Part shown: one piece after another, positions 1 through 64,000 of the stretch | Layout of the letters: every line of letters starts with the position of its first letter | Numbering within the stretch: position 1 is the stretch's first letter | From: Hymenobacter jejuensis | GTDB taxonomy: Bacteria > Bacteroidota > Bacteroidia > Cytophagales > Hymenobacteraceae | Assembly (NCBI RefSeq): GCF_006337165.1 | Contig: NZ_CP040896.1 | Coordinates: 3,906,001-3,970,000, forward strand | Length of the DNA: 64,000 nucleotides | Direction: 5' to 3' | The notes under the pieces: model-generated | Told to the model about the DNA's origin: nothing | The model's input: the letters and a program-made list of their open reading frames with translations, nothing else | Database searches by the model: none | Made by a program: the position numbers and the translations under genes

Positions 1-1127
1 GTGAAACTGCCCAGCGCCATGCCGCCCTGAAACACCAGAATGTAAATGCCCAAGGCTCGCGCCTGTATCCAGTTCGGGACCACCGTCTGGATGGCCACGT
101 TGAAGCTGTTTTGGCTCATCATCCAGGCGCCGCCGCACACGGTGAGTAGCACGTAGAGCAGGGGCAGGTTACTGGAAAAGCCCATGCCCAGCACCACCAC
201 CGCAAACAGCACCGCCGCCAGCGACACTCGCTTATCGATGCTGAACGCGCGGTTGAGGCGCGGCAGCAGCAACGCCGTGACCACGGCCCCGCCGCCCATG
301 CACGAGAGCAGAATAGAATACACCGCGCCGGTTTGGTGCAGCAGCTTGGCAACCACCGGCGAAAGCAGCGCAAACACAATGCTGGCCCCAAAAGTGAAGA
401 AGAACGCCCGCACCAGAATGTTCTGCACCGGCGGCGAGAAGCGGGCGTAGCGCACGCCCCCGCGCATGGCCGCCAAAATGCGTTCGCCGGCCAGTGCCGT
501 AGTCGGTGGCTGGGCCTCGCGTTTCCAGCTGTAAACCATGTAGATAGTGGCCAAAAACGACAACCCGTTGAGCAGAAACGCAAAGCCCGCCGAAAAATAG
601 GCTACCACCAACCCACCCAACGCCGGTCCCACGGCCCGCGCCAAGTTGAAGCTGATGCTGTTGAGCGTAATGGCAGCCGGCAATTGCGAGCGCGGCACCA
701 GCTCCGGCGTTACCGAGCGCCATACGGGGTTATTGAGCGCCCCGCCGATGTCCAGGGTGAAGGTCAGGAAAAGCAGGCCCCAGGGCGAGATGTGACCCAG
801 CAGCGTTACGGCGGCCAGCACAAGCGCGACCACGCCCATCCAGGTTTGGGTGATGAGCAGAAACTTGCGCCGGTCTACGAGGTCGGCGAGGGCGCCGGCG
901 GGCAGGCTAAGCAGGAAGATGGGCAGGGCCGAAGCCGTTTGCATCAGGGCTACCAGCACCGTGGAGTTGGTCAGGTGGGTCATCAGCCACACGGCGCCCA
1001 CGTTCTGCATCCAGGTGCCGATGTTGGAGACGAAGGAAGCAATCCAGAGCATCCGGAAAAATCCCTCCTTCAGAGGTGCCCAGGGCGAAACAAGGGGCGC
1101 TGGCGAAACGGTAGTAGAAGCAGGCAT
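1..1127 (-). CDS. MFS transporter, MFS_3 (EntS-like) family, partial
   Basis: Inner-membrane carrier of the major facilitator superfamily, probably a proton-driven exporter. The frame is open to the left edge, so the C-terminal part is missing; about 375 residues are visible. The ATG at 1127 is followed by a short polar N-terminus and the family motif GTWMQNVGAVWLMT in TM1, then LPAGALADLVDRRK, the classic cytoplasmic loop 2-3 signature, and SFNLARAVGPALGG further on. These are typical of the MFS_3 group that includes the enterobactin exporter EntS; the substrate here cannot be told. It is the last gene read leftwards and is separated from the upstream KGG gene by two hairpins, so it probably has its own promoter in 1128-1229. 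Confidence 0.85.
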   Translation of the reverse strand, partial: MPASTTVSPAPLVSPWAPLKEGFFRMLWIASFVSNIGTWMQNVGAVWLMTHLTNSTVLVALMQTASALPIFLLSLPAGALADLVDRRKFLLITQTWMGVVALVLAAVTLLGHISPWGLLFLTFTLDIGGALNNPVWRSVTPELVPRSQLPAAITLNSISFNLARAVGPALGGLVVAYFSAGFAFLLNGLSFLATIYMVYSWKREAQPPTTALAGERILAAMRGGVRYARFSPPVQNILVRAFFFTFGASIVFALLSPVVAKLLHQTGAVYSILLSCMGGGAVVTALLLPRLNRAFSIDKRVSLAAVLFAVVVLGMGFSSNLPLLYVLLTVCGGAWMMSQNSFNVAIQTVVPNWIQARALGIYILVFQGGMALGSF

Positions 1128-1229
1128 ACTCGAACAACGTACGGACGCGCCTGGCATGGGGTGGCGCGTTCGGGACTAGCTTACGTGGCTCCGGCAAAAA
1201 ATGCTGCCGTACCGCGCTGCCCAAACAAA

Positions 1230-1261
1230 AACATCCCCGCGCCAGCCGGCCCGGGGATGTT
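1230..1261 (-). terminator. Rho-independent terminator
   Basis: AACATCCCCG pairs with CGGGGATGTT around a GC-rich loop. Read on the minus strand the stem is followed by a run of five T. It lies between the KGG gene and the MFS gene and would end the KGG transcript. Confidence 0.75.
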
Positions 1262-1301
1262 GCGCTGCGGACAAAAGAAAGGTCGAAAGGCAAGCTGTTC
1301 C

Positions 1302-1333
1302 GAGGGCGGCCTGCCGCTGGGCAGGCCGCCCTC
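1302..1333 (-). terminator. GC-rich hairpin after the KGG gene
   Basis: A perfect 14-bp stem (GAGGGCGGCCTGCC and its complement) with a 4-nt loop begins 3 nt after the stop codon at 1337. There is no T-run directly after it; the canonical terminator at 1230-1261 follows, so the two may act in tandem or this one may protect the 3' end. Confidence 0.5.
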
Positions 1334-1336
1334 CGA

Positions 1337-1555
1337 CTATTTTTTGCTGCCTTTTTTGCCAGCTACGGTGTGCTGATCAGGAGAAGAGGCACCACCGCTT
1401 TGTTTACCGGTGTTGGGCATTTTGCCAGTGTTGGCCATGTTGCCAGAATTGGGCATGCCCCCAGTTTTGCTGGTGCTGTTGCGAGCTTCTGCTCCCTTTT
1501 TGCCGGCTTCGGAATGCTGCTCCGAAGTGCCGCCACGTGCGCTTCTGTTTGGCAT
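1337..1555 (-). CDS. Small KGG-motif (stress-induced repeat) protein
   Basis: A 72-residue, very hydrophilic, Gly/Ser/Asn/Lys-rich protein. It carries SEAGKKGAEAR near the N-terminus and TVAGKKGSKK at the C-terminus, both variants of the KGG motif (stress-induced acidophilic repeat family, as in YciG). The middle is a low-complexity stretch with repeated MPN/NTGK units. There is no signal peptide or membrane segment. Proteins of this family are small, basic and stress-associated, but their molecular role is not firmly known. ATG start at 1555; strong hairpins follow the stop. A second, more canonical KGG protein is encoded at 18078-18320. Confidence 0.7.
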   Translation of the reverse strand: MPNRSARGGTSEQHSEAGKKGAEARNSTSKTGGMPNSGNMANTGKMPNTGKQSGGASSPDQHTVAGKKGSKK

Positions 1556-1776
1556 TGTTGTAAGGGTTGAGGGTGGAAAATTAAACCTGTGCCTTTAACG
1601 AAAATGCCGCCTAAATAGTGGTGTAAAAATTAAGTAAATGTTCTGTAATACAGATATTTACGCATTTTTACGGATGCCCGCTGCCGGATTCTGACCTGCT
1701 CATGCAGGAGAAGATCGGGGTACGCCAAAAGAGCCTTGGCAGCGGCAGCGACCAGCGACCGTACCAGCATAAAAAA

Positions 1777-1809
1777 CCCCGGCCCCGCGCGAGACACGCG
1801 GGGCCGGGG
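1777..1809 (-). terminator. Strong Rho-independent terminator
   Basis: CCCCGGCCCCGCG pairs perfectly with CGCGGGGCCGGGG across a 7-nt loop. On the minus strand it is followed by six T. It lies 7 nt after the stop of the doubtful small frame at 1817 and about 310 nt after the STAS gene, so some leftward transcript ends here. Confidence 0.8.
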
Positions 1810-1816
1810 CAACCAA

Positions 1817-2041
1817 TCACGCCGCAACCCTACAGGCCCGGCTCCGATAAGTAAATGCAGGAGAATAGGCTATTGCAATTATAGCGTAGTCAGCTTCCCC
1901 AAGGTGCAGACAGAAATGCTCCTGCTGCGTTTCTGCTACTTGAGAAGCCGTCTCACTACAAAGATCGCCATTACGGAGGGCTAGCACACCGTGAATACTA
2001 CGGAATTTTACTTTGGAAGAATACGTAAAAGGCCTCCGCAT
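1817..2041 (-). CDS. Doubtful small ORF, 74 residues
   Basis: Not recognised. It begins with ATG and ends 7 nt before a strong leftward terminator, which is the only reason to keep it. The composition (many Ser, Arg and Ala, no clear hydrophobic core or motif) is unremarkable. It could equally be a 3' untranslated region of the STAS gene upstream or a non-coding transcript. Confidence 0.2.
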   Translation of the reverse strand: MRRPFTYSSKVKFRSIHGVLALRNGDLCSETASQVAETQQEHFCLHLGEADYAIIAIAYSPAFTYRSRACRVAA

Positions 2042-2078
2042 TTGACACTAGTACAGAGAGGTATACAATAATTGGTTT

Positions 2079-2109
2079 TATATAAATAATTGACTATCAA
2101 ATACTTATA
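2079..2109. repeat. Dispersed AT-rich palindrome, copy 1
   Basis: Core TTGACTATCAA (2090-2100) with flanks TATAAATAA and ATACTTATA. It lies just downstream of the STAS gene stop at 2124. One mismatch to the core consensus. Confidence 0.6.
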
Positions 2110-2123
2110 ATAAGATAATCCTT

Positions 2124-2456
2124 TTACGCTTCAGTGGGCGCGCCAAGCGAGGCATGAAACAAGTGGCTGACCTTGAGCAGCTCCAAGCAGCGCATCAGTA
2201 CCGGATCGACGTTGCGGAGCACGATGTAAGCCCCGGCCTGGTGCAGCAGCAACAGTTGCGACACAAAATGGCTCACCCCATATTGGCGCACGCACTGCAG
2301 CCGGGAGCAGTCGACGAGCAAATGCGGCCGCGGCAATTCGGGGCGCCGGTTCAGCTCGCGCGCCATCTGCGGGATGTCCGCGCCGTCCGGGTTGAATAGC
2401 GTGAAGCGCAGTTCGGAGGAGGGTTGCCGCGGGGGGTCGAAGGCGGAAGTGTTCAT
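2124..2456 (-). CDS. STAS-like (anti-anti-sigma fold) protein
   Basis: 110 residues from the ATG at 2456; longer in-frame starts add an unlikely leader. The central part reads LLVDCSRLQ, then about 20 helical residues, then AYIVLRNVDPVLMRCLELL, and ends with SHLF. This is the beta-alpha-beta-alpha course of STAS domains (SpoIIAA/RsbV), where a strand ending in Asp-x-Ser is followed by the phosphorylated DSxG turn and later by the NxxP-type loop. Here the DSxG position is RQYGV, so the usual phosphorylatable serine is absent. No anti-sigma kinase or phosphatase gene is adjacent. A protein with the same loss lies at 18912-19277. Family assignment is by pattern and moderately sure; the role is unknown. 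Confidence 0.55.
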   Translation of the reverse strand: MNTSAFDPPRQPSSELRFTLFNPDGADIPQMARELNRRPELPRPHLLVDCSRLQCVRQYGVSHFVSQLLLLHQAGAYIVLRNVDPVLMRCLELLKVSHLFHASLGAPTEA

Positions 2457-2740
2457 ACAGCTGATGAAAGTTGAGCAGCGTGAAAGCTGTAAGCACGTAC
2501 CGAAAAACGCCGGCATTGCCGCCCGCTCTGATGCAGCACACTAAGCCAAAATTGTCAGTAGCAGCGGAAGTATAAGTTACGCAGAAACTCTAAGCTAATC
2601 AAGGAGTTAGCTGAATATAAACTGGACTATTAATGGTTTTTGCCCCGTTTTTTGTCTTATTCTCAGCAGTGTTTCTGCCGCCGAGTAAGCCCAGCATTTC
2701 GGGCATGCTTGCTGCGTGTGCAATAGCTGGGTTTGCCTCT

Positions 2741-3295
2741 TCAGGCATCGCCTAAGGGCGCAACATTGGGGAAGCAGGCCGCCTGCATCAGCCAACTGTG
2801 GCTGCCCGAGCTTAGGCGCATGAGAGTAAACCCTTTGTTGAGCGTACGGCCTTGCAGCAGCAGGTGAAGCCGCCCGGTATGTAGGCCGTGATTCAACACA
2901 GCCGCTGGGTAGCCTTGCCGGCTGCCTGTAAGCTGGCACGTGCCGCTATCAAGCTCATGGGCAGGAAGCTGGAGATGTTCGGGCGCTTCGATCAGCAACG
3001 CCTGCTCCTGCGGATTGAGCAGGCGCCTGCCGTAGCCTGAAAGCAGCCAGTGCGCCAAGCACTCCGACTGCTCGAAGATGGCCAAGTGATAATGCGAGGT
3101 GTCGTCGGGCGACTGCCGCAGCACGAAGTGCAATGCCGGAAAGCTGCTTTTCGCCCCTATTGCGGGGGTAGCTTCGTCCGCGGCCGAGTGCTGGGGCGAG
3201 GGTGCGCTCCGCGGCTCGGGGGCCTTAGCGGGCAGCAGGTCGAGCAGCAACGCCCGGCCAAGGGAAAGCGGCATGGGAGTGGAAATGCAAGCCAT
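2741..3295 (-). CDS. Degenerate LigD 3'-phosphoesterase-like protein
   Basis: 184 residues from the ATG at 3295. A TTG further upstream lies right at the terminator of the previous gene and is unlikely. Residues 1-55 are Pro/Ala/Ser-rich. From residue 57 the protein follows the pattern of the phosphoesterase (PE) domain of bacterial LigD: FVLRQ, then HYHL, then HWLL, APEH, LDSGTCQLT, LHLLLQGRTLNKGFTLMRL and WLM near the end. Known PE enzymes use a His in the QxH turn, HYD and an Arg two residues on. Here the first His is Ser (62), the second is kept (His68), Asp is His (70) and Arg is Ala (72). Catalysis by the known mechanism is therefore doubtful. No ligase or polymerase domain is attached, and no Ku gene is seen. 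Confidence 0.5.
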   Translation of the reverse strand: MACISTPMPLSLGRALLLDLLPAKAPEPRSAPSPQHSAADEATPAIGAKSSFPALHFVLRQSPDDTSHYHLAIFEQSECLAHWLLSGYGRRLLNPQEQALLIEAPEHLQLPAHELDSGTCQLTGSRQGYPAAVLNHGLHTGRLHLLLQGRTLNKGFTLMRLSSGSHSWLMQAACFPNVAPLGDA

Positions 3296-3331
3296 AAGGA
3301 GTAGCTCAAATCGCCGGAAAGCAGACAAAAA

Positions 3332-3353
3332 CGCTTGCCCGCAAGGGCAAGCG
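3332..3353 (-). terminator. Rho-independent terminator of the CheB gene
   Basis: CGCTTGCCC and GGGCAAGCG form a perfect 9-bp stem with a GCAA tetraloop. On the minus strand a run of five T follows. It lies about 165 nt after the CheB stop codon. Confidence 0.75.
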
Positions 3354-3519
3354 CATATTCAGGCTTTTAAACGATAAAGCAGGCCTCCTTACACTCCGAT
3401 TTCTACGGAAAATGCCTAGTGTAAAACACTGAAATTGTGCTGAAGCTCAACGCTATAGCTGAGGTAAGAGTGTATTGTCGGGCCAGAACTCTTGCGAGTA
3501 CTAAAGCCCAAAGCCGGGG

Positions 3520-4593
3520 CTACTGATTGTCCGGGGCAGCTGCCACTTGGCTGCCGTGCTCGTGGCTGGTGCGGGGTGGAGGCGTGCTACTAAGCAAAAA
3601 CTCGCGCAGGCGGTTGATGTGCACTTTGATTTCCTCGATGCGCTCTTCCTGCTGCACGGCGTACGGGCCTTCGCCGCGGCTGGCCATGCTGATGAGCAGG
3701 TTTTTGCGCTCTTCCATCATGCGCAGCGCCACCCACAAGCTCTCTTCCAGGCTTTCCTGCGTGAGCTTGTAGAGCGAGTCGGCGGTGAAAGCGTGGCCAG
3801 TGTGACAGCGGTAGCGCAGCACTTTGCCTTGCTTAATCTCCCACAAAGTGCCTCCACAGTCGGGGCAGGTCATGGGCATCAGTTTGCCGATTTTACTTAC
3901 GTCCTGTGTAGTGCCCACAACTCTTTCCGCAATGGCGGCCTCTAGTTTAATGTCTTCCGGAATGGTCCTGCCGTTGAGTATTGGCATCTGAACCAAGCGC
4001 TGCAGCAAATGTCCCATCTCCGATAACGGCACCACATAATCGATGGGCACGTTGTGCAGCGCACTTTCCGGCATGCTCGGAAACTCGGCCTCCATAGGGT
4101 CCTGCACCACGGCCCGCCCGCCGGAACGCTTGATAAACTCCAGCCCGGCTGTGCCGTCGTGCAACATGCCGGTCAGAACGATGCCAATAACGGACGTGTT
4201 ATAATATACTGATGCTGAACGAAATAGCGCGTCGGCCGAGGGGCGGAAATGATTTTCGCGCGGCCCTTTCGTAACAAGCAGATGCTGTTCTTTCACGAGC
4301 AGGTGCCGGTCGGGTGGGGCCAGATACAAGCAACCCGCTTCGATGGGCTCGCCGTCGTGGGGCAGAATGCAGCGCAGCTTGGTATGCCGTGCCAGGCGTT
4401 GCACCAAGTGCTCGCCCGATGAGTCGGGCGCAAAATGCTGCACGACCAGCACCGCGGCGGGCAAGTCGGCGGGCAGCTGCTCGACGAGGCAACACAAAGC
4501 AGGCATGCCGCCCGCCGATGCACCGATGACGATAAGGTGTTGGCGGTTGTCCACGATCAGAGAGGAAGAATGCGAACCCTGGCCCGCAAGCAA
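3520..4593 (-). CDS. cheB: CheB-type protein-glutamate methylesterase, no receiver domain
   Basis: Single-domain relative of chemotaxis methylesterase, which removes methyl groups from (or deamidates) glutamate side chains of chemoreceptors. The Ser-His-Asp triad is complete: Ser26 in GASAGG, His53 in VQHFAPD, Asp146 in LTGMLHDGTAG. The N-terminal receiver domain of classical CheB is missing. After the catalytic domain there is a probable zinc knuckle (CPDCGG, then CHTGH) and a helical tail of about 60 residues. No ATG fits: the frame opens at 4669, and possible starts are TTG at 4593 or GTG at 4554, both before the first strand. It is divergent from the CheB-CheR fusion, so the pair may share one promoter region. 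No chemoreceptor, CheA or CheW gene is in view, so the target is unknown. Confidence 0.9.
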   Translation of the reverse strand: MLAGQGSHSSSLIVDNRQHLIVIGASAGGMPALCCLVEQLPADLPAAVLVVQHFAPDSSGEHLVQRLARHTKLRCILPHDGEPIEAGCLYLAPPDRHLLVKEQHLLVTKGPRENHFRPSADALFRSASVYYNTSVIGIVLTGMLHDGTAGLEFIKRSGGRAVVQDPMEAEFPSMPESALHNVPIDYVVPLSEMGHLLQRLVQMPILNGRTIPEDIKLEAAIAERVVGTTQDVSKIGKLMPMTCPDCGGTLWEIKQGKVLRYRCHTGHAFTADSLYKLTQESLEESLWVALRMMEERKNLLISMASRGEGPYAVQQEERIEEIKVHINRLREFLLSSTPPPRTSHEHGSQVAAAPDNQ

Positions 4594-4953
4594 GCCGACC
4601 AGCGTTCGTGCCTGAGAATATCTACGGCAAGCAGCACCGTCGGGGCTACGAATGGGGCTCCGTATTAATCACATATTTGTTGCCCAAAGCCCGTTATTTA
4701 AAGGTATTTTTAATAGAAAAACCGAGGGGAAACGCGCGAATGCCCATTCGCTCAAAAATCCTTAGGAGCTTTACCAGTGCCGGCCGTGCTGCTTTAGAGA
4801 GGCGGTTTCCTGCCGATCTGGTTTGAATATAACTGTATGTTATTGATAATGAATAGTTTACTTTAATAGGTGCCGAATTAATACTTGCGGCCTCTTGTTT
4901 TGCTTTACGATAGTCCTGCGCAGCGGCATGCACAAGGCCTTTTACCCCACCCC
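4594..4953. promoter_or_regulatory. Divergent promoter region between the two CheB genes
   Basis: 360 bp between the divergent cheB and cheB-cheR genes, AT-rich from 4660 to 4880. It must hold both promoters. It contains one copy of the dispersed palindrome at 4834-4862. No certain -33/-7 pair of the Bacteroidota type was found. Confidence 0.5.
4834..4862. repeat. Dispersed AT-rich palindrome, copy 2
   Basis: Core TTGATAATGAA (4843-4853), one mismatch to TTGATAATCAA, flanked by TGTATGTTA and TAGTTTACT. This is one of the few copies 5' of genes, 92 nt before the ATG of the CheB-CheR fusion. Confidence 0.5.
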
Positions 4954-7900
4954 ATGAGCCCACTCGATCATATGTCTCCCGATCAGCTTCCTGAGCCGGA
5001 GGAGCCCATTCTTCTGACGGACGGAGACGCGATGCCCGTTGATGCGATGGTGTCGCCGATACAACTGCGCGAAGCCCAGCGGCAGGAAGACCCGTCGGAT
5101 AAGTTTCCGGTGGTGTGTCTGGGTGGCTCGGCGGGCTCGATCGAAGGGTTAGAGCGGTTTTTTCGCAACATGCCTGCCGATCCCGACATGGCCTTCGTAG
5201 TGGTCACGCACCAGAGCCCCGACCAGCAGGGTGAGCTCACGCAGGTCATTCAGTACTTCACGCCCATGCCCGTGTTGCAGGCCGAAGACGGCCTCAAAGT
5301 GCAGCCCAATCATGTGTACGTGATTCCGCCTGACCGCGACATGAGCATGCTGCACGGCACGCTGTTGCTGTTTACGCCCACGCAGCCGCGGGGCCGCCGC
5401 CTGCCCATCGATTTTTTCCTGCAAAACCTGGCCAAAGATGCCCGCGAGCGGGCCGTGTGCATAATCTTCTCGGGCCTGGGCACCGACGGCACCATCGGGC
5501 TGAAAATGGTGATGGAAAACTTCGGGATGGTGATGGTGCAAGCCCCCGAAACGGCCGAGTACGACTCGATGCCGCGCTCGGCCATCGCCACCGAGTTTGT
5601 CGATTATGTGCTGCCCGCCGAGCAGCTGCCCGCCAAGCTCATCGAATACCTCAAAATACCGGTGATGAACCGGCCGCGCCGCGAAGTGGCCGAGTCGGCC
5701 TCCAAGCCCGCCCACGCCCTCCAGAAAATCTTTATCCTGATTCGGAGCCGCACCGGGCACGACTTCTCGTTTTACAAGCGCAATACCGTGTTCCGGCGCA
5801 TCGAGCGGCGCATGAACTCTCACCAGATCAAGGAGTTTACGCATTACGTGCGCTACCTACAGGAAAACCCCGAAGAGGTGGATCTGCTGTTTAAGGAGCT
5901 GCTGATCGGCGTCACGAAGTTTTTCCGCGACCAGGAAGCGTACGAGGCACTCAAGAAGCGGCTGTGGCCCGTGATCCAGGAAAAGCCCATCGACAGCACC
6001 ATCCGCGTCTGGACGCCCGGCTGCTCGACGGGCGAGGAAGCTTATTCCGTGGCCATGACGCTGATGGAATGCCTCGACAGCGTCGATCCGCTGAAGTACC
6101 TGAAAATCCAGATCTTCGCTACCGACATCAACCCCGAAGGCATCGAGTTTGCGCGGGCCGGCGTGTACGGCGAAAACATCGTAGCCGACGTCAACCAGGA
6201 GCGCTTGCAGCGGTTTTTTGTGAAGGTCGATGCGGGCTACCAAATCCGGAAGGAAGTGCGCGACGTGGTCATTTTTGCCGTGCACAACCTCAATAAAGAC
6301 GCCCCGTTCACCAAGCTCGACCTGCTGGTGTGCCGCAACCTGCTGATCTACCTGTCGGCGGAGTTGCAGCGCAACCTGATCCCGATTTTTCATTACGCCC
6401 TCAATCCGGGAGCCGTGCTGTTGCTGGGGCCTTCGGAAAACCTGACCGGCTACCAGGATTTGTTTCAGCCCCTGGACGTTAAGTGGAAGCTCTCGCGCCG
6501 CATCGAAGGCAGCTCGTCCATGGCTCGCCTTATCAATTTTCCGTTTGCCCTGGGTCGCCTTCAGGAAGTACCCGTTCACTCTGCCCACAATATGAACCCT
6601 GCTGCCCGTAAAGAAGGCCCATTTGCTTCGCTGGTGCAGCGCGTGCTGCTGCGTGAGTTTACGCCGCCAGCAGTGGTCATCAACGCCAAAGGCGACGTGC
6701 TGTACATCAACGGCCGGACCGGCAAATACCTCGATCCGGCACCCGGCATGGGCAGCATGAACCTCTTCGACATGGCCCGCGAAGACCTTACCTACCAGCT
6801 GAGCGCCGTGGTGCACAACGCCCTCACTGACCGGAGCGACGCGGTGGTTGAAAACGTGAAAGTCAAGACCGAAGGGGGCGTTCAGCTGCTGCGCCTCACG
6901 GCCAAGTACCTCGACGAGCCCGAGCAGCTGGCCGGTATGCTGCTGGTGGCTTTCGAAGACATGCCCACGCCTACCAAAGTGCGCTTGGGCAAAGCCGGGC
7001 TGTCGTCGGAGCTGAGCCGCGACGCCGTTATTGCGGCCCTCGAAAAAGAGCTGCAATACACCAAGCACCGCCTCCAGACGACCGTCGAGGAAATGGAGTC
7101 GAGCCTGGAGGAGCTCAAAAGCACCAACGAAGAGCTGCAAAGCGCCAACGAGGAGCTGCAAAGCACCAACGAGGAGGCCATGACCAACAAAGAGGAAATG
7201 CAGAGCCTCAACGAGGAGCTCATGACCCTGAACATGCAGTACCTGAGCAAAACCGAAGAGCTTTCGCAGGCCGCCAACGACATGAAAAACCTGCTGGACG
7301 CCACCGAGATCGCAACGGTTTTCCTAGATAACGAACTGATTATCAAGCGATTCACCCCTAGTATGAGTCGCATCATCAATCTGCTGCCTACCGACGTAGG
7401 GCGCTCGATTACGCACTTCGCCAGCAACCTGCGCCACGAACAGCTAATGGAGGACGTGCGCTTGGTGATCGATCGCCTGGTGCCCGTGGAGACCAACATC
7501 CAGACCACACGCGGCGAGTGGTTTGTGATGCGCATTCTGCCCTACCGCACCCTCGACAACTACATCAGCGGGGCCGTGATCACGTTCACCGAAATCACGG
7601 AGCTAAAGAACTTGGAAGAGCAACTGACCGTCAGCACCGCCATGGCCGAAAGCATCGTTGAGTCGGTGCGCGAGCCCATGCTGGTGCTCGATGCCCAGCT
7701 GCGCATCCTCACCGCCAGCCATGCGTTCACCGAAACCTTTGCCGTGGAGCTGGACAAAATAAAAGGCCAGCCGCTCTCGGAGCTCAGCGACGGCATCTGG
7801 AACCAGCCGGCGCTGCACCGTAAGCTGGTGCAGCTGCTACAGGCCGAAAACCAATCGTTCGACGATGCTTTGCTTGAGCTAACGCCGAACGGCCAAAGCA

Positions 7901-8016
7901 CGCGTTCGCTGCGCATTCACGGGCGCCGCATCACCAGCGACGGCCAGAAAACCAATCGCCTGCTGATCGGCGTAGAGGAGCAGGCTCCAAAGCCGGCCGC
8001 GTCGAGGCCGGAGTAA
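4954..8016 (+). CDS. CheB-CheR fusion with coiled coil and PAS domains
   Basis: 1020 residues from the ATG at 4954; an upstream TTG at 4885 would add a leader with no domain. Domain order: acidic N-terminus 1-50; CheB methylesterase about 50-235 (Ser59 in GGSAGS, His86 in VTHQSPD, Asp in GLGTDGTIG, so the triad is intact); CheR SAM-dependent methyltransferase about 250-515 (RIERRM, TKFFRD, WTPGCSTGEEAYS, the SAM loop, then FATDIN and VCRNLLIYL); a PAS-like region about 560-680; a long coiled coil about 690-770 with the repeated ELQSTNEE heptads typical of this family; then two PAS domains to the end. There is no kinase domain. Such fusions probably add and remove methyl groups on the same target. 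The histidine kinase 96 bp downstream is likely its partner. Confidence 0.92.
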   Translation: MSPLDHMSPDQLPEPEEPILLTDGDAMPVDAMVSPIQLREAQRQEDPSDKFPVVCLGGSAGSIEGLERFFRNMPADPDMAFVVVTHQSPDQQGELTQVIQYFTPMPVLQAEDGLKVQPNHVYVIPPDRDMSMLHGTLLLFTPTQPRGRRLPIDFFLQNLAKDARERAVCIIFSGLGTDGTIGLKMVMENFGMVMVQAPETAEYDSMPRSAIATEFVDYVLPAEQLPAKLIEYLKIPVMNRPRREVAESASKPAHALQKIFILIRSRTGHDFSFYKRNTVFRRIERRMNSHQIKEFTHYVRYLQENPEEVDLLFKELLIGVTKFFRDQEAYEALKKRLWPVIQEKPIDSTIRVWTPGCSTGEEAYSVAMTLMECLDSVDPLKYLKIQIFATDINPEGIEFARAGVYGENIVADVNQERLQRFFVKVDAGYQIRKEVRDVVIFAVHNLNKDAPFTKLDLLVCRNLLIYLSAELQRNLIPIFHYALNPGAVLLLGPSENLTGYQDLFQPLDVKWKLSRRIEGSSSMARLINFPFALGRLQEVPVHSAHNMNPAARKEGPFASLVQRVLLREFTPPAVVINAKGDVLYINGRTGKYLDPAPGMGSMNLFDMAREDLTYQLSAVVHNALTDRSDAVVENVKVKTEGGVQLLRLTAKYLDEPEQLAGMLLVAFEDMPTPTKVRLGKAGLSSELSRDAVIAALEKELQYTKHRLQTTVEEMESSLEELKSTNEELQSANEELQSTNEEAMTNKEEMQSLNEELMTLNMQYLSKTEELSQAANDMKNLLDATEIATVFLDNELIIKRFTPSMSRIINLLPTDVGRSITHFASNLRHEQLMEDVRLVIDRLVPVETNIQTTRGEWFVMRILPYRTLDNYISGAVITFTEITELKNLEEQLTVSTAMAESIVESVREPMLVLDAQLRILTASHAFTETFAVELDKIKGQPLSELSDGIWNQPALHRKLVQLLQAENQSFDDALLELTPNGQSTRSLRIHGRRITSDGQKTNRLLIGVEEQAPKPAASRPE

Positions 8017-8112
8017 TCGCGCGCGCAGCGCATTAGCTGCGGGCGTGGTCGTTGTGCTGACTATGCGGGCAGGCTTGGCCTGCCGTCCCTTTTGATTCTA
8101 GAGCCCAGTGGC

Positions 8113-10863
8113 ATGAGCGAGTCCCATTCCGAATCGTCTACCTCGTTGCACGACGCGCTGGAGCAGCTCCGCGCCCGTGCCGACCGGCGCCGGCACCTCG
8201 TGACGCAGGTTGTGGACGTCGAGCACTCGTCGATGGACGTGCAGCGCCTCGTGCAGGAGTTGCAGGTGCACCAGATTGAGCTGGAAATGCAGTACGAAGA
8301 GTTGCTGCGGGCCCAGGCCGAAACCGAAGTCCTGCGCGTGCAATACGTTGATCTCTATGACTTTGCGCCCGTGGGCTACTTCACCCTCGACGCCCACGGC
8401 CTGATCCAGCAGCTCAACATCTGCGCCAGCCAGCAGTTGGGCACCGTGCGCCAACGCCTGCAAGGGCGCCGGTTTGCGTTGTTTGTGGCGCCCGATCATC
8501 GGTTGCTGTTCAATCTGTTCCTGACCAAAGCGCTCACGGCTGACCACCGCCAGACCTGCGAAGTGGAAATGCTGCGCGAAGACGGCAAGAGCTTTTTCGC
8601 CCAGCTCGAAGCCCTGGCTACCCCTGGCTTCGATGCCGAACGGCCTTCGCAGCACTGCCGGGTGGCAGTCATCGACATCACGGCCCGTCGCAAAGCCACC
8701 GAAGACCTGCGAGCCAGCGAAGCGCGGTTTCGCCGCCTTTTCGAGCAGAGTAACGACGCGGTGGTGCTGCTGCGCAACGAGCGCTACATCGACTGCAACG
8801 ACGCAGCCATGCATCTGCTAGGCACCTCCGACAAAAGTCACATCATCGGGCAGCCGGCCTGGGCGCATTGTCCGGTAGTGCAACCTAACGGTATGAAAAC
8901 CAAGGTGTTATTTCAGGAAAGCATCCAGCGGGCTAAAGAAGTCGGTTCGGAGCGCTGCGAAGTCCTGATGCACCGCAGTTCGGGTGAGGAAATCTGGGTG
9001 GAGTCGGTGATTACGCTGATTCAGGACGTCGACGAAGAAATCCTCATTCACATGGTGTGGCGCAACGTAACGGCCCAAAAACGCGAGCGCCAGCTCCGCC
9101 AAGCAAGCGAAGAAGGCCTGCGACTCGCCTTGGAGGCCTCTAATTCTGGCGTGTGGTCGTGGGAGTTCAGCTCCGACGAGTTGCGGTGGGACGAGCGCGC
9201 TCAAGCGAGCTTTGGGTTAGCGTTGGGGCCGGGGCCGGTGCCATTCGACGTGTTGCAGCAGGCCATTCACCCCGACGATTTGCCAACCGTTACCCACGCC
9301 TTTCAACGCTCCATCAAGCAGCGCACGCCCTTCGAGCTAGACTACCGCGTGCTGTGGCCCGACGGATCGGTACACTTCGTGTCGGCGCGGGGGAAGGTTT
9401 TTTACGACGAAGCCAACAAGCCCGTCCGGTTTACGGGCCTGATGCGCGACGAAACCGATCAGCGCGAGGCCGAGGAAGACCTGCGCTACCAACACCGCTT
9501 GCTGGGGCGCATTTTGCAAAACCTGCCGGTGGTGCTGCTGCGCCTGTCGCCGCAGGGCGAAATACTGGAAATGTCGGGCGCCGGGTTGCAGCGCATGGGC
9601 AGCCACGACAACGAAGCCCGAGGAGCCAACATTTACGAGGCGTTCCCGATGCTTACGGAGCCCATGCGAGCCTTGCTGGGCGGCGAGCCGGTCACCTTCA
9701 TCGGCCACTACGACCTCAACGGGTACAATGCTTTCTACCAGAACTTCGGCTTCTTCGACGAGCAAAAGGGGTGGGGCGTGCTGTTTTCCATCGACATCAC
9801 CGATTCGGAAATCTCCCGCTACCACCTGCGCGAAGAAAAAGAGTTTTCGCGCAGCCTGCTCGACAACAGCATCGACGCCCTGGTAGCGCTCGACTGTGAG
9901 GCCCGCATCACGGCCTGGAACCGCGTAGCCGCGTCGTTTTCCAACTTGTCGGAAGAGCAGGCGCTGGGGCAAAGCGTGTACGACGTCTATCCACACCTCA
10001 ATACCCCCGAAGGCCGCGTGCTCATGCAACGCGTGATGGCTGGCGAAGAAGTGCAGATGCTGGGGTACCGCTTCCACCACCGGCCGGGATTTTTCGATGC
10101 CTTCCTGACGCCTCTGAAAGGGCAGGACGACGCGGTAACCGGTACGCTCATCACCATCCGCGACGTGACCGAGCGCAACCGCATGGAAGAGGAGAACACG
10201 CGCCTCAAGCTGCGCCAGCAGCAGGAAGTGCTGTCGGCTATCATGAGCACGCAAGAGGCTGAGCGTAAGCGTATTTCAGAGGCGTTGCACAACGGCGTAG
10301 GCCAACTGCTGTACGCCACCAAGCTCCACATCGAAAACCATTCCTCCAACATCCAGAAGCACACAGCGGCCCTGGCGCTGCTGGAAGAAGCCATCACGGC
10401 CACGCGCAACATTTCCTTCGAGCTGACGCCGGGCGTGCTGGAAGATTTCGGTCTGAAAAGCGGGCTCCAGGAGTTGGTAAAGCGCATTCCGAAAACCAGC
10501 CTCGACGTGCACCTGCACTTGGTGGGCCTGAGTAAAAAGCGCCCCAAGCTGGTCGAAACGGCCATTTACCGCATGGTGCAGGAGCTGCTCAACAACATCA
10601 TGAAGCACGCCCAGGCCAAGGAAGTGTTTGTGCACGTGGTACACGAAGACCACCAAGTGCTCATTTCCGTCGAAGACGACGGCGTGGGCTTTGAGGTGCG
10701 AGAAGACGTGCCCATGCGCGGCATCGGGCTGGCCGGCATCCGCAACCGCGTCGACCTGCTCGGCGGCACGCTCACCATCGATTCGCGCCCCGGCCGCGGC
10801 ACCATCGTCAGCATCGAAATTACGCTGAAGAAGGACAAGGAAGACGGGAAAAAAGCGAAGTAG
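8113..10863 (+). CDS. Multi-PAS sensor histidine kinase, NarL/HisKA_3 type
   Basis: 916 residues from the ATG at 8113; a TTG at 8092 is possible. There is no transmembrane segment, so it is a cytoplasmic sensor. About five PAS modules follow each other: roughly 80-195 (FAPVGYFTLD), 200-325 (RFRRLFEQSNDAVVLL), 330-455 (PAS_3, SGVWSWEFSSDELRWD), 465-575 and 585-690 (SIDALVALD). The kinase core starts with EAERKRISEALHNGVGQLL, the HisKA_3 box of NarX/DegS-like kinases, with the phosphoaccepting His at 726. The HATPase follows with NIMKHAQA (N box), DDGVGFE (G1) and GIGLAGIRNRV. It is probably co-transcribed with the CheB-CheR fusion. Kinases of this type normally pair with LuxR-type regulators, and none is adjacent. 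Confidence 0.92.
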   Translation: MSESHSESSTSLHDALEQLRARADRRRHLVTQVVDVEHSSMDVQRLVQELQVHQIELEMQYEELLRAQAETEVLRVQYVDLYDFAPVGYFTLDAHGLIQQLNICASQQLGTVRQRLQGRRFALFVAPDHRLLFNLFLTKALTADHRQTCEVEMLREDGKSFFAQLEALATPGFDAERPSQHCRVAVIDITARRKATEDLRASEARFRRLFEQSNDAVVLLRNERYIDCNDAAMHLLGTSDKSHIIGQPAWAHCPVVQPNGMKTKVLFQESIQRAKEVGSERCEVLMHRSSGEEIWVESVITLIQDVDEEILIHMVWRNVTAQKRERQLRQASEEGLRLALEASNSGVWSWEFSSDELRWDERAQASFGLALGPGPVPFDVLQQAIHPDDLPTVTHAFQRSIKQRTPFELDYRVLWPDGSVHFVSARGKVFYDEANKPVRFTGLMRDETDQREAEEDLRYQHRLLGRILQNLPVVLLRLSPQGEILEMSGAGLQRMGSHDNEARGANIYEAFPMLTEPMRALLGGEPVTFIGHYDLNGYNAFYQNFGFFDEQKGWGVLFSIDITDSEISRYHLREEKEFSRSLLDNSIDALVALDCEARITAWNRVAASFSNLSEEQALGQSVYDVYPHLNTPEGRVLMQRVMAGEEVQMLGYRFHHRPGFFDAFLTPLKGQDDAVTGTLITIRDVTERNRMEEENTRLKLRQQQEVLSAIMSTQEAERKRISEALHNGVGQLLYATKLHIENHSSNIQKHTAALALLEEAITATRNISFELTPGVLEDFGLKSGLQELVKRIPKTSLDVHLHLVGLSKKRPKLVETAIYRMVQELLNNIMKHAQAKEVFVHVVHEDHQVLISVEDDGVGFEVREDVPMRGIGLAGIRNRVDLLGGTLTIDSRPGRGTIVSIEITLKKDKEDGKKAK

Positions 10864-10907
10864 TTACGCAAAACAGCCAGACCTACTGATCTGGCTGTTT
10901 TGCGTAA
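10864..10907. terminator. Bidirectional terminator, 18-bp perfect stem
   Basis: TTACGCAAAACAGCCAGA pairs perfectly with its complement across an 8-nt loop. It starts right after the kinase stop codon and lies between two convergent genes. Confidence 0.8.
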
Positions 10908-10932
10908 CAATTTGATTATTAAATAATTACAA
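10907..10932. repeat. Dispersed AT-rich palindrome, copy 3
   Basis: Core TTGATTATTAA (10912-10922), one mismatch. The stop codon TAA of the leftward gene (10927-10929) falls inside the element. Confidence 0.55.
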
Positions 10933-13095
10933 TCTTACCCCAATGCCTGGTCCCAAGAGGAAGAAAGGCCGGCCCGTGGAGAGCAAATACCCGCCGCCCA
11001 GGTAGAGCGGAAAAGTAAGCTTGGCGTCGCGGCGGGTAGGGTAGATGGAGCCCAGCACCACAATGCCTAAGTCGCGGTTGCCGCCGGTTTTGCTCAGGTC
11101 GAAAGCGTTGAGGGCCACAAAGCCCGCCCCGACTTTGTAGGGCCGCAGGCGGTTGATTTTTTCAGGGTGATAAAAGCTGAGCTGCCCCAGCATGGCCAGC
11201 GAAATGCCCCCGAATGAGGTGTAGCTCGGCTCGCCTTTGTACTTGGTGAGCAAGCCGCCGGGAAAGCTGACGTCGATGTCGAACTTGACGCGCCGCCGCA
11301 GTACCAGCTCCAGCTTTTGGGTGAAGCCAGGCTCCTGGTATTGGCCCTGGTTATGCTTTACGGTGATGATAATCGTGCTCCAGTCGTCCAGATCGTAGGT
11401 TTTGCGCGAGTTGAGCAGGTTGTTGAGGCTGATGTTGCCGACCTGGCACTGCTTGTCTTGGTAGAAAGCCGCGCGCACCGAATTGTCGCCGGGGCACACC
11501 ACAATGTTGTCGACGGTGCGCATCTCAATCAGCTCGCCCTTGCTGTTTTGGGTGCGGATGTCGAAGGTCAGGTATTGCTTGCCGTAGAGCTGGTTTTCGG
11601 TGTCGATGCCGTTGCTGTTGAAGCTGAACACGACGTCGCTGATGACGCGGTTGTAGAGTACCGGCCCGTTGAGGCGGTTGATGGTGCGGGCGCCTTCGCC
11701 GAAGTTGACGGCCACAAAATCGAGAGGGTGGGGGCGCTGGAACTCCTTCACGCTGAGGTTATACCCCGTCGGCTGGCCCGCGTTGAAAATGGTAATGCGC
11801 TTCTTGTCGATGGTCACCGGAATCTGGACGCGGTACACCACCGCCGCATCCGAGCGCACCGACGAGTCGGAGGGCACCACCGCCAGATCTTCGAAATGAA
11901 AGCGGGCCCGCTGCAACGATTCGCCTTCGAGGCGCACGTCCACGGTTTCGCCGGGGTTCACGGCCAGGTTGGTGCTCCAGTCGCCGCCGCGATGCCGCAC
12001 GCTCACGGCCGAAACCGTTGTTTTGGGCGAAATATTGAAGTTGGTGATGTATTTGGGCAGGTCGTTTTCCTTGATGTAAAGGTAGCCCTCGGTTTGGCGG
12101 TGAGTGTTGTATACGCGCAGCCAGCACAGCACGCGGTCGTTGGTGAGGTACTGGCGCGTAAACAGCTCGGCCATCAGGGCGCCACCCGCTTCTTCTTGAT
12201 CTTCAACGCGGTACGTGTGCTTTAGGTCGAAGGTGCGGCCGTTGTCCAGGATGATTTCCACGCCGCGGCGCCGGGCGGCATCGTCGAGGGTCACCTCTTT
12301 TTTGTCGACGCTCAAAAAGCGCAACCGGCTAGCTTTCACCGTAAACTCCTGCCGGACCGGCGCCAGCGCGTAGCTCACCCGGCGGCCGTTTTCAATCAGG
12401 AAGGGGCGCTCGGTTTGGGGGCGCAGCGTGAGCACGCGGTTGCCGAGGGCGTTGGGCAGCACATGCAGATGCAGCACGCCGTTTTCCTGCGTGAGGCGGT
12501 AGTCGATATCCTGGCCCTTGGTCCAGTCGCTGGACACGCGCACGTTTTTGGGGTTGTTGCTGCTGATTTCGAATACCTTTTCTTCGCCTACATACAGTTC
12601 CGTATCGGTAGGCTTAAAGGCGATGGTAGTGCGCGTAACCGGCAGTAAATTAACGACTTGCGTACGCGTGAGCAACCGCCCGGCGCTGTCGGCATTTTGG
12701 GCAAACGTGAGCTTAAGAAACCGGGCCGCCGTGAGTTCTTTAAAGCGAATTTTGGCGCGGTAATGCCCATCAACGGCCGTCATCGAGTCCACCATCACAA
12801 AATCGGCGGAGCGGGTGAGGCGCAGCGGATTTCGCGGATCGAAGGCGATCGGGTAAGCCAGCACCTCGGCAGTTTCGTCTTCCTGCCGGTAGTAGAAGTA
12901 AAGGTTCGGTTCGCCCTGCACGGCGATGGTGTTGCGGCTAAGCGCGTAGTTGGAGGTGTCGGTGCGAAGCACCAAATCGCGCAGCAGAGGCATTTTGCCG
13001 GGCATCTGAGCCGCTGCTGACGAAGTTAAACCCAACCAAAGGAGCCAGACCAGCGCAACCCCAACACCACCGCGAAAACCCGAGAAATAGCGCAC
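10927..13095 (-). CDS. Exported protein with Ig-like repeats and C-terminal outer-membrane barrel
   Basis: Not recognised by name. From the GTG at 13095 the N-terminus is a good Sec signal peptide (RYFSGFRGG, a hydrophobic core with VALVWLLWLGL, then SSAAAQ); a TTG at 13122 would only lengthen the n-region. The mature part of about 690 residues is rich in beta strands with alternating polar and hydrophobic residues and looks like several Ig-like modules. The last 110 residues contain amphipathic strands with Gly/Tyr/Phe (FPLYLGGGYLL, FFLLGPGIGVRL), typical of a small outer-membrane barrel. It stands alone: convergent with the kinase gene and divergent from GH15. A surface role is an inference from these features; no enzymatic motif was seen. 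Confidence 0.65.
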   Translation of the reverse strand: MRYFSGFRGGVGVALVWLLWLGLTSSAAAQMPGKMPLLRDLVLRTDTSNYALSRNTIAVQGEPNLYFYYRQEDETAEVLAYPIAFDPRNPLRLTRSADFVMVDSMTAVDGHYRAKIRFKELTAARFLKLTFAQNADSAGRLLTRTQVVNLLPVTRTTIAFKPTDTELYVGEEKVFEISSNNPKNVRVSSDWTKGQDIDYRLTQENGVLHLHVLPNALGNRVLTLRPQTERPFLIENGRRVSYALAPVRQEFTVKASRLRFLSVDKKEVTLDDAARRRGVEIILDNGRTFDLKHTYRVEDQEEAGGALMAELFTRQYLTNDRVLCWLRVYNTHRQTEGYLYIKENDLPKYITNFNISPKTTVSAVSVRHRGGDWSTNLAVNPGETVDVRLEGESLQRARFHFEDLAVVPSDSSVRSDAAVVYRVQIPVTIDKKRITIFNAGQPTGYNLSVKEFQRPHPLDFVAVNFGEGARTINRLNGPVLYNRVISDVVFSFNSNGIDTENQLYGKQYLTFDIRTQNSKGELIEMRTVDNIVVCPGDNSVRAAFYQDKQCQVGNISLNNLLNSRKTYDLDDWSTIIITVKHNQGQYQEPGFTQKLELVLRRRVKFDIDVSFPGGLLTKYKGEPSYTSFGGISLAMLGQLSFYHPEKINRLRPYKVGAGFVALNAFDLSKTGGNRDLGIVVLGSIYPTRRDAKLTFPLYLGGGYLLSTGRPFFLLGPGIGVRL

Positions 13096-13560
13096 GCAAC
13101 AAGCAAAGTCAATAGTGAGCAACCAGCAACCGATTATCCAGATCGGCTTAAGCTGGCAAAGTTAGGCGCTGCAAAGCTCGCAGGAAAAGGAAAAGTACTA
13201 TTCGGGGCAAAAAAATACCTCATCCATTCGCGTCGGGCAATGCCCTGATCAGTAGCCCCTTGTTGCGAGCCGGATTCTGTTGATCGGAGAAAATATGGGC
13301 TTCTCAACGCTGCGTATTTGCCTAAAGAAGCGGAATGTCGGTGTTGGTTAATTAATATTTTATATGCATATAATATGCTGATTATCAATTAGTTGCTTAT
13401 AAGAGTGAGAGGGCTCGCAGCATGCATAAGCCGTGGGCGAACATGCTGGCTGCCAGAGAGCCTTGTGCCAGGGCAAGGCAACCCAGGCATTGCCAATAGG
13501 GTACACTTGCTGAAAACCGCACCGAACGGTTCGGCTGGAAACCCGAATTCTCCTTGGCAA
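13096..13560. promoter_or_regulatory. Divergent intergenic region, 465 bp
   Basis: Lies between the exported barrel protein and the GH15 gene and must carry both promoters. The stretch 13336-13402 is strongly AT-rich and holds a copy of the dispersed palindrome next to the self-complementary TATATGCATATA. The 170 bp just before the GH15 ATG are GC-rich and open in frame, but look like an untranslated leader. Confidence 0.45.
13370..13402. repeat. Dispersed AT-rich palindrome, copy 4
   Basis: Core CTGATTATCAA (13378-13388), one mismatch, followed by TTAGTTGCTTATA. It lies about 160 nt before the GH15 start. Confidence 0.5.
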
Positions 13561-15366
13561 ATGAGTACACATCCCGACCTGAACATCAAGCATACCTACG
13601 ACATGGGCTTGATTGGCAACTGCGCTTATCTGGCTCTCATTAAGAAAGATACCTCCGTTTCGTGGCTGTGCTGGCCGCGCTTCGACAGCAGCTTCGTGTT
13701 CGGTAGCCTGCTCGATACCGAGAAGGGCGGCGAATACAGCATCAAACCCGCCGTGGGCGACTTTTCGACGCACCAGTACTACCTCGAAAACACCAACGTG
13801 CTGTGCACCGAAGTAGAGTGCGCCACTGGCCGCTACCGCGTCACGGATTTTGCCCCGCGCTTCCCGCAGTACGACCGCTACTACAAGCCCCTGATGTTTA
13901 TTCGGAAGGTGGAACCCCTTGCTGGTGAGCCGGTTATCTGCGTTACCTGTAACCCGGTGGGCGATTACGGAAAAATTCAGCTCAGCCGCCGGCGCAGCTC
14001 CAACCACATCGCGTTTCTGGGGCTGGAAGAAGAAGTGCGGCTGACAACGGACATTCCGCTGACCTATGTGCTTGATAGGCAGTCATTTGTCCTGAATGAA
14101 ACGCGCTACCTCGTTATGACTTATGGGGCGCCGCTGGAGGCTCCTCTGGATAGCACGGCCGAGCGTTTTCTGCGCGAAACCGTTCAGTATTGGCTGCGGT
14201 GGGTGAAAAGCACGAGCATCAGCAACTTCTACCAGACGCAGGTGATACGCTCGGCGCTGGCCCTCAAAATCCACCAGTACGAAGACACGGGCGCCATCAT
14301 TGCGGCCACCACTACGTCGTTGCCCGAAGCGCCCGGCAGCGGCCGCAACTGGGACTACCGCTTCTGCTGGATGCGCGATACGTACTATATTCTCACGGCC
14401 TTCAACAACATCGGCCACTTCGAGGAGCTGGAGCGATACTTTCACTACATCGCCAACATTTCCGCCAAAATCCACGACAAGTACCAGCCGCTTTACGGCA
14501 TCAGCGGTACCTCCGAACTCATTGAGAAAGAGCTGGATCACTTGGAGGGCTACCGCGGCAACAAGCCCGTGCGCATCGGCAACGATGCCTACACGCACAT
14601 CCAAAACGACGTGTACGGACAAGTATTGGTGGCCCTCTTGCCCCTCTACGTCGACAAGCGCTTTGTAAACCCCGAGCGCGCCAACCCCGAGAAGCTGCTC
14701 GCCGAAGCCCTCAACATGATCAAGGCGACCATGAATATTCCGGATGCCGGTTTGTGGGAGTTTCGCAACATCGCGCAGTACCACTGCTACACCTACCTGT
14801 TCCATTGGGCCGGTAGCAACGCCGCCCGCAAAGTGGCGCGCAGCCTGCGCAACCCCGAAATGGAAGCCTTGGCCAACGAACTGATTCGGGAGTCAGCCCA
14901 GAAAATCGAGGATTGCTTCGACCCTAAGCGCGGTGCCTATACCAACGCCATTGGTTCGCCGCACCTCGACGCCAGCACCATTCAGCTCATCATGATGGGC
15001 TACCTCGACCCAGCCTCCGATGTGGCCAACACCCACTTAGAAGCCCTTGAAAAAGAGCTAAAAACGCCCGAAGGTCTGTTCTACCGCTATCGCCACGCCG
15101 ACGACTTTGGCACGCCCGAAACCACGTTTCTCATCTGCTCTTTCTGGTACGTGGAGGCGCTAGCCTGCGTAGGCCGCGTAGCCGACGCAATCCGGGAATT
15201 TGAAAAGCTGATTACGTACACCAACCACCTCGGCCTGCTCAGCGAGGACGTGGACGCGCGCACCGGCAGCCAGTGGGGCAATTTTCCGCAGGCCTATAGC
15301 CACGTAGGTCTCGTAAATGCCGCCTACCGCATCGCTAAAAAGCTGGACACCCCGAATTTTGTGTAA
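13561..15366 (+). CDS. GH15 family glycoside hydrolase (glucoamylase or trehalase type)
   Basis: 601 residues from the ATG at 13561 (MSTHPDLNIKHTYDMG); upstream in-frame codons lack homology-like sequence. No signal peptide, so cytoplasmic. An N-terminal beta-sandwich (about 1-215) is followed by the alpha/alpha barrel. Family motifs: WDYRFCWMRD at 264-273, PVRIGNDAYTHIQNDVYGQ, GLWEFRN, and at the C-terminal end GLLSEDVDARTGSQWGNFPQAYSH, which carries the second catalytic carboxylate region. GH15 enzymes hydrolyse alpha-glucosidic bonds by inversion; prokaryotic members act on maltodextrins or, in some actinobacteria, on trehalose. The convergent neighbour is a trehalose synthase/phosphatase, so trehalase activity is a reasonable guess but not shown by the sequence. 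Confidence 0.9.
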   Translation: MSTHPDLNIKHTYDMGLIGNCAYLALIKKDTSVSWLCWPRFDSSFVFGSLLDTEKGGEYSIKPAVGDFSTHQYYLENTNVLCTEVECATGRYRVTDFAPRFPQYDRYYKPLMFIRKVEPLAGEPVICVTCNPVGDYGKIQLSRRRSSNHIAFLGLEEEVRLTTDIPLTYVLDRQSFVLNETRYLVMTYGAPLEAPLDSTAERFLRETVQYWLRWVKSTSISNFYQTQVIRSALALKIHQYEDTGAIIAATTTSLPEAPGSGRNWDYRFCWMRDTYYILTAFNNIGHFEELERYFHYIANISAKIHDKYQPLYGISGTSELIEKELDHLEGYRGNKPVRIGNDAYTHIQNDVYGQVLVALLPLYVDKRFVNPERANPEKLLAEALNMIKATMNIPDAGLWEFRNIAQYHCYTYLFHWAGSNAARKVARSLRNPEMEALANELIRESAQKIEDCFDPKRGAYTNAIGSPHLDASTIQLIMMGYLDPASDVANTHLEALEKELKTPEGLFYRYRHADDFGTPETTFLICSFWYVEALACVGRVADAIREFEKLITYTNHLGLLSEDVDARTGSQWGNFPQAYSHVGLVNAAYRIAKKLDTPNFV

Positions 15367-15391
15367 ATATTTGACTGATAAGTATTTATAC
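15363..15391. repeat. Dispersed AT-rich palindrome, divergent copy 5
   Basis: TTGACTGATAAGTATTTATA beginning at 15371. A weaker match that starts at the GH15 stop codon TAA. Confidence 0.35.
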
Positions 15392-15437
15392 TTGATAGGT
15401 AAATTCTGTATACAGAATTAAAGTAAGCCCCGATAAT

Positions 15438-15492
15438 GCAACAAGCCCTTTTCCTACAGCATGTTATGTGCAGTAAGAAAAGGGCTTGTTGC
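15438..15492. terminator. Bidirectional terminator between GH15 and OtsAB
   Basis: GCAACAAGCCCTTTTC (15438-15453) pairs perfectly with 15477-15492. The 23-nt loop is itself partly self-complementary. It lies between two convergent stop codons and can serve both. Confidence 0.75.
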
Positions 15493-15533
15493 TTATAAGA
15501 CCGACGTGCAGTACGCAGGCCGTGGCTGTGTTT

Positions 15534-17708
15534 CTATAGCAAGCTCCGCAGTAGACGCCGCGCATCTTCGTGCGTGTCGATGTGGAAGCGTGCCAGCGAG
15601 CGCCAGGTGCTGCCTACCTTCACGGTGTAGGCTTCGGGCGGCATGGCCCCGAAGGTATCTTCGTCGGTGCGGTCATCGCCGATGGCCAGGATGAAATCGG
15701 GCTCGTACGTGGATAGCCAGCGCGTAGCCGCTGCCCCTTTGTTGATGCCCGCATTCTTGATCTCGATCACCTTGTTGCCTTCCAGCACCTGCAAATCGGT
15801 GTTGCTGGCCAGGAAGTTGAGGTGATTAACCAACTCTCGCGCCCGCGTGGCGCCCAACTCCGGATCGACGCGGCGGTAGTGCCAGACCAGGGAAAAGTCT
15901 TTTTCCTCGATGAAAGCGCCCGTCGTGCGGCCCACGCTCAACTCCAGAATCGGGCGAATTTCACGCTTCCAATCGCTGCGCAAAGGCTGAAATAAGGTCC
16001 AGTCGCCTTCTTTTGCCTTCAGCCACACGCCGTGCTCGGCAATAAAATCGATAGACAAATCGCCCAGCCATTGCTGCAAAGTAGCGCGGTCGCGGCCACT
16101 GATCACGACCACCCGGTTGCGCTCATCGGCGCTGAGCTGGCGCAGTAAGTCGAGCAGATCGGCGTCCGGCTTTGCGCGTTGCGGGTCGCGGGTGAAAGCG
16201 GCCAGTGTGCCATCGTAATCCAGCAACAGCAGTCGGTTGGTTGCCTGCGCGTATTCTGCGCGCATCTGTTGCTGATCCTGCGCACTAAACGCGGCGGTGG
16301 CCAGAGTTAGCTGCTTGTTTTTGCTGTAGAACAAGCGATTCATAAACAGCTCCACCCAATGATGCACATTGTATTGGCGCACAAGGGCTTGCATGCTTTC
16401 CATGCGCTGCACTTGTTCCTCTTCGGGCATCGTCAAGGCCTCGTGCATGACCTCGGCCAGTTGAATCGTATCGGTAGGGTTGATGATGAGGGCATCCGAA
16501 AGTTCACGGGCCGCGCCGGCCCGCTCACTCAGGATCAGCACGCCCTGCTGGCCTTCTTTGCTGGCCACAAACTCCTTGGCTACCAGGTTCATACCGTCGC
16601 GCATGGGCGTTACCAAGGCTACATCGGCCAAGCGGTATAGTGCCGAGAGCTCCTCGAGCGGGTAGGAGCGGTAGAAATACTGAATCGGAGTCCAGGTGAT
16701 GCTGCTATATGCCGCGTTGATGCGGCCGACCAATTCGTCAATTTCCTCCTTAAGCGATTGATATTGAGCTACCTGATCACGCGAGGGTACCACTACCATC
16801 AGCAGCGTGACTTTGCCGCGCCATTCGGGGTGCCGTTGTAGGAGCAAGTCGTAGGCTTTTAGCCGTTCGGCAATCCCCTTCGTGTAGTCGAGGCGGTCGA
16901 TGGACAGGATCACGCGCACTTCCTGCAACGCCTCGCGGTATTGTCGGATGTGCCCGGCCGCCTCTTCGGAAGCAGCTGTAGTGGCATACTTTTCATAGTC
17001 GATGCCCATCGGAAACGAGTCGACTACTACGCTGCGGTTGCCCAGCTCCACGATGCCGTTCTGGCTCGTTGCGCCCAGCAGGTGCGAGACGGCGCTCAGA
17101 AAATGGCGCATGTAGCCAAAGGTGTGGAAACCAATGAGATCGGCGCCCAGCATGCCCTCCAACAATTCTTTGCTCCACGGAATAACGCGCAGCAACTCAT
17201 AGGAAGGAAAGGGGATGTGCAGGAAAAAGCCGATGCTGCTTTCAGGCCGCGCCTTGCGCAGCATCTGGGGCAGCAACAGCAGCTGGTAGTCGTGCACCCA
17301 GATGGTATCATCGGGGCCGGCCAGTTCCAGCACCGCGTGGCAGAATTTCTCGTTTACGGCCCGGTAGGTTTCCCATTGGGTTAGGTCATAAACGGCGTAT
17401 TGGGAGAAGTAGTGGAAAGTAGGCCAGAGCGTTTCGTTGCTGAAGCCTTCGTAAAAACCCTTGATTTCGGCATCGGTCAGAAACACCGGCCGCATGCTAT
17501 CGGCGTGTAGCTGCTCCACGACGTGTTGCTGTTCATCTTCGCCCTCAATGCTCAGGCCTGGCCAGCCCACCCACACATTATCATCTGATTTGTAAATGGA
17601 TCCCAACCCCGTGGCCAAACCACCTTCGCTGGGGGTAAAAGAAAGTACGGAAGCCGTCCGTTGGACTTTGGTAGGCAGACGGTTAGAGACAATAATTGTT
17701 CGAGACAT
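15534..17708 (-). CDS. otsAB: Fused trehalose-6-phosphate synthase / phosphatase
   Basis: 724 residues, ATG at 17708. The N-terminal GT20 domain (about 1-470) makes trehalose 6-phosphate from UDP-glucose and glucose 6-phosphate: SNRLP at the start, then [57 protein letters not shown] and the donor-site loop [15 protein letters not shown]. The C-terminal HAD-type phosphatase (about 480-724) removes the phosphate: [12 protein letters not shown] with the nucleophile Asp, VVISGRD, and [12 protein letters not shown] for metal binding. The fusion is common in Bacteroidota and allows both steps of trehalose synthesis in the cytoplasm. Trehalose is usually a stress protectant, which fits the KGG-motif gene upstream (18078-18320) on the same strand, though a terminator separates them. 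Confidence 0.95.
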
Positions 17709-17834
17709 ACAGGCTTGTATTCGTGGAAAATTGGCCGGCGCCGTTGAGAAGTAAGAGTTGAAGCGCGGAATTTGTTACGGTCGGGAGCCAACTTGGGCGC
17801 TGGAACAGCGCAAGCACCATAAGGCGCTGCATCA

Positions 17835-17878
17835 GCGCAACGCCAATCACCAGTTTGCACGGTCGATTGGTGTTGCGC
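17835..17878. repeat. Inverted repeat upstream of otsAB
   Basis: GCGCAACGCCAATC and GATTGGTGTTGCGC, 14 bp with one mismatch that can wobble, across a 16-nt loop. It has no T-run on either side. It could be an operator, a leader hairpin or part of a small RNA. Confidence 0.35.
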
Positions 17879-17994
17879 GTTAAAATCTATTAACTGGTCT
17901 TGCCAACTACTTCATCCTTCCCGGTAACCTGCTATGCTATACGGCTTTGCCAACATAATGATTGGCAATACTTTGTATCTGGGCCCCGATTATA

Positions 17995-18029
17995 AAACAA
18001 GCCCCCGCGTCGGACGCGGGGGCTTGTTT
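17995..18029 (-). terminator. Rho-independent terminator of the KGG gene
   Basis: AAACAAGCCCCCGCGTC and GACGCGGGGGCTTGTTT form a long perfect inverted repeat. A T-rich stretch follows on the minus strand. It ends 48 nt after the stop of the gene at 18078. Confidence 0.8.
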
Positions 18030-18077
18030 GGTGTCGACTAAGCAGTTGTAAGTGCTCAGTCGTTACATCATAGTAGC

Positions 18078-18320
18078 TTAACGGATGGCACCGCCCTGGT
18101 TGCTCCGTCCACGACTTGCTTGACCCCCCTTACGGCCAGCTTCGCGTGCTTCTTCTGATGTAAACCGATGACCCCGACCGCTTTCGTGCGAAGCTTTGCC
18201 GCCTTCACTGGCAATGCGACGCTGCTGAGCTGGGTCCATGGCTGCAAAGCCGCGAAGGCTCTTGCGCGATCCGTTGGTTTGGCCATTGCCGGTGTTGCGG
18301 GTTTGGTTGGTAGTAATCAT
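18078..18320 (-). CDS. KGG-motif stress protein (YciG-like)
   Basis: 80 residues, ATG at 18320. It contains GFAAMDPAQQRRIASEGG, KASHESG, and EEAREAGRKGGQASRG: two spaced copies of the (E/A)xGxKGG/GGKAxH motif of the stress-induced KGG repeat family. The protein is strongly basic and polar and probably disordered. In enterobacteria relatives such as YciG belong to the general stress regulon; whether it binds nucleic acid is not known. It is flanked by a strong terminator and a 590-bp spacer, so it is transcribed alone. The position next to the trehalose synthesis gene suggests a stress or desiccation setting, which is an inference. Confidence 0.8.
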   Translation of the reverse strand: MITTNQTRNTGNGQTNGSRKSLRGFAAMDPAQQRRIASEGGKASHESGRGHRFTSEEAREAGRKGGQASRGRSNQGGAIR

Positions 18321-18911
18321 AGCTGTGGTGTTTAGAACAGGGTGAATGAGTAATAGGGATTAGGCTGTTTAACGTAGCCGCCAAACTAAGATAGATCGTA
18401 AATCCAGAAAAAAGCCTGTAAATCCTTAAAATACCACTATTTACTGAGGCGCTTGTGCGTAGTTCGCCAAGCTCAAGCGGGATATATACTTGGTTAGCTC
18501 AACTGCATATGCGTATGCCCAAGCGGCGCATTTTGAGGTAGCAGGCGTAAGGGTGCGCAGGATCGTTTTAATTGGGTGTTTGCCTGCAAGCAGATATAAT
18601 TAAACTAACAATCCGCTCTGTGCTTTAGCTGGCTGAGCATGTGGTTTGCCTGAGTAATGCTAGGGCAATGTAGTCATTCTTTGTGAAGGGTAATTGGGTG
18701 CCAAAAATTGCCTGTTGAGGTTCTAATTCAAGAAGTTATGCATGCATACTGTAGTATGCTTAAGCATTTTGCTAGCCTTGAGCTAAGTTGATTCCTTATA
18801 CAATTACCAGCTAAATCAACAAACTGAAGCGTAAAGCTGGCTTTTGAAATAGTAGGAATAATCTTGGAACTATCTTGAATCGGATAGGCTTAGAGGAAAA
18901 AAATTATTGAT
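18321..18911. other. Intergenic region, 591 bp
   Basis: No gene seen. AT-rich, with stop codons in all frames. Contains one perfect short palindrome at 18744-18759 and is divergent upstream of two genes, so it should hold two promoters. Confidence 0.5.
18744..18759. promoter_or_regulatory. Candidate operator palindrome
   Basis: GCATACT-GT-AGTATGC, a perfect 7-2-7 dyad about 150 nt before the start of the STAS-like gene at 18912. The form suits a dimeric repressor, but no regulator can be named. Confidence 0.3.
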
Positions 18912-19277
18912 ATGGTTCAAGTTTTCCGCGTTTCACTTCCTGAGAGCTATTTATTGATTCTCAACCCTGATTCAACGGCTAACGGATTTGCCATCTTGGC
19001 GCGTGCGCTTTACCGAGCTAGTCGTAGTGGCAAGCCCGCCGTGTGCGTCGATTGTAGCTTACTAACAGAGATGCCCGACGATGCCATCGAACTGCTGCTG
19101 AGCTACCATTATCATTTCTCTAGCAAAGGGCTGAACCTAGTGCTCTGCCATGTGTGCCCTGCTATTCGCAAGCTCCTGAGCGAACGTGGATTGAGTGCCT
19201 GCCCACCCATACTGCCTTCGCTACTCGATGCTGGACAGCTCTCTGCTCTGAAAGAGGAAGCAGTGTTAGTTGCTTAG
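18912..19277 (+). CDS. STAS-like protein, second copy
   Basis: 121 residues, ATG at 18912 (MVQVFRVSLPESYLLILNPD). The pattern resembles an STAS domain: PAVCVDCSLL as the central strand with the DCS signature also seen in the protein at 2124-2456, then a helix, then GLNLVLCHVCPAIRKLL and a C-terminal helix. The turn that holds the phosphorylated Ser in SpoIIAA (DSxG) reads PDDAI here, so phosphorylation in the usual way is not possible. No sigma factor, anti-sigma kinase or transporter domain is linked. It stands alone between two long spacers. Assignment rests on fold-level pattern only. Confidence 0.5.
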   Translation: MVQVFRVSLPESYLLILNPDSTANGFAILARALYRASRSGKPAVCVDCSLLTEMPDDAIELLLSYHYHFSSKGLNLVLCHVCPAIRKLLSERGLSACPPILPSLLDAGQLSALKEEAVLVA

Positions 19278-19717
19278 CTTTTGCGAGGCGCAATTTGTTG
19301 TCCCGTTAGGTTTACACGGGACAGGAAACCTTCTTAAGGCAAACACGTACCAGTAACGGTCTTCTGCGTCTTTATGATAAGCGTTATTATATATAGTATT
19401 TTGCATATGTATAAAACACTTTCCTATAGCAATGCAACCGGCTGTTTATCAGTTAGTTGATGGCCTGCGTGAGTCCTGTGTATATATAGAAAAAAATATA
19501 TTTGCTTTTTATAGGGGTAATAGAGTGATAACTATACCGTACGCAAGCAATGCAGTACAGCCTCACTAGCGGAGGAACCAAGCACGCATACAAACTCTAT
19601 CCTGCGTATAAATACCGCGTTACCGGGAAACAAGTCGGATAGCATTTCGCAAACATCCTTGTGTTTTCCCGTATATAATTACCAAGCTGAAAATGAGGAG
19701 AAGGAGAATTACACAGA
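19278..19717. other. Intergenic region, 440 bp
   Basis: No gene seen. A weak hairpin follows the STAS-like gene at 19299. The rest is AT-rich with runs such as TATATATAG and A6, probably the promoter zone of the gene at 19718. AAGGAG at 19701-19706 is an unusually clear Shine-Dalgarno sequence for this window. Confidence 0.45.
19299..19323 (+). terminator. Weak hairpin after the STAS-like gene
   Basis: TGTCCCGT and ACGGGACA, 8-bp stem with a 9-nt loop, 21 nt after the stop codon. No T-run follows. Confidence 0.35.
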
Positions 19718-19981
19718 TTGGCTTTGCGTATGTATGTAGAGGTAGAAAAAGTAGATCAGGATACGCTTACCGTGGCCATTCGCCGGAGCCGAAGCCACGC
19801 CGATTGTTGGCGTAAGCTCTTGGCGCGCTCAGTTTGCGATACGCTTGGCCCCACTTTGGTAGCCCAATTTATCGAAGACTGCTATCTGCTGGCTCACCCT
19901 TGGGAGCGTAAACGGGTTGGCCGCAGGGCCATTGCAGCGGCTGTGCAAATGGCTTTAGGCCTAAAACCCAGTTGGGGATAG
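19718..19981 (+). CDS. Small protein of unknown function
   Basis: Not recognised. 87 residues if started at TTG 19718, which sits 11 nt after AAGGAG; an ATG at 19730 gives 83 residues but poor spacing to that site. The protein has a strand-like N-terminus (MYVEVEKVDQDTLTVAIRR), then helices rich in Arg, Ala and Leu (ADCWRKLLARSVCDTLGPTLV, split by two Cys). It ends in GLKPSWG. There is no signal peptide and the net charge is basic. It is not obviously linked to either neighbour. Confidence 0.5.
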   Translation: MALRMYVEVEKVDQDTLTVAIRRSRSHADCWRKLLARSVCDTLGPTLVAQFIEDCYLLAHPWERKRVGRRAIAAAVQMALGLKPSWG

Positions 19982-20029
19982 TTCAGTGCAACCCATTGAT
20001 TATCTGATTATTATATATAGGGCGCTAAA

Positions 20030-20473
20030 CTAGTGTTTGGGTATCAGGGTGCCTGAATCTTGGGAAACTAGCCACGCATGGGCTTCGGCGCTGGTGTTGA
20101 AATACTTAAAGGAAAAAAAGCCAAACACGGCATCCCCGACGGCATGGGCCGCGGCACGTCCGGCTTCTTTCTGGCTTTCCAAGATGGCACATTGGCTATA
20201 ACCTGCTTCGCGTATGGCCCGCGGAATCCATTCGTGCGCTAGCCACTGCTGTACCTCTGGCGCCATAGGTTGGCGAAGCGTATGATTGGTCAATAATTTG
20301 GTAGTGCGATGCCGTTTCAGAGCGGCGAGGGTATGTTCGTAAATGCCGCCTAAGTCAGCGGCAGTAGCGTCGGCGTCCGTCCAGTCGAGGCGGACGTAGC
20401 CACCCGAACAATAAAGGATGGTGCAAAGTGAATTGTGAAAATATACGTTCAGCGTATCGGCAGCGCTAGTCAT
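20030..20473 (-). CDS. Hymenobacter-type small protein, SpoIIAA/STAS-like fold, paralogue A
   Basis: 147 residues, ATG at 20473 (a TTG two codons earlier is possible). Clearly homologous to the next gene: both have GGY/DGY-(V/L)RLDW, a helix of about 25 residues ending in ALKR, a strand KLL or KIL followed by HxxRQP, VQxW(L/M)xxEWIP, then a strand (CAILESQ / CAVVESH), and a final F-rich strand before AWL. The alternating strand-helix order and the length recall SpoIIAA-like and STAS folds, but no family name can be given with confidence. A third relative lies at 53812-54279. The two genes are in tandem, 61 nt apart, and may form an operon with the upstream copy first. Confidence 0.65.
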   Translation of the reverse strand: MTSAADTLNVYFHNSLCTILYCSGGYVRLDWTDADATAADLGGIYEHTLAALKRHRTTKLLTNHTLRQPMAPEVQQWLAHEWIPRAIREAGYSQCAILESQKEAGRAAAHAVGDAVFGFFSFKYFNTSAEAHAWLVSQDSGTLIPKH

Positions 20474-20534
20474 TGACAAAAGGCGATAGAGTCCCGCTAA
20501 TACGGCGGGAGTGGTGTAATACTAAATGCAGGAA

Positions 20535-20954
20535 TTAGTTATGGCTTCGCAACCAAGCGATGCCCTCTTCAACAGCCGAGCTATAATGAAAAGTAAGCTG
20601 TTGAGAGCTGACTGAAATAATGGCTTTGACCGCCAAGCGCGTAAGGGGCTGGTGGCTTTCCACTACCGCGCAATAGGCCCAGCCCGTAGCGAGTACGGTA
20701 GAAGGAATCCATTCGTCCGTCATCCATTTTTGCACATCCAACGGAATGGGCTGCCGATGGTCATGGATGCTCAAGATTTTACGCAGCCCATAGCGCTTGA
20801 GAGCCGCCGCCACTTGCTGGTAAGTCTCACGCACTTCGGCGCTTGTAGCACGTGCGTTTTTCCAGTCCAGACGAAGGTACCCGTCCGGATGGCAGACTAC
20901 GTTGCAAAGTGCACTGCTGGTGTAAGTTATCTCCTTGGTAAAAGGTAGACTCAT
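20535..20954 (-). CDS. Hymenobacter-type small protein, SpoIIAA/STAS-like fold, paralogue B
   Basis: 139 residues, ATG at 20954. Paralogue of the downstream gene (20030-20473), with about one third of residues shared over the full length: HPDGYLRLDW, ALKRYGLRKIL, HRQPIPLDVQKWMTDEWIP, YCAVVESH and EGIAWLRSHN. No signal peptide, membrane segment or catalytic motif. Tandem duplication followed by divergence is the simple explanation. A small perfect dyad (21022-21039) lies about 70 nt upstream of its start. Confidence 0.65.
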   Translation of the reverse strand: MSLPFTKEITYTSSALCNVVCHPDGYLRLDWKNARATSAEVRETYQQVAAALKRYGLRKILSIHDHRQPIPLDVQKWMTDEWIPSTVLATGWAYCAVVESHQPLTRLAVKAIISVSSQQLTFHYSSAVEEGIAWLRSHN

Positions 20955-21021
20955 AACTCAAAGAGAAGGTAAAACGATCTTACTTGCAAATGAAATAGGG
21001 CGCATAAAAAGAGTGCAGGCG

Positions 21022-21039
21022 CTAGCACTCAAGTGCTAA
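21022..21039. promoter_or_regulatory. Candidate operator dyad
   Basis: TAGCACT-CA-AGTGCTA, a perfect 7-2-7 dyad about 70 nt upstream of the gene starting at 20954. The half-sites resemble those of CIRCE, but the 9-nt spacer of CIRCE is absent. Confidence 0.35.
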
Positions 21040-21314
21040 CCTTCTGCTGATAGCTTGCCACCTAAGTAGTGAGAAAACTCACCGCATAGGGGGGAAATGA
21101 TTCATACGGATGCGGGGGACAAGAGGCGCGAAAGGCGAGCCGTGCTTCGTTGCATACGAAAGTACCGTATCCAACGCACTTTATGAGCCTCCTTCGCCGG
21201 GTTCTGTTTGCTTCCGCTCGGCCAGTTTTCCTTAAGCAGCTATCCAGCACCAACATCCATATGTACGTCGGCTGGGCGGCGTCGAAAAACATGCCAGCTC
21301 CGATAAGCAGCATG

Positions 21315-21364
21315 AAAAAGGCCAGCAGCAGAGCCCGGTTTTAGCTACTGCCGCTGGCCTTTTT
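21315..21364. terminator. Bidirectional Rho-independent terminator
   Basis: AAAAAGGCCAGC and GCTGGCCTTTTT form a 12-bp stem extended by GCAG/CTGC after one mismatch. Read on the minus strand it ends the gene at 21383 with five T. Confidence 0.75.
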
Positions 21365-21382
21365 AGTGGGGCCGATAATTTA

Positions 21383-21667
21383 CTAGGCGTTGAGCAGCGG
21401 GTAAACCACGCCCAATAGTTGATCGCGTAATGCCATGGCAGGCAGACGCTTGCGTTGTGGCAAGAGCCGCACCAGCGTCCAGAAGCTGGCAGAATATTCT
21501 TCTGCTTGCTTGGCGGGCAATTGCTCTTCGTTCCAGTTGTTCAGCTCAGCAAATACCTCAGTAGCAATCTGTTGCAGCCGTTTTTGGCCAGCCGACTTAC
21601 TCATGTCCACTTGCTTAATGGCGTCTGCGTGCGCACGAAGCGCGGCTAAGTTTACGGTAGTGTTCAT
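21383..21667 (-). CDS. Small helical protein of unknown function
   Basis: Not recognised. 94 residues from the ATG at 21667; the frame is open further upstream but that part is AT-rich and Bacteroidota-unlike. The sequence is nearly all helical (ALRAHADAIKQVDMSKSAGQ, then AEVFAELNNWNEEQLPAKQ, then SFWTLVRLLPQRKRL), with no signal peptide. A terminator follows 18 nt after the stop, which supports a real transcript. It is monocistronic. Confidence 0.5.
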   Translation of the reverse strand: MNTTVNLAALRAHADAIKQVDMSKSAGQKRLQQIATEVFAELNNWNEEQLPAKQAEEYSASFWTLVRLLPQRKRLPAMALRDQLLGVVYPLLNA

Positions 21668-22407
21668 GGGCGCGACTGTAAGGTGTGTGTGAAGAGTGAG
21701 AGAGTAACCGTTTGTTGCATAGCGAATTATTTGAAGATGAAAGTTGATATACTGCAAGGAGCACCTCAGCCATTTGCTGGCCAGAAGCAAACGAGTTCGC
21801 CCAGCAAACCCAGCAAAACGACTAGAATAAGGGCAGTTTCAATGAACCGGTTAGGAGAGGGTTGGGCTTCGTTGTGGTTCAGCATGCTTCAATTAATCGT
21901 AGAATTATTCAATTTTTGGGCTTCCGCAAGAGGTAATTAATTCAAAAATATTCGGGTAATGAAAATTCAGTTGTCAAAAACTATTCCCGTTTTTAATTAT
22001 CAGCCTGTTATTTGAAAAATTCAAAATATTATAAGCTTGTTTCAATGCATAATGATTTGTACTAGCTCGAGTATAAATATGGTTTTTTATACAAAGATGT
22101 GTGAATGAGCGTGTTGTAAATAAATTCTTGTTTTCGTTACACTTGATCAAATGTTGCTACACACGAATGTGGGCGTTTGCATAACTTCAAATGTAAATAT
22201 TATTTTCTTAAAGTTGGAAATGAAATGCAGTAGTTTTTCTGGCAAATTTTTAGGCGATTTATTAGCCTGCTATACGGCTTCGAAGCGTTTACTGGATTGC
22301 GCTACGTATGAGTAGAATACAGAAAGTGCCCGGCAAAGGCAGGATTCAGCCAATTATTGGCCTCTGCATTTGCCGGGCACTAAAGCTCGGGGAGAATCTG
22401 CTTCTGC
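21668..22407. other. Long AT-rich intergenic region, 740 bp
   Basis: The lowest-GC stretch of the window, especially 21890-22260, where stop codons occur in all frames. No gene, tRNA or repeat family was recognised. It ends with the terminator of the next gene (22325-22381). It must hold the promoter of the gene at 21383-21667. Confidence 0.45.
22325..22381 (-). terminator. Terminator hairpin of the exported protein gene
   Basis: AGTGCCCGGCAAA and TTTGCCGGGCACT form a perfect 13-bp stem; the loop can extend the pairing with CAG/CTG. Located 26 nt after the stop at 22408. The T-run is weak. Confidence 0.6.
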
Positions 22408-22995
22408 TTACCGGCGCGGTAAGGTGATGGTTCGGTGGGACGGCGTGACGGTTTGAGCTGCTTTCTGCTCGTCGGCGCGCCGCTGGTTGGTCAGTTTAGT
22501 GCTCCACAAATACACGGTGGCGTCATTGGTGAGCGGGCTTTCTTCGTAGCCCAAGTAAACTTTTTTGCCCGTCCAAGAGCGCTTTTCGGTGTGCTCGTTG
22601 GCTTGAAAGCCAGTCCCGTAAAGCTCCGTAAAATGATCGAGCAGCGCCCGGCTGTTGGTGTAGCCTTTCGTAGTGAGGCGGACGCTGGTAAGCTTGCCTT
22701 TGTAGAAGAAATAGAGCAGGGTAGCTACTTGCGCATTGCCAAGTGCCTTGGAATCGGTGGTGCGGCGGTAAATCTTGGTCTGACCAGTGGTTTCTACCAG
22801 TACCAAGTGCTTGACTGCCGAAACAGGGGTTTCAAATTTCAGATCCTGAAAGCCATAAGTCTGATCTAGCTTCTGCAGGTCGACTGCAGGGGCAGCAGCG
22901 GTCTCCTCCATTTCTGAAATCTGCTGGGCAAACGACGCAGTGGAGCAGAGTGAGGCAGCAAGGAGTGCAAAAAGCAAGGGCAAACGATTGATCAT
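22408..22995 (-). CDS. Exported protein of unknown function
   Basis: Not recognised. 195 residues from the ATG at 22995, where a clear Sec signal peptide begins (MINRLPLLFALLAASLCSTASFAQ); earlier in-frame starts would spoil it. The mature protein has a strand-rich centre (HLVLVETTGQTKIYRR, LLYFFYKGKLTSVRLTTKGY) followed by a helix ALLDHFTELYG and KVYLGYEE, ATVYLWST near the end. The course of strand-strand-helix with the G-x-L-xxV repeat resembles small periplasmic proteins that monitor or bind ligands, but no family can be named. It has its own terminator and is preceded by two related palindromes (23149 and 23306). Confidence 0.6.
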   Translation of the reverse strand: MINRLPLLFALLAASLCSTASFAQQISEMEETAAAPAVDLQKLDQTYGFQDLKFETPVSAVKHLVLVETTGQTKIYRRTTDSKALGNAQVATLLYFFYKGKLTSVRLTTKGYTNSRALLDHFTELYGTGFQANEHTEKRSWTGKKVYLGYEESPLTNDATVYLWSTKLTNQRRADEQKAAQTVTPSHRTITLPRR

Positions 22996-23148
22996 GCGAG
23001 TAAACGAAGTATAAATTGAAATCCTGGAGAGGCTGATGAAGTACGTTTTTACACGCATCGATAACACACAAACGCACTCTAAACAAGCCACATCGGTGCA
23101 AAGCTAAACCGATTAGTTTCTTCCAAAGACAGGTAAATGCTGACAATC

Positions 23149-23164
23149 TAGTCTTGTAAGACTA
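23149..23164. promoter_or_regulatory. Palindrome GTCTT-n2-AAGAC, copy 1
   Basis: Perfect 7-2-7 dyad TAGTCTT-GT-AAGACTA, 154 nt upstream of the ATG at 22995. Confidence 0.35.
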
Positions 23165-23305
23165 TAAGCTTCTGAGTATAAGTCACTAAAAAAGTTGAGA
23201 AGTGATTGCAAGAGGCAAAGCTTAGCGTGTAGTTTCCCAACCAAGGCATGGCCCACATTCCAGCTGCTCTTACTAAAGAAATGACAGGGGATCAGCTTTT
23301 TATTT

Positions 23306-23319
23306 GGTCTTATAAGACA
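23306..23319. promoter_or_regulatory. Palindrome GTCTT-AT-AAGAC, copy 2
   Basis: GTCTTATAAGAC, sharing the half-site of the dyad at 23149. It is nearer to the end of the GH31 gene. Confidence 0.35.
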
Positions 23320-23387
23320 CTGTATATCAGATGGTTGCCAGTAGGCGCGCCGAATTGTTATTTCCGTAAAGCTTAACAGAAACCCGG

Positions 23388-26255
23388 TTATTCCATCTTG
23401 ACGATTACAGCGCTGCCCGAGTACGGAATCGGATTTCCCGATGCAGCATCAAGGTTGAAGGCGGTGGGTTTGTCCTTGCTGACCCACACCACGCGGAAGG
23501 AGCGCTGAGTTGGCATGCCGGGGAAGGTGCCCTTGCGCTCGCCAATCGTGAGGGATTTATCTTTTTCGCTGTAGCTAAAGGGAATCACTGCCGAGGCGCC
23601 CTTTTCGTAATTGTAATTGACGTTTTCGTCTTCGTACAGCGAAAACTGCGCGTCCTTGCCCGTGTACACATACAGCGTGATGGGGTCGGCGGGTTTTTCG
23701 GTCGTGTACTGGATTTCGGGGCCGAAGGGAATGATCGAGCCTTCGCGCACAAACAACGGCATGCGCTCCAACGGCGCGTTTTCAGTAATCGACTGGCCGC
23801 CAGTGTGGTAGGCGCCGCTGTAAAAGTTGAACCAACCCGTAGCGGCCGGCAAATAGAGCTTGCGACTGCGCGCCTGATAATCTGTAACGGGCGCCACGAG
23901 CAAGCTAGGGCCAAACATAAACTCGTCGGCGATGCTTTTCACGGCTGCGTCGCCGCCAAAATCCATCATCAGGCCGCGCATAATGGTGGCATTCTGGTAG
24001 TGCGTCTGGCCGGCCAGCGAGTAGATGTACGGCATAAGGCGGTAACGCAACTTGTTGTAATACAACATGCTCTGGTAAGCCGGATGCGTTTCCGGCGCAA
24101 TGTTGTAGATCTCGCGGTACGGAAACTGGCCGTGCACCCGAAACAGTGGGCAGAAAGCGCCAAACTGGTACCACCGCGCATTCAATTCGCGCCACTCTTC
24201 CAGGTCTTTGGCATTGGGTTTTTCATAACGCCGTTCCACGGCAAAGCCGCCAATGTCCGTCGTCCAGTACGGAATGCCCGCCATGGAAAAGTTGAGGCCG
24301 GCCGGAATCTGATTCTTAAAGTCTTCCCAGCGCGAACCAATGTCGCCGCTCCAGATGGCCGCCGCGTAGCGTTGCGAACCAGCGTAGCCCGAGCGCGTCA
24401 GCAGAAACACACGCTGGTTGGGGACGGTCTTGCGCTGGCCTTCGTAAATCCCCTTCGCGTTTTGCAGCGGAAAACCGTTGAAATATTGCGTCGAAGAGCC
24501 CAAGTAAGTCGGCGTCATCAGCTCCTTGCGCGTCTGCACGTTGGTGTTGGAGTAGATGTCGGGCTCGGAAGCATCCATCCACCACGCGTCGATGCCTTTG
24601 GTGAACAGCTTGGTGTTCATCAGGTTCCAAAACGCGGCGCGTGCCTGCGGATTGAAGGCGTCGTAAAACGTGGACGTGTAGCCCGGCGCAATCCAATCTT
24701 TGGTGCGGTTAGCGATGTTACGCTTATACAGGAAGCCCTCGGCGTTGAAGTCGTTATAAACCGGGATGCCTTCGTAAATCTTCGCCCACACCGAAATCAT
24801 GAAGTGCAGATTGTCGCGCTCATGCAGCGTCTTGATCATGCTTACCGGGTCGGGGAAACGACTGGGATCAAACTCTTGGCTGCCCCACTCGGCGGGCTTC
24901 CAGTACGACCAGTCCAGTACGATGTTGTCGATCGGAATGCGGCGTTTGCGAAATTCGGCGGCAGTGGTCAATATCTCTTCCTGCGTCTTGTAGCGCTCGC
25001 GGCTTTGCCAAAAACCCATAGCCCATTTCGGCATGATGGGGGCCGGTCCCGTGAGCTGCCGATAGCCACTGATGACCTCATCGGGCGTGTTGCCCTGCAC
25101 GAAATAGTAGTTCAGGTCGTGGCTGGCTTCCGACTTAAAGCCGTATTCGTGAGCACTTTGCCCTTGCAGCGGACTCAGCCATTTTAGCCCTAAGTAGGAC
25201 TCGCCGCCGTCGGGGTTCCACTCCAGCCTGATCGGGTATTTCTGGCCTTTGACCATGTTTAACTCAATCACCGAAGTGCCTGGGTTCCAGGCCTGCCGCC
25301 ACTTATCGACCACCAGTTTTCCGCCGATGTACAGCTTTGCGTAGCCCGCATTTTTGAGCAGGAAATGGTGCAAACCCGTCGTGCCCGATTCGATGCTGCC
25401 TTCCCAGGTTGCCAGCACGTCGCCGAGTTTTACGTTGGCCGGGAAGTTCTTCTGGTCTTCCAAATACTCGTAATTGATGATCGACTCCGGTCGTTGCACC
25501 ACTACTTCGCTGGGCTTGTTTTTGTTGAAGTAGGTCGCCGTCAGCCAGCCTTCGTTGCCTTCTTTCGAATAAAGCTTTAGGGTCGTAAGCGGTTCATAAT
25601 CACGCGTATCGCCGACTTTGGTGATGGAGTAATTATCCCAGAGAATGCCGTAGTTTCGGCTTGATAGCAGAAACGGCACGGCCACGTCGGTATTGTTCTG
25701 GGCTAGCTCCACTTGCTGGCCACGGTAGTTCATCACGCCGTTTTGGTGCTGCCCCAGGCCATACAGTCCTTCGCCGGAGGGCGAATCGAACACCTGTTGC
25801 ACTTGGTAAAACTGCTGCCCATCGGCCACCACCGGCGTGAAAACCTTGCCGCCGTTTTTACGCTCTTGCAAGATGGTTTTGCCCTTCGGATCGGTGAAAG
25901 CAAGTTCGCCCGTCGCAAGCGACACCGTAACGTTCAGCGCAGCCGTACTGATCACGCCCTGGCCCTTCTTTTCCTTGTATTGCCACTTCGCGCGCGGCCC
26001 CGTCTGGGCCACTACCATCAGGCTTTTGTCGGACGACACGCTGTCCAACGGGCTGGCTTGCACATGCATAATCTTGTCCGACACCACCTGCAACCGAACG
26101 GTGCGGACGGCTTGGTCATTTGCCTGGGGCAGGTGAATCACGATTCCGTCGGCCTGCTTCTCAACTTTAGCCGTCTGGGCGATAGCCGAAAAAGCCGGCG
26201 CAAGGCAAAGGGGTATCAGGAAGTAGCGACGGAAAGTACGTGATTGTGGCTTCAT
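23388..26255 (-). CDS. GH31 alpha-xylosidase with inserted PA14 domain
   Basis: 955 residues from the ATG at 26255 (MKPQSRTFRRYFLIP with a Sec signal peptide ending SAIAQ); the longer frame overlaps the GH42 gene. N-terminal beta-sandwich to about 225, then a PA14 domain about 225-365 (GLHHFLLKNAGYAKLYIGG, KYPIRLEWN), then the TIM barrel with NIVLDWSYW, the nucleophile Asp561 in WWMDASEPD, SGDIGSRWEDF with the acid/base, and PYWTTDIGGF. C-terminal beta domains follow. A PA14 insert is a feature of Bacteroidota GH31 alpha-xylosidases from xyloglucan loci, which remove xylose from the non-reducing end of oligosaccharides. Activity on other alpha-linked sugars is possible. Last gene of the leftward locus, 49 nt after GH42. 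Confidence 0.92.
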   Translation of the reverse strand: MKPQSRTFRRYFLIPLCLAPAFSAIAQTAKVEKQADGIVIHLPQANDQAVRTVRLQVVSDKIMHVQASPLDSVSSDKSLMVVAQTGPRAKWQYKEKKGQGVISTAALNVTVSLATGELAFTDPKGKTILQERKNGGKVFTPVVADGQQFYQVQQVFDSPSGEGLYGLGQHQNGVMNYRGQQVELAQNNTDVAVPFLLSSRNYGILWDNYSITKVGDTRDYEPLTTLKLYSKEGNEGWLTATYFNKNKPSEVVVQRPESIINYEYLEDQKNFPANVKLGDVLATWEGSIESGTTGLHHFLLKNAGYAKLYIGGKLVVDKWRQAWNPGTSVIELNMVKGQKYPIRLEWNPDGGESYLGLKWLSPLQGQSAHEYGFKSEASHDLNYYFVQGNTPDEVISGYRQLTGPAPIMPKWAMGFWQSRERYKTQEEILTTAAEFRKRRIPIDNIVLDWSYWKPAEWGSQEFDPSRFPDPVSMIKTLHERDNLHFMISVWAKIYEGIPVYNDFNAEGFLYKRNIANRTKDWIAPGYTSTFYDAFNPQARAAFWNLMNTKLFTKGIDAWWMDASEPDIYSNTNVQTRKELMTPTYLGSSTQYFNGFPLQNAKGIYEGQRKTVPNQRVFLLTRSGYAGSQRYAAAIWSGDIGSRWEDFKNQIPAGLNFSMAGIPYWTTDIGGFAVERRYEKPNAKDLEEWRELNARWYQFGAFCPLFRVHGQFPYREIYNIAPETHPAYQSMLYYNKLRYRLMPYIYSLAGQTHYQNATIMRGLMMDFGGDAAVKSIADEFMFGPSLLVAPVTDYQARSRKLYLPAATGWFNFYSGAYHTGGQSITENAPLERMPLFVREGSIIPFGPEIQYTTEKPADPITLYVYTGKDAQFSLYEDENVNYNYEKGASAVIPFSYSEKDKSLTIGERKGTFPGMPTQRSFRVVWVSKDKPTAFNLDAASGNPIPYSGSAVIVKME

Positions 26256-26256
26256 A

Positions 26257-26284
26257 ATAAGTATTTGATTATCAATTACTTGTA
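26257..26284. repeat. Dispersed AT-rich palindrome, copy 6 (best match)
   Basis: ATAAGTATTTGATTATCAATTACTTGTA with the exact core TTGATTATCAA (26265-26275). It fills most of the gap between the GH42 stop and the GH31 start, ending 1 nt before the GH31 ATG. It may influence translation or mRNA processing of the last gene. Confidence 0.7.
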
Positions 26285-26304
26285 AATAATCAATAAAGCT
26301 CATT

Positions 26305-28386
26305 TTATTTTTCTTCCACAATCTGCATGCCCCAGGGCGCCAGTTGCAACTGCTGGTTTTTGGCGATGGCAGCGTTGGAGAACAGCTCTTTGCCAGCGCC
26401 GTAGGGGTACGGCACCGAGCCCGGCTCGGCAGAGTAGTTGAAGTAATAATGCACCGTTTTCTTCTGCTGATTCACACCGGATTTGGTGATGAGCGGAAAC
26501 CGAATAGCCTGGTCAGGGCCCCAGAGATCGGCTTTTTTCACGGCATCGGCGACTATCTTTTCCGTTACTGCGGTGCTCGTTCCGCAGCCTATGTAAGTAG
26601 CCAAGCCCTTGCCGTAGCGGTTTTCGGTGATGGCGGCGTACTTGCCCCACACCGGGTGATCGTAGGTGGCCAGCACCTTTGCCGTGGTCGGTGTGAGCAG
26701 CTCCATCCAGGTCGTAACACGGTTATTTTCAGCGCCTACCTGATACGGATCGCCTTTCAACGCCACCTTCACGGGAATGGTAAACTGGCTGAAACTCACC
26801 CCGCAGGCTTCCGTGATAACGCCCGGTTGCCGCGTGGTGCGCACCTTCACGTTTTCGTCGGAGAAACCGCTTTTGTACGTGTACACTACATGGCCGCCGT
26901 TCTGCACAAAGCGGTTCATTCGCTCCAGCAAGCTATTCGGGGCCGCGTATAAAGCAGGCACAATCAGCAGCTTATAACTTTCCAGGTTGGTGCTGGACGG
27001 GTCCACGAAGTCGCAGCCCACGTTCTGGCGGTACAGCGCGTCGTAGAGCGGCCGCAACACGTCGTTGTAGGTTTCTCGCGTACCCCAGCCAAACCCGAAC
27101 CACTTAAAAGCCGTTAGGGCTTCGTTGCTGAAGAGAATAGCTACCTTGTTGGTTTTCTGGAGGTTAACCAAATGCGAGCCGAGTCGGTTGAAATCCTGCC
27201 CGATGGTTTTGGCTTCGTCGTAGGTTGGGTTCGGCTCGAAGTCGTGGCTGAGCAAGCCCTTCCAGTAGGTTTCGGCCGAGTTGTGAATGGAGTGCCAATG
27301 CCAGTATTCCAGCATGTTAGCCCCCGAGGCCAAGTGGCTGAATGCCTGCAAGCGCAGCTGCCCAGGGTAGGGCACCCACTGCGGAAAGCCCTGGGCTTCG
27401 GTTTCCAGCACCAAGTAATTCTGGCCGCCCTTCATGGAGCGCGTCACGTCGCCACCAAAGGAAATTTCGGTGCCTGTAAGCTGGTCCTGGCTGGGATGGT
27501 AGATGTCGATGCCAGCTATGTCGAGCGCTTTGGCCGCCGCAAAATGATCCACATCGGGCTGAATACCAAAGGAATAGCCCCGCCAATCTAAGTCAAAGTT
27601 CTGGGTGATAAACTGGTTCGGCTTCTTGTACTCACGCACGATGCCGGCCTGCCAAGCCAGGTAATCCGTCACCAGCTGGCGCTGAAACTTAGAAAATTCG
27701 CTGCCCAAGCTGGCGTTAATGGTGCCCACCGTAGACGGAAAATCTTCCCAGCTGTTGATGCGGTTGCTCCAGTAATCCAGGCCGTAGGCCTTGTTGATGA
27801 CGTCCAGGGATTTGTACTTGGTCTGCATGTACTGCACAAACAGCTTCTGCACCGCCGGCCCCACGGTGTTGTAAGCTTTAGTCTCATTATCAACCTGATA
27901 GCCTATGATGGCCGGATGGTTTTTGACGTGTCCCAGCATCGCCCGAATCACCAACTCAGCATGGCGGCGGAAGTCAGGATTGGTGATGTCCATATTTTGC
28001 CGCGCACCATATTGGTTTTGCCCAGTGGGCGTGATAGCCAGCACCGCCGGGTATTTGCGCACTAGCCACGTGGGCACGGCGTACGTAGGCGTACCAATAA
28101 TTACTTGAATATCAGCCTTGTGCATGGCGTTGAGCACGCGGTCGATGTGCGAAAAATCGAACACGCCTTCCTGCGGTTCCACCGTGCTCCATGTCGATTC
28201 GGCAATGCGCACCACGTTGATGCCCGCCGCTTTCATCATCTGCACGTCCTTGTCGAGGCGCTCGTAGGGCATGTACTCGTCGTAGTAGGCCACGCCGTAT
28301 AGTAGCTTTTTTTGCTTAGGCATTTGTGCCACAACGCTTTGGGCCAGCGCGATCAGAAGCAACAAGACAAGGAGCAGTCGATTCAT
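26305..28386 (-). CDS. GH42 beta-galactosidase, exported
   Basis: 693 residues, ATG at 28386, with a signal peptide (MNRLLLVLLLLIALAQSVVAQ). Retaining enzyme of family GH42, which releases terminal beta-galactose (some act on alpha-arabinopyranose). Domains: TIM barrel about 25-410 with KLLYGVAYYDEYMP, the acid/base Glu168 in YQVDNETK and the probable nucleophile Glu328 in LVLETEAQG; a Rossmann-like trimerisation domain about 415-620 (KVAILFSNEALTAF, LLIVPALYAA, GGHVVYTYKSG); and a small C-terminal beta domain. Family members in other bacteria are often cytoplasmic, so the clear export signal here fits a periplasmic oligosaccharide-trimming role. It precedes GH31 and follows a GH3 gene with a hairpin between. 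Confidence 0.9.
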   Translation of the reverse strand: MNRLLLVLLLLIALAQSVVAQMPKQKKLLYGVAYYDEYMPYERLDKDVQMMKAAGINVVRIAESTWSTVEPQEGVFDFSHIDRVLNAMHKADIQVIIGTPTYAVPTWLVRKYPAVLAITPTGQNQYGARQNMDITNPDFRRHAELVIRAMLGHVKNHPAIIGYQVDNETKAYNTVGPAVQKLFVQYMQTKYKSLDVINKAYGLDYWSNRINSWEDFPSTVGTINASLGSEFSKFQRQLVTDYLAWQAGIVREYKKPNQFITQNFDLDWRGYSFGIQPDVDHFAAAKALDIAGIDIYHPSQDQLTGTEISFGGDVTRSMKGGQNYLVLETEAQGFPQWVPYPGQLRLQAFSHLASGANMLEYWHWHSIHNSAETYWKGLLSHDFEPNPTYDEAKTIGQDFNRLGSHLVNLQKTNKVAILFSNEALTAFKWFGFGWGTRETYNDVLRPLYDALYRQNVGCDFVDPSSTNLESYKLLIVPALYAAPNSLLERMNRFVQNGGHVVYTYKSGFSDENVKVRTTRQPGVITEACGVSFSQFTIPVKVALKGDPYQVGAENNRVTTWMELLTPTTAKVLATYDHPVWGKYAAITENRYGKGLATYIGCGTSTAVTEKIVADAVKKADLWGPDQAIRFPLITKSGVNQQKKTVHYYFNYSAEPGSVPYPYGAGKELFSNAAIAKNQQLQLAPWGMQIVEEK

Positions 28387-28434
28387 CTACCTAAAGTCAA
28401 GGACAGAAATTGGTGACAGCGTGTCAAAACCGAA

Positions 28435-28474
28435 AAGCACGTCACGCTGAGCGCCGCAAAAGCGTGACGTGCTT
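28435..28474 (-). terminator. Hairpin between GH3 and GH42
   Basis: AAGCACGTCACGCT pairs perfectly (14 bp) with 28461-28474 across a 12-nt loop, 9 nt after the GH3 stop. The T-run is poor, so it may attenuate rather than stop transcription into the GH42 gene. Confidence 0.6.
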
Positions 28475-28483
28475 AATTGTTGC

Positions 28484-30757
28484 TTACAGCGTTACGTTGC
28501 CCGTCAGGCGAATATCGCGGGAGGAACTGCCGACCAGCACGTCGAACTTGCCCGGCTCCAGTACCCACTGCTTTTTGCCTTCGTCATAATACTGGAACGC
28601 ATTGGTGTCCAGCGTCATCGTCACCGTTTTGGATTCGCCGGGTTTTAGGAATACTTTCTGAAAGGCCTTCAATTCCTTCTCCGGGCGCTTGACGGCGGCT
28701 TGCTCGTCCTTCACATACACCTGCACCACTTCGGCGCCGGACGTTTTGCCGTTGTTGGTCACGGTCAGCTTTACGGTGGCGTTTTTGGTGCCCGGCGTTA
28801 CACTTAAACCGCTGTATTTGAAGGTGGTGTAGCTCAAGCCGTGGCCGAAGGCAAATTGCGGCGCGACTTTGTAGGTGTCGAAGTAGCGGTAGCCCACGAA
28901 AATGTCGTCTTTGTAAGTCTGCTTCAGCGGGTTACCGGGGGTGCTGGGGTATTCGCCCAGTTTCATGGCAGGCGAGTCTTCCAGCTTCACGGGGAAGGTG
29001 AAGGGCAGCTTGCCCGACGGGTTTACATCACCGAACAGGATGTGTGCCAGGGCGTTGCCGCCTTCCATGCCGGGATACCACGCCTCCACAATGCCCTTGG
29101 CCTGCCCGGCCCACGCCGACACGTCAATCGGGCCACCGCCCAGCAGCACGACCACCGTATTGGGGTTGGCAGCCAGCACGGCCTGAATCAGTTCGTCTTG
29201 GCCGAACGGCATCTTCATGTCGGGCTTGTCGAACCCTTCGGCGTCGTAGGCATTGTCGCCCCATTTGCTGTAGTCGTAGCCGTGGGTCGAGCCGCCCACG
29301 ATGATGGCCACGTCGGCGGCTTTGGCAGCCGCAACGGCTTGGGCAATCATCTGTGGGTCAGCCTTTTGGTTGCGTGCAATTTTGTAGCCCTGAGCATAGG
29401 TGATGTTTGCCTGGCTGCCTAATTCCGTTTTGAGACCCTGCAACGGCGTGATTTCGTACTTGGCCTTCAGCTGCGAGCTGCCGCCGCCCATGGAATTTTC
29501 GCGGGTGGCGTTTTCGCCGATCACGGCAATAGTTTTCACCGTCTTTTTGAGGGGCAGAATGCCGTCGTTTTTGAGCAGCACAATGCCTTCTTCGGCCACT
29601 TTCAAGGCGGTGGCCTGGTGCTCTTTGGTGTTGTAAGCGCCGGGCTTGCGCTTGGCGCCGTCCAGCATATTGGTGGCGTACATCACCCGCAGAATGCGGC
29701 GCACTTTGTCGTCTACCAAGGGCACCAGCTTCGGGTCTTTCTTAACGGCGTCCAGGGCGGCATCGGCGAGGTAAAAGCGGTCGTAAAGCGACCGGTTGGC
29801 GGAAGGCCCGCCCGTGGCTGCGCTCTGGTCTACGTTGCCGTACATCAAGGACAGGTCGGTGCCCATTTCCAGATCGGTGCCGTTGCGCAGGGCATTCATG
29901 GTGTTATGCACGGATCCCCAGTCGCTTATAACCAGGCCTTTGAAACCCCATTCGCCCTTCAGAATGTCATTCATCAGGTAAGCGTTCTCGGTGGCATAGG
30001 TACCGCGAAACTTGTTGTACGAGCCCATCAGCGTGTACACGCCCGCTTCCTGCACGGCGGCTTTGAAGCCTGGCAGGTAGATTTCGCGCAGCGCCCGCTC
30101 GCTCATGTCCACGTCGATGTCGTTGCGGTGCTCTTCCTGGTTGTTGGCCGCGTAATGCTTCACGCACGCCGAAACGCCCTGATCCTGAACGCCTTTGATG
30201 TAGCCGACTACCATCTTCGAAATGAGGTAGGGGTCTTCGCTCAGGTACTCGAAGTTGCGCCCGTTCAACGGCGCGCGCACGATGTTGATGCCCGGCCCCA
30301 AAATAATGTCTTTGCCCCGGAAAGCGGCCTCACTGCCCAGTACCGTGCCGTAAGCGTAGCCCAACTCCGGATTCCAGGTGGAGGCCAGCGTGTTGTTGGT
30401 GGGCAGGTAGGTGCCGGCGTCGTTGGCGTCTTTGACGCCCTTCCAGTCGCGTCCCTGCTCGGGGCGCACGCCGTGCGGGCCGTCGGAAGTCATGATTTCG
30501 GGAATGCCCAGGCGCTTGATGCCGCCGGCCGCGAAAGCCGAGTTGGCATGCAGCATCGCGATCTTTTCTTCCAGCGTCATCTTCTTGATGAGCGCATCGA
30601 TTTTGGCGTCGTTGGCCGTGAGCGCAGCCTGTTTGTTTTGCGAAGCAGGAGCTTTCGTTGGTACCGCAGGCTTGCTTTGTGCCGTGCAAAAGCTCAGGGT
30701 CGCGTAAAAGAAGGTGGTGCCCAGCAAGGCTGCCAAGCGAGGGGTGGGAAGAAACAT
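28484..30757 (-). CDS. GH3 beta-glucosidase (BglX-like), exported
   Basis: 757 residues from the ATG at 30757, with a signal peptide (MFLPTPRLAALLGTTFF, cleavage near FCTAQ) and an Ala/Lys-rich linker. N-terminal TIM barrel with SDGPHGVR, GRNFEYLSEDP, KHYAANNQE, and the nucleophile Asp279 in VISDWGS. Second alpha/beta sandwich with the acid-base region DAEGFDKPDMKMP and GGGPIDVSAW, then HGLSYTTF and a fibronectin type III-like end. GH3 enzymes of this shape remove terminal glucose from beta-linked oligosaccharides; some act on xylosides. It is one of two GH3 genes in the locus; this one follows GH30 after 53 nt. Confidence 0.92.
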   Translation of the reverse strand: MFLPTPRLAALLGTTFFYATLSFCTAQSKPAVPTKAPASQNKQAALTANDAKIDALIKKMTLEEKIAMLHANSAFAAGGIKRLGIPEIMTSDGPHGVRPEQGRDWKGVKDANDAGTYLPTNNTLASTWNPELGYAYGTVLGSEAAFRGKDIILGPGINIVRAPLNGRNFEYLSEDPYLISKMVVGYIKGVQDQGVSACVKHYAANNQEEHRNDIDVDMSERALREIYLPGFKAAVQEAGVYTLMGSYNKFRGTYATENAYLMNDILKGEWGFKGLVISDWGSVHNTMNALRNGTDLEMGTDLSLMYGNVDQSAATGGPSANRSLYDRFYLADAALDAVKKDPKLVPLVDDKVRRILRVMYATNMLDGAKRKPGAYNTKEHQATALKVAEEGIVLLKNDGILPLKKTVKTIAVIGENATRENSMGGGSSQLKAKYEITPLQGLKTELGSQANITYAQGYKIARNQKADPQMIAQAVAAAKAADVAIIVGGSTHGYDYSKWGDNAYDAEGFDKPDMKMPFGQDELIQAVLAANPNTVVVLLGGGPIDVSAWAGQAKGIVEAWYPGMEGGNALAHILFGDVNPSGKLPFTFPVKLEDSPAMKLGEYPSTPGNPLKQTYKDDIFVGYRYFDTYKVAPQFAFGHGLSYTTFKYSGLSVTPGTKNATVKLTVTNNGKTSGAEVVQVYVKDEQAAVKRPEKELKAFQKVFLKPGESKTVTMTLDTNAFQYYDEGKKQWVLEPGKFDVLVGSSSRDIRLTGNVTL

Positions 30758-30806
30758 TCGGATTGGGTTAGAATGAATAGAGGGCCACATCAAAGTTGCC
30801 TTCGAT

Positions 30807-30832
30807 GTAATTATTTGATTATCAATGTGTTA
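30807..30832. repeat. Dispersed AT-rich palindrome, copy 7 (overlaps a coding end)
   Basis: TAATTATTTGATTATCAATGTGTTA with the exact core at 30815-30825. The last codons and the stop codon of the GH30 gene lie inside it (LIIK-stop). Confidence 0.7.
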
Positions 30833-32295
30833 AACGAGTCGGGTTTGAGAGTGGGCGCCAGCGTCTGCTTGCCTACTTTCAGCCGCAGGACGCGGTCTTG
30901 GTTGCTGTCGTTTTGCGCCACGACTACCACGCTTTTGTCGAGGTTCTGAAAGGCCAGCAAGTTGGTGAAAGCGCCGCTGGTAGTCAGGCGTTTGGCACCG
31001 GGCTTCACGTAGTGGCTCAGGTGCTTGAGCAGGTAATATTCGTAGTTGAACTGGTAGGTTTTAGCGGCTTCATCGACGGTGACCAGCGAGTTTTGGCTCC
31101 ACCCCCACCGGCTGACGCCGCCTTTTTTCAGCGAGATATTCCAGTACATGTAGGCATTGGCACCGCTGCTGAGGTAATGCTTCATCAGCGACCACGTGTA
31201 CACGCAGTACTTCCAGTCGTTTTTGCCGTCGCCGCATTCTTGCTCCGACTGGTACAGCGTCAGGTTGGGGTAGCGCTCGTGGATGCCGGCAATGGCCCCT
31301 TTGCCCGCCCACTGAAAACCAACACCCTTGATGTATTTGCCGCTGCGCGGATCGTGCAAAACAGTGTCAACCAAGGCTTCTTTGGCGCGCTCCATGGTCC
31401 CGAAAAACACATCGACCTTTCGCTGCTGCATCTGCGGCCCCAGGAAGCCCACGAAGCGCGCCAACCCCGTGGCCGTCCAGGTGCAGCTCGGAAACACCTG
31501 GGCCGAGTTGAATTCGTTTTGGGGCATCACCATGCTCACCCCAATGCCTTTTTTCTGATACGCTTCGATGAACTTAGCAAAGTATAATGCGTAGGCAGTG
31601 AAGTACTTATCTTCCTGTACGAACATATTAGTGCCTTCCTTGCCGGCTTGTTCCGGCTTGAGGCCGTTGTCGGCCAGGGTGGGCATCATCTGGCGGTACT
31701 CGGGTTTTACCTCGGCAGCCGCATAGTGCTTATTATACTTCATCCACGTCGGCGGGCTCCAGGGCGAAGCCCACACCTTCAGCTTTGGGTTGTACTGCTG
31801 CGCGCTTTTGATGAACGGAATCAGCGTTTGCTCGTCGTTGGCGATGCTGAAATGTTCGAGGGCAAAATCGCCGGGTGTTTCGTCGTACGAATACCAGTCG
31901 CGCGAAAAGTCGTTGGCCCCAATGGGCATTCGGCAAATGGTGAAGTTGGCGCCCACGCCCGGTGCAAACAGCTCACGCACAATGTGTTCGCGGTCGGCTT
32001 TGCTAAGCGCACTCAGCGACGTCCAGCCCAGCTCATTGAAGCAGGCGCCAAATCCGTCGATGGTCTGCAAGGGCTGCGCAACGTTGATCTCGGCATCGGT
32101 AGGGCCGGTGGCCGCCGCGGTTTGCAGTCCTTTCTGCTCTACCCAACTTGCTGTGGGCGTAGTGGTTACCCATTCCACGCGCGTTTGGGCCATGGCCGCA
32201 GTATTTAGCAGTACAGCCGCGCCAGCTACCACTGCCATTTTCAGAAGGTGCGCGGGCGCGGAATTACATCTCACGAACTCTCGGGAGCGGGTCAT
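30811..32295 (-). CDS. GH30 family glycoside hydrolase, exported
   Basis: 494 residues from the ATG at 32295; signal peptide around HLLKMAVVAGAAVLLNTAAMAQ. Family GH30 retaining enzyme (beta-1,6-glucanase, beta-glucosidase, xylanase or glucosylceramidase depending on subfamily). Catalytic residues: acid/base Glu261 in MPQNEFNS and nucleophile Glu351 in YQSEQECGD. Also typical are TIDGFGACFNELGW at the start of the barrel and KVWASPWSPPTWMKYN. The C-terminal beta-sandwich ends with FNTLIIK. The overall pattern is nearest to subfamilies acting on beta-glucose linkages, but the exact subfamily cannot be fixed by eye. Third enzyme of the locus; the esterase gene lies 59 nt upstream. Confidence 0.88.
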   Translation of the reverse strand: MTRSREFVRCNSAPAHLLKMAVVAGAAVLLNTAAMAQTRVEWVTTTPTASWVEQKGLQTAAATGPTDAEINVAQPLQTIDGFGACFNELGWTSLSALSKADREHIVRELFAPGVGANFTICRMPIGANDFSRDWYSYDETPGDFALEHFSIANDEQTLIPFIKSAQQYNPKLKVWASPWSPPTWMKYNKHYAAAEVKPEYRQMMPTLADNGLKPEQAGKEGTNMFVQEDKYFTAYALYFAKFIEAYQKKGIGVSMVMPQNEFNSAQVFPSCTWTATGLARFVGFLGPQMQQRKVDVFFGTMERAKEALVDTVLHDPRSGKYIKGVGFQWAGKGAIAGIHERYPNLTLYQSEQECGDGKNDWKYCVYTWSLMKHYLSSGANAYMYWNISLKKGGVSRWGWSQNSLVTVDEAAKTYQFNYEYYLLKHLSHYVKPGAKRLTTSGAFTNLLAFQNLDKSVVVVAQNDSNQDRVLRLKVGKQTLAPTLKPDSFNTLIIK

Positions 32296-32354
32296 GTAAC
32301 GAGCGGGTTGACGGTCAGAAAAAGAAAGCTGGGGCACTGGACCTCGTTAATGGC

Positions 32355-33998
32355 CTATTTTGTAACTAATTGATCCAGAAACAGATAGCGGGCGCGGTTT
32401 GGCTCTTGCTCAGCGCGAGGCGTCACATCGAGGCGCATCACCTGGGCGTCGGTGCCGGCTTTGGTAGCGGGCCAGTTGGGCAGCCCGGCACCATTGGGGT
32501 TTCCAGATTTGATGAAGTTGGCAAAGTAGCTCTGCATCGCTTCCGACACTTTCTGGTCTTCGGGCGTCCAGGCGTACACTTTATTGGTCGAGAGGTTGCC
32601 CAAGGCGTATTCGATCTCGGCCGAGTGCACAGCTCCGCGGGCAGGCGGCGCCTTAGGAGCCGATTCGGGTTGTTTGACCACGCCGCCCGCTAAGCCAGCC
32701 GTAGCATTGCCCATTTCGGGCGTCATGGCTGGGCGGGGCCGGGCATAGAGGTAGCGGTACACTGGCTGGCCACCCGTTTGGGCTTGCATATCGGCCCATT
32801 TCCAGGTGCTGTAAGCAATGAAGCGGTCGCCGGCCAGGTCAGTAGCTGCTTGTTCGGCCTCTTGCGCCGTGGTGCTGGGGTACAGCTTCAGGACTTCGGC
32901 AGCGCGCTCACCGTACAGCTTTTGTACGGCTTTAGTGAAGTTTTCAGGAGTCGGCTGATCGGGGCCAAACAGTGCCTGGAAAGACATTTCCTGCGAATTC
33001 CAGCCCACCAGCAGCGGCACGCGCGCCTGCCGACCCGCCTCAAACGTGGCCGTAGGCTTTTCCGTGAAAAAGTAGCCGTCAAGAGTAGGAGCGAAGCGCT
33101 GGGTTCCGGGCTTGCCCGTTGCTTCCAGCAATTGCTGGGCGGGCAGTGCACGTAGTGCCGCCAACGAATTGGCGCCTAAGCTGGTAGCGAACGCTACGCC
33201 GCTTTTCTCAACTTCGGCCAAGGGCAAAGGTCCGAAGCCGGTGTTGAGCATCGAGCCGCTTTCGCCGATGGCGCGGGCAAACAGGCTTTTCGACAGGGGC
33301 GAAGCCATCTGGGCGCTCACCGACATCGAGCCAGCCGATTCGCCGGCAATGGTCACCTTTTTGGGGTCGCCGCCGAAAGCCGCGATGTTTTGCTGCACCC
33401 AACGCAACGCCGCGCTTTGGTCCAGAAAACCGTAGTTGCCAGACGCGTGGTGCGGCGATTCCTTGCTTAGTTCGGGGTGGGCCATAAACCCAAATACGCC
33501 GAGCCGGTAATTGACCGTTACGGCCACAATGCCGCGTCGGGCCATGCTTTCGCCGTCGTAGCGCGGCTCGGAGCCGTCGCCGGCCACAAAGCCGCCGCCG
33601 TAGAAATACACCAGCACGGGGAGTTTTTCCTGAGCGGTTTTGGCTGGCGTCCAGACGTTTAGGTAAAGGCAATCCTCGCTCACGCCGTTGGAGCGAAAGT
33701 TCATGTCGCCAAACAAGGGGAGCTGCATGGCCCGCGGTCCAAACTGCTTGGCTGGCCGCACGTTCGTCCAGCTTTTAACCGGCTGCGGCTCCCGCCACCG
33801 CAAATCTCCCACGGGCGGCGCGGCGAACGGAACGCCCTTAAATTCCCGAATGCCGCTGGCGGCGGTGGTGCCTTCCAGCACCCCATTGGCTGTTTTTACT
33901 TGGTTGATAGTCAGAGATTTGCTGGGTGTATTTTTCGTTTGGGCTGCCGCGGGCACTAGCTGTACAGCCAAAAGCGCTAGGATCAAGTAGAATTTCAT
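32355..33998 (-). CDS. Type-B carboxylesterase, exported
   Basis: 547 residues, ATG at 33998, signal peptide MKFYLILALLAVQLVPAAAQ. Alpha/beta hydrolase of the para-nitrobenzyl esterase/cholinesterase type: RWREPQPV, the oxyanion GGGF in VYFYGGGFVAG, nucleophile Ser221 in GESAGSMS, with QNIAAFGGDP just before. The acid and His of the triad fall near EIEYALGN towards the C-terminus. In sugar loci such enzymes remove acetyl or other ester groups from polysaccharides, though the true substrate is unknown. It sits 24 nt after GH3 and is read in the same direction, so co-transcription is very likely. Confidence 0.9.
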   Translation of the reverse strand: MKFYLILALLAVQLVPAAAQTKNTPSKSLTINQVKTANGVLEGTTAASGIREFKGVPFAAPPVGDLRWREPQPVKSWTNVRPAKQFGPRAMQLPLFGDMNFRSNGVSEDCLYLNVWTPAKTAQEKLPVLVYFYGGGFVAGDGSEPRYDGESMARRGIVAVTVNYRLGVFGFMAHPELSKESPHHASGNYGFLDQSAALRWVQQNIAAFGGDPKKVTIAGESAGSMSVSAQMASPLSKSLFARAIGESGSMLNTGFGPLPLAEVEKSGVAFATSLGANSLAALRALPAQQLLEATGKPGTQRFAPTLDGYFFTEKPTATFEAGRQARVPLLVGWNSQEMSFQALFGPDQPTPENFTKAVQKLYGERAAEVLKLYPSTTAQEAEQAATDLAGDRFIAYSTWKWADMQAQTGGQPVYRYLYARPRPAMTPEMGNATAGLAGGVVKQPESAPKAPPARGAVHSAEIEYALGNLSTNKVYAWTPEDQKVSEAMQSYFANFIKSGNPNGAGLPNWPATKAGTDAQVMRLDVTPRAEQEPNRARYLFLDQLVTK

Positions 33999-34022
33999 GC
34001 GGAGGGAGTTACCGGAGGGAGT

Positions 34023-36431
34023 TTATTTTTGAGAGAGTTTCATTTCGGTGATTGGCGCCTGCGGGGCCAGCAGTTTGTGGGCTTTTTCGGCTACCAGCGC
34101 CTTGGGCACTGCAAATGAAGCCGTCTGCTTGATATTCAGCGAAGAGGCGCCCACTTTCACCTTGTACGTACCCGCATCGGCCACCCAACTCGAGGTAGCC
34201 GTATCGAAAGACGCCAGGTCGGCAGTAGTCAGGGAAAAGGTAAGTGTTTGTGATTGAGATGGTTGCAAAAGACCGGTTTTGGCAAATCCTTTGAGCTCGC
34301 TTTCCGGCTTTTCGAGCTTGCCGGAAGGAGCCGTAAGATAGAGCTGCACGACCTCTTTGCCCGCCACCGGGCCGTTGTTGGTTACGGTAACAGTGGCCGT
34401 CATCTTGCCGGCAAAAGTCGGGGCGCTCAACTTCAGGTTGCTGTAAGCAAATGTGGTGTAGCTCAGGCCATAGCCAAATTCGTAGGCGGGCTTCACCTGG
34501 AACGTGTTGTAGTAGCGGTAGCCGACGTAAATGCCTTCTTCGTAGGTATTTTCGGAGGGCGCGCCCGTGAGCGAATTGCCGCTTGCTTGCCCGGTGCTGG
34601 CCAATAAGCGGCCCGGAAAGTCTTTGCTGTAAGGCACATCATCATACTTCGCCGGGAAGGTTGTGGCAAGCTTGCCCGAAGGCGCCACGGTGCCGCGCAG
34701 CACGTCGGCCACGGCGTTGCCGCCTTCCTGGCCGGGCTGCCATGCCAGTAAAATGGCGTCGGCTTGGTCGCGCCAACTGGCTACTTCGATTACGCCGCCT
34801 ACGTTAAGCACCACCACCATTTTTTTGCCTTGGGCATGAAAGGCCGTGGCTACTTGCTTGAGCAACGCCTGTTCGGCCGCCGAGAGCGTAAAGTCATTTT
34901 CCACCTTGCGGTCGCCGCCTTCGCCAGCGCTGCGGCCAATAGTAACCAAGGCTACATCGGCAGCCTGGGACTGCTGGGTAAGCAGGGAAGCATCCACGGG
35001 CATCTCGGCAATGACGGGCGCGGGGTCCAGTAACCCTTTGGTTTTGGGGAGTTTAGCTTTTTCGCCCTTTATATATTGCCCGTACGCCTGCGTTAGCGGC
35101 GCGTTCACGATGAGGCCGGCGTTGGTAAGTCCTTGCGCTATCGAGATGGTGTAAGCGCGGTTGACGTCGCCGCTGCCCGTGCCGCCGGCAATGAGGTTGT
35201 AAGAGGTATTGCCAAACAACGCCACTTTTCGGCCTGCGGCTAGCGGCAGCGTTTTGCCTTCGTTGCGCAACAACACCATGCTTTCGGCAGCGGCTTGGCG
35301 GGCCACGGCGGCATCAGCTTTTAGGTTGGGCTGACTCGTGTATTTAAGGCCCTTAAACGTAGGCGATTGTAACACCAGCGTCAGCACGCGCGCTACGTTG
35401 GCATCAATCTGAGCAGTAGTTAGTTGGCCGCTTTTTAGGGCAGCTAATACTGCCTGGGTTTGGGCCGTAGTGCCGGGCATGAGCAGGTCGTTGCCGGCTT
35501 GTAGCTGCGCAACGGGGTTTTTGCCGCCGTACCAGTCGGTCATGACCAAGCCCTTGAAGCCCCACTCGCCGCGCAGCAGCGTCGTGAGCAGATCGCGGCT
35601 TTGGGAAGTGTACGTGCCGTTGACGAGGTTGTAAGACGACATAACCGTCCAGGGTTGCGCCTTGCGAACCACAATCTGGAAGCCTTTGAGGTAGATTTCC
35701 CGCAGGGCGCGCTCGCTCACCTTGGAGTTGAGCTGCATGCGGTTGAACTCTTGGTTGTTGACGGCAAAGTGCTTGACGGACGTGCCCACCCCGTTGGATT
35801 CGATGCCGTTGACCATCGCCGCTGCGATGTTGCCAGCCACGACGGGGTCTTCGGAATAATACTCGAAGTTGCGGCCACCCAACGGGTTGCGATGAATGTT
35901 CATGCCCGGCGCCAGCAGCACGTCGATGCCGAAGTCACGTACTTCGCTGCCAAATGCTACGCCGACTTTGCGCACGAGCGTCGTGTCCCAGGAAGATGCC
36001 AGCAGCGTTGCCACCGGAAAAGCTGTGGCGTAATAGGTTTTGGTGCTGTCGCCGCCCCGAATGGGATCGATGCGCACGCCCGCGGGCCCGTCGGATAAGG
36101 TCAGCGACGGAATGCCCAGCCGCGCAATGGCGTGCGTGCGGCCTGCCGCGCCGGGTATTTTTTCGGGTACTTTCCGGTCCTCGGGGTCGGAAGGCGGCAG
36201 AATGCCCTCCGGGAAGCCCGCAGGGTAAAAACCCATCCCGACCACCAGTTTTACCTTCTCTTCGGGCGTGAGAGCCGCGATTACTTCCTTGAGGGGGGCT
36301 TTGCCTAATTGAGGCGCGGTCTGGGCTTGTGCTGAGGCCAAAAAACTGCTGCACAACAGGCTACACGTGGCAAAGGTGCGGAAACGGGAGGCGTTTGAAG
36401 CGGCAAGCAAAAGGGAAATTTTTATTTTCAT
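34023..36431 (-). CDS. GH3 beta-glucosidase, exported, second copy
   Basis: 802 residues, ATG at 36431; signal peptide about 1-37 (CSLLCSSFLASAQAQ). N-terminal barrel: SDGPAGVRID, GRNFEYYSEDP, KHFAVNNQEFNRM and the nucleophile Asp299 in VMTDWYGG. The sandwich domain has GRSAGEGGDRKVENDF, which carries the acid/base Glu, followed by VLNVGGVIEV and WQPGQEGGNAVADVL. The FnIII-like domain begins near YGLSYTTF. A C-terminal tail of about 40 residues (KALVAEKAHKLLAP) is longer than usual. It differs enough from the other GH3 to expect a different specificity. It is the first enzyme gene after SusD, with a strong hairpin in the 143-nt gap. Confidence 0.92.
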   Translation of the reverse strand: MKIKISLLLAASNASRFRTFATCSLLCSSFLASAQAQTAPQLGKAPLKEVIAALTPEEKVKLVVGMGFYPAGFPEGILPPSDPEDRKVPEKIPGAAGRTHAIARLGIPSLTLSDGPAGVRIDPIRGGDSTKTYYATAFPVATLLASSWDTTLVRKVGVAFGSEVRDFGIDVLLAPGMNIHRNPLGGRNFEYYSEDPVVAGNIAAAMVNGIESNGVGTSVKHFAVNNQEFNRMQLNSKVSERALREIYLKGFQIVVRKAQPWTVMSSYNLVNGTYTSQSRDLLTTLLRGEWGFKGLVMTDWYGGKNPVAQLQAGNDLLMPGTTAQTQAVLAALKSGQLTTAQIDANVARVLTLVLQSPTFKGLKYTSQPNLKADAAVARQAAAESMVLLRNEGKTLPLAAGRKVALFGNTSYNLIAGGTGSGDVNRAYTISIAQGLTNAGLIVNAPLTQAYGQYIKGEKAKLPKTKGLLDPAPVIAEMPVDASLLTQQSQAADVALVTIGRSAGEGGDRKVENDFTLSAAEQALLKQVATAFHAQGKKMVVVLNVGGVIEVASWRDQADAILLAWQPGQEGGNAVADVLRGTVAPSGKLATTFPAKYDDVPYSKDFPGRLLASTGQASGNSLTGAPSENTYEEGIYVGYRYYNTFQVKPAYEFGYGLSYTTFAYSNLKLSAPTFAGKMTATVTVTNNGPVAGKEVVQLYLTAPSGKLEKPESELKGFAKTGLLQPSQSQTLTFSLTTADLASFDTATSSWVADAGTYKVKVGASSLNIKQTASFAVPKALVAEKAHKLLAPQAPITEMKLSQK

Positions 36432-36483
36432 GAACAGTGGAATGTTAGTGACTCAGAGGGCGCTTGGGTAGCTAGGCCTTACC

Positions 36484-36545
36484 AATCCAACCCTGAGGAG
36501 AAGCAGCGTTTGCAACCAGATGCTGCTTCTCCCCAGGGTTGGATT
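36484..36545 (-). terminator. Long hairpin after susD
   Basis: A 24-bp stem with one mismatch (36484-36507 with 36522-36545) and a 14-nt loop, 29 nt after the SusD stop. It has no strong T-run and may reduce read-through, keeping SusC/D mRNA more abundant than the enzyme mRNA. Confidence 0.65.
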
Positions 36546-36574
36546 TCAGGTTATTTTAGCCGTTCTGTAACCCG

Positions 36575-38074
36575 TTAATAACCAGGGTTTTGTGTGAGAT
36601 TAGGATTGACGTTGAGTTCGGTTTGCGGGATGGGCAGGAGGTTGTTGAACTCCTGTACGCCGGTCTTGCCTTTGGCCTTCATTGTCGAAACCAGCGTGCC
36701 CGTGCGCTTTAGGTCGTACCAGCGGTCCATCTCGAAGGCGAGCTCGTAGCGGCGCTCCCGCAACACGGCATCTTTGAAGCTTGCCGCAGAAGTTATCGCT
36801 AAGTCCTTGGCCGAGGGCGTATTGATGGGCAGGCCGAAAGCCCGCCGACGTACTTTGTTGATGGCTTCGAGGCCTTCCGCAGTTGGTCCCACGGCCTCCG
36901 CCAAGATCAGGTACATCTCGGCCAAGCGGAGCACCGGCACGTTCAAGGGCGAATCCCAGTTGTTGACGTTCACGGTGCCCACAAAGAACTTGCGCACGTT
37001 GAAGCCAAAGGGGTCGCCGGGCAAGCTCGCCGGCTGAATCTGGCCGGCCGGGTATACATCGCCGGGCACCCACACGGTAGCTCGCTTGCGCAGGTCGCCG
37101 GGCTCGTAGCCATCCACAAACTCTTTCTCTGGTACATTGAAGCCGTATCCGCCGGAAGATACCACGTAAGGGCTGCCAAAGAAGCGGGCGCCCCAAAACT
37201 CGTTTATGGTTGCGCCAGGGCCATCCTGCGAATAGTTGCTCAGGCCGTTTTTGAACTGAACTTCAAAGAGCGACTCCTGCCCATTCTCGTTCTCTACCTT
37301 GAAGTTGTCGGCATAATTTGCCCACATGGTCTTACCCGAACCGCTGATTACGGCGCGGGCCTGCGTGGCCGCATTCGCCATATTGCCTTGCGTGAGGTAC
37401 ACCTTGGCCAGCAAGGCCGTTGCCGACCACTTGGTAGCCCGGCCCACGTCGTCGCCGGTGTAAGAGGCCGGCAACTTCGTGATGGCATCCTGAAGGTCGG
37501 TTATGATTTGCGTGTACACTTGGGCGGCCGGCGTACGCGTGATGTTAGAAACTTCGGCAGCCGTTTGGGCGGGCGTCAGCACCAAGGGCACGTCGCCGAA
37601 GCCGCGCACCAGGTAGAAGTAATACAGAGCCCGCAGAAAGGCCGCCTCACCCAGACACCGCGTTTTGAGGGTAGCCGACATTTCGATAGCTGGCACGCGC
37701 GCCAGCACTTGGTTGGCCTGGCCAACGCCCAGATAGGCGCGCTGCCAGTGGGTGCTGGTGAGGGGATTGGTCGTCGGAATAGAGTAATTATCAAGCTGTT
37801 GGAACTCGATGCCGTCGGAAGCTCCGCCACCGCCCGTGTTGGAGTTGTCGGACATGATGTCGCCGATGCCCCACAGCGAGTAGTTAAACATACCGTACTG
37901 GCTCAGCTGCGAGTAAGCGGCTGTAGTCGCCTGAATGGCATCGGTTTCGGTCTTGTAAAACGTTTCGGTCGTTACGGCGTTTCGCGGCTGCAGGCTGAGG
38001 TAATCTTTCCCGCATCCCGCGAGTAGCCCGAGGGTCAGCACCGAGGCTGCAAGCGTTTTATTCTTTATAAACAT
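36575..38074 (-). CDS. susD: SusD/RagB outer-membrane glycan-binding lipoprotein
   Basis: 499 residues from the ATG at 38074, with lipoprotein signal MFIKNKTLAASVLTLGLLAGC (lipid Cys about residue 21). Surface lipoprotein that forms the lid of the TonB-dependent SusC pore and captures oligosaccharides. Typical features: LSLQPRNAVTTETFYKTETD near the start, helical TPR-like units (LGEAAFLRALYYFYLVRGFGD), and the C-terminal RRRAFGLPINTP, LRERRYELAFEMDRWYDLKRTG and NLLPIPQTELNVNPNLTQNPGY. It follows SusC after 69 nt. Confidence 0.96.
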   Translation of the reverse strand: MFIKNKTLAASVLTLGLLAGCGKDYLSLQPRNAVTTETFYKTETDAIQATTAAYSQLSQYGMFNYSLWGIGDIMSDNSNTGGGGASDGIEFQQLDNYSIPTTNPLTSTHWQRAYLGVGQANQVLARVPAIEMSATLKTRCLGEAAFLRALYYFYLVRGFGDVPLVLTPAQTAAEVSNITRTPAAQVYTQIITDLQDAITKLPASYTGDDVGRATKWSATALLAKVYLTQGNMANAATQARAVISGSGKTMWANYADNFKVENENGQESLFEVQFKNGLSNYSQDGPGATINEFWGARFFGSPYVVSSGGYGFNVPEKEFVDGYEPGDLRKRATVWVPGDVYPAGQIQPASLPGDPFGFNVRKFFVGTVNVNNWDSPLNVPVLRLAEMYLILAEAVGPTAEGLEAINKVRRRAFGLPINTPSAKDLAITSAASFKDAVLRERRYELAFEMDRWYDLKRTGTLVSTMKAKGKTGVQEFNNLLPIPQTELNVNPNLTQNPGY

Positions 38075-38143
38075 CGTAGTAGTTTTTACAGGGGTGGGCG
38101 TCGCGCCGCTGGCTACGTGGCCTAGGCGCATCGCTTGGATTGA

Positions 38144-41100
38144 TTAAAAGCCAATGTTGACACCTGCCAAGAAGACGCGCGACTGCGGGTAAATGCCACG
38201 GTCGACGCCAAGGCTGCCGCCTTGGTTACCCAGCTCCGGATCGAAGCCTTTGTATTTGGTAATCGTCAGCAAATTCTGGCTGGTGACATACACCCGAATG
38301 CGCTGCGCATGAACTCGGCCTAGCAGCGTGGTGGGCAACGTGTAGCCGAGGGTGAGCAACTTGATGCGCATGTAAGAGCCGTTTTCCACGTAGTGGCTCG
38401 AAACGCGCAGGTTGTTGTTGGGGTCGCCGGCTACGGCACGCGGTACGTAGTTGCTGGTGCCGGGGCCCGTCCAGCGATCCAGCGCGATGGTGCTGGCGTT
38501 GGAGGCACCGAACAAGCCGCCTTCCGTGTAGTAGCGGTTCAGGTTGTAAACGTCGTTGCCCTGCGAACCCTGTAAGAATATATTTAAATCTAAGCCTCTG
38601 AAGCTTAGAGTGTTATTGAGGCCATACGTGAAGTCCGGGTTCGGATTGCCGATGTAGGCCTGGTCCTGGGAATTGATGACGCCGTCGCCGTTTATGTCTT
38701 TGTATTTGATGTCGCCGGGGGCAGTGCCGGACTGCTGGTAGAAGCCCGTAGAAGAGCCAGCGTTCAACGCCGTCAGCTCTTCGGTCGTCTGGATGATGCC
38801 ATCGGCCACGTAGCCGTAGAACGAGCCAAATGGGATACCCGCCGCGTAGCGCACCAAGTAGTTGTTGGCCCGAATGCCTTGCCCGAAGTAGGGCCGGCCA
38901 GCTCCCAGCGACGTTACCTTGTTGCGGTAGAGCGAAAAGTTCAACGTAGTCGTCCAGTTGAGGCCGTTGTCGCTCACCAGGTTGTTGGTGGTAATGGCCA
39001 GGTCAATACCGCGGTTGCTCGAGGACGCCGCGTTGGTATTGATGCTCTCGCTGGTACCCGATACGTAAGACACCGGCACGGCGGCAATCAGGTTGGGCGA
39101 GGTACGCTTGTACAAGTCTACCGAGGCCGACACGCGGTTCTGCCACAAACCCAAGTCAATGCCGATGTTGTATTGCTCGTTATTTTCCCACTGCAAGTCA
39201 GGGTTTTGCAGGCGTGTGGGGGCGCCGCCGATCACCTGATTCTGGCTGCCCGTACCAAATACGTAACCGGTGCCGGGCACACCATTATTGGAAAGCGCGG
39301 AGGAGTTGATAGTAGCCAGAAAGGCGAACGAGCCGGCATTGAGCGGGTTACCTACTTTGCCATAACCGGCCCTGATCTTCAGGTTGCTGATGGAGGAGTA
39401 GCTCTTCAGGAAATCTTCTTCGCTCAGGCGCCAGCCGGCCGATATACCGGGGAAGAAGCCGAACTGGTTGCCGGGCGCAAACGCCGAAGAACCATCGTAG
39501 CGAGCCGTGGCCGAGAACAGGTATTTGCCGGCAAATTCGTAGTTGATGCGGCCAAAATAGCTGGCCAGCCGGCTGCGGCTGTTGTTGCCGCCGTTGTTAA
39601 TCTGGGCGTTGATTGGCCCGCGGTCAATTATTTGCAGGTCGTTGCGGCTGTAGCCTACGCGGGTAGCAGTCAAGTAGAAATTGTCGAATTGCTGCGATGA
39701 TTGGCCCAGCAGGAAAGTAAACTGGTGCTTATTGCCAATTATCTTGTCGTAGGTAGCCGTGTTCTCGATCAGGTAGCTGGGGCTGTAGTTGCTGCTGCTG
39801 CTGGCCGACGACTGAGAAGCCGGATACTTTGACGAGCCAACGATCGAGGGAAAGAACTGATCTTGTTGCAGAAACTGCAAATCTGCCCCGATGTTGGTCC
39901 GGAAGCGCAAGCCAGTAAGCGGCTCCAGCTCGGCGTAAAACGTGGAAGTCGCCCGGTTGCGGTTATTCTTGATTATGGGACGTAGCGCGGCCGTTACGGG
40001 GTTTTCTTCGCCGTAGTTATCGAGGCTGGAAAACTCGTAGAAACTGCCGTCGGGGTTGCGGGCGGGCGCCACCGGCGGGGCCTGCACGGCGAGCTGAATA
40101 ACGCCGCTGAACTCGTTGTTTTCGTTGTTGAGCGGGCGCTCGTCTTGGTGCGTCAGCGCGAGCGTGTTACCGATTTTCAGAATTTTGCTGAGCTGCACTT
40201 CCCCGTTAGCCCGCAGCGTAAAGCGCTGAAAGTTAGAATTGATGATGGTACCATCTTGCTGAAAGTAGCCCGCACTAACGGCGTAGCGGGCCTTCTCGCT
40301 GCCACCCGTGGCGGAGATGGCGTAGTTCTGAATCTTGGCGGGTCGGAAAATCTCATCCAGCCAGTTGGTGCCTTTTCCCAGTGACGCCGGATCAGCATAC
40401 TTCGGGATAATGGCCAGGCCGCCCGCGGTGCGCGCCTCGTTGTTAAGCTGCGCAAATTGCGTGGCATTGAGCATCGGAATCTGCCGCCAAACGTTTTGAG
40501 TACCCACGTACGCGTCGAGATTAATATTGGCCGTGCCCGCTTTGCCGCGCTTGGTGGTGATCAGTACCACGCCGTTGGCAGCCCGCACGCCGTAGATGGC
40601 CGTGGCGGAGGCATCTTTCAGCACGTCGATGCTTTCAATGTCGTTGGGGTTGATGGTGCTGAGCTCCGTGCCGGTTGCGTTGCCGTTGCCGTCTACCGCT
40701 GTCGGGAGCGGAAAGCCGTCCACCACATAAAGCGGGCTATTGTTGCCGGCGGAGGTAATGCCCCGCACCCGCACCGACGTACCCCCGGCGCCGCCCGGCG
40801 CCCCCGAGTTCGACACGATTTGCACGCCAGCCGCCCGGCCTTGCAGGGCTTGTGCGGCATCAGCAACCGGCTGAGCGGCAATTTCCTTGGCCGATACGGA
40901 AGCCACAGAACCGGTTACGCTCGTCCGCTCCTGAGTGCCGTAACCAACTACCACCACTTCTTTCAAGGCCTGCGTGTCTTCGCTCAGCGTAACGTTGAAC
41001 GATGTCGAGGCGCCAGTCACCGGGACTTCGCGGCGGGTGTAGCCTACGTAGCTGAATACCAGCGTACTCCCTTCGGGCACCTCCAGGCTGAAATTGCCGC

Positions 41101-41347
41101 TGGCATCGGTGCTGGTACCTTGCGAGCTGCCTTTCACCACCACCGTGACGCCCGGCAGGCCTTCGCCATTACTCTGAGTGACGCGCCCTGATACGGGAAC
41201 GTTTGCGGTTTGGAACGGCCCAACCTCCCGTGAAGGAGCGTTCGGCAATGGCGTAGCCGCCGCCGATTGTACAAACGTTGGCGTACTGCCCGCGGCGAGC
41301 AGCACTGCACTCCGCAGCAGCAGGTTTCTGTAAGAATGTGAAAGCAT
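38144..41347 (-). CDS. susC: SusC/RagA TonB-dependent outer-membrane transporter
   Basis: 1067 residues from the ATG at 41347; signal peptide about 1-35. Imports oligosaccharides across the outer membrane, powered by TonB. N-terminal carboxypeptidase-regulatory-like domain (GRVTQSNGEGLPGVTVVVKG, SYVGYTRREV), then a TonB box region (EVVVVGYGTQERTSVTGSVA), a plug with GVRAANGVVLITTKRGK, and a 22-strand barrel with the SusC C-terminal signature ending RVFLAGVNIGF. The family is about 1000 residues, so this is complete. First gene of the leftward locus; a candidate -7 box is 130 nt upstream. It is the marker gene of the polysaccharide utilisation locus. Confidence 0.96.
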   Translation of the reverse strand: MLSHSYRNLLLRSAVLLAAGSTPTFVQSAAATPLPNAPSREVGPFQTANVPVSGRVTQSNGEGLPGVTVVVKGSSQGTSTDASGNFSLEVPEGSTLVFSYVGYTRREVPVTGASTSFNVTLSEDTQALKEVVVVGYGTQERTSVTGSVASVSAKEIAAQPVADAAQALQGRAAGVQIVSNSGAPGGAGGTSVRVRGITSAGNNSPLYVVDGFPLPTAVDGNGNATGTELSTINPNDIESIDVLKDASATAIYGVRAANGVVLITTKRGKAGTANINLDAYVGTQNVWRQIPMLNATQFAQLNNEARTAGGLAIIPKYADPASLGKGTNWLDEIFRPAKIQNYAISATGGSEKARYAVSAGYFQQDGTIINSNFQRFTLRANGEVQLSKILKIGNTLALTHQDERPLNNENNEFSGVIQLAVQAPPVAPARNPDGSFYEFSSLDNYGEENPVTAALRPIIKNNRNRATSTFYAELEPLTGLRFRTNIGADLQFLQQDQFFPSIVGSSKYPASQSSASSSSNYSPSYLIENTATYDKIIGNKHQFTFLLGQSSQQFDNFYLTATRVGYSRNDLQIIDRGPINAQINNGGNNSRSRLASYFGRINYEFAGKYLFSATARYDGSSAFAPGNQFGFFPGISAGWRLSEEDFLKSYSSISNLKIRAGYGKVGNPLNAGSFAFLATINSSALSNNGVPGTGYVFGTGSQNQVIGGAPTRLQNPDLQWENNEQYNIGIDLGLWQNRVSASVDLYKRTSPNLIAAVPVSYVSGTSESINTNAASSSNRGIDLAITTNNLVSDNGLNWTTTLNFSLYRNKVTSLGAGRPYFGQGIRANNYLVRYAAGIPFGSFYGYVADGIIQTTEELTALNAGSSTGFYQQSGTAPGDIKYKDINGDGVINSQDQAYIGNPNPDFTYGLNNTLSFRGLDLNIFLQGSQGNDVYNLNRYYTEGGLFGASNASTIALDRWTGPGTSNYVPRAVAGDPNNNLRVSSHYVENGSYMRIKLLTLGYTLPTTLLGRVHAQRIRVYVTSQNLLTITKYKGFDPELGNQGGSLGVDRGIYPQSRVFLAGVNIGF

Positions 41348-41475
41348 AGAGGTGAGGTTATAAGTGGCTAATTTTTGAGTGAATGGATGCTGATGTATGC
41401 GCAAACCGAATCTTGAATAAAGCGTAGTCCGATAGACTTAAGTGCATGATCCAAGGCTTCGTTAAAAACTCATCT

Positions 41476-41483
41476 CAAAACTA
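41476..41483 (-). promoter_or_regulatory. Candidate Bacteroidota -7 box of susC
   Basis: TAGTTTTG on the minus strand matches the Bacteroidota consensus TAnnTTTG. It is 129 nt before the susC ATG. No good -33 TTTG is at the right distance, so this is tentative. Confidence 0.35.
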
Positions 41484-41872
41484 TAAGTGATTGGTTATAA
41501 GTATGTTATGATATGTTTTCGCCTCAACAATTGTTGCGAAAACATGCTTTGGCAGCAGGCATAGCAAGCGGATAAGCAATAGGCATAGGGACCCCGCGTG
41601 CAACAGGCAATGCGGACGAGGTGGGAGAAAAGCTGCTGGTAATTTGTGGCGAGGCAGCGGAGCGTCAGTTACAATCGGGTGTGCTTTGCAGCAGGAGCGG
41701 AGCGGCTCTTAGCAGGGGTACTTGTGCGTTTCAAGAGCCAGTGATGCTGGTCTGGAAGCGGTTTGCTAAGGGCGTCTGTTAAGAAGATCGTAAGCGGAAT
41801 CGATTTCGGGCAAAAAGAAATTGCAGATTCGAGCTGCAAGTCAAGTTATTTTTGGAATATCGACAGGATAAA

Positions 41873-41906
41873 TGTAAATATATTTTTCTAATACGTACAT
41901 TTTACA
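41873..41906. promoter_or_regulatory. Candidate operator of the NrtR-like regulator
   Basis: TGTAAA and TTTACA separated by 22 nt of AT-rich sequence, 20-53 nt upstream of the regulator ATG. Could be an autoregulatory site; no second copy was found before susC. Confidence 0.25.
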
Positions 41907-41925
41907 CAATAATTTTTTTGGCTCT

Positions 41926-42714
41926 ATGAATACCCGCCAAGAGGTCCTGGATTTTGTGAAGAACGGCCACACCCGTTTTCTGCCGCACCTCTCCATCGAC
42001 TGCGTAATTTTCGGCTACCATGCGCATCAGCTGAAAATTCTGCTGATCCGGCATCACGGGCACGAAAAATGGAGCTTGCCGGGCGGCTACATCGCCCGCG
42101 ACGAAACGCTTACGCAGGCGGCACACCGCATTCTGGCCGAAAAAACGCAAATCACGGACCTGTTTCTGCAACAGTTCTATGTGTTTGGCGACAGCGTGGT
42201 GCGCATGAGCCGAATCGAAACGCAGCAGACGCACAACACCACTTTTGCCAAAGTAGGCGTTACCCTTGGCGATAATCACTGGCTATCGGAGCGGACGTTG
42301 TCCATTGGCTACTATGCCTTGGTCGATTACCTGGATGTGGTAGTAACGCCTGAGTTTCTGGTAGATGGGTTCTGCTGGTTGGAAATCAAAGAGATTCCGC
42401 CGCTCGAGTATGACCACAACGAAATCATCGCCAAAGCCCTAGCCACGCTACGCTCGCAGATTTACCAGCAGCCCATCGGCTACAGTCTGCTGCCCGAGAA
42501 GTTTACGCTGCCGGAAATACACGCGCTCTACGAAACTATTCTGGGCAAGCAGTTTGACCGCCGCAACTTCCGCAAAAAGCTGCTTACGCTCGGCCTGATC
42601 CGGCAGCTGGACGAGCAAAAACGCATCGGTCCGCACCGTTCCCCGTTTCTGTATGAGTTTGATTTGGAGAACTATCGCAAAGCCTTGGAAGAAGGCTCGG
42701 TACTGGCTTTTTAG
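41926..42714 (+). CDS. Nudix-related transcriptional regulator, NrtR/AraR type
   Basis: 262 residues, ATG at 41926. An N-terminal Nudix-like domain (about 20-160: FGYHAHQLKILLIRHHGHEKWSLPGGY) is followed by a winged-helix domain (about 185-250: YSLLPEKFTLPEIHALYETI, FDRRNFRKKLLTLGLI). The Nudix box is degenerate: after GGYIARDE the sequence RILAEKTQI replaces REUxEExGU, losing the metal-binding Glu pair, so it should bind rather than hydrolyse its ligand. In Bacteroides, AraR of this family responds to arabinose; others sense ADP-ribose. Divergence from susC and the sugar setting make it the best candidate controller of this locus, probably sensing a pentose or a product of the keto-sugar pathway. 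Confidence 0.85.
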   Translation: MNTRQEVLDFVKNGHTRFLPHLSIDCVIFGYHAHQLKILLIRHHGHEKWSLPGGYIARDETLTQAAHRILAEKTQITDLFLQQFYVFGDSVVRMSRIETQQTHNTTFAKVGVTLGDNHWLSERTLSIGYYALVDYLDVVVTPEFLVDGFCWLEIKEIPPLEYDHNEIIAKALATLRSQIYQQPIGYSLLPEKFTLPEIHALYETILGKQFDRRNFRKKLLTLGLIRQLDEQKRIGPHRSPFLYEFDLENYRKALEEGSVLAF

Positions 42715-42843
42715 GGCTGCGTACTAGCACGTTGTTTGCAAAAGAATCCCTGGCTTCTCCAAAACCTTATCTTACAGGGCGTTTGGAGCCAATAGCTTAA
42801 GTATACATTTCCTTTCCATCCTAAAACCCAACCCAGCCGCACT

Positions 42844-43728
42844 ATGACTTCCCGAAGATCCTTCTTGGCCTCGGCCGCCCTGCTCTCCGCCGGCTTGCTG
42901 GTGTCTCCTTCTTTGTTGGCTTACAACAAGCGCTACGTAGGTTTGCAGCTCTATACCGTGCGCGACGCCATGGAGAAAGACCCAGCCGGTACCTTAGCCA
43001 AACTGGCCAAAATCGGGTACAACTCGGTGGAAGGCGCCACCTACACGGGCAGCCAGAAATTCTATGGCATGACGCCCCAGGCATTTGCCGCGTTGCTCAA
43101 GCAAAACGGCCTGATCATGCCTAGCAGCCATTATCGGCTCGGCGAAGAGCAAATGAAGGGCGAGGCTGTGCAGGGCACTATTCTGCACGGCTGGGACAAG
43201 GCCGTGGATGACGCCGCCGCGGCCGGTGTGAAGTACATGGTGTGCGCGTATTTATCGGAAGCCGAGCGGGGCAACCTGGAGCACTACAAGTACATCGCCG
43301 AGCAACTCAACAAAGCGGGCGAACGGTGCCAGAAAGCCGGCATCCAGTTGTGCTACCACAACCACGATTTCGAATTCAAAGCCCAAGACGGCAAGCTGCC
43401 GTATGACTTGCTGCTCACCGGTACCGATAAAAAGCTGGTGCAGATGGAATTAGACTTGTACTGGGTGACCAAAGCCGGCCACGACCCGCTGGCTCTGTTT
43501 AAGCAGCACCCCGGCCGCTTCCCGCTGTGGCACGTCAAAGACATGGATAAGACGCCGCAGAAAGCCTTCACGGAAGTGGGCAACGGCAGCATCGACTTCA
43601 AGAAGATATTTGCCCACGCCGACGAAGCCGGCCTGAAGTACTTCTTCGTGGAGCAGGACTCGACCCCCGGCTCACCCTTCGACAGCGTAACCAAAAGCAT
43701 CAACTACATCAAGAAGAACTTGGTGTAG
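42844..43728 (+). CDS. Tat-exported sugar phosphate isomerase/epimerase-like TIM barrel
   Basis: 294 residues, ATG at 42844. Tat signal (SRRSFLASAALLSAG), so it is exported although the family name implies a cytoplasmic sugar-phosphate enzyme. AP-endonuclease-2-type TIM barrel: VGLQLYTVRDAM, GYNSVEG, SSHYRL, YHNHDFEF with metal-binding His/Glu, MELDLYWV, WHVKDMD and FVEQD at the end. Metal-dependent isomerases or epimerases of free sugars share this pattern. Very similar to the gene at 44561-45433 on the other strand, probably by duplication. It is convergent with the DUF1080 gene (13 nt apart) and follows the regulator gene by 129 nt. Confidence 0.88.
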   Translation: MTSRRSFLASAALLSAGLLVSPSLLAYNKRYVGLQLYTVRDAMEKDPAGTLAKLAKIGYNSVEGATYTGSQKFYGMTPQAFAALLKQNGLIMPSSHYRLGEEQMKGEAVQGTILHGWDKAVDDAAAAGVKYMVCAYLSEAERGNLEHYKYIAEQLNKAGERCQKAGIQLCYHNHDFEFKAQDGKLPYDLLLTGTDKKLVQMELDLYWVTKAGHDPLALFKQHPGRFPLWHVKDMDKTPQKAFTEVGNGSIDFKKIFAHADEAGLKYFFVEQDSTPGSPFDSVTKSINYIKKNLV

Positions 43729-43741
43729 AAGCAGTTAAGCT

Positions 43742-44527
43742 CTATTGGCCCGCGGCCGGCAATTCGCGAACCCAGATGTTACGAAAACTGAGGGGTTCGC
43801 TTTTGTCGCCGTGGGCTTGCAGCTTAATCGGGGCAGGGCCGTGGCTTTGGTAAACGGGCTTGCCAATGTAAAGTGTTGGTCCTAAAAGAGTTGCGTTGTT
43901 CTCGACTAGTACCCCATTAAACAGCACCGTCACGCGGGCGGGTGTGGCCATGGCGCCATCGGCCGCAAACGTGGGGGCCGTCCAGATCACGTCGTAGGTT
44001 TGCCATTCGCCGGGCTTGCGGGTGGGGTTGGCCAGCGGAATCAGCTGCTTGTAAATGCTGCCCGCCATGCCGTTGACGTAGGTTTTGTTGTTATACGAAT
44101 CCAGAATCTGCAATTCGTACCCCAAGTCGCCTTTGCCGAGTGAGGCCAGAAACACGCCGCTGTTGCCTCGCGCCTGCGCCGTGCCGCTGATGTTGGCCGG
44201 CACGCGCCACTCTAGGTGCAGTTGGTAGTTGGTGAAGGAGCGCTTGGTTTCGATGTTGCCCGCGTCTTTTTTCACGGTCATTATGCCCTTGGCGACGGTC
44301 CATTTGGCGGGCGCCGTGCGGTCGTCGGTTGATACCCACTGGTCGAGGTTCTTCCCGTCGAACAGGATCAAGGCGTCGGAAGGCGCGTCGCTGCTGGTTT
44401 TGCCTGGCGTAACTACTTTCGGAACGGGCTCCCACACCTCCGTGTCCTCGGGTTTACCAGTTTGTTGGGCGTGGGCGGCGCCGAAGCTGCCGGCCAGCAA
44501 TGCAGTAAGTACCAGGCGAAGTTTCAT
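43742..44527 (-). CDS. DUF1080 3-keto-glycoside hydrolase/lyase family protein
   Basis: 261 residues, ATG at 44527, signal peptide MKLRLVLTALLAGSFGAAHAQ. Single concanavalin-like beta-jellyroll domain of DUF1080: LFDGKNLDQWVS, YQLHLEWRVP, GNSGVFL, GYELQILDSYNN, GSIYKQLIPLANPTRKPGEWQTYDV, LFNGVLVENNA and IKLQAHGDKSEPLSFRNIWVREL. Members of this family have been shown to cleave 3-keto-disaccharides or 3-keto-glucosides by hydrolysis or elimination. All hallmarks are present, and it lies at the end of a cluster that also holds a candidate 3-dehydrogenase. The substrate is not known. It is the last gene of the leftward operon, 33 nt after the isomerase. Confidence 0.9.
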   Translation of the reverse strand: MKLRLVLTALLAGSFGAAHAQQTGKPEDTEVWEPVPKVVTPGKTSSDAPSDALILFDGKNLDQWVSTDDRTAPAKWTVAKGIMTVKKDAGNIETKRSFTNYQLHLEWRVPANISGTAQARGNSGVFLASLGKGDLGYELQILDSYNNKTYVNGMAGSIYKQLIPLANPTRKPGEWQTYDVIWTAPTFAADGAMATPARVTVLFNGVLVENNATLLGPTLYIGKPVYQSHGPAPIKLQAHGDKSEPLSFRNIWVRELPAAGQ

Positions 44528-44560
44528 GTGGGTGTTGGCTTGAGTCGGGGTTTGGGAGTA

Positions 44561-45433
44561 CTACGAAAGCAGGTTCTTTTTTATGTAAGAAGCGCTCTGC
44601 GTGATGCTTTGGTAAGCGTCAATGGCGAAATATTCCTGCTCCATAAAAAGGTGGCGGAGCCCGGAAGCCGTCGCGTGCTGAAAGATTTTCTTGAAATCGA
44701 TTGAGCCCGCACCTACTTCGGTATTGTGTTCAGGCTGAGCCTTATCCATGTCTTTGACGTGCCACATCGTAAAGCGTTTGGGGTGGGCCTCGATGAGTTT
44801 TACGGGGTCCTGACCGGCCCGCACCACCCAATACAGATCCAGCTCAAAATCAACCAACGCCGGGTCGGTTTCCTTCAATAGCACGTCGTAGAGGGTAGTG
44901 CCGCCCACCGACTTAAATTCAAAATCGTGGTTGTGGTACGCGACCCGAAGGCCCGCGGCTTTACACAACTCGCCGGCCTTGTTTACCCTCTCCGCGACCA
45001 CCTTGAAATCATCCGCGGTGGCTCTTAGCTTATCATCCAGATGCGGCACCACGACGTACGTCTGCCCGCAGATTTTGGCGGCTTCGATGTACGTTTTCAA
45101 AGCATCCTGATTACCATCCCGGACAAAGCCGTTCATCTCGTAATGCCCGGAGGAAGTCGTCAGCCCATTGGCCGCCAGCACCGCTTTAAAGTCCTTTGCT
45201 GTCAGGCCCCAGAAGCCGCCTGCTTTGCTATAGCCGTAGGTCTCAACCTCCTGATAACCAGCTTTTGCAACTTTGGTCAACACGCCTTTTACATCCTTGC
45301 CGATGTAATCGCGCAGGGTATACAGTTGCAATCCCACTTTCAGAGAGGAAGGGGAAGCCAGCAATTTTCCGGGTTCCAGCAACGAAAGTGCGGATAGCAA
45401 GCCGGCTTGACGGAGGAAGGTTCTTCTCTGCAT
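44561..45433 (-). CDS. Tat-exported sugar isomerase/epimerase-like TIM barrel, paralogue
   Basis: 290 residues, ATG at 45433, Tat signal (RRTFLRQAGLLSAL). Same fold and motifs as the gene at 42844: VGLQLYTLRDYI, GYQEVETYGY, SSGHYEM, YHNHDFEFK, DFELDLYWVVRAG, WHVKDMD, EVGAGSIDFKKIF and FMEQEYF. Metal-dependent isomerase or epimerase on a free (not phosphorylated) sugar in the periplasm is the most likely activity. Part of the nine-gene leftward operon. Confidence 0.88.
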   Translation of the reverse strand: MQRRTFLRQAGLLSALSLLEPGKLLASPSSLKVGLQLYTLRDYIGKDVKGVLTKVAKAGYQEVETYGYSKAGGFWGLTAKDFKAVLAANGLTTSSGHYEMNGFVRDGNQDALKTYIEAAKICGQTYVVVPHLDDKLRATADDFKVVAERVNKAGELCKAAGLRVAYHNHDFEFKSVGGTTLYDVLLKETDPALVDFELDLYWVVRAGQDPVKLIEAHPKRFTMWHVKDMDKAQPEHNTEVGAGSIDFKKIFQHATASGLRHLFMEQEYFAIDAYQSITQSASYIKKNLLS

Positions 45434-45488
45434 TAGGGGAATAATTTAATTAGATAAACAACTGATCAACAGATAAATGCACGATGCA

Positions 45489-46376
45489 TCACACATCGCA
45501 TATCTGAATGGCTTTGCGAAGCGAAGCAAGTTTATCGGCCTGCTTTGGCACAAATTCCTGGGCTACGTAGCCCTTAAACCCGGTGGCTTTGATGGCGCGC
45601 ATCACCGCCGGATAATATAGTTCCTGCGTATCGTCGATCTCGTTGCGGCCCGGCACGCCGCCCGTGTGGTAGTGCGCGATGTAGGCATGGTTGTCGGTGA
45701 TGTTGCGGATGATATCGCCTTCGTCAATCTGCATGTGGTAGATGTCGAAGAGAAGCTTGAAGTTTTCGGACCCCAGCTTCTTGGCCAGCGTCACGCCCCA
45801 CGCCGTCCGGTCGCATTGGTAGTCTTTGTGGTTGATTTTGCTGTTCAGCAACTCCATGACCAGCACCACTTTATGCTTGGCGGCTACTTCCAGCAGAGGC
45901 GTCAGTCCCTTCACGCAGTTGGCCCACCCAGTTTCGTCGTCTTTGCCCCGGCGGTTGCCGCTAAAGCAAATCAGATTTTTGTAGCCCGCTTTGGCCACCA
46001 GCGGAATCATTTCCGAATAGTTTTTCAGCAGCGTCGCATGGTACTGCGGGTCGTTGAACCCATCGGTCAGGTTGATCTCCGCGCCGTTGCACATGGGCGA
46101 GTCGAGGCCATATTTCTTCAGCGTGGGCCACTCTTTGGGGCCCACTAGGTCAATGCCCTTGATGCCGATGTTTTTGGCGGCCGCGCACAATTCATCAAGC
46201 GATAACTCCTTATAGCACCAGCGGCAGACCGAGTGGTTGATGTTATTCTTGAGGGCAACTTCTTCCGCTTCTTTCACTTCCGGCACAAATGAGCTTAACG
46301 CACCCGCCGCACCCGCTGCCGCCGTGCCAGCCAGAATGTTTTTGATTACAGTACGACGATTCGGATGCGATGCCAT
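45489..46376 (-). CDS. Tat-exported hydroxypyruvate isomerase-like TIM barrel
   Basis: 295 residues, ATG at 46376, Tat-like signal (NRRTVIKNILAGTAAAGAAG). TIM barrel of the hydroxypyruvate isomerase (Hyi) branch: SVCRWCYKELSLDEL, KNLICFSGNRRG, VLVMELLNSKINHKDY with a metal Glu, LLFDIYHMQIDEGD and YHTGGVPGRNEIDD. True Hyi enzymes are cytoplasmic and work on three-carbon acids; the export signal suggests a related activity on sugar ketones or keto-acids. It lies between the cytochrome gene and the paralogous isomerase gene (55 nt). Confidence 0.85.
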   Translation of the reverse strand: MASHPNRRTVIKNILAGTAAAGAAGALSSFVPEVKEAEEVALKNNINHSVCRWCYKELSLDELCAAAKNIGIKGIDLVGPKEWPTLKKYGLDSPMCNGAEINLTDGFNDPQYHATLLKNYSEMIPLVAKAGYKNLICFSGNRRGKDDETGWANCVKGLTPLLEVAAKHKVVLVMELLNSKINHKDYQCDRTAWGVTLAKKLGSENFKLLFDIYHMQIDEGDIIRNITDNHAYIAHYHTGGVPGRNEIDDTQELYYPAVMRAIKATGFKGYVAQEFVPKQADKLASLRKAIQICDV

Positions 46377-46470
46377 GATGCAAGTAATTGATTGTTAAGA
46401 AGATACGAGTGGGCAGCCGTCGCACGCCACCCATGCGCAACTGCTGGCGACTGAAGACAGCGAGAGCCGA

Positions 46471-46944
46471 TTATTTCAAGCTCAGGATATACTTCACCAT
46501 TTCTTTTGCGTCTTCCACGGGTACGCCGGGATGCGGCGTCATGGCCACTTCGCCCCAATTGCCTTTGCCGCCCTGAATGATCTTGTTGGCGAGCATCGTG
46601 ATGTTGGCGTCAGTAGCGGGATATTTCTGCGCTACGGCCGTGTAAGCCGGGCCCACCAACAGATCACGCTCTTTGTGGCAGCTGGTGCAGTCCGAGGCCG
46701 TGATCAGTTTGGCGCCTTTGGCCACCACGCCGCCCGTGTGCTCGGTACCGATTTTGGTCGCGTTGGTGTCGACGGTGGGCTGGTGGGCTACCGCCGAAAG
46801 GTTAGCCGAGGAAACGCTATCGCTGTTGAGCTCCGCAGAAGAAGCCTCGCGCACGCTCGTTTCGGTGGTTTCGGTTTTTTTCGTCTCGGAATCGCAAGCC
46901 GCGAGCAGGGCACAGAAGCTGAAAAACAGGGCGGTTTTTTTCAT
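46471..46944 (-). CDS. Lipoprotein c-type cytochrome
   Basis: 157 residues, ATG at 46944. Lipoprotein signal MKKTALFFSFCALLAAC with the lipid Cys at 17, then a Ser/Thr/Glu-rich linker of about 50 residues and one class I cytochrome c domain with the heme motif CTSCH and a likely Met ligand in VAMTPHPGV. Membrane-anchored electron carrier facing the periplasm. In known lactose/glycoside dehydrogenase systems a cytochrome subunit accepts electrons from the flavoprotein, and here the GMC and subunit-3 genes are upstream in the same operon. Confidence 0.9.
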   Translation of the reverse strand: MKKTALFFSFCALLAACDSETKKTETTETSVREASSAELNSDSVSSANLSAVAHQPTVDTNATKIGTEHTGGVVAKGAKLITASDCTSCHKERDLLVGPAYTAVAQKYPATDANITMLANKIIQGGKGNWGEVAMTPHPGVPVEDAKEMVKYILSLK

Positions 46945-46956
46945 AAGATGGTAGTT

Positions 46957-48009
46957 TTATAACCCCAGTAAAGTGTTGTTGAAATCAGAATTGGAGGCCG
47001 TGCTGACGAAATCGTCGAAGGCTTTGTCGGTAACCCGGATGATGTGATCGCGAATGAATTGGGCTCCTTCGCGGGCGCCGTCTTCGGGGTGCTTCAAGGC
47101 GCATTCCCACTCCAGCACCGCCCAGCCGGGAAAGTCGTATTGGGCGAGCTTGCTGAAAATGGCTTTGAAATCGACCTGTCCGTCGCCCAGGGAGCGGAAG
47201 CGGCCGGCTCGGTCAACCCAGTTCTGGTAGCCGCCGTACACGCCCTGCCGGCCCGTAGGGTTAAACTCGGCATCCTTGACGTGGAACATCTTAATCCGCT
47301 CGTGGTAGATGTCGATATATTCCAGATAATCAAGGCATTGCAAGATGAAGTGCGACGGGTCGTAGAGCAGGCACGCGCGCGGATGCTGGTTTACTTTGTC
47401 CAGAAACATTTCGTATGTGACTCCGTCGTGCAGGTCTTCGCCCGCATGGATTTCGTAGCACAAGTCCACGCCGTGCTCGTCAAACACATTCAGAATCGGC
47501 GTCCAGCGGCGCGCCAGTTCCGTGAAAGCCGTGTCGACCAAGCCCGCCGGGCGTTGCGGCCACGGGTACACCATCGGCCAAAGTAACGCGCCGCTAAACG
47601 TGACGTGCGCCTTAAGCCCCAGATTTTGAGAGGCTTGCGCGGCGTATTTCAATTGCTGCACGGCCCATTCCTGCCGCGCCTGCGGGTTATTCCGATACGC
47701 TTCCGGCGCAAAGCCATCGAATAGTTGGTCGTAAGTGGGGTGCACGGCCACCAACTGCCCCTGCAAGTGCGTGGATAACTCCGTGATCTCCAGCCCCGCC
47801 GCATTGACGGTGCCCCGAATCTCATCGGCGTAGGTTTTGCTTTCGGCAGCCTTTTGCAGATCGATAAAGCGCGGATCGGTCGTCGGAATCTGAATCCCCT
47901 TGAAACCTAGGTCCTTAGCCCAGGCACAGATCGATTCGAGGCTGTTGAACGGAGCTTGATCGCTGATGAACTGGGCCAGAAAAATGGCGGGTCCCTGAAT
48001 GGTAGTCAT
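46957..48009 (-). CDS. Sugar phosphate isomerase/epimerase-like TIM barrel, no export signal
   Basis: 350 residues from the ATG at 48009 (MTTIQGPAIFLAQFISD); the upstream extension overlaps the previous gene. TIM barrel of the AP-endonuclease-2 superfamily: FKGIQIPTTDPRFIDL, GLEITELSTHLQGQLVAVHP, VTFSGALLW, CYEIHAGEDLHDG with a metal Glu, LLYDPSHF, MFHVKDAEFNPTGRQGVYGG and VLEWECALKHPEDG. No signal peptide, so this member is cytoplasmic, unlike its three neighbours. Starts only 7 nt after the Gfo/Idh stop, so translation is probably coupled and the two probably act on the same imported sugar. Confidence 0.88.
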   Translation of the reverse strand: MTTIQGPAIFLAQFISDQAPFNSLESICAWAKDLGFKGIQIPTTDPRFIDLQKAAESKTYADEIRGTVNAAGLEITELSTHLQGQLVAVHPTYDQLFDGFAPEAYRNNPQARQEWAVQQLKYAAQASQNLGLKAHVTFSGALLWPMVYPWPQRPAGLVDTAFTELARRWTPILNVFDEHGVDLCYEIHAGEDLHDGVTYEMFLDKVNQHPRACLLYDPSHFILQCLDYLEYIDIYHERIKMFHVKDAEFNPTGRQGVYGGYQNWVDRAGRFRSLGDGQVDFKAIFSKLAQYDFPGWAVLEWECALKHPEDGAREGAQFIRDHIIRVTDKAFDDFVSTASNSDFNNTLLGL

Positions 48010-48016
48010 AGGTAGA

Positions 48017-49168
48017 TCAGACGATGAAATCGGTCCATTTTTTATCTGACTTGCCCGAAGCAATCACGTTCTCAATAAAGGCCATGCCGCGCACGCCTTC
48101 CGTAAGGCTCGGATAATCAAGGGCTTCTGGGGAAGCCGGCTCGCCCGCAAGCTCGGCTTGCAGGGTCAGAGCGAAGTTGCGGTAGAGGTTGGCAAAGGCT
48201 TCTAAGTAACCCTCGGGGTGCCCGGCCGGGGTGCGCGTGTTGTGCTGGGCGTAAGAGCTCACGTACCCGGTTCCGGCACGCCAGATTTCCGTAGGTTTAT
48301 CTAACCATTTGACCTGCAAGGTGTTAGCATCAACCTGTTGCCACTCTACCCCGCCTTTTTCGCCATACGCCCTGACTCGGACGTTGTTTTCCTCGCCGGC
48401 GGCAATCTGCGAGGCGGTGAGCACGGCGCTGGCCCCGTTGGAGAGCTTCAGCAGCACGGCCCCATCGTCGTCTAGCTGCCGGCCGGCTACTACCACATTA
48501 ATATCAGCGCAGAGCTTAACCACTTGCAAGCCAGATACATACTCCAGCAGGTTGAAGGCATGCGTGCCGATGTCGCCCATGGCGCCGGCAATTCCGCTGC
48601 GCGTAGGGTCGGTGCGCCAGGCGGCTTGCTTGTTGTCGGAGCCTTCCTCGAAGCTGCTAAGCCAGCCCTGGGGGTATTCCACGTACACTTTGCGGATGGT
48701 GCCGAGTGCGCCGGAGGCGATTAGCTGCCGGGCCTCTTTTACCATCGGGTAGCCGGTGTAGGTATGGGTCAGGCAGAGCTTTTTGCCGCTGGCGGCCGCT
48801 ATTTGCTGTAGTTCCTTGGCCTCGGCCAGTGAGAACGTCATCGGCTTGTCGAGGATGACGTGAAAGCCGTTTTCCAACGCCAGCTTGGCGGGCTGGAAGT
48901 GCAGGTGATTGGGCGTGACGATGGAAATGACCTGCACGCGCTCGGCTTCGGGCCGCTGCTTTTCCTGCTCGATTAAGTCTTGGTAGGAGGCGTACACGCG
49001 GTCGGGCGGCAAGCCCAGCAATACGCCGGTAGCCCTGGATTTCTCGGCATCGCTGCTGAAGGCTCCGGCCGTGAGTTCATACAATCCATCGAGAGAGGCG
49101 GCAATGCGGTGAATGGCCCCAATAAAGGCACCTTGTCCGCCGCCGATCATGCCCAGTCGTAGTTTCAT
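48017..49168 (-). CDS. Gfo/Idh/MocA family NAD(P)-dependent sugar dehydrogenase
   Basis: 383 residues, ATG at 49168 (MKLRLGMIGGGQGAFIGAIHR, a Rossmann dinucleotide site). Also SIVTPNHLHFQPAKLALENGFHVILDKPMTFSLAEA with the EKP-type catalytic Lys (here DKP), and GAMGDIGTHAFNLLEYVSG with the catalytic Asp/His. No signal peptide, so cytoplasmic. Members oxidise or reduce sugars and sugar acids such as inositol or 1,5-anhydro-sugars, and some convert 3-keto-sugars. The second member, at 56919-58370, is exported. Confidence 0.92.
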   Translation of the reverse strand: MKLRLGMIGGGQGAFIGAIHRIAASLDGLYELTAGAFSSDAEKSRATGVLLGLPPDRVYASYQDLIEQEKQRPEAERVQVISIVTPNHLHFQPAKLALENGFHVILDKPMTFSLAEAKELQQIAAASGKKLCLTHTYTGYPMVKEARQLIASGALGTIRKVYVEYPQGWLSSFEEGSDNKQAAWRTDPTRSGIAGAMGDIGTHAFNLLEYVSGLQVVKLCADINVVVAGRQLDDDGAVLLKLSNGASAVLTASQIAAGEENNVRVRAYGEKGGVEWQQVDANTLQVKWLDKPTEIWRAGTGYVSSYAQHNTRTPAGHPEGYLEAFANLYRNFALTLQAELAGEPASPEALDYPSLTEGVRGMAFIENVIASGKSDKKWTDFIV

Positions 49169-49192
49169 GTAGTGATGATGAGGTTCTTAGCC

Positions 49193-50443
<1,251 letters not shown>

Positions 50444-50493
50444 ACGGGATAGGGTTGGCGGGAGGGTAAAGATTTGTCGTTCAGGTAGTTGGC

Positions 50494-50528
50494 CTCACCC
50501 TCAGGCGCTTTGAGAGCCTGAGGGTGAG
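50494..50528 (-). terminator. Hairpin between the dehydrogenase and permease genes
   Basis: CTCACCCTCAGGC and GCCTGAGGGTGAG, 13-bp perfect stem with a 9-nt loop, between the small subunit gene and the MFS gene. No T-run, so it may attenuate or process the mRNA. Confidence 0.55.
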
Positions 50529-50572
50529 ATCCCGACGTAAGGTTCAGAAGTATAAATTTAGGCTTTCATATA

Positions 50573-50593
50573 ACTACTTGATTATCAAGTAGT
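50573..50593. repeat. Dispersed AT-rich palindrome, copy 8 (perfect, contains a stop codon)
   Basis: ACTACTTGAT-T-ATCAAGTAGT, a perfect 21-bp hyphenated palindrome. The last Thr codons and the stop codon (TGA) of the dehydrogenase small subunit lie inside it. Confidence 0.75.
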
Positions 50594-51193
50594 AGCCCAA
50601 GCTCTGTCGCCTTTTTTGTAGGGTACGTCACCGTCGTAGCGACCGGGCACGGGCAGGTAGCGCAGCGCTTTGGTTGCGCCTACTTCGGAGGTGAAGTAAC
50701 CAAGCAGCGTGAGCTGCTTCATCATCCGGAAATAATGGCTGGGGTCGTCTTTGCGCTGGTTGGCCGTGAACTCCTTTTGCTCTTTGTCCAACGCCGTCAG
50801 GAAGGTGGTACGCTGGGCCGGGGTGCACTCCAGGAAGGTTTTGCCGGTTTGTTTCTTGCAGTCTTTGTCGAGCTGCGTAATGCCGTTCAGGAAGATTTTC
50901 TGGTCGGCGGGCGTGTAGCAATCGCGTACCATCACGGCCATAAAGCTGCCCACCTGCGCCGCTTTGGCGCCGGGGCTCTTCGCCGTAGTAGGTAAAATCG
51001 TATCGGCTACTTCATCCATCAAACGAACCTGATCCTGATTTAGGAAAGGCTTGTCGGAGGTTTTGGCGACCTCCTTGCCTTCCTTCGTTTTCTCCTTTGT
51101 GGGCGAGGAACAACTGCTCAGGAAATAGTCGGCTCCGATTACGGTGCCGCCCATGAGGATGGCAACTCGGGCGAGGGCGTCTCTTCTGTTCAT
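50585..51193 (-). CDS. Gluconate 2-dehydrogenase subunit 3 family protein (Tat-exported)
   Basis: 202 residues from the ATG at 51193; the longer open frame has the composition of an out-of-frame shadow of the GMC gene. Tat-like signal (MNRRDALARVAILMGGTVIGA) followed by a possible lipobox-like SSC. Helical domain of the subunit-3 family: FLNQDQVRLMDEVADTILP, GSFMAVMVRDCYTP, HYFRMMKQLTLLGYFTSEVG. In gluconate, fructose and lactose dehydrogenases the small subunit carries the Tat signal and takes the folded flavin subunit across the membrane with it. The GMC gene upstream has no signal of its own, which fits this arrangement. The gene ends inside the AT-rich palindrome. Confidence 0.9.
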   Translation of the reverse strand: MNRRDALARVAILMGGTVIGADYFLSSCSSPTKEKTKEGKEVAKTSDKPFLNQDQVRLMDEVADTILPTTAKSPGAKAAQVGSFMAVMVRDCYTPADQKIFLNGITQLDKDCKKQTGKTFLECTPAQRTTFLTALDKEQKEFTANQRKDDPSHYFRMMKQLTLLGYFTSEVGATKALRYLPVPGRYDGDVPYKKGDRAWATT

Positions 51194-51204
51194 GGCCGTA
51201 GCGC

Positions 51205-52881
51205 TTAGATGTTCTGTTTTTTGAGTTCGCCCACGGCGTGATCTACGGCTCGTGCGGTGAGAGCCATATAGGTCAGTGAGGGGTTTTGGCAGGCGGCGGA
51301 AGTCATGCACGCGCCGTCGGTGACGTACACGTTCGGAGCATCCCACACTTGGTTGTGCTTGTTCAGCACCGACGTTTTGGGGTCGTGGCCCATCCGAGCC
51401 GTGCCCATTTCGTGAATGCCGCCGCCCAGCACGTAGCCGTTGTTGTAGGTCTTCACGTTCTTGAGCCCAGCCTTTTCCAGCATTTCCTGCGCGTCCTGCA
51501 TCATGTCTACGCGCATTTTCTGCTCGTTTTCGCGGGTGGTGGCGTCGATGGCCAGCACCGGCAGTCCCCACTTGTCTTTCTTGGTTTTGTCGAGGTAGGT
51601 GCGGTTGTCGTGATAGGGGAGGGTTTCGCCAAAACCCGTCAGACCCATCGTCCATTTGCCGGGTTCGGAGAGCTCGTCCTTGAATTCGCCACCAATGCTC
51701 ATTTCCGGAATCTCGCGGCTCCAGCCTTCACGGCCGGCGCTGCCTTGGTAACCGAAGCCGCGAATGTAGTCGCGCTTATCGCCGAATAGGTTGCGGAAGC
51801 GCGGCACGTAAATGCCGTTGGCGCGGCGTCCGTACACGTATTTGTCTTCGTAGCCTTCCGCGTCGCCATGGGCCCCAGCGCGGAAATGGTGGTCCATGAG
51901 GTTGTGCCCCAGTTCGCCGCTGCTGCTGCCTAGCCCTTCGGGCCAAACGTCTGTAGCTGAGTTCATTAGTACCCAAGCCGAATTCAGAGTAGAGGCATTC
52001 AGGAAGATAACTTTGGCGTAGTACTCGTAGGTTTTGTTGGTTTCGGCATCCAGCACTTCTACGCCCTTGGCTCGCTTGGTATCCTTGTCATAAAGGATTT
52101 TGGTAACGATTGAGAAGGGGCGCAAAGTTAAATTTCCGGTTGCCACGGCGGCCGGCAATGAGGCCGATTGCGTGCTGAAATACGCGCCAAACGGGCAGCC
52201 CAGCCAGCACTTGTTGCGGTATTGACAGCTGACGCGGTTGTTGTGTGCCCGCGTGATGTTGGCTGTGCGGCCAATCACCATGTGTCGGTTTTTGAAATGG
52301 GCTTTGATGCGGGCCGCTACGTCCTTTTCGACGACGTTCATTTCCATTGGCGGCATAAAATCGCCGTCGGGTAGTTGCGGCAGGCCGTCGCGGTTGCCGC
52401 TGATGCCAGCAAACTTCTCGACGTGGCTGTACCACGGCGCCAAGTCCTTGTAGCGGATGGGCCAGTCAATGGCAATGCCATCCTTGGCGTTGGCCTCAAA
52501 ATCGTAGTCGCTCCAGCGGTACGACTGCCGGCCCCACATCAGCGAGCGGCCGCCCACGTGATACCCCCGAAACCAGTCGAACGGCTTGACCTCCACGTAG
52601 GGACTTTCCTTCTCGTTGACCCAGTAATCCAGGTTGGTCTCGTTCAGCGTGTAATCGCGTTTCAGCACGGGATGATCTTGGATCATCTGCTGAGTTTTGC
52701 CACCCCGGTGCGGAAATTCCCAAGGCGCTTTGTTGGCGTTAACGTAATCTTTTATATGCTCAATGTTGCGGCCCCGCTCCAGCATTATAGTCTTTAATCC
52801 TTTCTCGGTCAGCTCCTTAGCTGCCATACCGCCCGAAATGCCAGAACCGATAACGATGGCATCGTACGTGTTTTTTTCCAT
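51205..52881 (-). CDS. GMC family flavin oxidoreductase, candidate glycoside 3-dehydrogenase
   Basis: 558 residues, ATG at 52881. FAD-binding GSGISGGMAAKELTEKGL near residue 12, VGGRSLMWGRQSYRW, and the C-terminal active-site HEMGTARMG with the second catalytic residue in CQNPSLTYMAL. The fold and length match the large subunits of gluconate 2-dehydrogenase and of periplasmic glycoside 3-dehydrogenases. No signal peptide; it likely travels with the Tat-signal small subunit whose gene starts 11 nt downstream. Together with the cytochrome gene four genes on, it completes the three parts of a LacABC-like dehydrogenase. It is the first gene of the leftward operon; its promoter should lie in 52882-53100. 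Confidence 0.92.
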   Translation of the reverse strand: MEKNTYDAIVIGSGISGGMAAKELTEKGLKTIMLERGRNIEHIKDYVNANKAPWEFPHRGGKTQQMIQDHPVLKRDYTLNETNLDYWVNEKESPYVEVKPFDWFRGYHVGGRSLMWGRQSYRWSDYDFEANAKDGIAIDWPIRYKDLAPWYSHVEKFAGISGNRDGLPQLPDGDFMPPMEMNVVEKDVAARIKAHFKNRHMVIGRTANITRAHNNRVSCQYRNKCWLGCPFGAYFSTQSASLPAAVATGNLTLRPFSIVTKILYDKDTKRAKGVEVLDAETNKTYEYYAKVIFLNASTLNSAWVLMNSATDVWPEGLGSSSGELGHNLMDHHFRAGAHGDAEGYEDKYVYGRRANGIYVPRFRNLFGDKRDYIRGFGYQGSAGREGWSREIPEMSIGGEFKDELSEPGKWTMGLTGFGETLPYHDNRTYLDKTKKDKWGLPVLAIDATTRENEQKMRVDMMQDAQEMLEKAGLKNVKTYNNGYVLGGGIHEMGTARMGHDPKTSVLNKHNQVWDAPNVYVTDGACMTSAACQNPSLTYMALTARAVDHAVGELKKQNI

Positions 52882-53402
52882 GATGTGCTAGTAAAGAATG
52901 AGTGGGATTTAGAGGACAATAAAAGCAGCAGGTCGGGTGTGAAAACGGGCAGGTAAGCAGAACGGCAGGCCAAGACTCGGCTATTGACAATAATAGAAAT
53001 AATTTATCATCAATAAATGATACTTTGAATAGAGCACCAGCGCTGAGTCGATAAGCCTTGAGGCATTTTTGCCTTTTTTAGAGTGTTTTGAATAAAATCA
53101 AAAATGACTCTGAATACCAGAATTCATTGATTCAAGGTTCCAGAAGCCCTTTCTCGCAAGTATCGGGCGCACGTCGGCCCAGCGATTGAGTGCGTAAAAA
53201 TTACGCAATAAAAATCTTGATTAGCGCCCAAAACCGCTTGTAAATGAGAAGCGCAAAGGAGAAGCTATTATTTACGGAGGCGTGAGAAAGCGCCTTGCTG
53301 TAATAAAGAGGATAGCCTCATGATGGTAAAATGCTGCGGTAGCTGTTGCCGAGGCCTACCTAAGAGTCTCTAATCTACATTGCGTAGATAGGAGCCAGCC
53401 AT

Positions 53403-53443
53403 AAACGAGATCAGGTATTCCATTGGAACGTCTGATCTCGTTT
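53403..53443 (+). terminator. Orphan hairpin
   Basis: AAACGAGATCAG and CTGATCTCGTTT, 12-bp stem; the loop has TTCC/GGAA pairing. It has no protein gene upstream on the plus strand, so it may end a small RNA transcript. A smaller hairpin, ATCTAC/GTAGAT, lies just before (53371-53387). Confidence 0.45.
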
Positions 53444-53475
53444 GTAATTACTTGATAACAAATCGCTTATATGAG
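53444..53475. repeat. Dispersed AT-rich palindrome, divergent copy 9
   Basis: TAATTACTTGATAACAAATCGCTTATA. The left half fits the consensus; the right half has drifted. Confidence 0.35.
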
Positions 53476-53689
53476 TAACGATAGCCGTTGCTCCTATAAA
53501 ACTGTAGTTTCAAATGAGCGCACCACGTTATCAAGATGCCAAGGTTTTACCTTCACGAATCGCTAGCGAACCTGTGCCCCCTAGTCAGTCTGGACTTTGA
53601 GCAGATAGGTGCCAGAAGAGAATTCCCGAACGTTGAGGGTGGTTTCTGTAGTGGAAGTGACGTATTATGAGTGAAGCACCATAAACCAC

Positions 53690-53766
53690 AAAGTGCGCAA
53701 ACGGCTCGGGGAGGGCGTAACACGTTTTCAATGTGTTACGCCCTCCCCGAGCCGTTTGCGCACTTT
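53690..53766. repeat. 34-bp perfect inverted repeat
   Basis: 53690-53723 is exactly complementary to 53733-53766, with a 9-nt loop (GTTTTCAAT). It is 46 nt after the stop of the leftward gene at 53812. Much longer than a normal terminator; could be a bidirectional terminator, a double-stranded RNA source or the remnant of a small palindromic element. Confidence 0.8.
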
Positions 53767-53811
53767 ACTACGCGAGACTTAAATCAAGAATTTCAAAACA
53801 AGAAACTGGCG

Positions 53812-54279
53812 CTAGTCAAGCTGACGTAACCAGGCAATGGCCACTTCTTCTTCGTCAAACAAGCGGTAGGTTAGGGCGGCGGCTTGGGCTTCGTGCATCA
53901 TCTGGCTGAGCGAAAGGCGGGCAAATACATCGTGGGGAACGACTACGGCACCGTACACGGCGCGGCCTTCGGTTTGCTGACGCATGAGCCAGTAATCTAC
54001 GATCCAGGCTTGCTCTTCGGGGGTATAAGGCGACATCAAGCGTTGGTCGCCCAGCATTTTGTGCCAGTTACGACTGCGCAACAGTTGGCTGGCGTGGGCC
54101 AGAAATGCTTGTAAATGATCTAGTTGTCGCGGTCCGGCGTTGTAGCGCACAATGGCGTAACCGTCGGGGTGCTCCGTGATGCTGCCCACGGAATTGGCGA
54201 AGTACAGACGCTGGCGCCGATCTAAAACGATGGGGTCAGACTCGCTAGGCGACACAGGAACAGAGAACGAAGTCAACAT
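53812..54279 (-). CDS. Small protein, distant member of the 20030/20535 family
   Basis: 155 residues, ATG at 54279. It keeps the course of the two proteins at 20 kb: YFANSVGSITEHPDGYAIVRY, a helix, KMLGDQRLMSPYTPEEQAWIVDYW, then AVVVPHD and a final VAIAWLRQLD. Identity is low but the positions of HPDGY, the D/HxR-xxP turn, EEQxW and the closing AWLR agree. No signal, membrane segment or active-site motif. Function unknown; it stands alone, ended by the 34-bp inverted repeat. Confidence 0.6.
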   Translation of the reverse strand: MLTSFSVPVSPSESDPIVLDRRQRLYFANSVGSITEHPDGYAIVRYNAGPRQLDHLQAFLAHASQLLRSRNWHKMLGDQRLMSPYTPEEQAWIVDYWLMRQQTEGRAVYGAVVVPHDVFARLSLSQMMHEAQAAALTYRLFDEEEVAIAWLRQLD

Positions 54280-54641
54280 ACAGCCCTTGAATTTGATTTT
54301 TCAAAGGATATAGCAACAAACTGTGTGCCGCATTCGGTTGAGTATCTGGGGGCTGGCGAAATTTTCCTGCTAAGCTCAAGCATAAAATGCTCCTGTGTAC
54401 AGGCTCTTTTGGGAAGATCTCTGGCTGAGCTTATCCTGGAATTATCATGCCTACAGGCCCATCTGGAAGCTTATTGCGGTCGAAATAAGCCGCAGGCTAA
54501 GGGAAAATAATTCCGCTCCGGACGACGAAAGAAAAAGGTGCGAAAGAAAGGGAGCTGACTGCTAAGTAAATTTCCTTTTTCCGATATATTGTTTATAATC
54601 AATAACTTAAAAATCGGTTGCAACCTTAGGTGGTGTTCCCC
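54280..54641. other. Divergent intergenic region, 362 bp
   Basis: Promoter region for the genes at 53812 and 54642. Nothing else is recognised; AT-rich around 54585-54615 with a partial match to the dispersed palindrome. Confidence 0.4.
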
Positions 54642-56789
54642 ATGAAGATGCTCTTACTCATCTGTTGGCTCAGTATGCTGGCCGCCGGGGCGAGGGCGCA
54701 GGAACCAAGCGGCGATCGGGTGCTGGCCGCAGTGCGTGACCATCCGCAGGCCGACACCGGGCGGGTAAATCGCCTTCTGGCGTTGGCGGAGCGCGAAAAA
54801 ACGACCAAGCGCAGCTTCGCCGCTTATCAGGAAGCATTGTCGCTAGCGCGGCACATAAAGTATGCTTCCGGCGAAGCGCACGCGTTGCTGGGCTTGGGCT
54901 TCTACTACCGCTTTCGCAACGATTACGCCCGCGCCTTTCGCTACACGAAGCAGGCCCAACAGCAGTTTCGGCAGCTAGGCGATAAGCTGAGTCAGATCTG
55001 GTGCCTGTATAATCTGTCTTTCACGGTGTACGGACAAGGCCAGTTTGCCCAAGCCATGACCTACAGCCTCGAAGGTTTGAACCTGGCCGAAGAGCTGCAC
55101 AGTCAAAAGTGGTTGACTTTGATACACAGCCAATTAGGAATTGCTTGCATAACGGTAGGCGAATACGCACAGGCCCGGCACTACCTGCTGCGCGGCCTTC
55201 GGCTGGCCCAGCGAGCAGGCGACCAAGAAGGAGCCGCGTTTTGCATCGACGGCTTGGGCCGGCTGGCTGCTTTGCAGGGAAAATGGGCCGAAGCGCTACG
55301 CTACCACGATCAGCAAGTAGTGCTTGCGCAAGCGGCTGGTAATCAAAGACTTGCTACTTTAGGGCAAATGCGGAGCGCGGAGATGAGCGAACGTTTGGGC
55401 CACTACCAACAGGTGTTTGCCGTCAGCTTCCGGACCCTTCAGCGCCTTCGCAAATTGGATGATGTGGGCAACATTCCGTATATGCAAATCATTCTGGCGC
55501 GGGCCTACCTGCACACCAACCGCCCCGATAGCGCCCTGGTGTACGGACGAGCCAGCCTGCTTGCCGGCCAACGCAGCGGGACCAAGATGGTGATCCGGGA
55601 GGCCAGCGATGTGCTGGCCCAAGCCAGCGCCCGGCTCGGTCGCTTTGCCGACGCTTACCGCTACCAGCTGCTGTTTACGGCTTACAAAGACAGCCTCAGC
55701 AACCAAGACCTGCGGCGACGCACGGCGGCGCTGCAATACAACCACGAGCTGGACAAGCAGCAATCGCAGATCCGGCTGCTCACGCGCAACCAGCAGCTCA
55801 GCCGCCAGCGCGCCGAACAGCAGCGCCTGCTTTTGGTCGGCTCCCTGGTGGCTCTGGCGGCAGTAGCGGGCCTGAGCGTGTTGCTGTGGCGCAACAACCA
55901 GGAGAAACAGCGAACCAACGTCCGGCTGCAAAAGCAGAAGCGTGCGCTCAAAGCTACGCAGGCGCAACTGGTGCAACGAGAAAAAATGGCGTCATTGGGC
56001 GAACTGACCGCGGGCATCGCCCACGAGATCCAGAATCCGCTCAACTTCGTGACCAACTTCTCGGAGCTGTCGGCGGAGTTGGTCAGCGAACTCGCCGACG
56101 CCCAACAACAAATTCCACGCGACGAAGCTCTGGAAACCGAACTGCTGGCCGACCTGAAGCAGAATCTGTATAAAATCAGTCAGCACGGAAGTCGGGCCGC
56201 GAGCATCGTGAAAGGGATGGCCGAACACGCGCGTCCCTTTGCCGGCGAGCGGCAGCCCACCGATCTGAATGCGGTAGCGGAAGAGCATCTGCGCCTTGCC
56301 TACCACAGCCAGCGCGCCAAGCACAAAGATTTCAACGTGACGCTCACCACCCGCTTCGCCAAGGAGTTGGAACCGATAGAGGCCGTGCCCCAGGAAATCG
56401 GGCGCGTGCTGCTGAATCTCTACGCCAATGCGTTCTATGCCGTGCACCAGAAAGCGGCCAAAATGGGACCGGAATATCATCCGGAAGTAACGGTCAGCAC
56501 ACAACGTGCCGGGCCGAATGTGGAGTTGCGGGTGCACGACAACGGCGTAGGCATGCCCCCAGAAGTTATAGAGAAAGCTTTTCAGCCGTTTTTCACCACC
56601 AAGCCCGCCGGACAGGGGACTGGGCTGGGCCTGTCCTTGAGCTACGATATCATCACGAAAGGCTATGGCGGTACGCTCACCGTGGAGAGCCGCGAAAGTG
56701 AATACACCGAGGTGGTTCTCACCCTGCCGATCACCAGCACCAGCCTCTGGGATAAAACCAACGAAGCGTGGGAAGAAAGCGCTGTATAA
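54642..56789 (+). CDS. TPR-sensor histidine kinase
   Basis: 715 residues from the ATG at 54642 (two GTG codons lie just upstream). Signal peptide MKMLLLICWLSMLAAGARAQ, then about seven tetratricopeptide repeats in the periplasm (about 25-375), a membrane helix near 395-415 (LLLVGSLVALAAVAGLSVLLW), a coiled coil, and a HisKA/HATPase kinase core. His461 in [13 protein letters not shown] is the phosphoacceptor; also LLNLYANAFYAV (N box), VHDNGVGMPP (G1), [21 protein letters not shown] (G2). No receiver domain or regulator gene is adjacent. The kinase core is closely similar to those at 59297 and 61042. Confidence 0.92.
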   Translation: MKMLLLICWLSMLAAGARAQEPSGDRVLAAVRDHPQADTGRVNRLLALAEREKTTKRSFAAYQEALSLARHIKYASGEAHALLGLGFYYRFRNDYARAFRYTKQAQQQFRQLGDKLSQIWCLYNLSFTVYGQGQFAQAMTYSLEGLNLAEELHSQKWLTLIHSQLGIACITVGEYAQARHYLLRGLRLAQRAGDQEGAAFCIDGLGRLAALQGKWAEALRYHDQQVVLAQAAGNQRLATLGQMRSAEMSERLGHYQQVFAVSFRTLQRLRKLDDVGNIPYMQIILARAYLHTNRPDSALVYGRASLLAGQRSGTKMVIREASDVLAQASARLGRFADAYRYQLLFTAYKDSLSNQDLRRRTAALQYNHELDKQQSQIRLLTRNQQLSRQRAEQQRLLLVGSLVALAAVAGLSVLLWRNNQEKQRTNVRLQKQKRALKATQAQLVQREKMASLGELTAGIAHEIQNPLNFVTNFSELSAELVSELADAQQQIPRDEALETELLADLKQNLYKISQHGSRAASIVKGMAEHARPFAGERQPTDLNAVAEEHLRLAYHSQRAKHKDFNVTLTTRFAKELEPIEAVPQEIGRVLLNLYANAFYAVHQKAAKMGPEYHPEVTVSTQRAGPNVELRVHDNGVGMPPEVIEKAFQPFFTTKPAGQGTGLGLSLSYDIITKGYGGTLTVESRESEYTEVVLTLPITSTSLWDKTNEAWEESAV

Positions 56790-56918
56790 ACGATGTCAAC
56801 TACTCCGTTACGCTAGGGGTAGGACAAAGTCGCACAATCCCGTACCTTTTGCCTGCCTGCCGTCAGGCGCAGAAGCAATCGTCCGTACCCGTCCCGTCCT
56901 AATCTTCCCAGATACTCT

Positions 56919-58370
56919 ATGAGCCAGATCCCGGATTCGCCGTCCCGCCGCGAGTTTATCAAGCACAGTGCCGTAGCTGCGGCCACCTTCATGATTGTGC
57001 CGCGCTTCGTGTTGGGCGGCAAAGGGTACACCGCGCCCAGCGACCAATTGGTGGTCGCCAGCGTCGGCGTCGGCGGAAAAGGGGAGAGCGACGTGGCTGC
57101 GTTTGCCAAAACCGGCAAAGCGCGCATCGGCTACTTATGCGACGTTGACGACCGTCGCGCCGCCAAATCGGTGGCGGCATTTCCGCAGGCCAAATACTAC
57201 AAGGATTGGCGGCAGATGCTGGACAAAGAAGCCAAGAACATCGATGCTGTGTCGGTGTCCACGCCCGATCACAACCACGCCATCATTACGCTGGCCGCCA
57301 TGCAGCTGGGCAAGCACGTGTACGTGCAAAAGCCGCTCACGCACGACATCTACGAGGCGCGTATGCTGACTGAAGCCGCCAAGCGGTATAAAGTCGTGAC
57401 GCAGATGGGCAACCAGGGCGCTTCCAACGATGGGGTGCGGCAGCTGCAAGAGTGGTACGACGCCAAGATCATCGGCGACGTGCACACCGTGTATTGCTGG
57501 ACCGACCGCCCCGTGTGGCCCCAGGGCATTCCGTGGCCGACTACCAAAGCCGCGCTGCCCCCGGAACTGGACTGGGACCTGTGGCTGGGCACGGCGCCCT
57601 ACCGCGAATACGTCGATAAGCTGGTGCCCTTCAACTGGCGCGGCTGGTGGGAATACGGCACCGGCGCACTCGGCGACATGGGCTGCCATCTGCTGGAAGC
57701 CCCTTTCCGCGTTCTGAATCTGCAATATGCCTCCACGGTACAGGCCAGCGTGGGCAGCGTGTACGTCGATGAGTTTAAGCGCGGTTATTTCCCCGAAAGC
57801 TGCCCGCCTTCCAGTCACGTCACCCTGACCTTTCCCAAAACAAACAAAACCAAGCAAGACGTGACGCTGCACTGGATGGACGGCGGTATTCAGCCCGAGC
57901 GGCCCGAGGAATTGGGCCCCAATGAGCTGTTTGGCGACGGCGGCAACGGCATTCTGTTCGTCGGGAAAAAGGGCAAGATGATGGCCAGCACTTACTCCGC
58001 CGACCCGCGCCTGCTGCCGGTTTCGCGCACTCAGGAAGTCCACGTCAAGCAAACCATCGCCCGTGTGCCAGGGCAGGCCGGCGGCCACTATGCGCAGTGG
58101 GTAGAAGCGTGCCTGGCCGGCTACGGCAACAAAGCGGTCAGCTCCCCCTTCGAGATGGCTGGCCCGCTCACGGAGGCCTTGCTCATGGCCAACCTCGCCA
58201 TTCGCGGCTACGACATCCAGCGCCCCAAAGCCACGGGCTCCGGCATGGATTACCCCGGCCGCGGCATTGAGCTGGTATGGGACAACAAGCAAATGAAGGT
58301 GACCAACTTCGACGACGTAAACCGCTTCGTGAAGCGCGACTACCGTGAAGGCTGGAAGCTGGGGATCTAA
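56919..58370 (+). CDS. Tat-exported Gfo/Idh/MocA family oxidoreductase
   Basis: 483 residues, ATG at 56919, with a Tat signal (SRREFIKHSAVAAATFMIV). Rossmann fold with the modified VVASVGVGGKGESD, VSVSTPDHNHAIITLAAMQLGKHVYVQKPLTHDIYEA (catalytic Lys in QKP), and WWEYGTGALGDMGCHLLEAP with the active-site Asp/His. Exported members of this family bind NAD tightly and can act as stand-alone sugar oxidoreductases in the periplasm, including steps of keto-glycoside metabolism. It stands between histidine kinase genes rather than in the 43-53 kb cluster, but probably belongs to the same type of pathway. Confidence 0.9.
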   Translation: MSQIPDSPSRREFIKHSAVAAATFMIVPRFVLGGKGYTAPSDQLVVASVGVGGKGESDVAAFAKTGKARIGYLCDVDDRRAAKSVAAFPQAKYYKDWRQMLDKEAKNIDAVSVSTPDHNHAIITLAAMQLGKHVYVQKPLTHDIYEARMLTEAAKRYKVVTQMGNQGASNDGVRQLQEWYDAKIIGDVHTVYCWTDRPVWPQGIPWPTTKAALPPELDWDLWLGTAPYREYVDKLVPFNWRGWWEYGTGALGDMGCHLLEAPFRVLNLQYASTVQASVGSVYVDEFKRGYFPESCPPSSHVTLTFPKTNKTKQDVTLHWMDGGIQPERPEELGPNELFGDGGNGILFVGKKGKMMASTYSADPRLLPVSRTQEVHVKQTIARVPGQAGGHYAQWVEACLAGYGNKAVSSPFEMAGPLTEALLMANLAIRGYDIQRPKATGSGMDYPGRGIELVWDNKQMKVTNFDDVNRFVKRDYREGWKLGI

Positions 58371-58425
58371 AAGGCGGAACGGGCCCTGGCTCAGCGGTGC
58401 CTAAACAGATGATAAGCCATTATTT

Positions 58426-58455
58426 TGTAAGTTATTGATAATCAAATGGTTGTAT
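58426..58455. repeat. Dispersed AT-rich palindrome, copy 10
   Basis: Exact core TTGATAATCAA (58435-58445) with flanks TTGTAAGTTA and ATGGTTGTATA. It lies 65 nt after the Gfo/Idh stop and about 80 nt before the SDR start. Confidence 0.7.
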
Positions 58456-58523
58456 ATTGCATCGGGAGGGCGGTGCTGTAGGCATCGCCCGGAGTGCTCA
58501 CCAAATTCAGCGCCCAACCGATC

Positions 58524-59279
58524 ATGAATCGACTCGACAATAAAGTAGCCGTAATTACTGGCGGCACGAGCGGCATTGGCTTGGCCACGGCGCACGAATT
58601 TGTGGCGCAAGGCGCAAGCGTACTCGTAACCGGGCGCACGCAGGAGTCGGTGGCGAAAGTGGCGGCCGAACTCGGGGAGCGCGGCTATGGTATCGTTTCC
58701 GACACCGGCAGCCTCTCCGACATTCGTGCGCTTCCGCAAGCGGTAGCAGCGCATTTCCCGCAGATCGACATTCTATTTATCAATGCCGGCATCGCCAAAT
58801 TCACGCCCATCGCGGACGTGACGGAAGCCATCTTCGACGAGAGCATGACCCCCAATTTCAAGGGCGCTTATTTCACCATTCAGGCGCTCTTGCCGCTGCT
58901 ACGCGACGGCAGCTCGATCATTCTCAATACCTCCGTAAACGCCCACATGGGCGTGGCCAATGCCAGCCTCTACGCGGCGTCAAAAGCCGCGTTGCTCTCG
59001 CTCTCGCGCAATCTGTCGGCCGAGTTGCTGCCCCGCCGCATTCGCGTCAACGCCATCAGTCCTGGCCCGGTAGCTACACCGCTGCACAGCGCGGCCAAGC
59101 TGGGCATCTCGGCCGAGCAGCTTCGGCAAATGGACGAAAGCACGGTGAAGCAGGTGCCACTGGGCCGCTACGGCACGCCCGAAGAAATTGCCAGGGCCGC
59201 TCTGTTCTTCGCCTCCGACGATTCGTCGTTTGTGTTGGGTGCCGAGCTCATTGTCGATGGGGGCATGATTACGCTGTAG
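58524..59279 (+). CDS. SDR family NAD(P)-dependent oxidoreductase
   Basis: 251 residues from the ATG at 58524 (MNRLDNKVAVITGGTSGIGLA). Classical short-chain dehydrogenase: TGGTSGIG dinucleotide site, INAG, the catalytic Ser in NTSVNAH, YAASKAA for Tyr and Lys, then AISPGPVATPLH and a C-terminal LGAELIVDGGMITL. Complete and typical in length. The substrate is not predictable; cytoplasmic. Convergent with the kinase gene at 59297 (17 nt apart). Confidence 0.92.
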   Translation: MNRLDNKVAVITGGTSGIGLATAHEFVAQGASVLVTGRTQESVAKVAAELGERGYGIVSDTGSLSDIRALPQAVAAHFPQIDILFINAGIAKFTPIADVTEAIFDESMTPNFKGAYFTIQALLPLLRDGSSIILNTSVNAHMGVANASLYAASKAALLSLSRNLSAELLPRRIRVNAISPGPVATPLHSAAKLGISAEQLRQMDESTVKQVPLGRYGTPEEIARAALFFASDDSSFVLGAELIVDGGMITL

Positions 59280-59296
59280 CGCTGGCCCACGGAGAG

Positions 59297-60778
59297 TTAG
59301 GGCTCGGTCGGGAGCCAGACGGCAAACTCGGTGTACTCGCCTTCCTGGCTCTCGACGGTGAGCGTGCCGCCGTGGCCTTTGGTGATGATGTCGTAGCTGA
59401 GCGAGAGGCCCAGGCCCGTGCCTTCGCCTGGCGGCTTGGTGGTGAAAAACGGATGAAAGATTTTGTCGACGATATCGGCCGGAATGCCCGTGCCGTCGTC
59501 GCGCACCCGGATGATTACGCCATCCGGCGCGCGCTGCGTACTCACCGAAACCACCGGCTTGAACAACGTGCCGGCGGGGAGGCTCAGGGCCTTTTTCCGA
59601 ACGGCGTAAAAGGCATTGTTAAACAAGTTCAGCAGCACGCGCCCAATATCCTCCGATACCACTTTCAGCGGCTCCAGATGCGTGTTGAAATCAGTAATCA
59701 GCGACGCGTTGAAATCGGGGTATTTGGCGCGCAGGCCGTGGTAAGAGAGGCGCAGATACTCGTCGCAGAGGGCGTTGAGGTCGGTGGCGTGCCGCTCGCC
59801 GCCGCTGGTGCGCGAATGCAGCAGCATGCTCTTGACAATGCTGCCGGCCCGGTCGGCGTGCTCGTTGACTTTCTTTTGCGTCTGGGTTAGGTCGTTGAGC
59901 AGAAACGTCACGGCTTCGCGGCCTTTTTCCGACAGCTGTTCATGGGCCAACTCCTGCCGCAGCTCCTCTACCAGTTCCACGCCCACTTCGGCAAAGTTGT
60001 CGACGAAGTTGAGCGGGTTCTGGATCTCGTGGGCAATGCCTGCGGTGAGGGCGCCCAGCGACGCCAGCTTTTCCTGCTGGATCAGTTGCGCCTGCGTCGC
60101 CTGTAGCTCTTCCAGCGAAAACGCCAGCGACTCATTTTGCCGCATCAGTAGCGCTTCCTGCCCCAGATTCTCGGAACGGAAGTAGTAGACCACAAAAAAC
60201 AGCGTCATGAAAAACAGCAGCACATTCACGTTGTAGAAGTATGCGCTGTCGGCCACGTAAAGAAACGGCTTGATAAACGTCATGGCGTGGCGCACGGCAA
60301 AATAGGCTGCCACGTTCACGGAAAACAGAAAGGCTATTTTCCAGAAATTGCGAAAGAACAGCATCGCTACAATGCTGTTGGAAATCAAATAATACTCGAC
60401 GCCGTCGTATTTTCGGGCAATGGCGATGAAAGAACATAACCCCGTGACGCTCAAGATGCTATAATAAGCCGAAGCATCGTAGCGCCGGTAATAATTAAAG
60501 ACCAGAGGCGGCAGATTGAGCACCAGCCCGCAGAGGCAAATCCGGAACGTGAGCCAGTCGGGTGAGTTGAAGAAAATAAGCACGTAACCGGCATAAATGG
60601 CGATGGTAATGCAGCAGATGCCGTTGAGCAGATGCACTCGCTTCTTTTGCCAGACCGTGAGTGAAGGCTGCACCCCGATGTTGATGAGGCGGTGCCACGC
60701 GATCTTGAAAGGGTGAACTAGTTTGGCCCAGAGGCCGGAAGGTGCACTGTGGTTAGCATAGGCGCGGGGTGCAAGCAT
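59297..60778 (-). CDS. Membrane histidine kinase with multi-TM N-terminus
   Basis: 493 residues from the ATG at 60778 (GTG at 60820 is less likely). The N-terminal half has about six membrane helices (VHLLNGICCITIAIYAGYVL, LTFRICLCGLVLNLPPLVF, VNVLLFFMTLFFVVYYF) and no large extracellular domain. A short coiled coil leads to the HisKA domain with His250 in [16 protein letters not shown], then NAFYAVRKK, VRDDGTGIPA and [20 protein letters not shown]. Kinase core nearly the same as that of the divergent gene at 61042. No cognate response regulator in view. Confidence 0.92.
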   Translation of the reverse strand: MLAPRAYANHSAPSGLWAKLVHPFKIAWHRLINIGVQPSLTVWQKKRVHLLNGICCITIAIYAGYVLIFFNSPDWLTFRICLCGLVLNLPPLVFNYYRRYDASAYYSILSVTGLCSFIAIARKYDGVEYYLISNSIVAMLFFRNFWKIAFLFSVNVAAYFAVRHAMTFIKPFLYVADSAYFYNVNVLLFFMTLFFVVYYFRSENLGQEALLMRQNESLAFSLEELQATQAQLIQQEKLASLGALTAGIAHEIQNPLNFVDNFAEVGVELVEELRQELAHEQLSEKGREAVTFLLNDLTQTQKKVNEHADRAGSIVKSMLLHSRTSGGERHATDLNALCDEYLRLSYHGLRAKYPDFNASLITDFNTHLEPLKVVSEDIGRVLLNLFNNAFYAVRKKALSLPAGTLFKPVVSVSTQRAPDGVIIRVRDDGTGIPADIVDKIFHPFFTTKPPGEGTGLGLSLSYDIITKGHGGTLTVESQEGEYTEFAVWLPTEP

Positions 60779-61041
60779 AACACGATTGACTGGCCAGGAT
60801 AACGGAGTGACGAACGCCACCGGAATAACGCAGTACTTGTCCTCCGTGCTGGCGGAGGTCAGAGTTTGCCCCTAAGTAGCTAAGTATAAGTATTATTTGT
60901 AATAAATGCATATATAATAACACTATATTCATAGCAAGGGTACTGTGTTCGGCCGCATAGAACCGAAAGCAAGCCGGCTACGCTGGCGCAACCTGCACTT
61001 GGGACAGCGACCGGAGAGGAGTGTAAGACTATAACGAAACT

Positions 61042-63321
61042 ATGAGTCGGGCTGACTGCTTGTGCCGTATTGAGTTCCTCGCTGCGCCGAAGGCGCGATT
61101 GCCGGTTGGCCGTTTCTGGCGGCTCCTACAAGTTCTTTTGCTCGTGTTGCTTGGCGGCACTGCCCACGTGCAGGCGGCCCAACCCGATACCAGTTCGGTA
61201 GTGACTTTTGCGGAGATGCCGGCCACCGGCATTGTGCTGGACAAAGGCTGGAAATTTCACCCCGGCGACAACCCCGCCTGGGCCCGACCCGCCGCCGACG
61301 ACCGGCAGTGGGAGCCCCTCAACCCGACCCTGGGCCTGCGCCGGTTGCCGCAGGTGCAGCAGGCGGGCGTGGGCTGGCTGCGGCTGCGGTTTCGGCTGGG
61401 GCCGGGCATTCGGCAGCGGGCCGTGGTGCTGGGCGTGTTTCAGTACGCGGCCACGGAAGTGTATTTCAATGGGCGCTTGTTGCGCCGCTACGGCGTCGTC
61501 AGCACCGATCCAGCGAAGGTAAAACCCTATTGGCCTGACGGCGAGCCCATCGAACTGCCGATTGCGAATCAGGCCGAACAGGTGCTGGCCGTGCGCTTTG
61601 CCAATTGGAAGCAATTTGCCATGTTTAGCGAGTTTTTTGCGCCCGTTTTCTTTCAGGCGCGCCTCGATGGGCTACCCCAGCTGGTGCAAGACATGCAGCA
61701 GGAAGCCACCTACAAAACCTCCGACATGCTGCTGTTTGGGGCCTTTGTACTGCTGGGGATGTTGCATCTGGCTTTCTATTCCTACAACCCCAAGCAGCGC
61801 GCCAACTACTACTTTGCCCTCTACACCCTGGCCGAGGCGTGCAGCTTTTGCTGTACCGGCTTCCTCGACGAAGTACGGTGGCTCGATCTGCGCCTGGGCA
61901 TGGATATCCTGTCCTACCTCACACTCCAGACCGGGAGCGTGCTGGTCGTGCGGGCGCTCTACAGCTTGTTTAATGTACGGATCGGCGCGATTTATTACGC
62001 CTTATGGGTCCTCAACGGGGTGAGCATGGTGCTCCTGACGTTTGCTCCGGGCCTAAGCTGGTACCCGACGGTAGCGTTTATGGTGCTCGTAACGGCCGAG
62101 CAGTTACGCCTGACACTGAGCGCGTTGCGCCAAACCAAACGGGCCGCCGGCATCATCGCCACCGGGTTTGGCATTGCCCTCACGCTCCTGGTGATATTTG
62201 GGTTTATGGCCACTTTCCATGAAGATCTGCTGCACATCGAGATCCTGTCCATTCCGCTCCGGACGCTGCTTACGTTTCCGGCTTTTTTAAGTCCGGTGCT
62301 GGCCATTTCCATGTTTCTGGCCCGCCGCTTTGCCCTGGATAGCCGGCTACTCGCCATTAAGCTGGTGCAGGTGCGGCGGCTCTCGGCCCAGACCATGGCC
62401 CAGCAGCAGGAAAAACAAGAGTTACTGGCGCAGCAAAACGAAACGCTGGAGTTGCAGGTGCAGCAGCGCACGGCCGCTTTGCAGCGCACACTTACCAATT
62501 TACAAACGGCTCAGCATCAACTAATTCAGAGCGAGAAAATGGCGTCGTTGGGCGAGCTGGCGGCCGGCATTGCCCACGAAATTCAGAACCCCTTGAACTT
62601 CGTCAACAACTTTGCCGAGGTAGCAGTGGAACTGTTGACGGAATTGAAAGAAGGACCGCTGCCGGCACTGCCCGAGGAAGAAAAAAAGCTTGCCGACGAG
62701 TTGGTGGACGAGCTGACGCAAAACCTAGATAAAGTAACCTACCACGGGCACCGGGCCGATAGCATCGTCAAGGGCATGCTCGAACACTCGCGCGCGACCG
62801 GCGGTGCCCGCCAGCCCACCGACCTCAACGCCGTTTGCGACGAGTACTTGCGCCTTTCCTACCACGGCCTGCGCGCCAAAGACAAGACCTTCAACGCCAC
62901 CCTGACCACTCACTTCGATGAGCACCTCGGCCGGCCTGAAGTGGTTCCGCAAGACATGGGCCGGGTGCTGCTGAATCTGTTCAACAACGCCTTCTACGCT
63001 GTGCACCAGCGGCAAAAGCTGGGCCAGCCAGACTACCGCCCCGAAGTCATCGTCACCACCGAGCGGCATCCCAACGACGACGTGGTCATTCGGGTGCGCG
63101 ACAACGGCATGGGCATTCCGCCAGCCGTGCGGGCCAAGATTTTCCAGCCGTTTTTCACGACCAAGCCGCCGGGCGAAGGCACCGGCCTGGGCCTCTCGCT
63201 CAGCTACGACATCATCACGAAAAGCCACGGCGGCACCCTCACGGTGGAAAGTAAGGAAGGCGAGTTTACGGAGTTTACCATTTGGCTCCCACCTTTCGTC
63301 AGCAGCGAGGATGAGGTATAG
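61042..63321 (+). CDS. 7TMR-DISM histidine kinase
   Basis: 759 residues, ATG at 61042. An N-terminal signal (about 20-45), then an extracellular sugar-binding-like beta domain of the 7TMR-DISM type (about 60-215, [43 protein letters not shown]), seven membrane helices (about 230-440), a coiled coil, and the kinase core: His512 in [55 protein letters not shown]. Divergent from the kinase at 59297 across a 260-bp spacer with AT-rich sequence. The external domain suggests a carbohydrate or related ligand, as in other 7TMR-DISM proteins, but no ligand is known. Confidence 0.93.
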
Positions 63322-63328
63322 AGGTATT

Positions 63329-63362
63329 TTTATATAAATAATTGATAATTAGATACTTATAT
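63329..63362. repeat. Dispersed AT-rich palindrome, copy 11
   Basis: TATATAAATAATTGATAATT and AGATACTTATATAA. The core TTGATAATTAG has two mismatches, but the flanks match copy 1 closely. It lies between two convergent stop codons and overlaps the stop of the AAA+ ATPase gene. Confidence 0.6.
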
Positions 63363-64000
63363 AACCTTGCCTTCTTTGGAATATTCCCGCAGGATGCCGC
63401 TTTTCAAGCGATGTAGATCGAGCCGGCAGGAGCGATCGGCCAGGGCTTCGATGGCGCAGTAGTGGGCTACGTTCAGGATGCCCGCGCCCGTCAGTTCGTA
63501 GCGGGCGGCCACTTGGTGCCAGTCGATATCAGCGGCGATTTCGAGCTGCGCCGGCAAGGCTTTCTGCCAGATCCGGTACCGTTCTTCGGCGCCGGGCACC
63601 GGAAAATGCACGATGGTTTGGAAGCGGCGCGCAAACGCCTCGTCGATGTTGGCGCGCTGGTTGGAAGCCAAAATCACCAAGCCGTTGTAGCCCTCGATGC
63701 GCTGCAATAAGTAAGCGACTTCCTGATTGGCGTATTTATCGTGAGCATCGCGGATGTCGGTTCGCTTGCCGAAAAGCGCGTCCGCCTCATCAAAAAACAA
63801 GATCCAGTTTTTGTTCTCCGCCTTATCGAAAAGGCCGGCCAGGTTTTTCTCCGTTTCACCGATGTATTTGGACACCACACGCGACAAATCAATGCGGAAA
63901 ACGTCTTTATCAGTGTGTTTGCCTAATAAGCTGGCAGTCAGAGTTTTGCCGGTACCGGGCGGCCCATAAAAAAGCGCCCGAAAACCGGGTTTGATTTGCT
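63357..64000 (-). CDS. AAA+ ATPase, partial (eCIS-type)
   Basis: Frame open to the right edge; about 214 C-terminal residues visible. Walker A GPPGTGKT, Walker B ILFFDEADALFGKR, sensor ILASNQRANIDEAFARRFQ with Arg fingers, and a C-terminal helical lid (VAARYELTGAGILNVAHYC). SRVVSKYIGETEKNLAGLFD is characteristic of the Cdc48-like ATPases found at the end of extracellular contractile injection system (eCIS) clusters, but similar ATPases occur elsewhere. The rest of its locus is outside the window, so the system cannot be named. Confidence 0.85.
   Translation of the reverse strand, partial: QIKPGFRALFYGPPGTGKTLTASLLGKHTDKDVFRIDLSRVVSKYIGETEKNLAGLFDKAENKNWILFFDEADALFGKRTDIRDAHDKYANQEVAYLLQRIEGYNGLVILASNQRANIDEAFARRFQTIVHFPVPGAEERYRIWQKALPAQLEIAADIDWHQVAARYELTGAGILNVAHYCAIEALADRSCRLDLHRLKSGILREYSKEGKVI

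Follow-up and report, generated by a model that had tools for sequence, protein, structure and literature searches.

In Bacteroides, the L-arabinose regulator BtAraR (BT0354) belongs to the NrtR family and is freed from DNA by L-arabinose (PMC4666351, available portion), and the xylose regulator XylR (BT0791) is a member of the same family (PMC3878776, PMC4666351, available portions). According to the available text of these papers, the AraR regulon includes SusC/D operons and Nudix-type control of SusC/D loci has already been published for AraR (PMC4666351, PMC3878776). A preliminary description of the locus studied here had presented a Nudix regulator at a SusC/D locus as a departure from the usual control, a view that gives way to the AraR precedent. 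BT3309 of the beta-1,6-glucan locus was considered as a further Nudix precedent and rejected as SusR-type, on the available parts of the sources (PMC5481569, PMC3878776). Loss of Nudix glutamates has been described for NrtR and AraR (PMC4666351, available portion), and NrtR of S. oneidensis (3gz5/3gz6) is an ADP-ribose regulator of NAD metabolism. The LacABC plus DUF1080 pathway acts on 3-ketoglycosides (PMC9007349); the available part of that paper names no regulator for it, and no published regulator of the pathway was found in literature lying mostly outside subscription journals. Given the AraR and XylR precedents, the regulator described below is not a new kind of system; it represents a new orthologous group whose predicted regulon differs from theirs. 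What is new is this orthologous group (XylR being compared by description only), its half-site, and its predicted coupling to 3-keto-sugar genes.

Regulator gene and its neighbourhood

The window, i.e., the whole stretch of 64,000 nucleotides that was analysed, covers positions 3906001-3970000 of the Hymenobacter jejuensis genome (5.09 Mb, single contig). Its relevant genes, with the basis of each assignment, are as follows.

28484..30793, minus strand: second GH3 (Pfam)
30811..32337, minus strand: GH30 glycoside hydrolase (Pfam; an NCBIfam endo-1,6-beta-glucanase model matched below its cut-off)
32355..33998, minus strand: carboxylesterase-family protein of the SusC/D locus (Pfam)
34023..36431, minus strand: GH3 glycoside hydrolase of the SusC/D locus (Pfam)
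36575..38131, minus strand: susD-like protein (Pfam)
38144..41404, minus strand: susC-like TonB-dependent receptor, likely ATG at 41347 (NCBIfam TIGR04056, synteny)
41926..42714, plus strand: NrtR/AraR-family regulator of 262 aa with a degenerate Nudix domain and a winged helix-turn-helix (Pfam, PDB relatives, fold)
42844..43728, plus strand: TIM-barrel sugar isomerase/epimerase-like gene, AP_endonuc_2 (Pfam, neighbours)
43742..44527, minus strand: 3-keto-disaccharide hydrolase family, PF06439/DUF1080 (Pfam)
44561-45433 and 45489-46376, minus strand: two TIM-barrel isomerase-like genes (Pfam)
46471-46944, minus strand: cytochrome c (Pfam)
46957-48063, minus strand: third TIM-barrel gene (Pfam)
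48017-49168, minus strand: GFO/IDH/MocA oxidoreductase (Pfam)
49193-50443, minus strand: Nuc_H_symport-type transporter (Pfam)
50585-51655, minus strand: Gluconate_2-dh3 subunit (Pfam)
51205-52881, minus strand: GMC oxidoreductase, head of the 3-keto cluster (Pfam)

The regulator matched NUDIX (2e-9), NrtR_WHD (1.7e-22) and AraR_C (2.8e-13) of Pfam, all over the cut-off, and its closest solved relative was BtAraR (5bs6, 2.1e-38). Its structure model (mean pLDDT 91) returned BtAraR at Foldseek rank 1 and S. oneidensis NrtR next. Pfam and Foldseek together identified the domain pair of the NrtR family, i.e., an N-terminal Nudix-like domain and a C-terminal NrtR/AraR winged helix, and the earlier assignment to an NrtR/AraR-type regulator with a degenerate Nudix domain was borne out by these matches. 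No other NrtR_WHD protein was found in the genome, and the regulator searched against it matched nothing besides itself at E≤0.001. Both the family membership and the single copy are directly supported by these searches.

The order of genes leftward from the regulator is susC, susD, GH3, esterase, GH30, GH3, GH42 and GH31, and the divergent orientation of susC and the regulator agreed with the preliminary description. On the other side, the cluster 43742-52881 looks like a 3-ketoglycoside cluster of the LacABC/DUF1080 type, in which we take LacABC to be the GMC, Gluconate_2-dh3 and cytochrome c proteins. It shares with the published pathway a GMC protein, Gluconate_2-dh3, cytochrome c, a PF06439 hydrolase, isomerases, an oxidoreductase and a transporter (PMC9007349, available portion). 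The Gluconate_2-dh3 ORF (356 aa) overlaps the GMC gene by 451 bp; relatives align to it from about residue 151 on, and its real start is thus probably downstream.

We compared 19 same-genus orthologs with 66-82% identity to the regulator. The first recognised divergent gene belonged to a polysaccharide utilisation locus (PUL) in all 19, being susC in 16, GH3 in two and an esterase in one. The AP_endonuc_2 isomerase-like gene starts 129 bp past the regulator end on the same strand, in agreement with the preliminary statement that the regulator precedes it; in the relatives the isomerase gene followed the regulator in 0/19. Relatives carry orthologs of this gene either within the 3-keto cluster or next to it. 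In 5/19 (G162, G163, G172, G148 and G181), no more than about 21 kb separated the GMC gene from the regulator, and contig ends may hide more.

In a wider survey, up to 8 kb on each side of the regulator was inspected at 80 loci of relatives, with 20 control stretches taken from 13 genomes of the family to which the window belongs. SusC matches were found near the regulator at 30/80 loci against 1/20 controls, glycoside hydrolases at 31/80 against 0/20, TIM-barrel proteins at 16/80 against 0/20 and ThuA at 13/80 against 0/20; some of these loci are cut by contig ends, eight repeat loci fetched earlier and about 20 are Mucilaginibacter-clade loci, and the control set is small and limited to a single family. 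ThuA, which is presumably part of 3-keto-sugar metabolism, occurred as a neighbour in both halves of the regulator tree. Of seven classes of the 3-keto type (ThuA, TIM, DUF1080, GFO, GMC, Gluconate_2-dh3, transporter), one or more were present at 29/80 loci against 1/20 controls, and DUF1080 taken alone showed no enrichment (1/80 against 1/20). In Mucilaginibacter loci (L192, L195, L199 and others) a related regulator and a glycoside hydrolase at about -2.5 kb point away from each other, with SusC/D after the hydrolase, and palindromes of the GTGT-N7-ACAC type lie at about -71. SusC/D loci with Nudix-type regulators appear to be common.

Degenerate Nudix box and candidate ligand pocket

The Nudix box of the regulator, GYIARDETLTQAAHRILAEKTQI, was read against GX5EX7REUXEEXGU. 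The Glu of 'RE' is replaced by Ile69 and the second Glu of 'EE' by Lys73, the impaired signature that marks the NrtR family, whereas Glu72 (the first of 'EE') and Glu60 (GX5E) are kept. The earlier claim that the box had lost its metal-binding glutamates holds for two of the three REUxEE glutamates and not for Glu72. The two lost positions are I/V/S/T and R/K in all rows of an alignment of 105 regulators, and pairwise alignments showed the same two glutamates replaced in BtAraR (RVLAEL) and S. oneidensis NrtR (RKLAEK). Judged from these alignments, the degenerate box is a hallmark of the family and no peculiarity of this protein. With BtAraR, the regulator has in common the domains, the fold and the degenerate box; with XylR, likened by description alone, it shares being a Nudix-type sugar regulator of Bacteroidota clustered with its sugar genes.

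Arg93, corresponding to the arabinose-binding Arg86 of BtAraR, was found in 105/105 rows, and His164, corresponding to arabinose-binding His131, in 94/105. The position of BtAraR Arg34 is His43 in the regulator and varies across the family, in a loop three residues shorter where the register is uncertain. Of the arabinose contacts Arg34/Arg86/His131 that characterise the AraR group, the regulator thus keeps the Arg86 and His131 positions but not Arg34. In addition, 29 residues separate Arg93 from Arg123, versus 4 between the equivalent points of BtAraR. Since Arg93 and His164 are kept and the Arg34 position is variable, we read this site as a sugar pocket with a different specificity.

It is scarcely credible that the Nudix domain has remained enzymatically active as a hydrolase, with the winged helix being incidental: two Nudix-box glutamates persist, but positions 69 and 73 are non-acidic in 105/105 rows, and conservation of the helix residues reaches 101 rows at position 213 and 105 at position 214. 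Orthology to Bacteroides AraR, with a response to L-arabinose, is also very unlikely. BtAraR is the nearest solved structure and the Arg86 and His131 positions are retained, but the Arg34 position is lost, the spacing is 29 instead of 4 residues, and araA lies about 208 kb off (genome 3739624), with no site reported before this arabinose gene at E≤10 when 150 of 1661 first-look candidates were scored. A conventional NrtR that senses ADP-ribose or NAD and controls NAD metabolism would have the same domain pair. The NCBIfam NtrR model was indeed matched (9.4e-30), but at 103.9 bits the match fell far short of the NF050029 equivalog cut-off of 400. Moreover, sugar genes are both the neighbours of the regulator and the genes with predicted sites, and such a role is highly improbable. 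Identity to S. oneidensis NrtR is 26%.

Predicted operator at the regulator gene

When the intergenic regions of the window and the 19 orthologs were aligned, a single strongly conserved block, AATRCGTNNATTNTACRCAAT, was seen just 5' of the regulator ATG, corresponding to the following feature.

41889..41911, no strand: predicted operator, 21-bp core AATACGTACATTTTACACAAT at 41890-41910, 15 bp before the regulator ATG

This predicted operator is a 21-bp semipalindrome of the form RCGT-N7-ACRC, and its block was kept at the same position in 18/19 same-genus orthologs and lost in G163. In the latter genome, a close relative (L032, upstream of 10888), the regulator ORF is intact, the operator has decayed and no susCD lies alongside; ORFs resembling GntP and gluconokinase in sequence are found just downstream of the regulator.

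A symmetric matrix built from 11 ortholog boxes, with the window boxes excluded, gave the regulator box a score of 33.0. A sequence-only covariance model (CM) of 31 sites, which included this box in training and excluded the site near the GMC gene, scored it at 20.5 bits (E 0.004). The CM search of the genome at E≤10 reported only the regulator box and 53189-53209, with 150 of 1661 first-look candidates scored. The conserved operator-like site and the presence of two such sites genome-wide are direct observations. The exact pattern ATTGCGTN7ACGCANT occurred once in the genome, at the regulator box, and with two mismatches it was hardly commoner than its reversed control (91 versus 78), while the bare core RCGT-N7-ACRC had 3 matches in the window, fewer than the 10.7 of shuffled sequence. 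The loose pattern and bare core being uninformative, the signal is carried by the full 21-bp site only.

The BtAraR crystal DNA likewise has a 21-bp semipalindrome of 4-7-4 layout, GTGT-N7-ACAC (PMC4666351, available portion). The systems are further alike in tandem sites and in the helix residues Arg180/Asn181 and differ in that the half-site here is mostly RCGT instead of GTGT, with Arg212 at the Lys179 position, in that Arg34 is not kept and the insertion is longer, in that the regulator here is divergent from its polysaccharide locus, and in that its predicted sites lie at 3-keto-sugar and GH genes, not arabinose genes. A tandem second site was found 38-44 bp from the main one in 17/28 orthologs and was absent at the window's regulator box (-5.3) and at the GMC site (-16.8).

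Several observations connect the operator with the regulator. In 38 genomes searched with the CM, a site at E≤0.3 was present in 18/19 same-genus genomes with the regulator and 1/19 without it (G053, E 0.26), a contrast with some circularity, since the training set of the model contained many regulator boxes. An operator-like palindrome occurred within 250 bp upstream of 80/104 regulators, against 9.2 expected from mononucleotide shuffles, in a scan of Bacteroidota and one Rhodothermota row that included regulators used earlier and in which the window's own box fell under the threshold. Furthermore, Arg at helix residue 212 paired with a half-site G in 138/162 half-sites, and Gln with C in 23/38. 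Residue 212 is the position of BtAraR Lys179, and the pairing agrees with the reported Lys179 contact to the half-site G (PMC4666351, available portion). The co-change of residue 212 and half-site was observed in one clade, which holds 13/13 Gln rows beside two Arg rows with GCGT/ACGT sites, and may thus reflect a single event. Across eight genomes of two other genera, 11/12 distinct sites (E≤0.2) were at regulator genes, most of these boxes being in training. Five weak extra sites (E 0.26-0.29 in G172, G189 and G053; E 0.03 in G029) were examined and lay at or inside genes without an evident link; their number is about what chance would give.

On the susC side, the proximal intergenic region contained no site (best score -3.5), no conserved element near susC was evident in the alignment of the window and 19 orthologs, and the predicted operator lies about 540 bp from the likely susC ATG, so control of susC would have to act from that distance. 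The proposal that the regulator is the local controller of the SusC locus is favoured by the divergent PUL gene in 19/19 relatives but not by any susC-proximal site. TAnnTTTG and TTG are the promoter consensus elements. One TAnnTTTG, TAGTTTTG, was found in the region between the regulator and susC (41483, minus strand, in the susC direction), with no consistent place in 19 relatives. About 30 bp upstream of it lies an inverted repeat, ATGTTTTCG-N15-CGAAAACAT, at 41513-41545 with the inner palindrome CAACAATTGTTG; this repeat was seen in the window only, among 20 intergenic regions, and is possibly the site of another regulator.

Second predicted site, 3-keto genes and proposed mechanism

The other site reported in the genome lies upstream of the GMC gene.

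53188..53210, no strand: second predicted operator, 21-bp core 53189-53209, 307 bp before the GMC gene

Its matrix score of 21.0 exceeded the next best in the window (10.1), the maximum of a 5-Mb Markov null (18.6) and all 2000 local nulls that matched the 931-bp GMC intergenic region in composition. The site figured in no training set, and its genome-wide E by the CM was a modest 0.07. The preliminary description had proposed a search for a shared operator, and a motif common to the regulator gene and the GMC upstream region was indeed found, about 90 bp outside the stretch 52882-53100 that had been suggested. A decayed second regulator beside the 53189 site was looked for and rejected (best match E 0.35).

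Among the 19 regulator-bearing genomes, non-regulator sites at E<0.06 occurred in G180, G178, G181 and G148. The second sites of G181 and G148, which were in no training set, scored 33.1 and 24.4 by the 11-box matrix. Each is placed some 47 bp upstream of a PF06439 hydrolase gene, after which come gluconokinase, present in G181 alone, and then GntP and the isomerase ortholog in both genomes. The 3-keto cluster adjoins this operon, directly convergent in G181 and past a SusC/D pair in G148, and the slot of the operon is held in the window by the regulator and isomerase. Taking the sites of the window, G181 and G148 together, a second site flanks the 3-keto cluster in 3/20 genomes. In G181 and G148, TAGATTTG lies 23-24 bp after a TTG inside the operator; this spacing and the position of the operator 15 bp from the ATG fit repression by promoter blocking. 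In G180 and G178, an operator pair is located 498 and 406 bp, respectively, before a GH3 gene orthologous to the second GH3 of the window (28484..30793), with scores of 27.8-34.8 by the 11-box matrix, the pairs being in the CM training but not in the matrix. No intact regulator gene accompanies these pairs, which suggests that the distant GH gene is a target. The pairs lie at L042:12888-12951 (G180) and L043:12829-12892 (G178); in L042 what resembles the beginning of a regulator, MYTEQEVLP, is cut off by a stop, as though the promoter of the regulator had been duplicated and had outlived its gene.

Alternatively, control by the regulator might extend no further than its own gene and the divergent polysaccharide locus, and the palindrome upstream of GMC would then be chance or the fossil of an earlier arrangement. 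The absence of a site in the 1.5 kb upstream of GMC in 16/16 scanned regulator-bearing relatives (30 GMC loci fetched; G148 likewise lacked one at threshold 12) speaks for this, as do the operators without an intact regulator gene beside them (L042, L043) and the lack of a -7-like element near the site, no TAnnTTTG being found in the GMC intergenic region. A site (17.9) was present at a single GMC ortholog (L100), from a genome without the regulator. Against it, the GMC-upstream site surpassed every local null and was the sole other genome site that the CM reported at E≤10, and second sites were found at 3-keto genes in two other genomes. We regard this narrower account as possible but doubtful. 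The link between the polysaccharide locus and the 3-keto cluster, as anticipated in the preliminary description, gains from the motif shared by the regulator and GMC genes, but is weakened by the missing susC-proximal site and by the relatives without a GMC site.

We consider it reasonably probable that the protein is a sugar-responsive, autoregulating repressor of the NrtR family with predicted sites at its own gene and at the GMC-headed 3-keto cluster, whose release would derepress the SusC/D-GH locus as well. A regulator dimer would bind the 21-bp RCGT-N7-ACRC immediately upstream of the regulator gene and also, in H. jejuensis, the other copy, in front of the 3-keto-glycoside cluster headed by GMC. 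Binding of a sugar in the dead Nudix pocket would alter the dimer and free the DNA, as L-arabinose does with BtAraR; this ligand may be a 3-keto sugar, gluconate or a product like gentiobiose. The release would derepress the regulator together with the isomerase gene behind it, which may be co-transcribed, and also the divergent SusC/D-GH locus and the 3-keto cluster. If this repressor model is true, polysaccharide uptake and 3-keto-sugar metabolism can run as one programme. Given a predicted regulator, candidate ligands and a 21-bp operator with two sites in this genome, the regulation of 3-ketoglycoside metabolism becomes directly testable. As a broader and speculative extension, a Bacteroidota-wide subgroup with dead Nudix domains might sense 3-keto sugars, or a product, for example gluconate, and couple periplasmic glycoside 3-oxidation to polysaccharide uptake. 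Its ancestral targets would be ThuA/isomerase-type genes, and SusC/D-GH loci would have been recruited in Hymenobacter and, separately, in Mucilaginibacter.

Past the GMC-upstream site, self-complementary stretches were noticed at 53690-53766 (77 bp, 93.5%) and 53403-53443 (41 bp, 83%), strong hairpins which are perhaps terminators.
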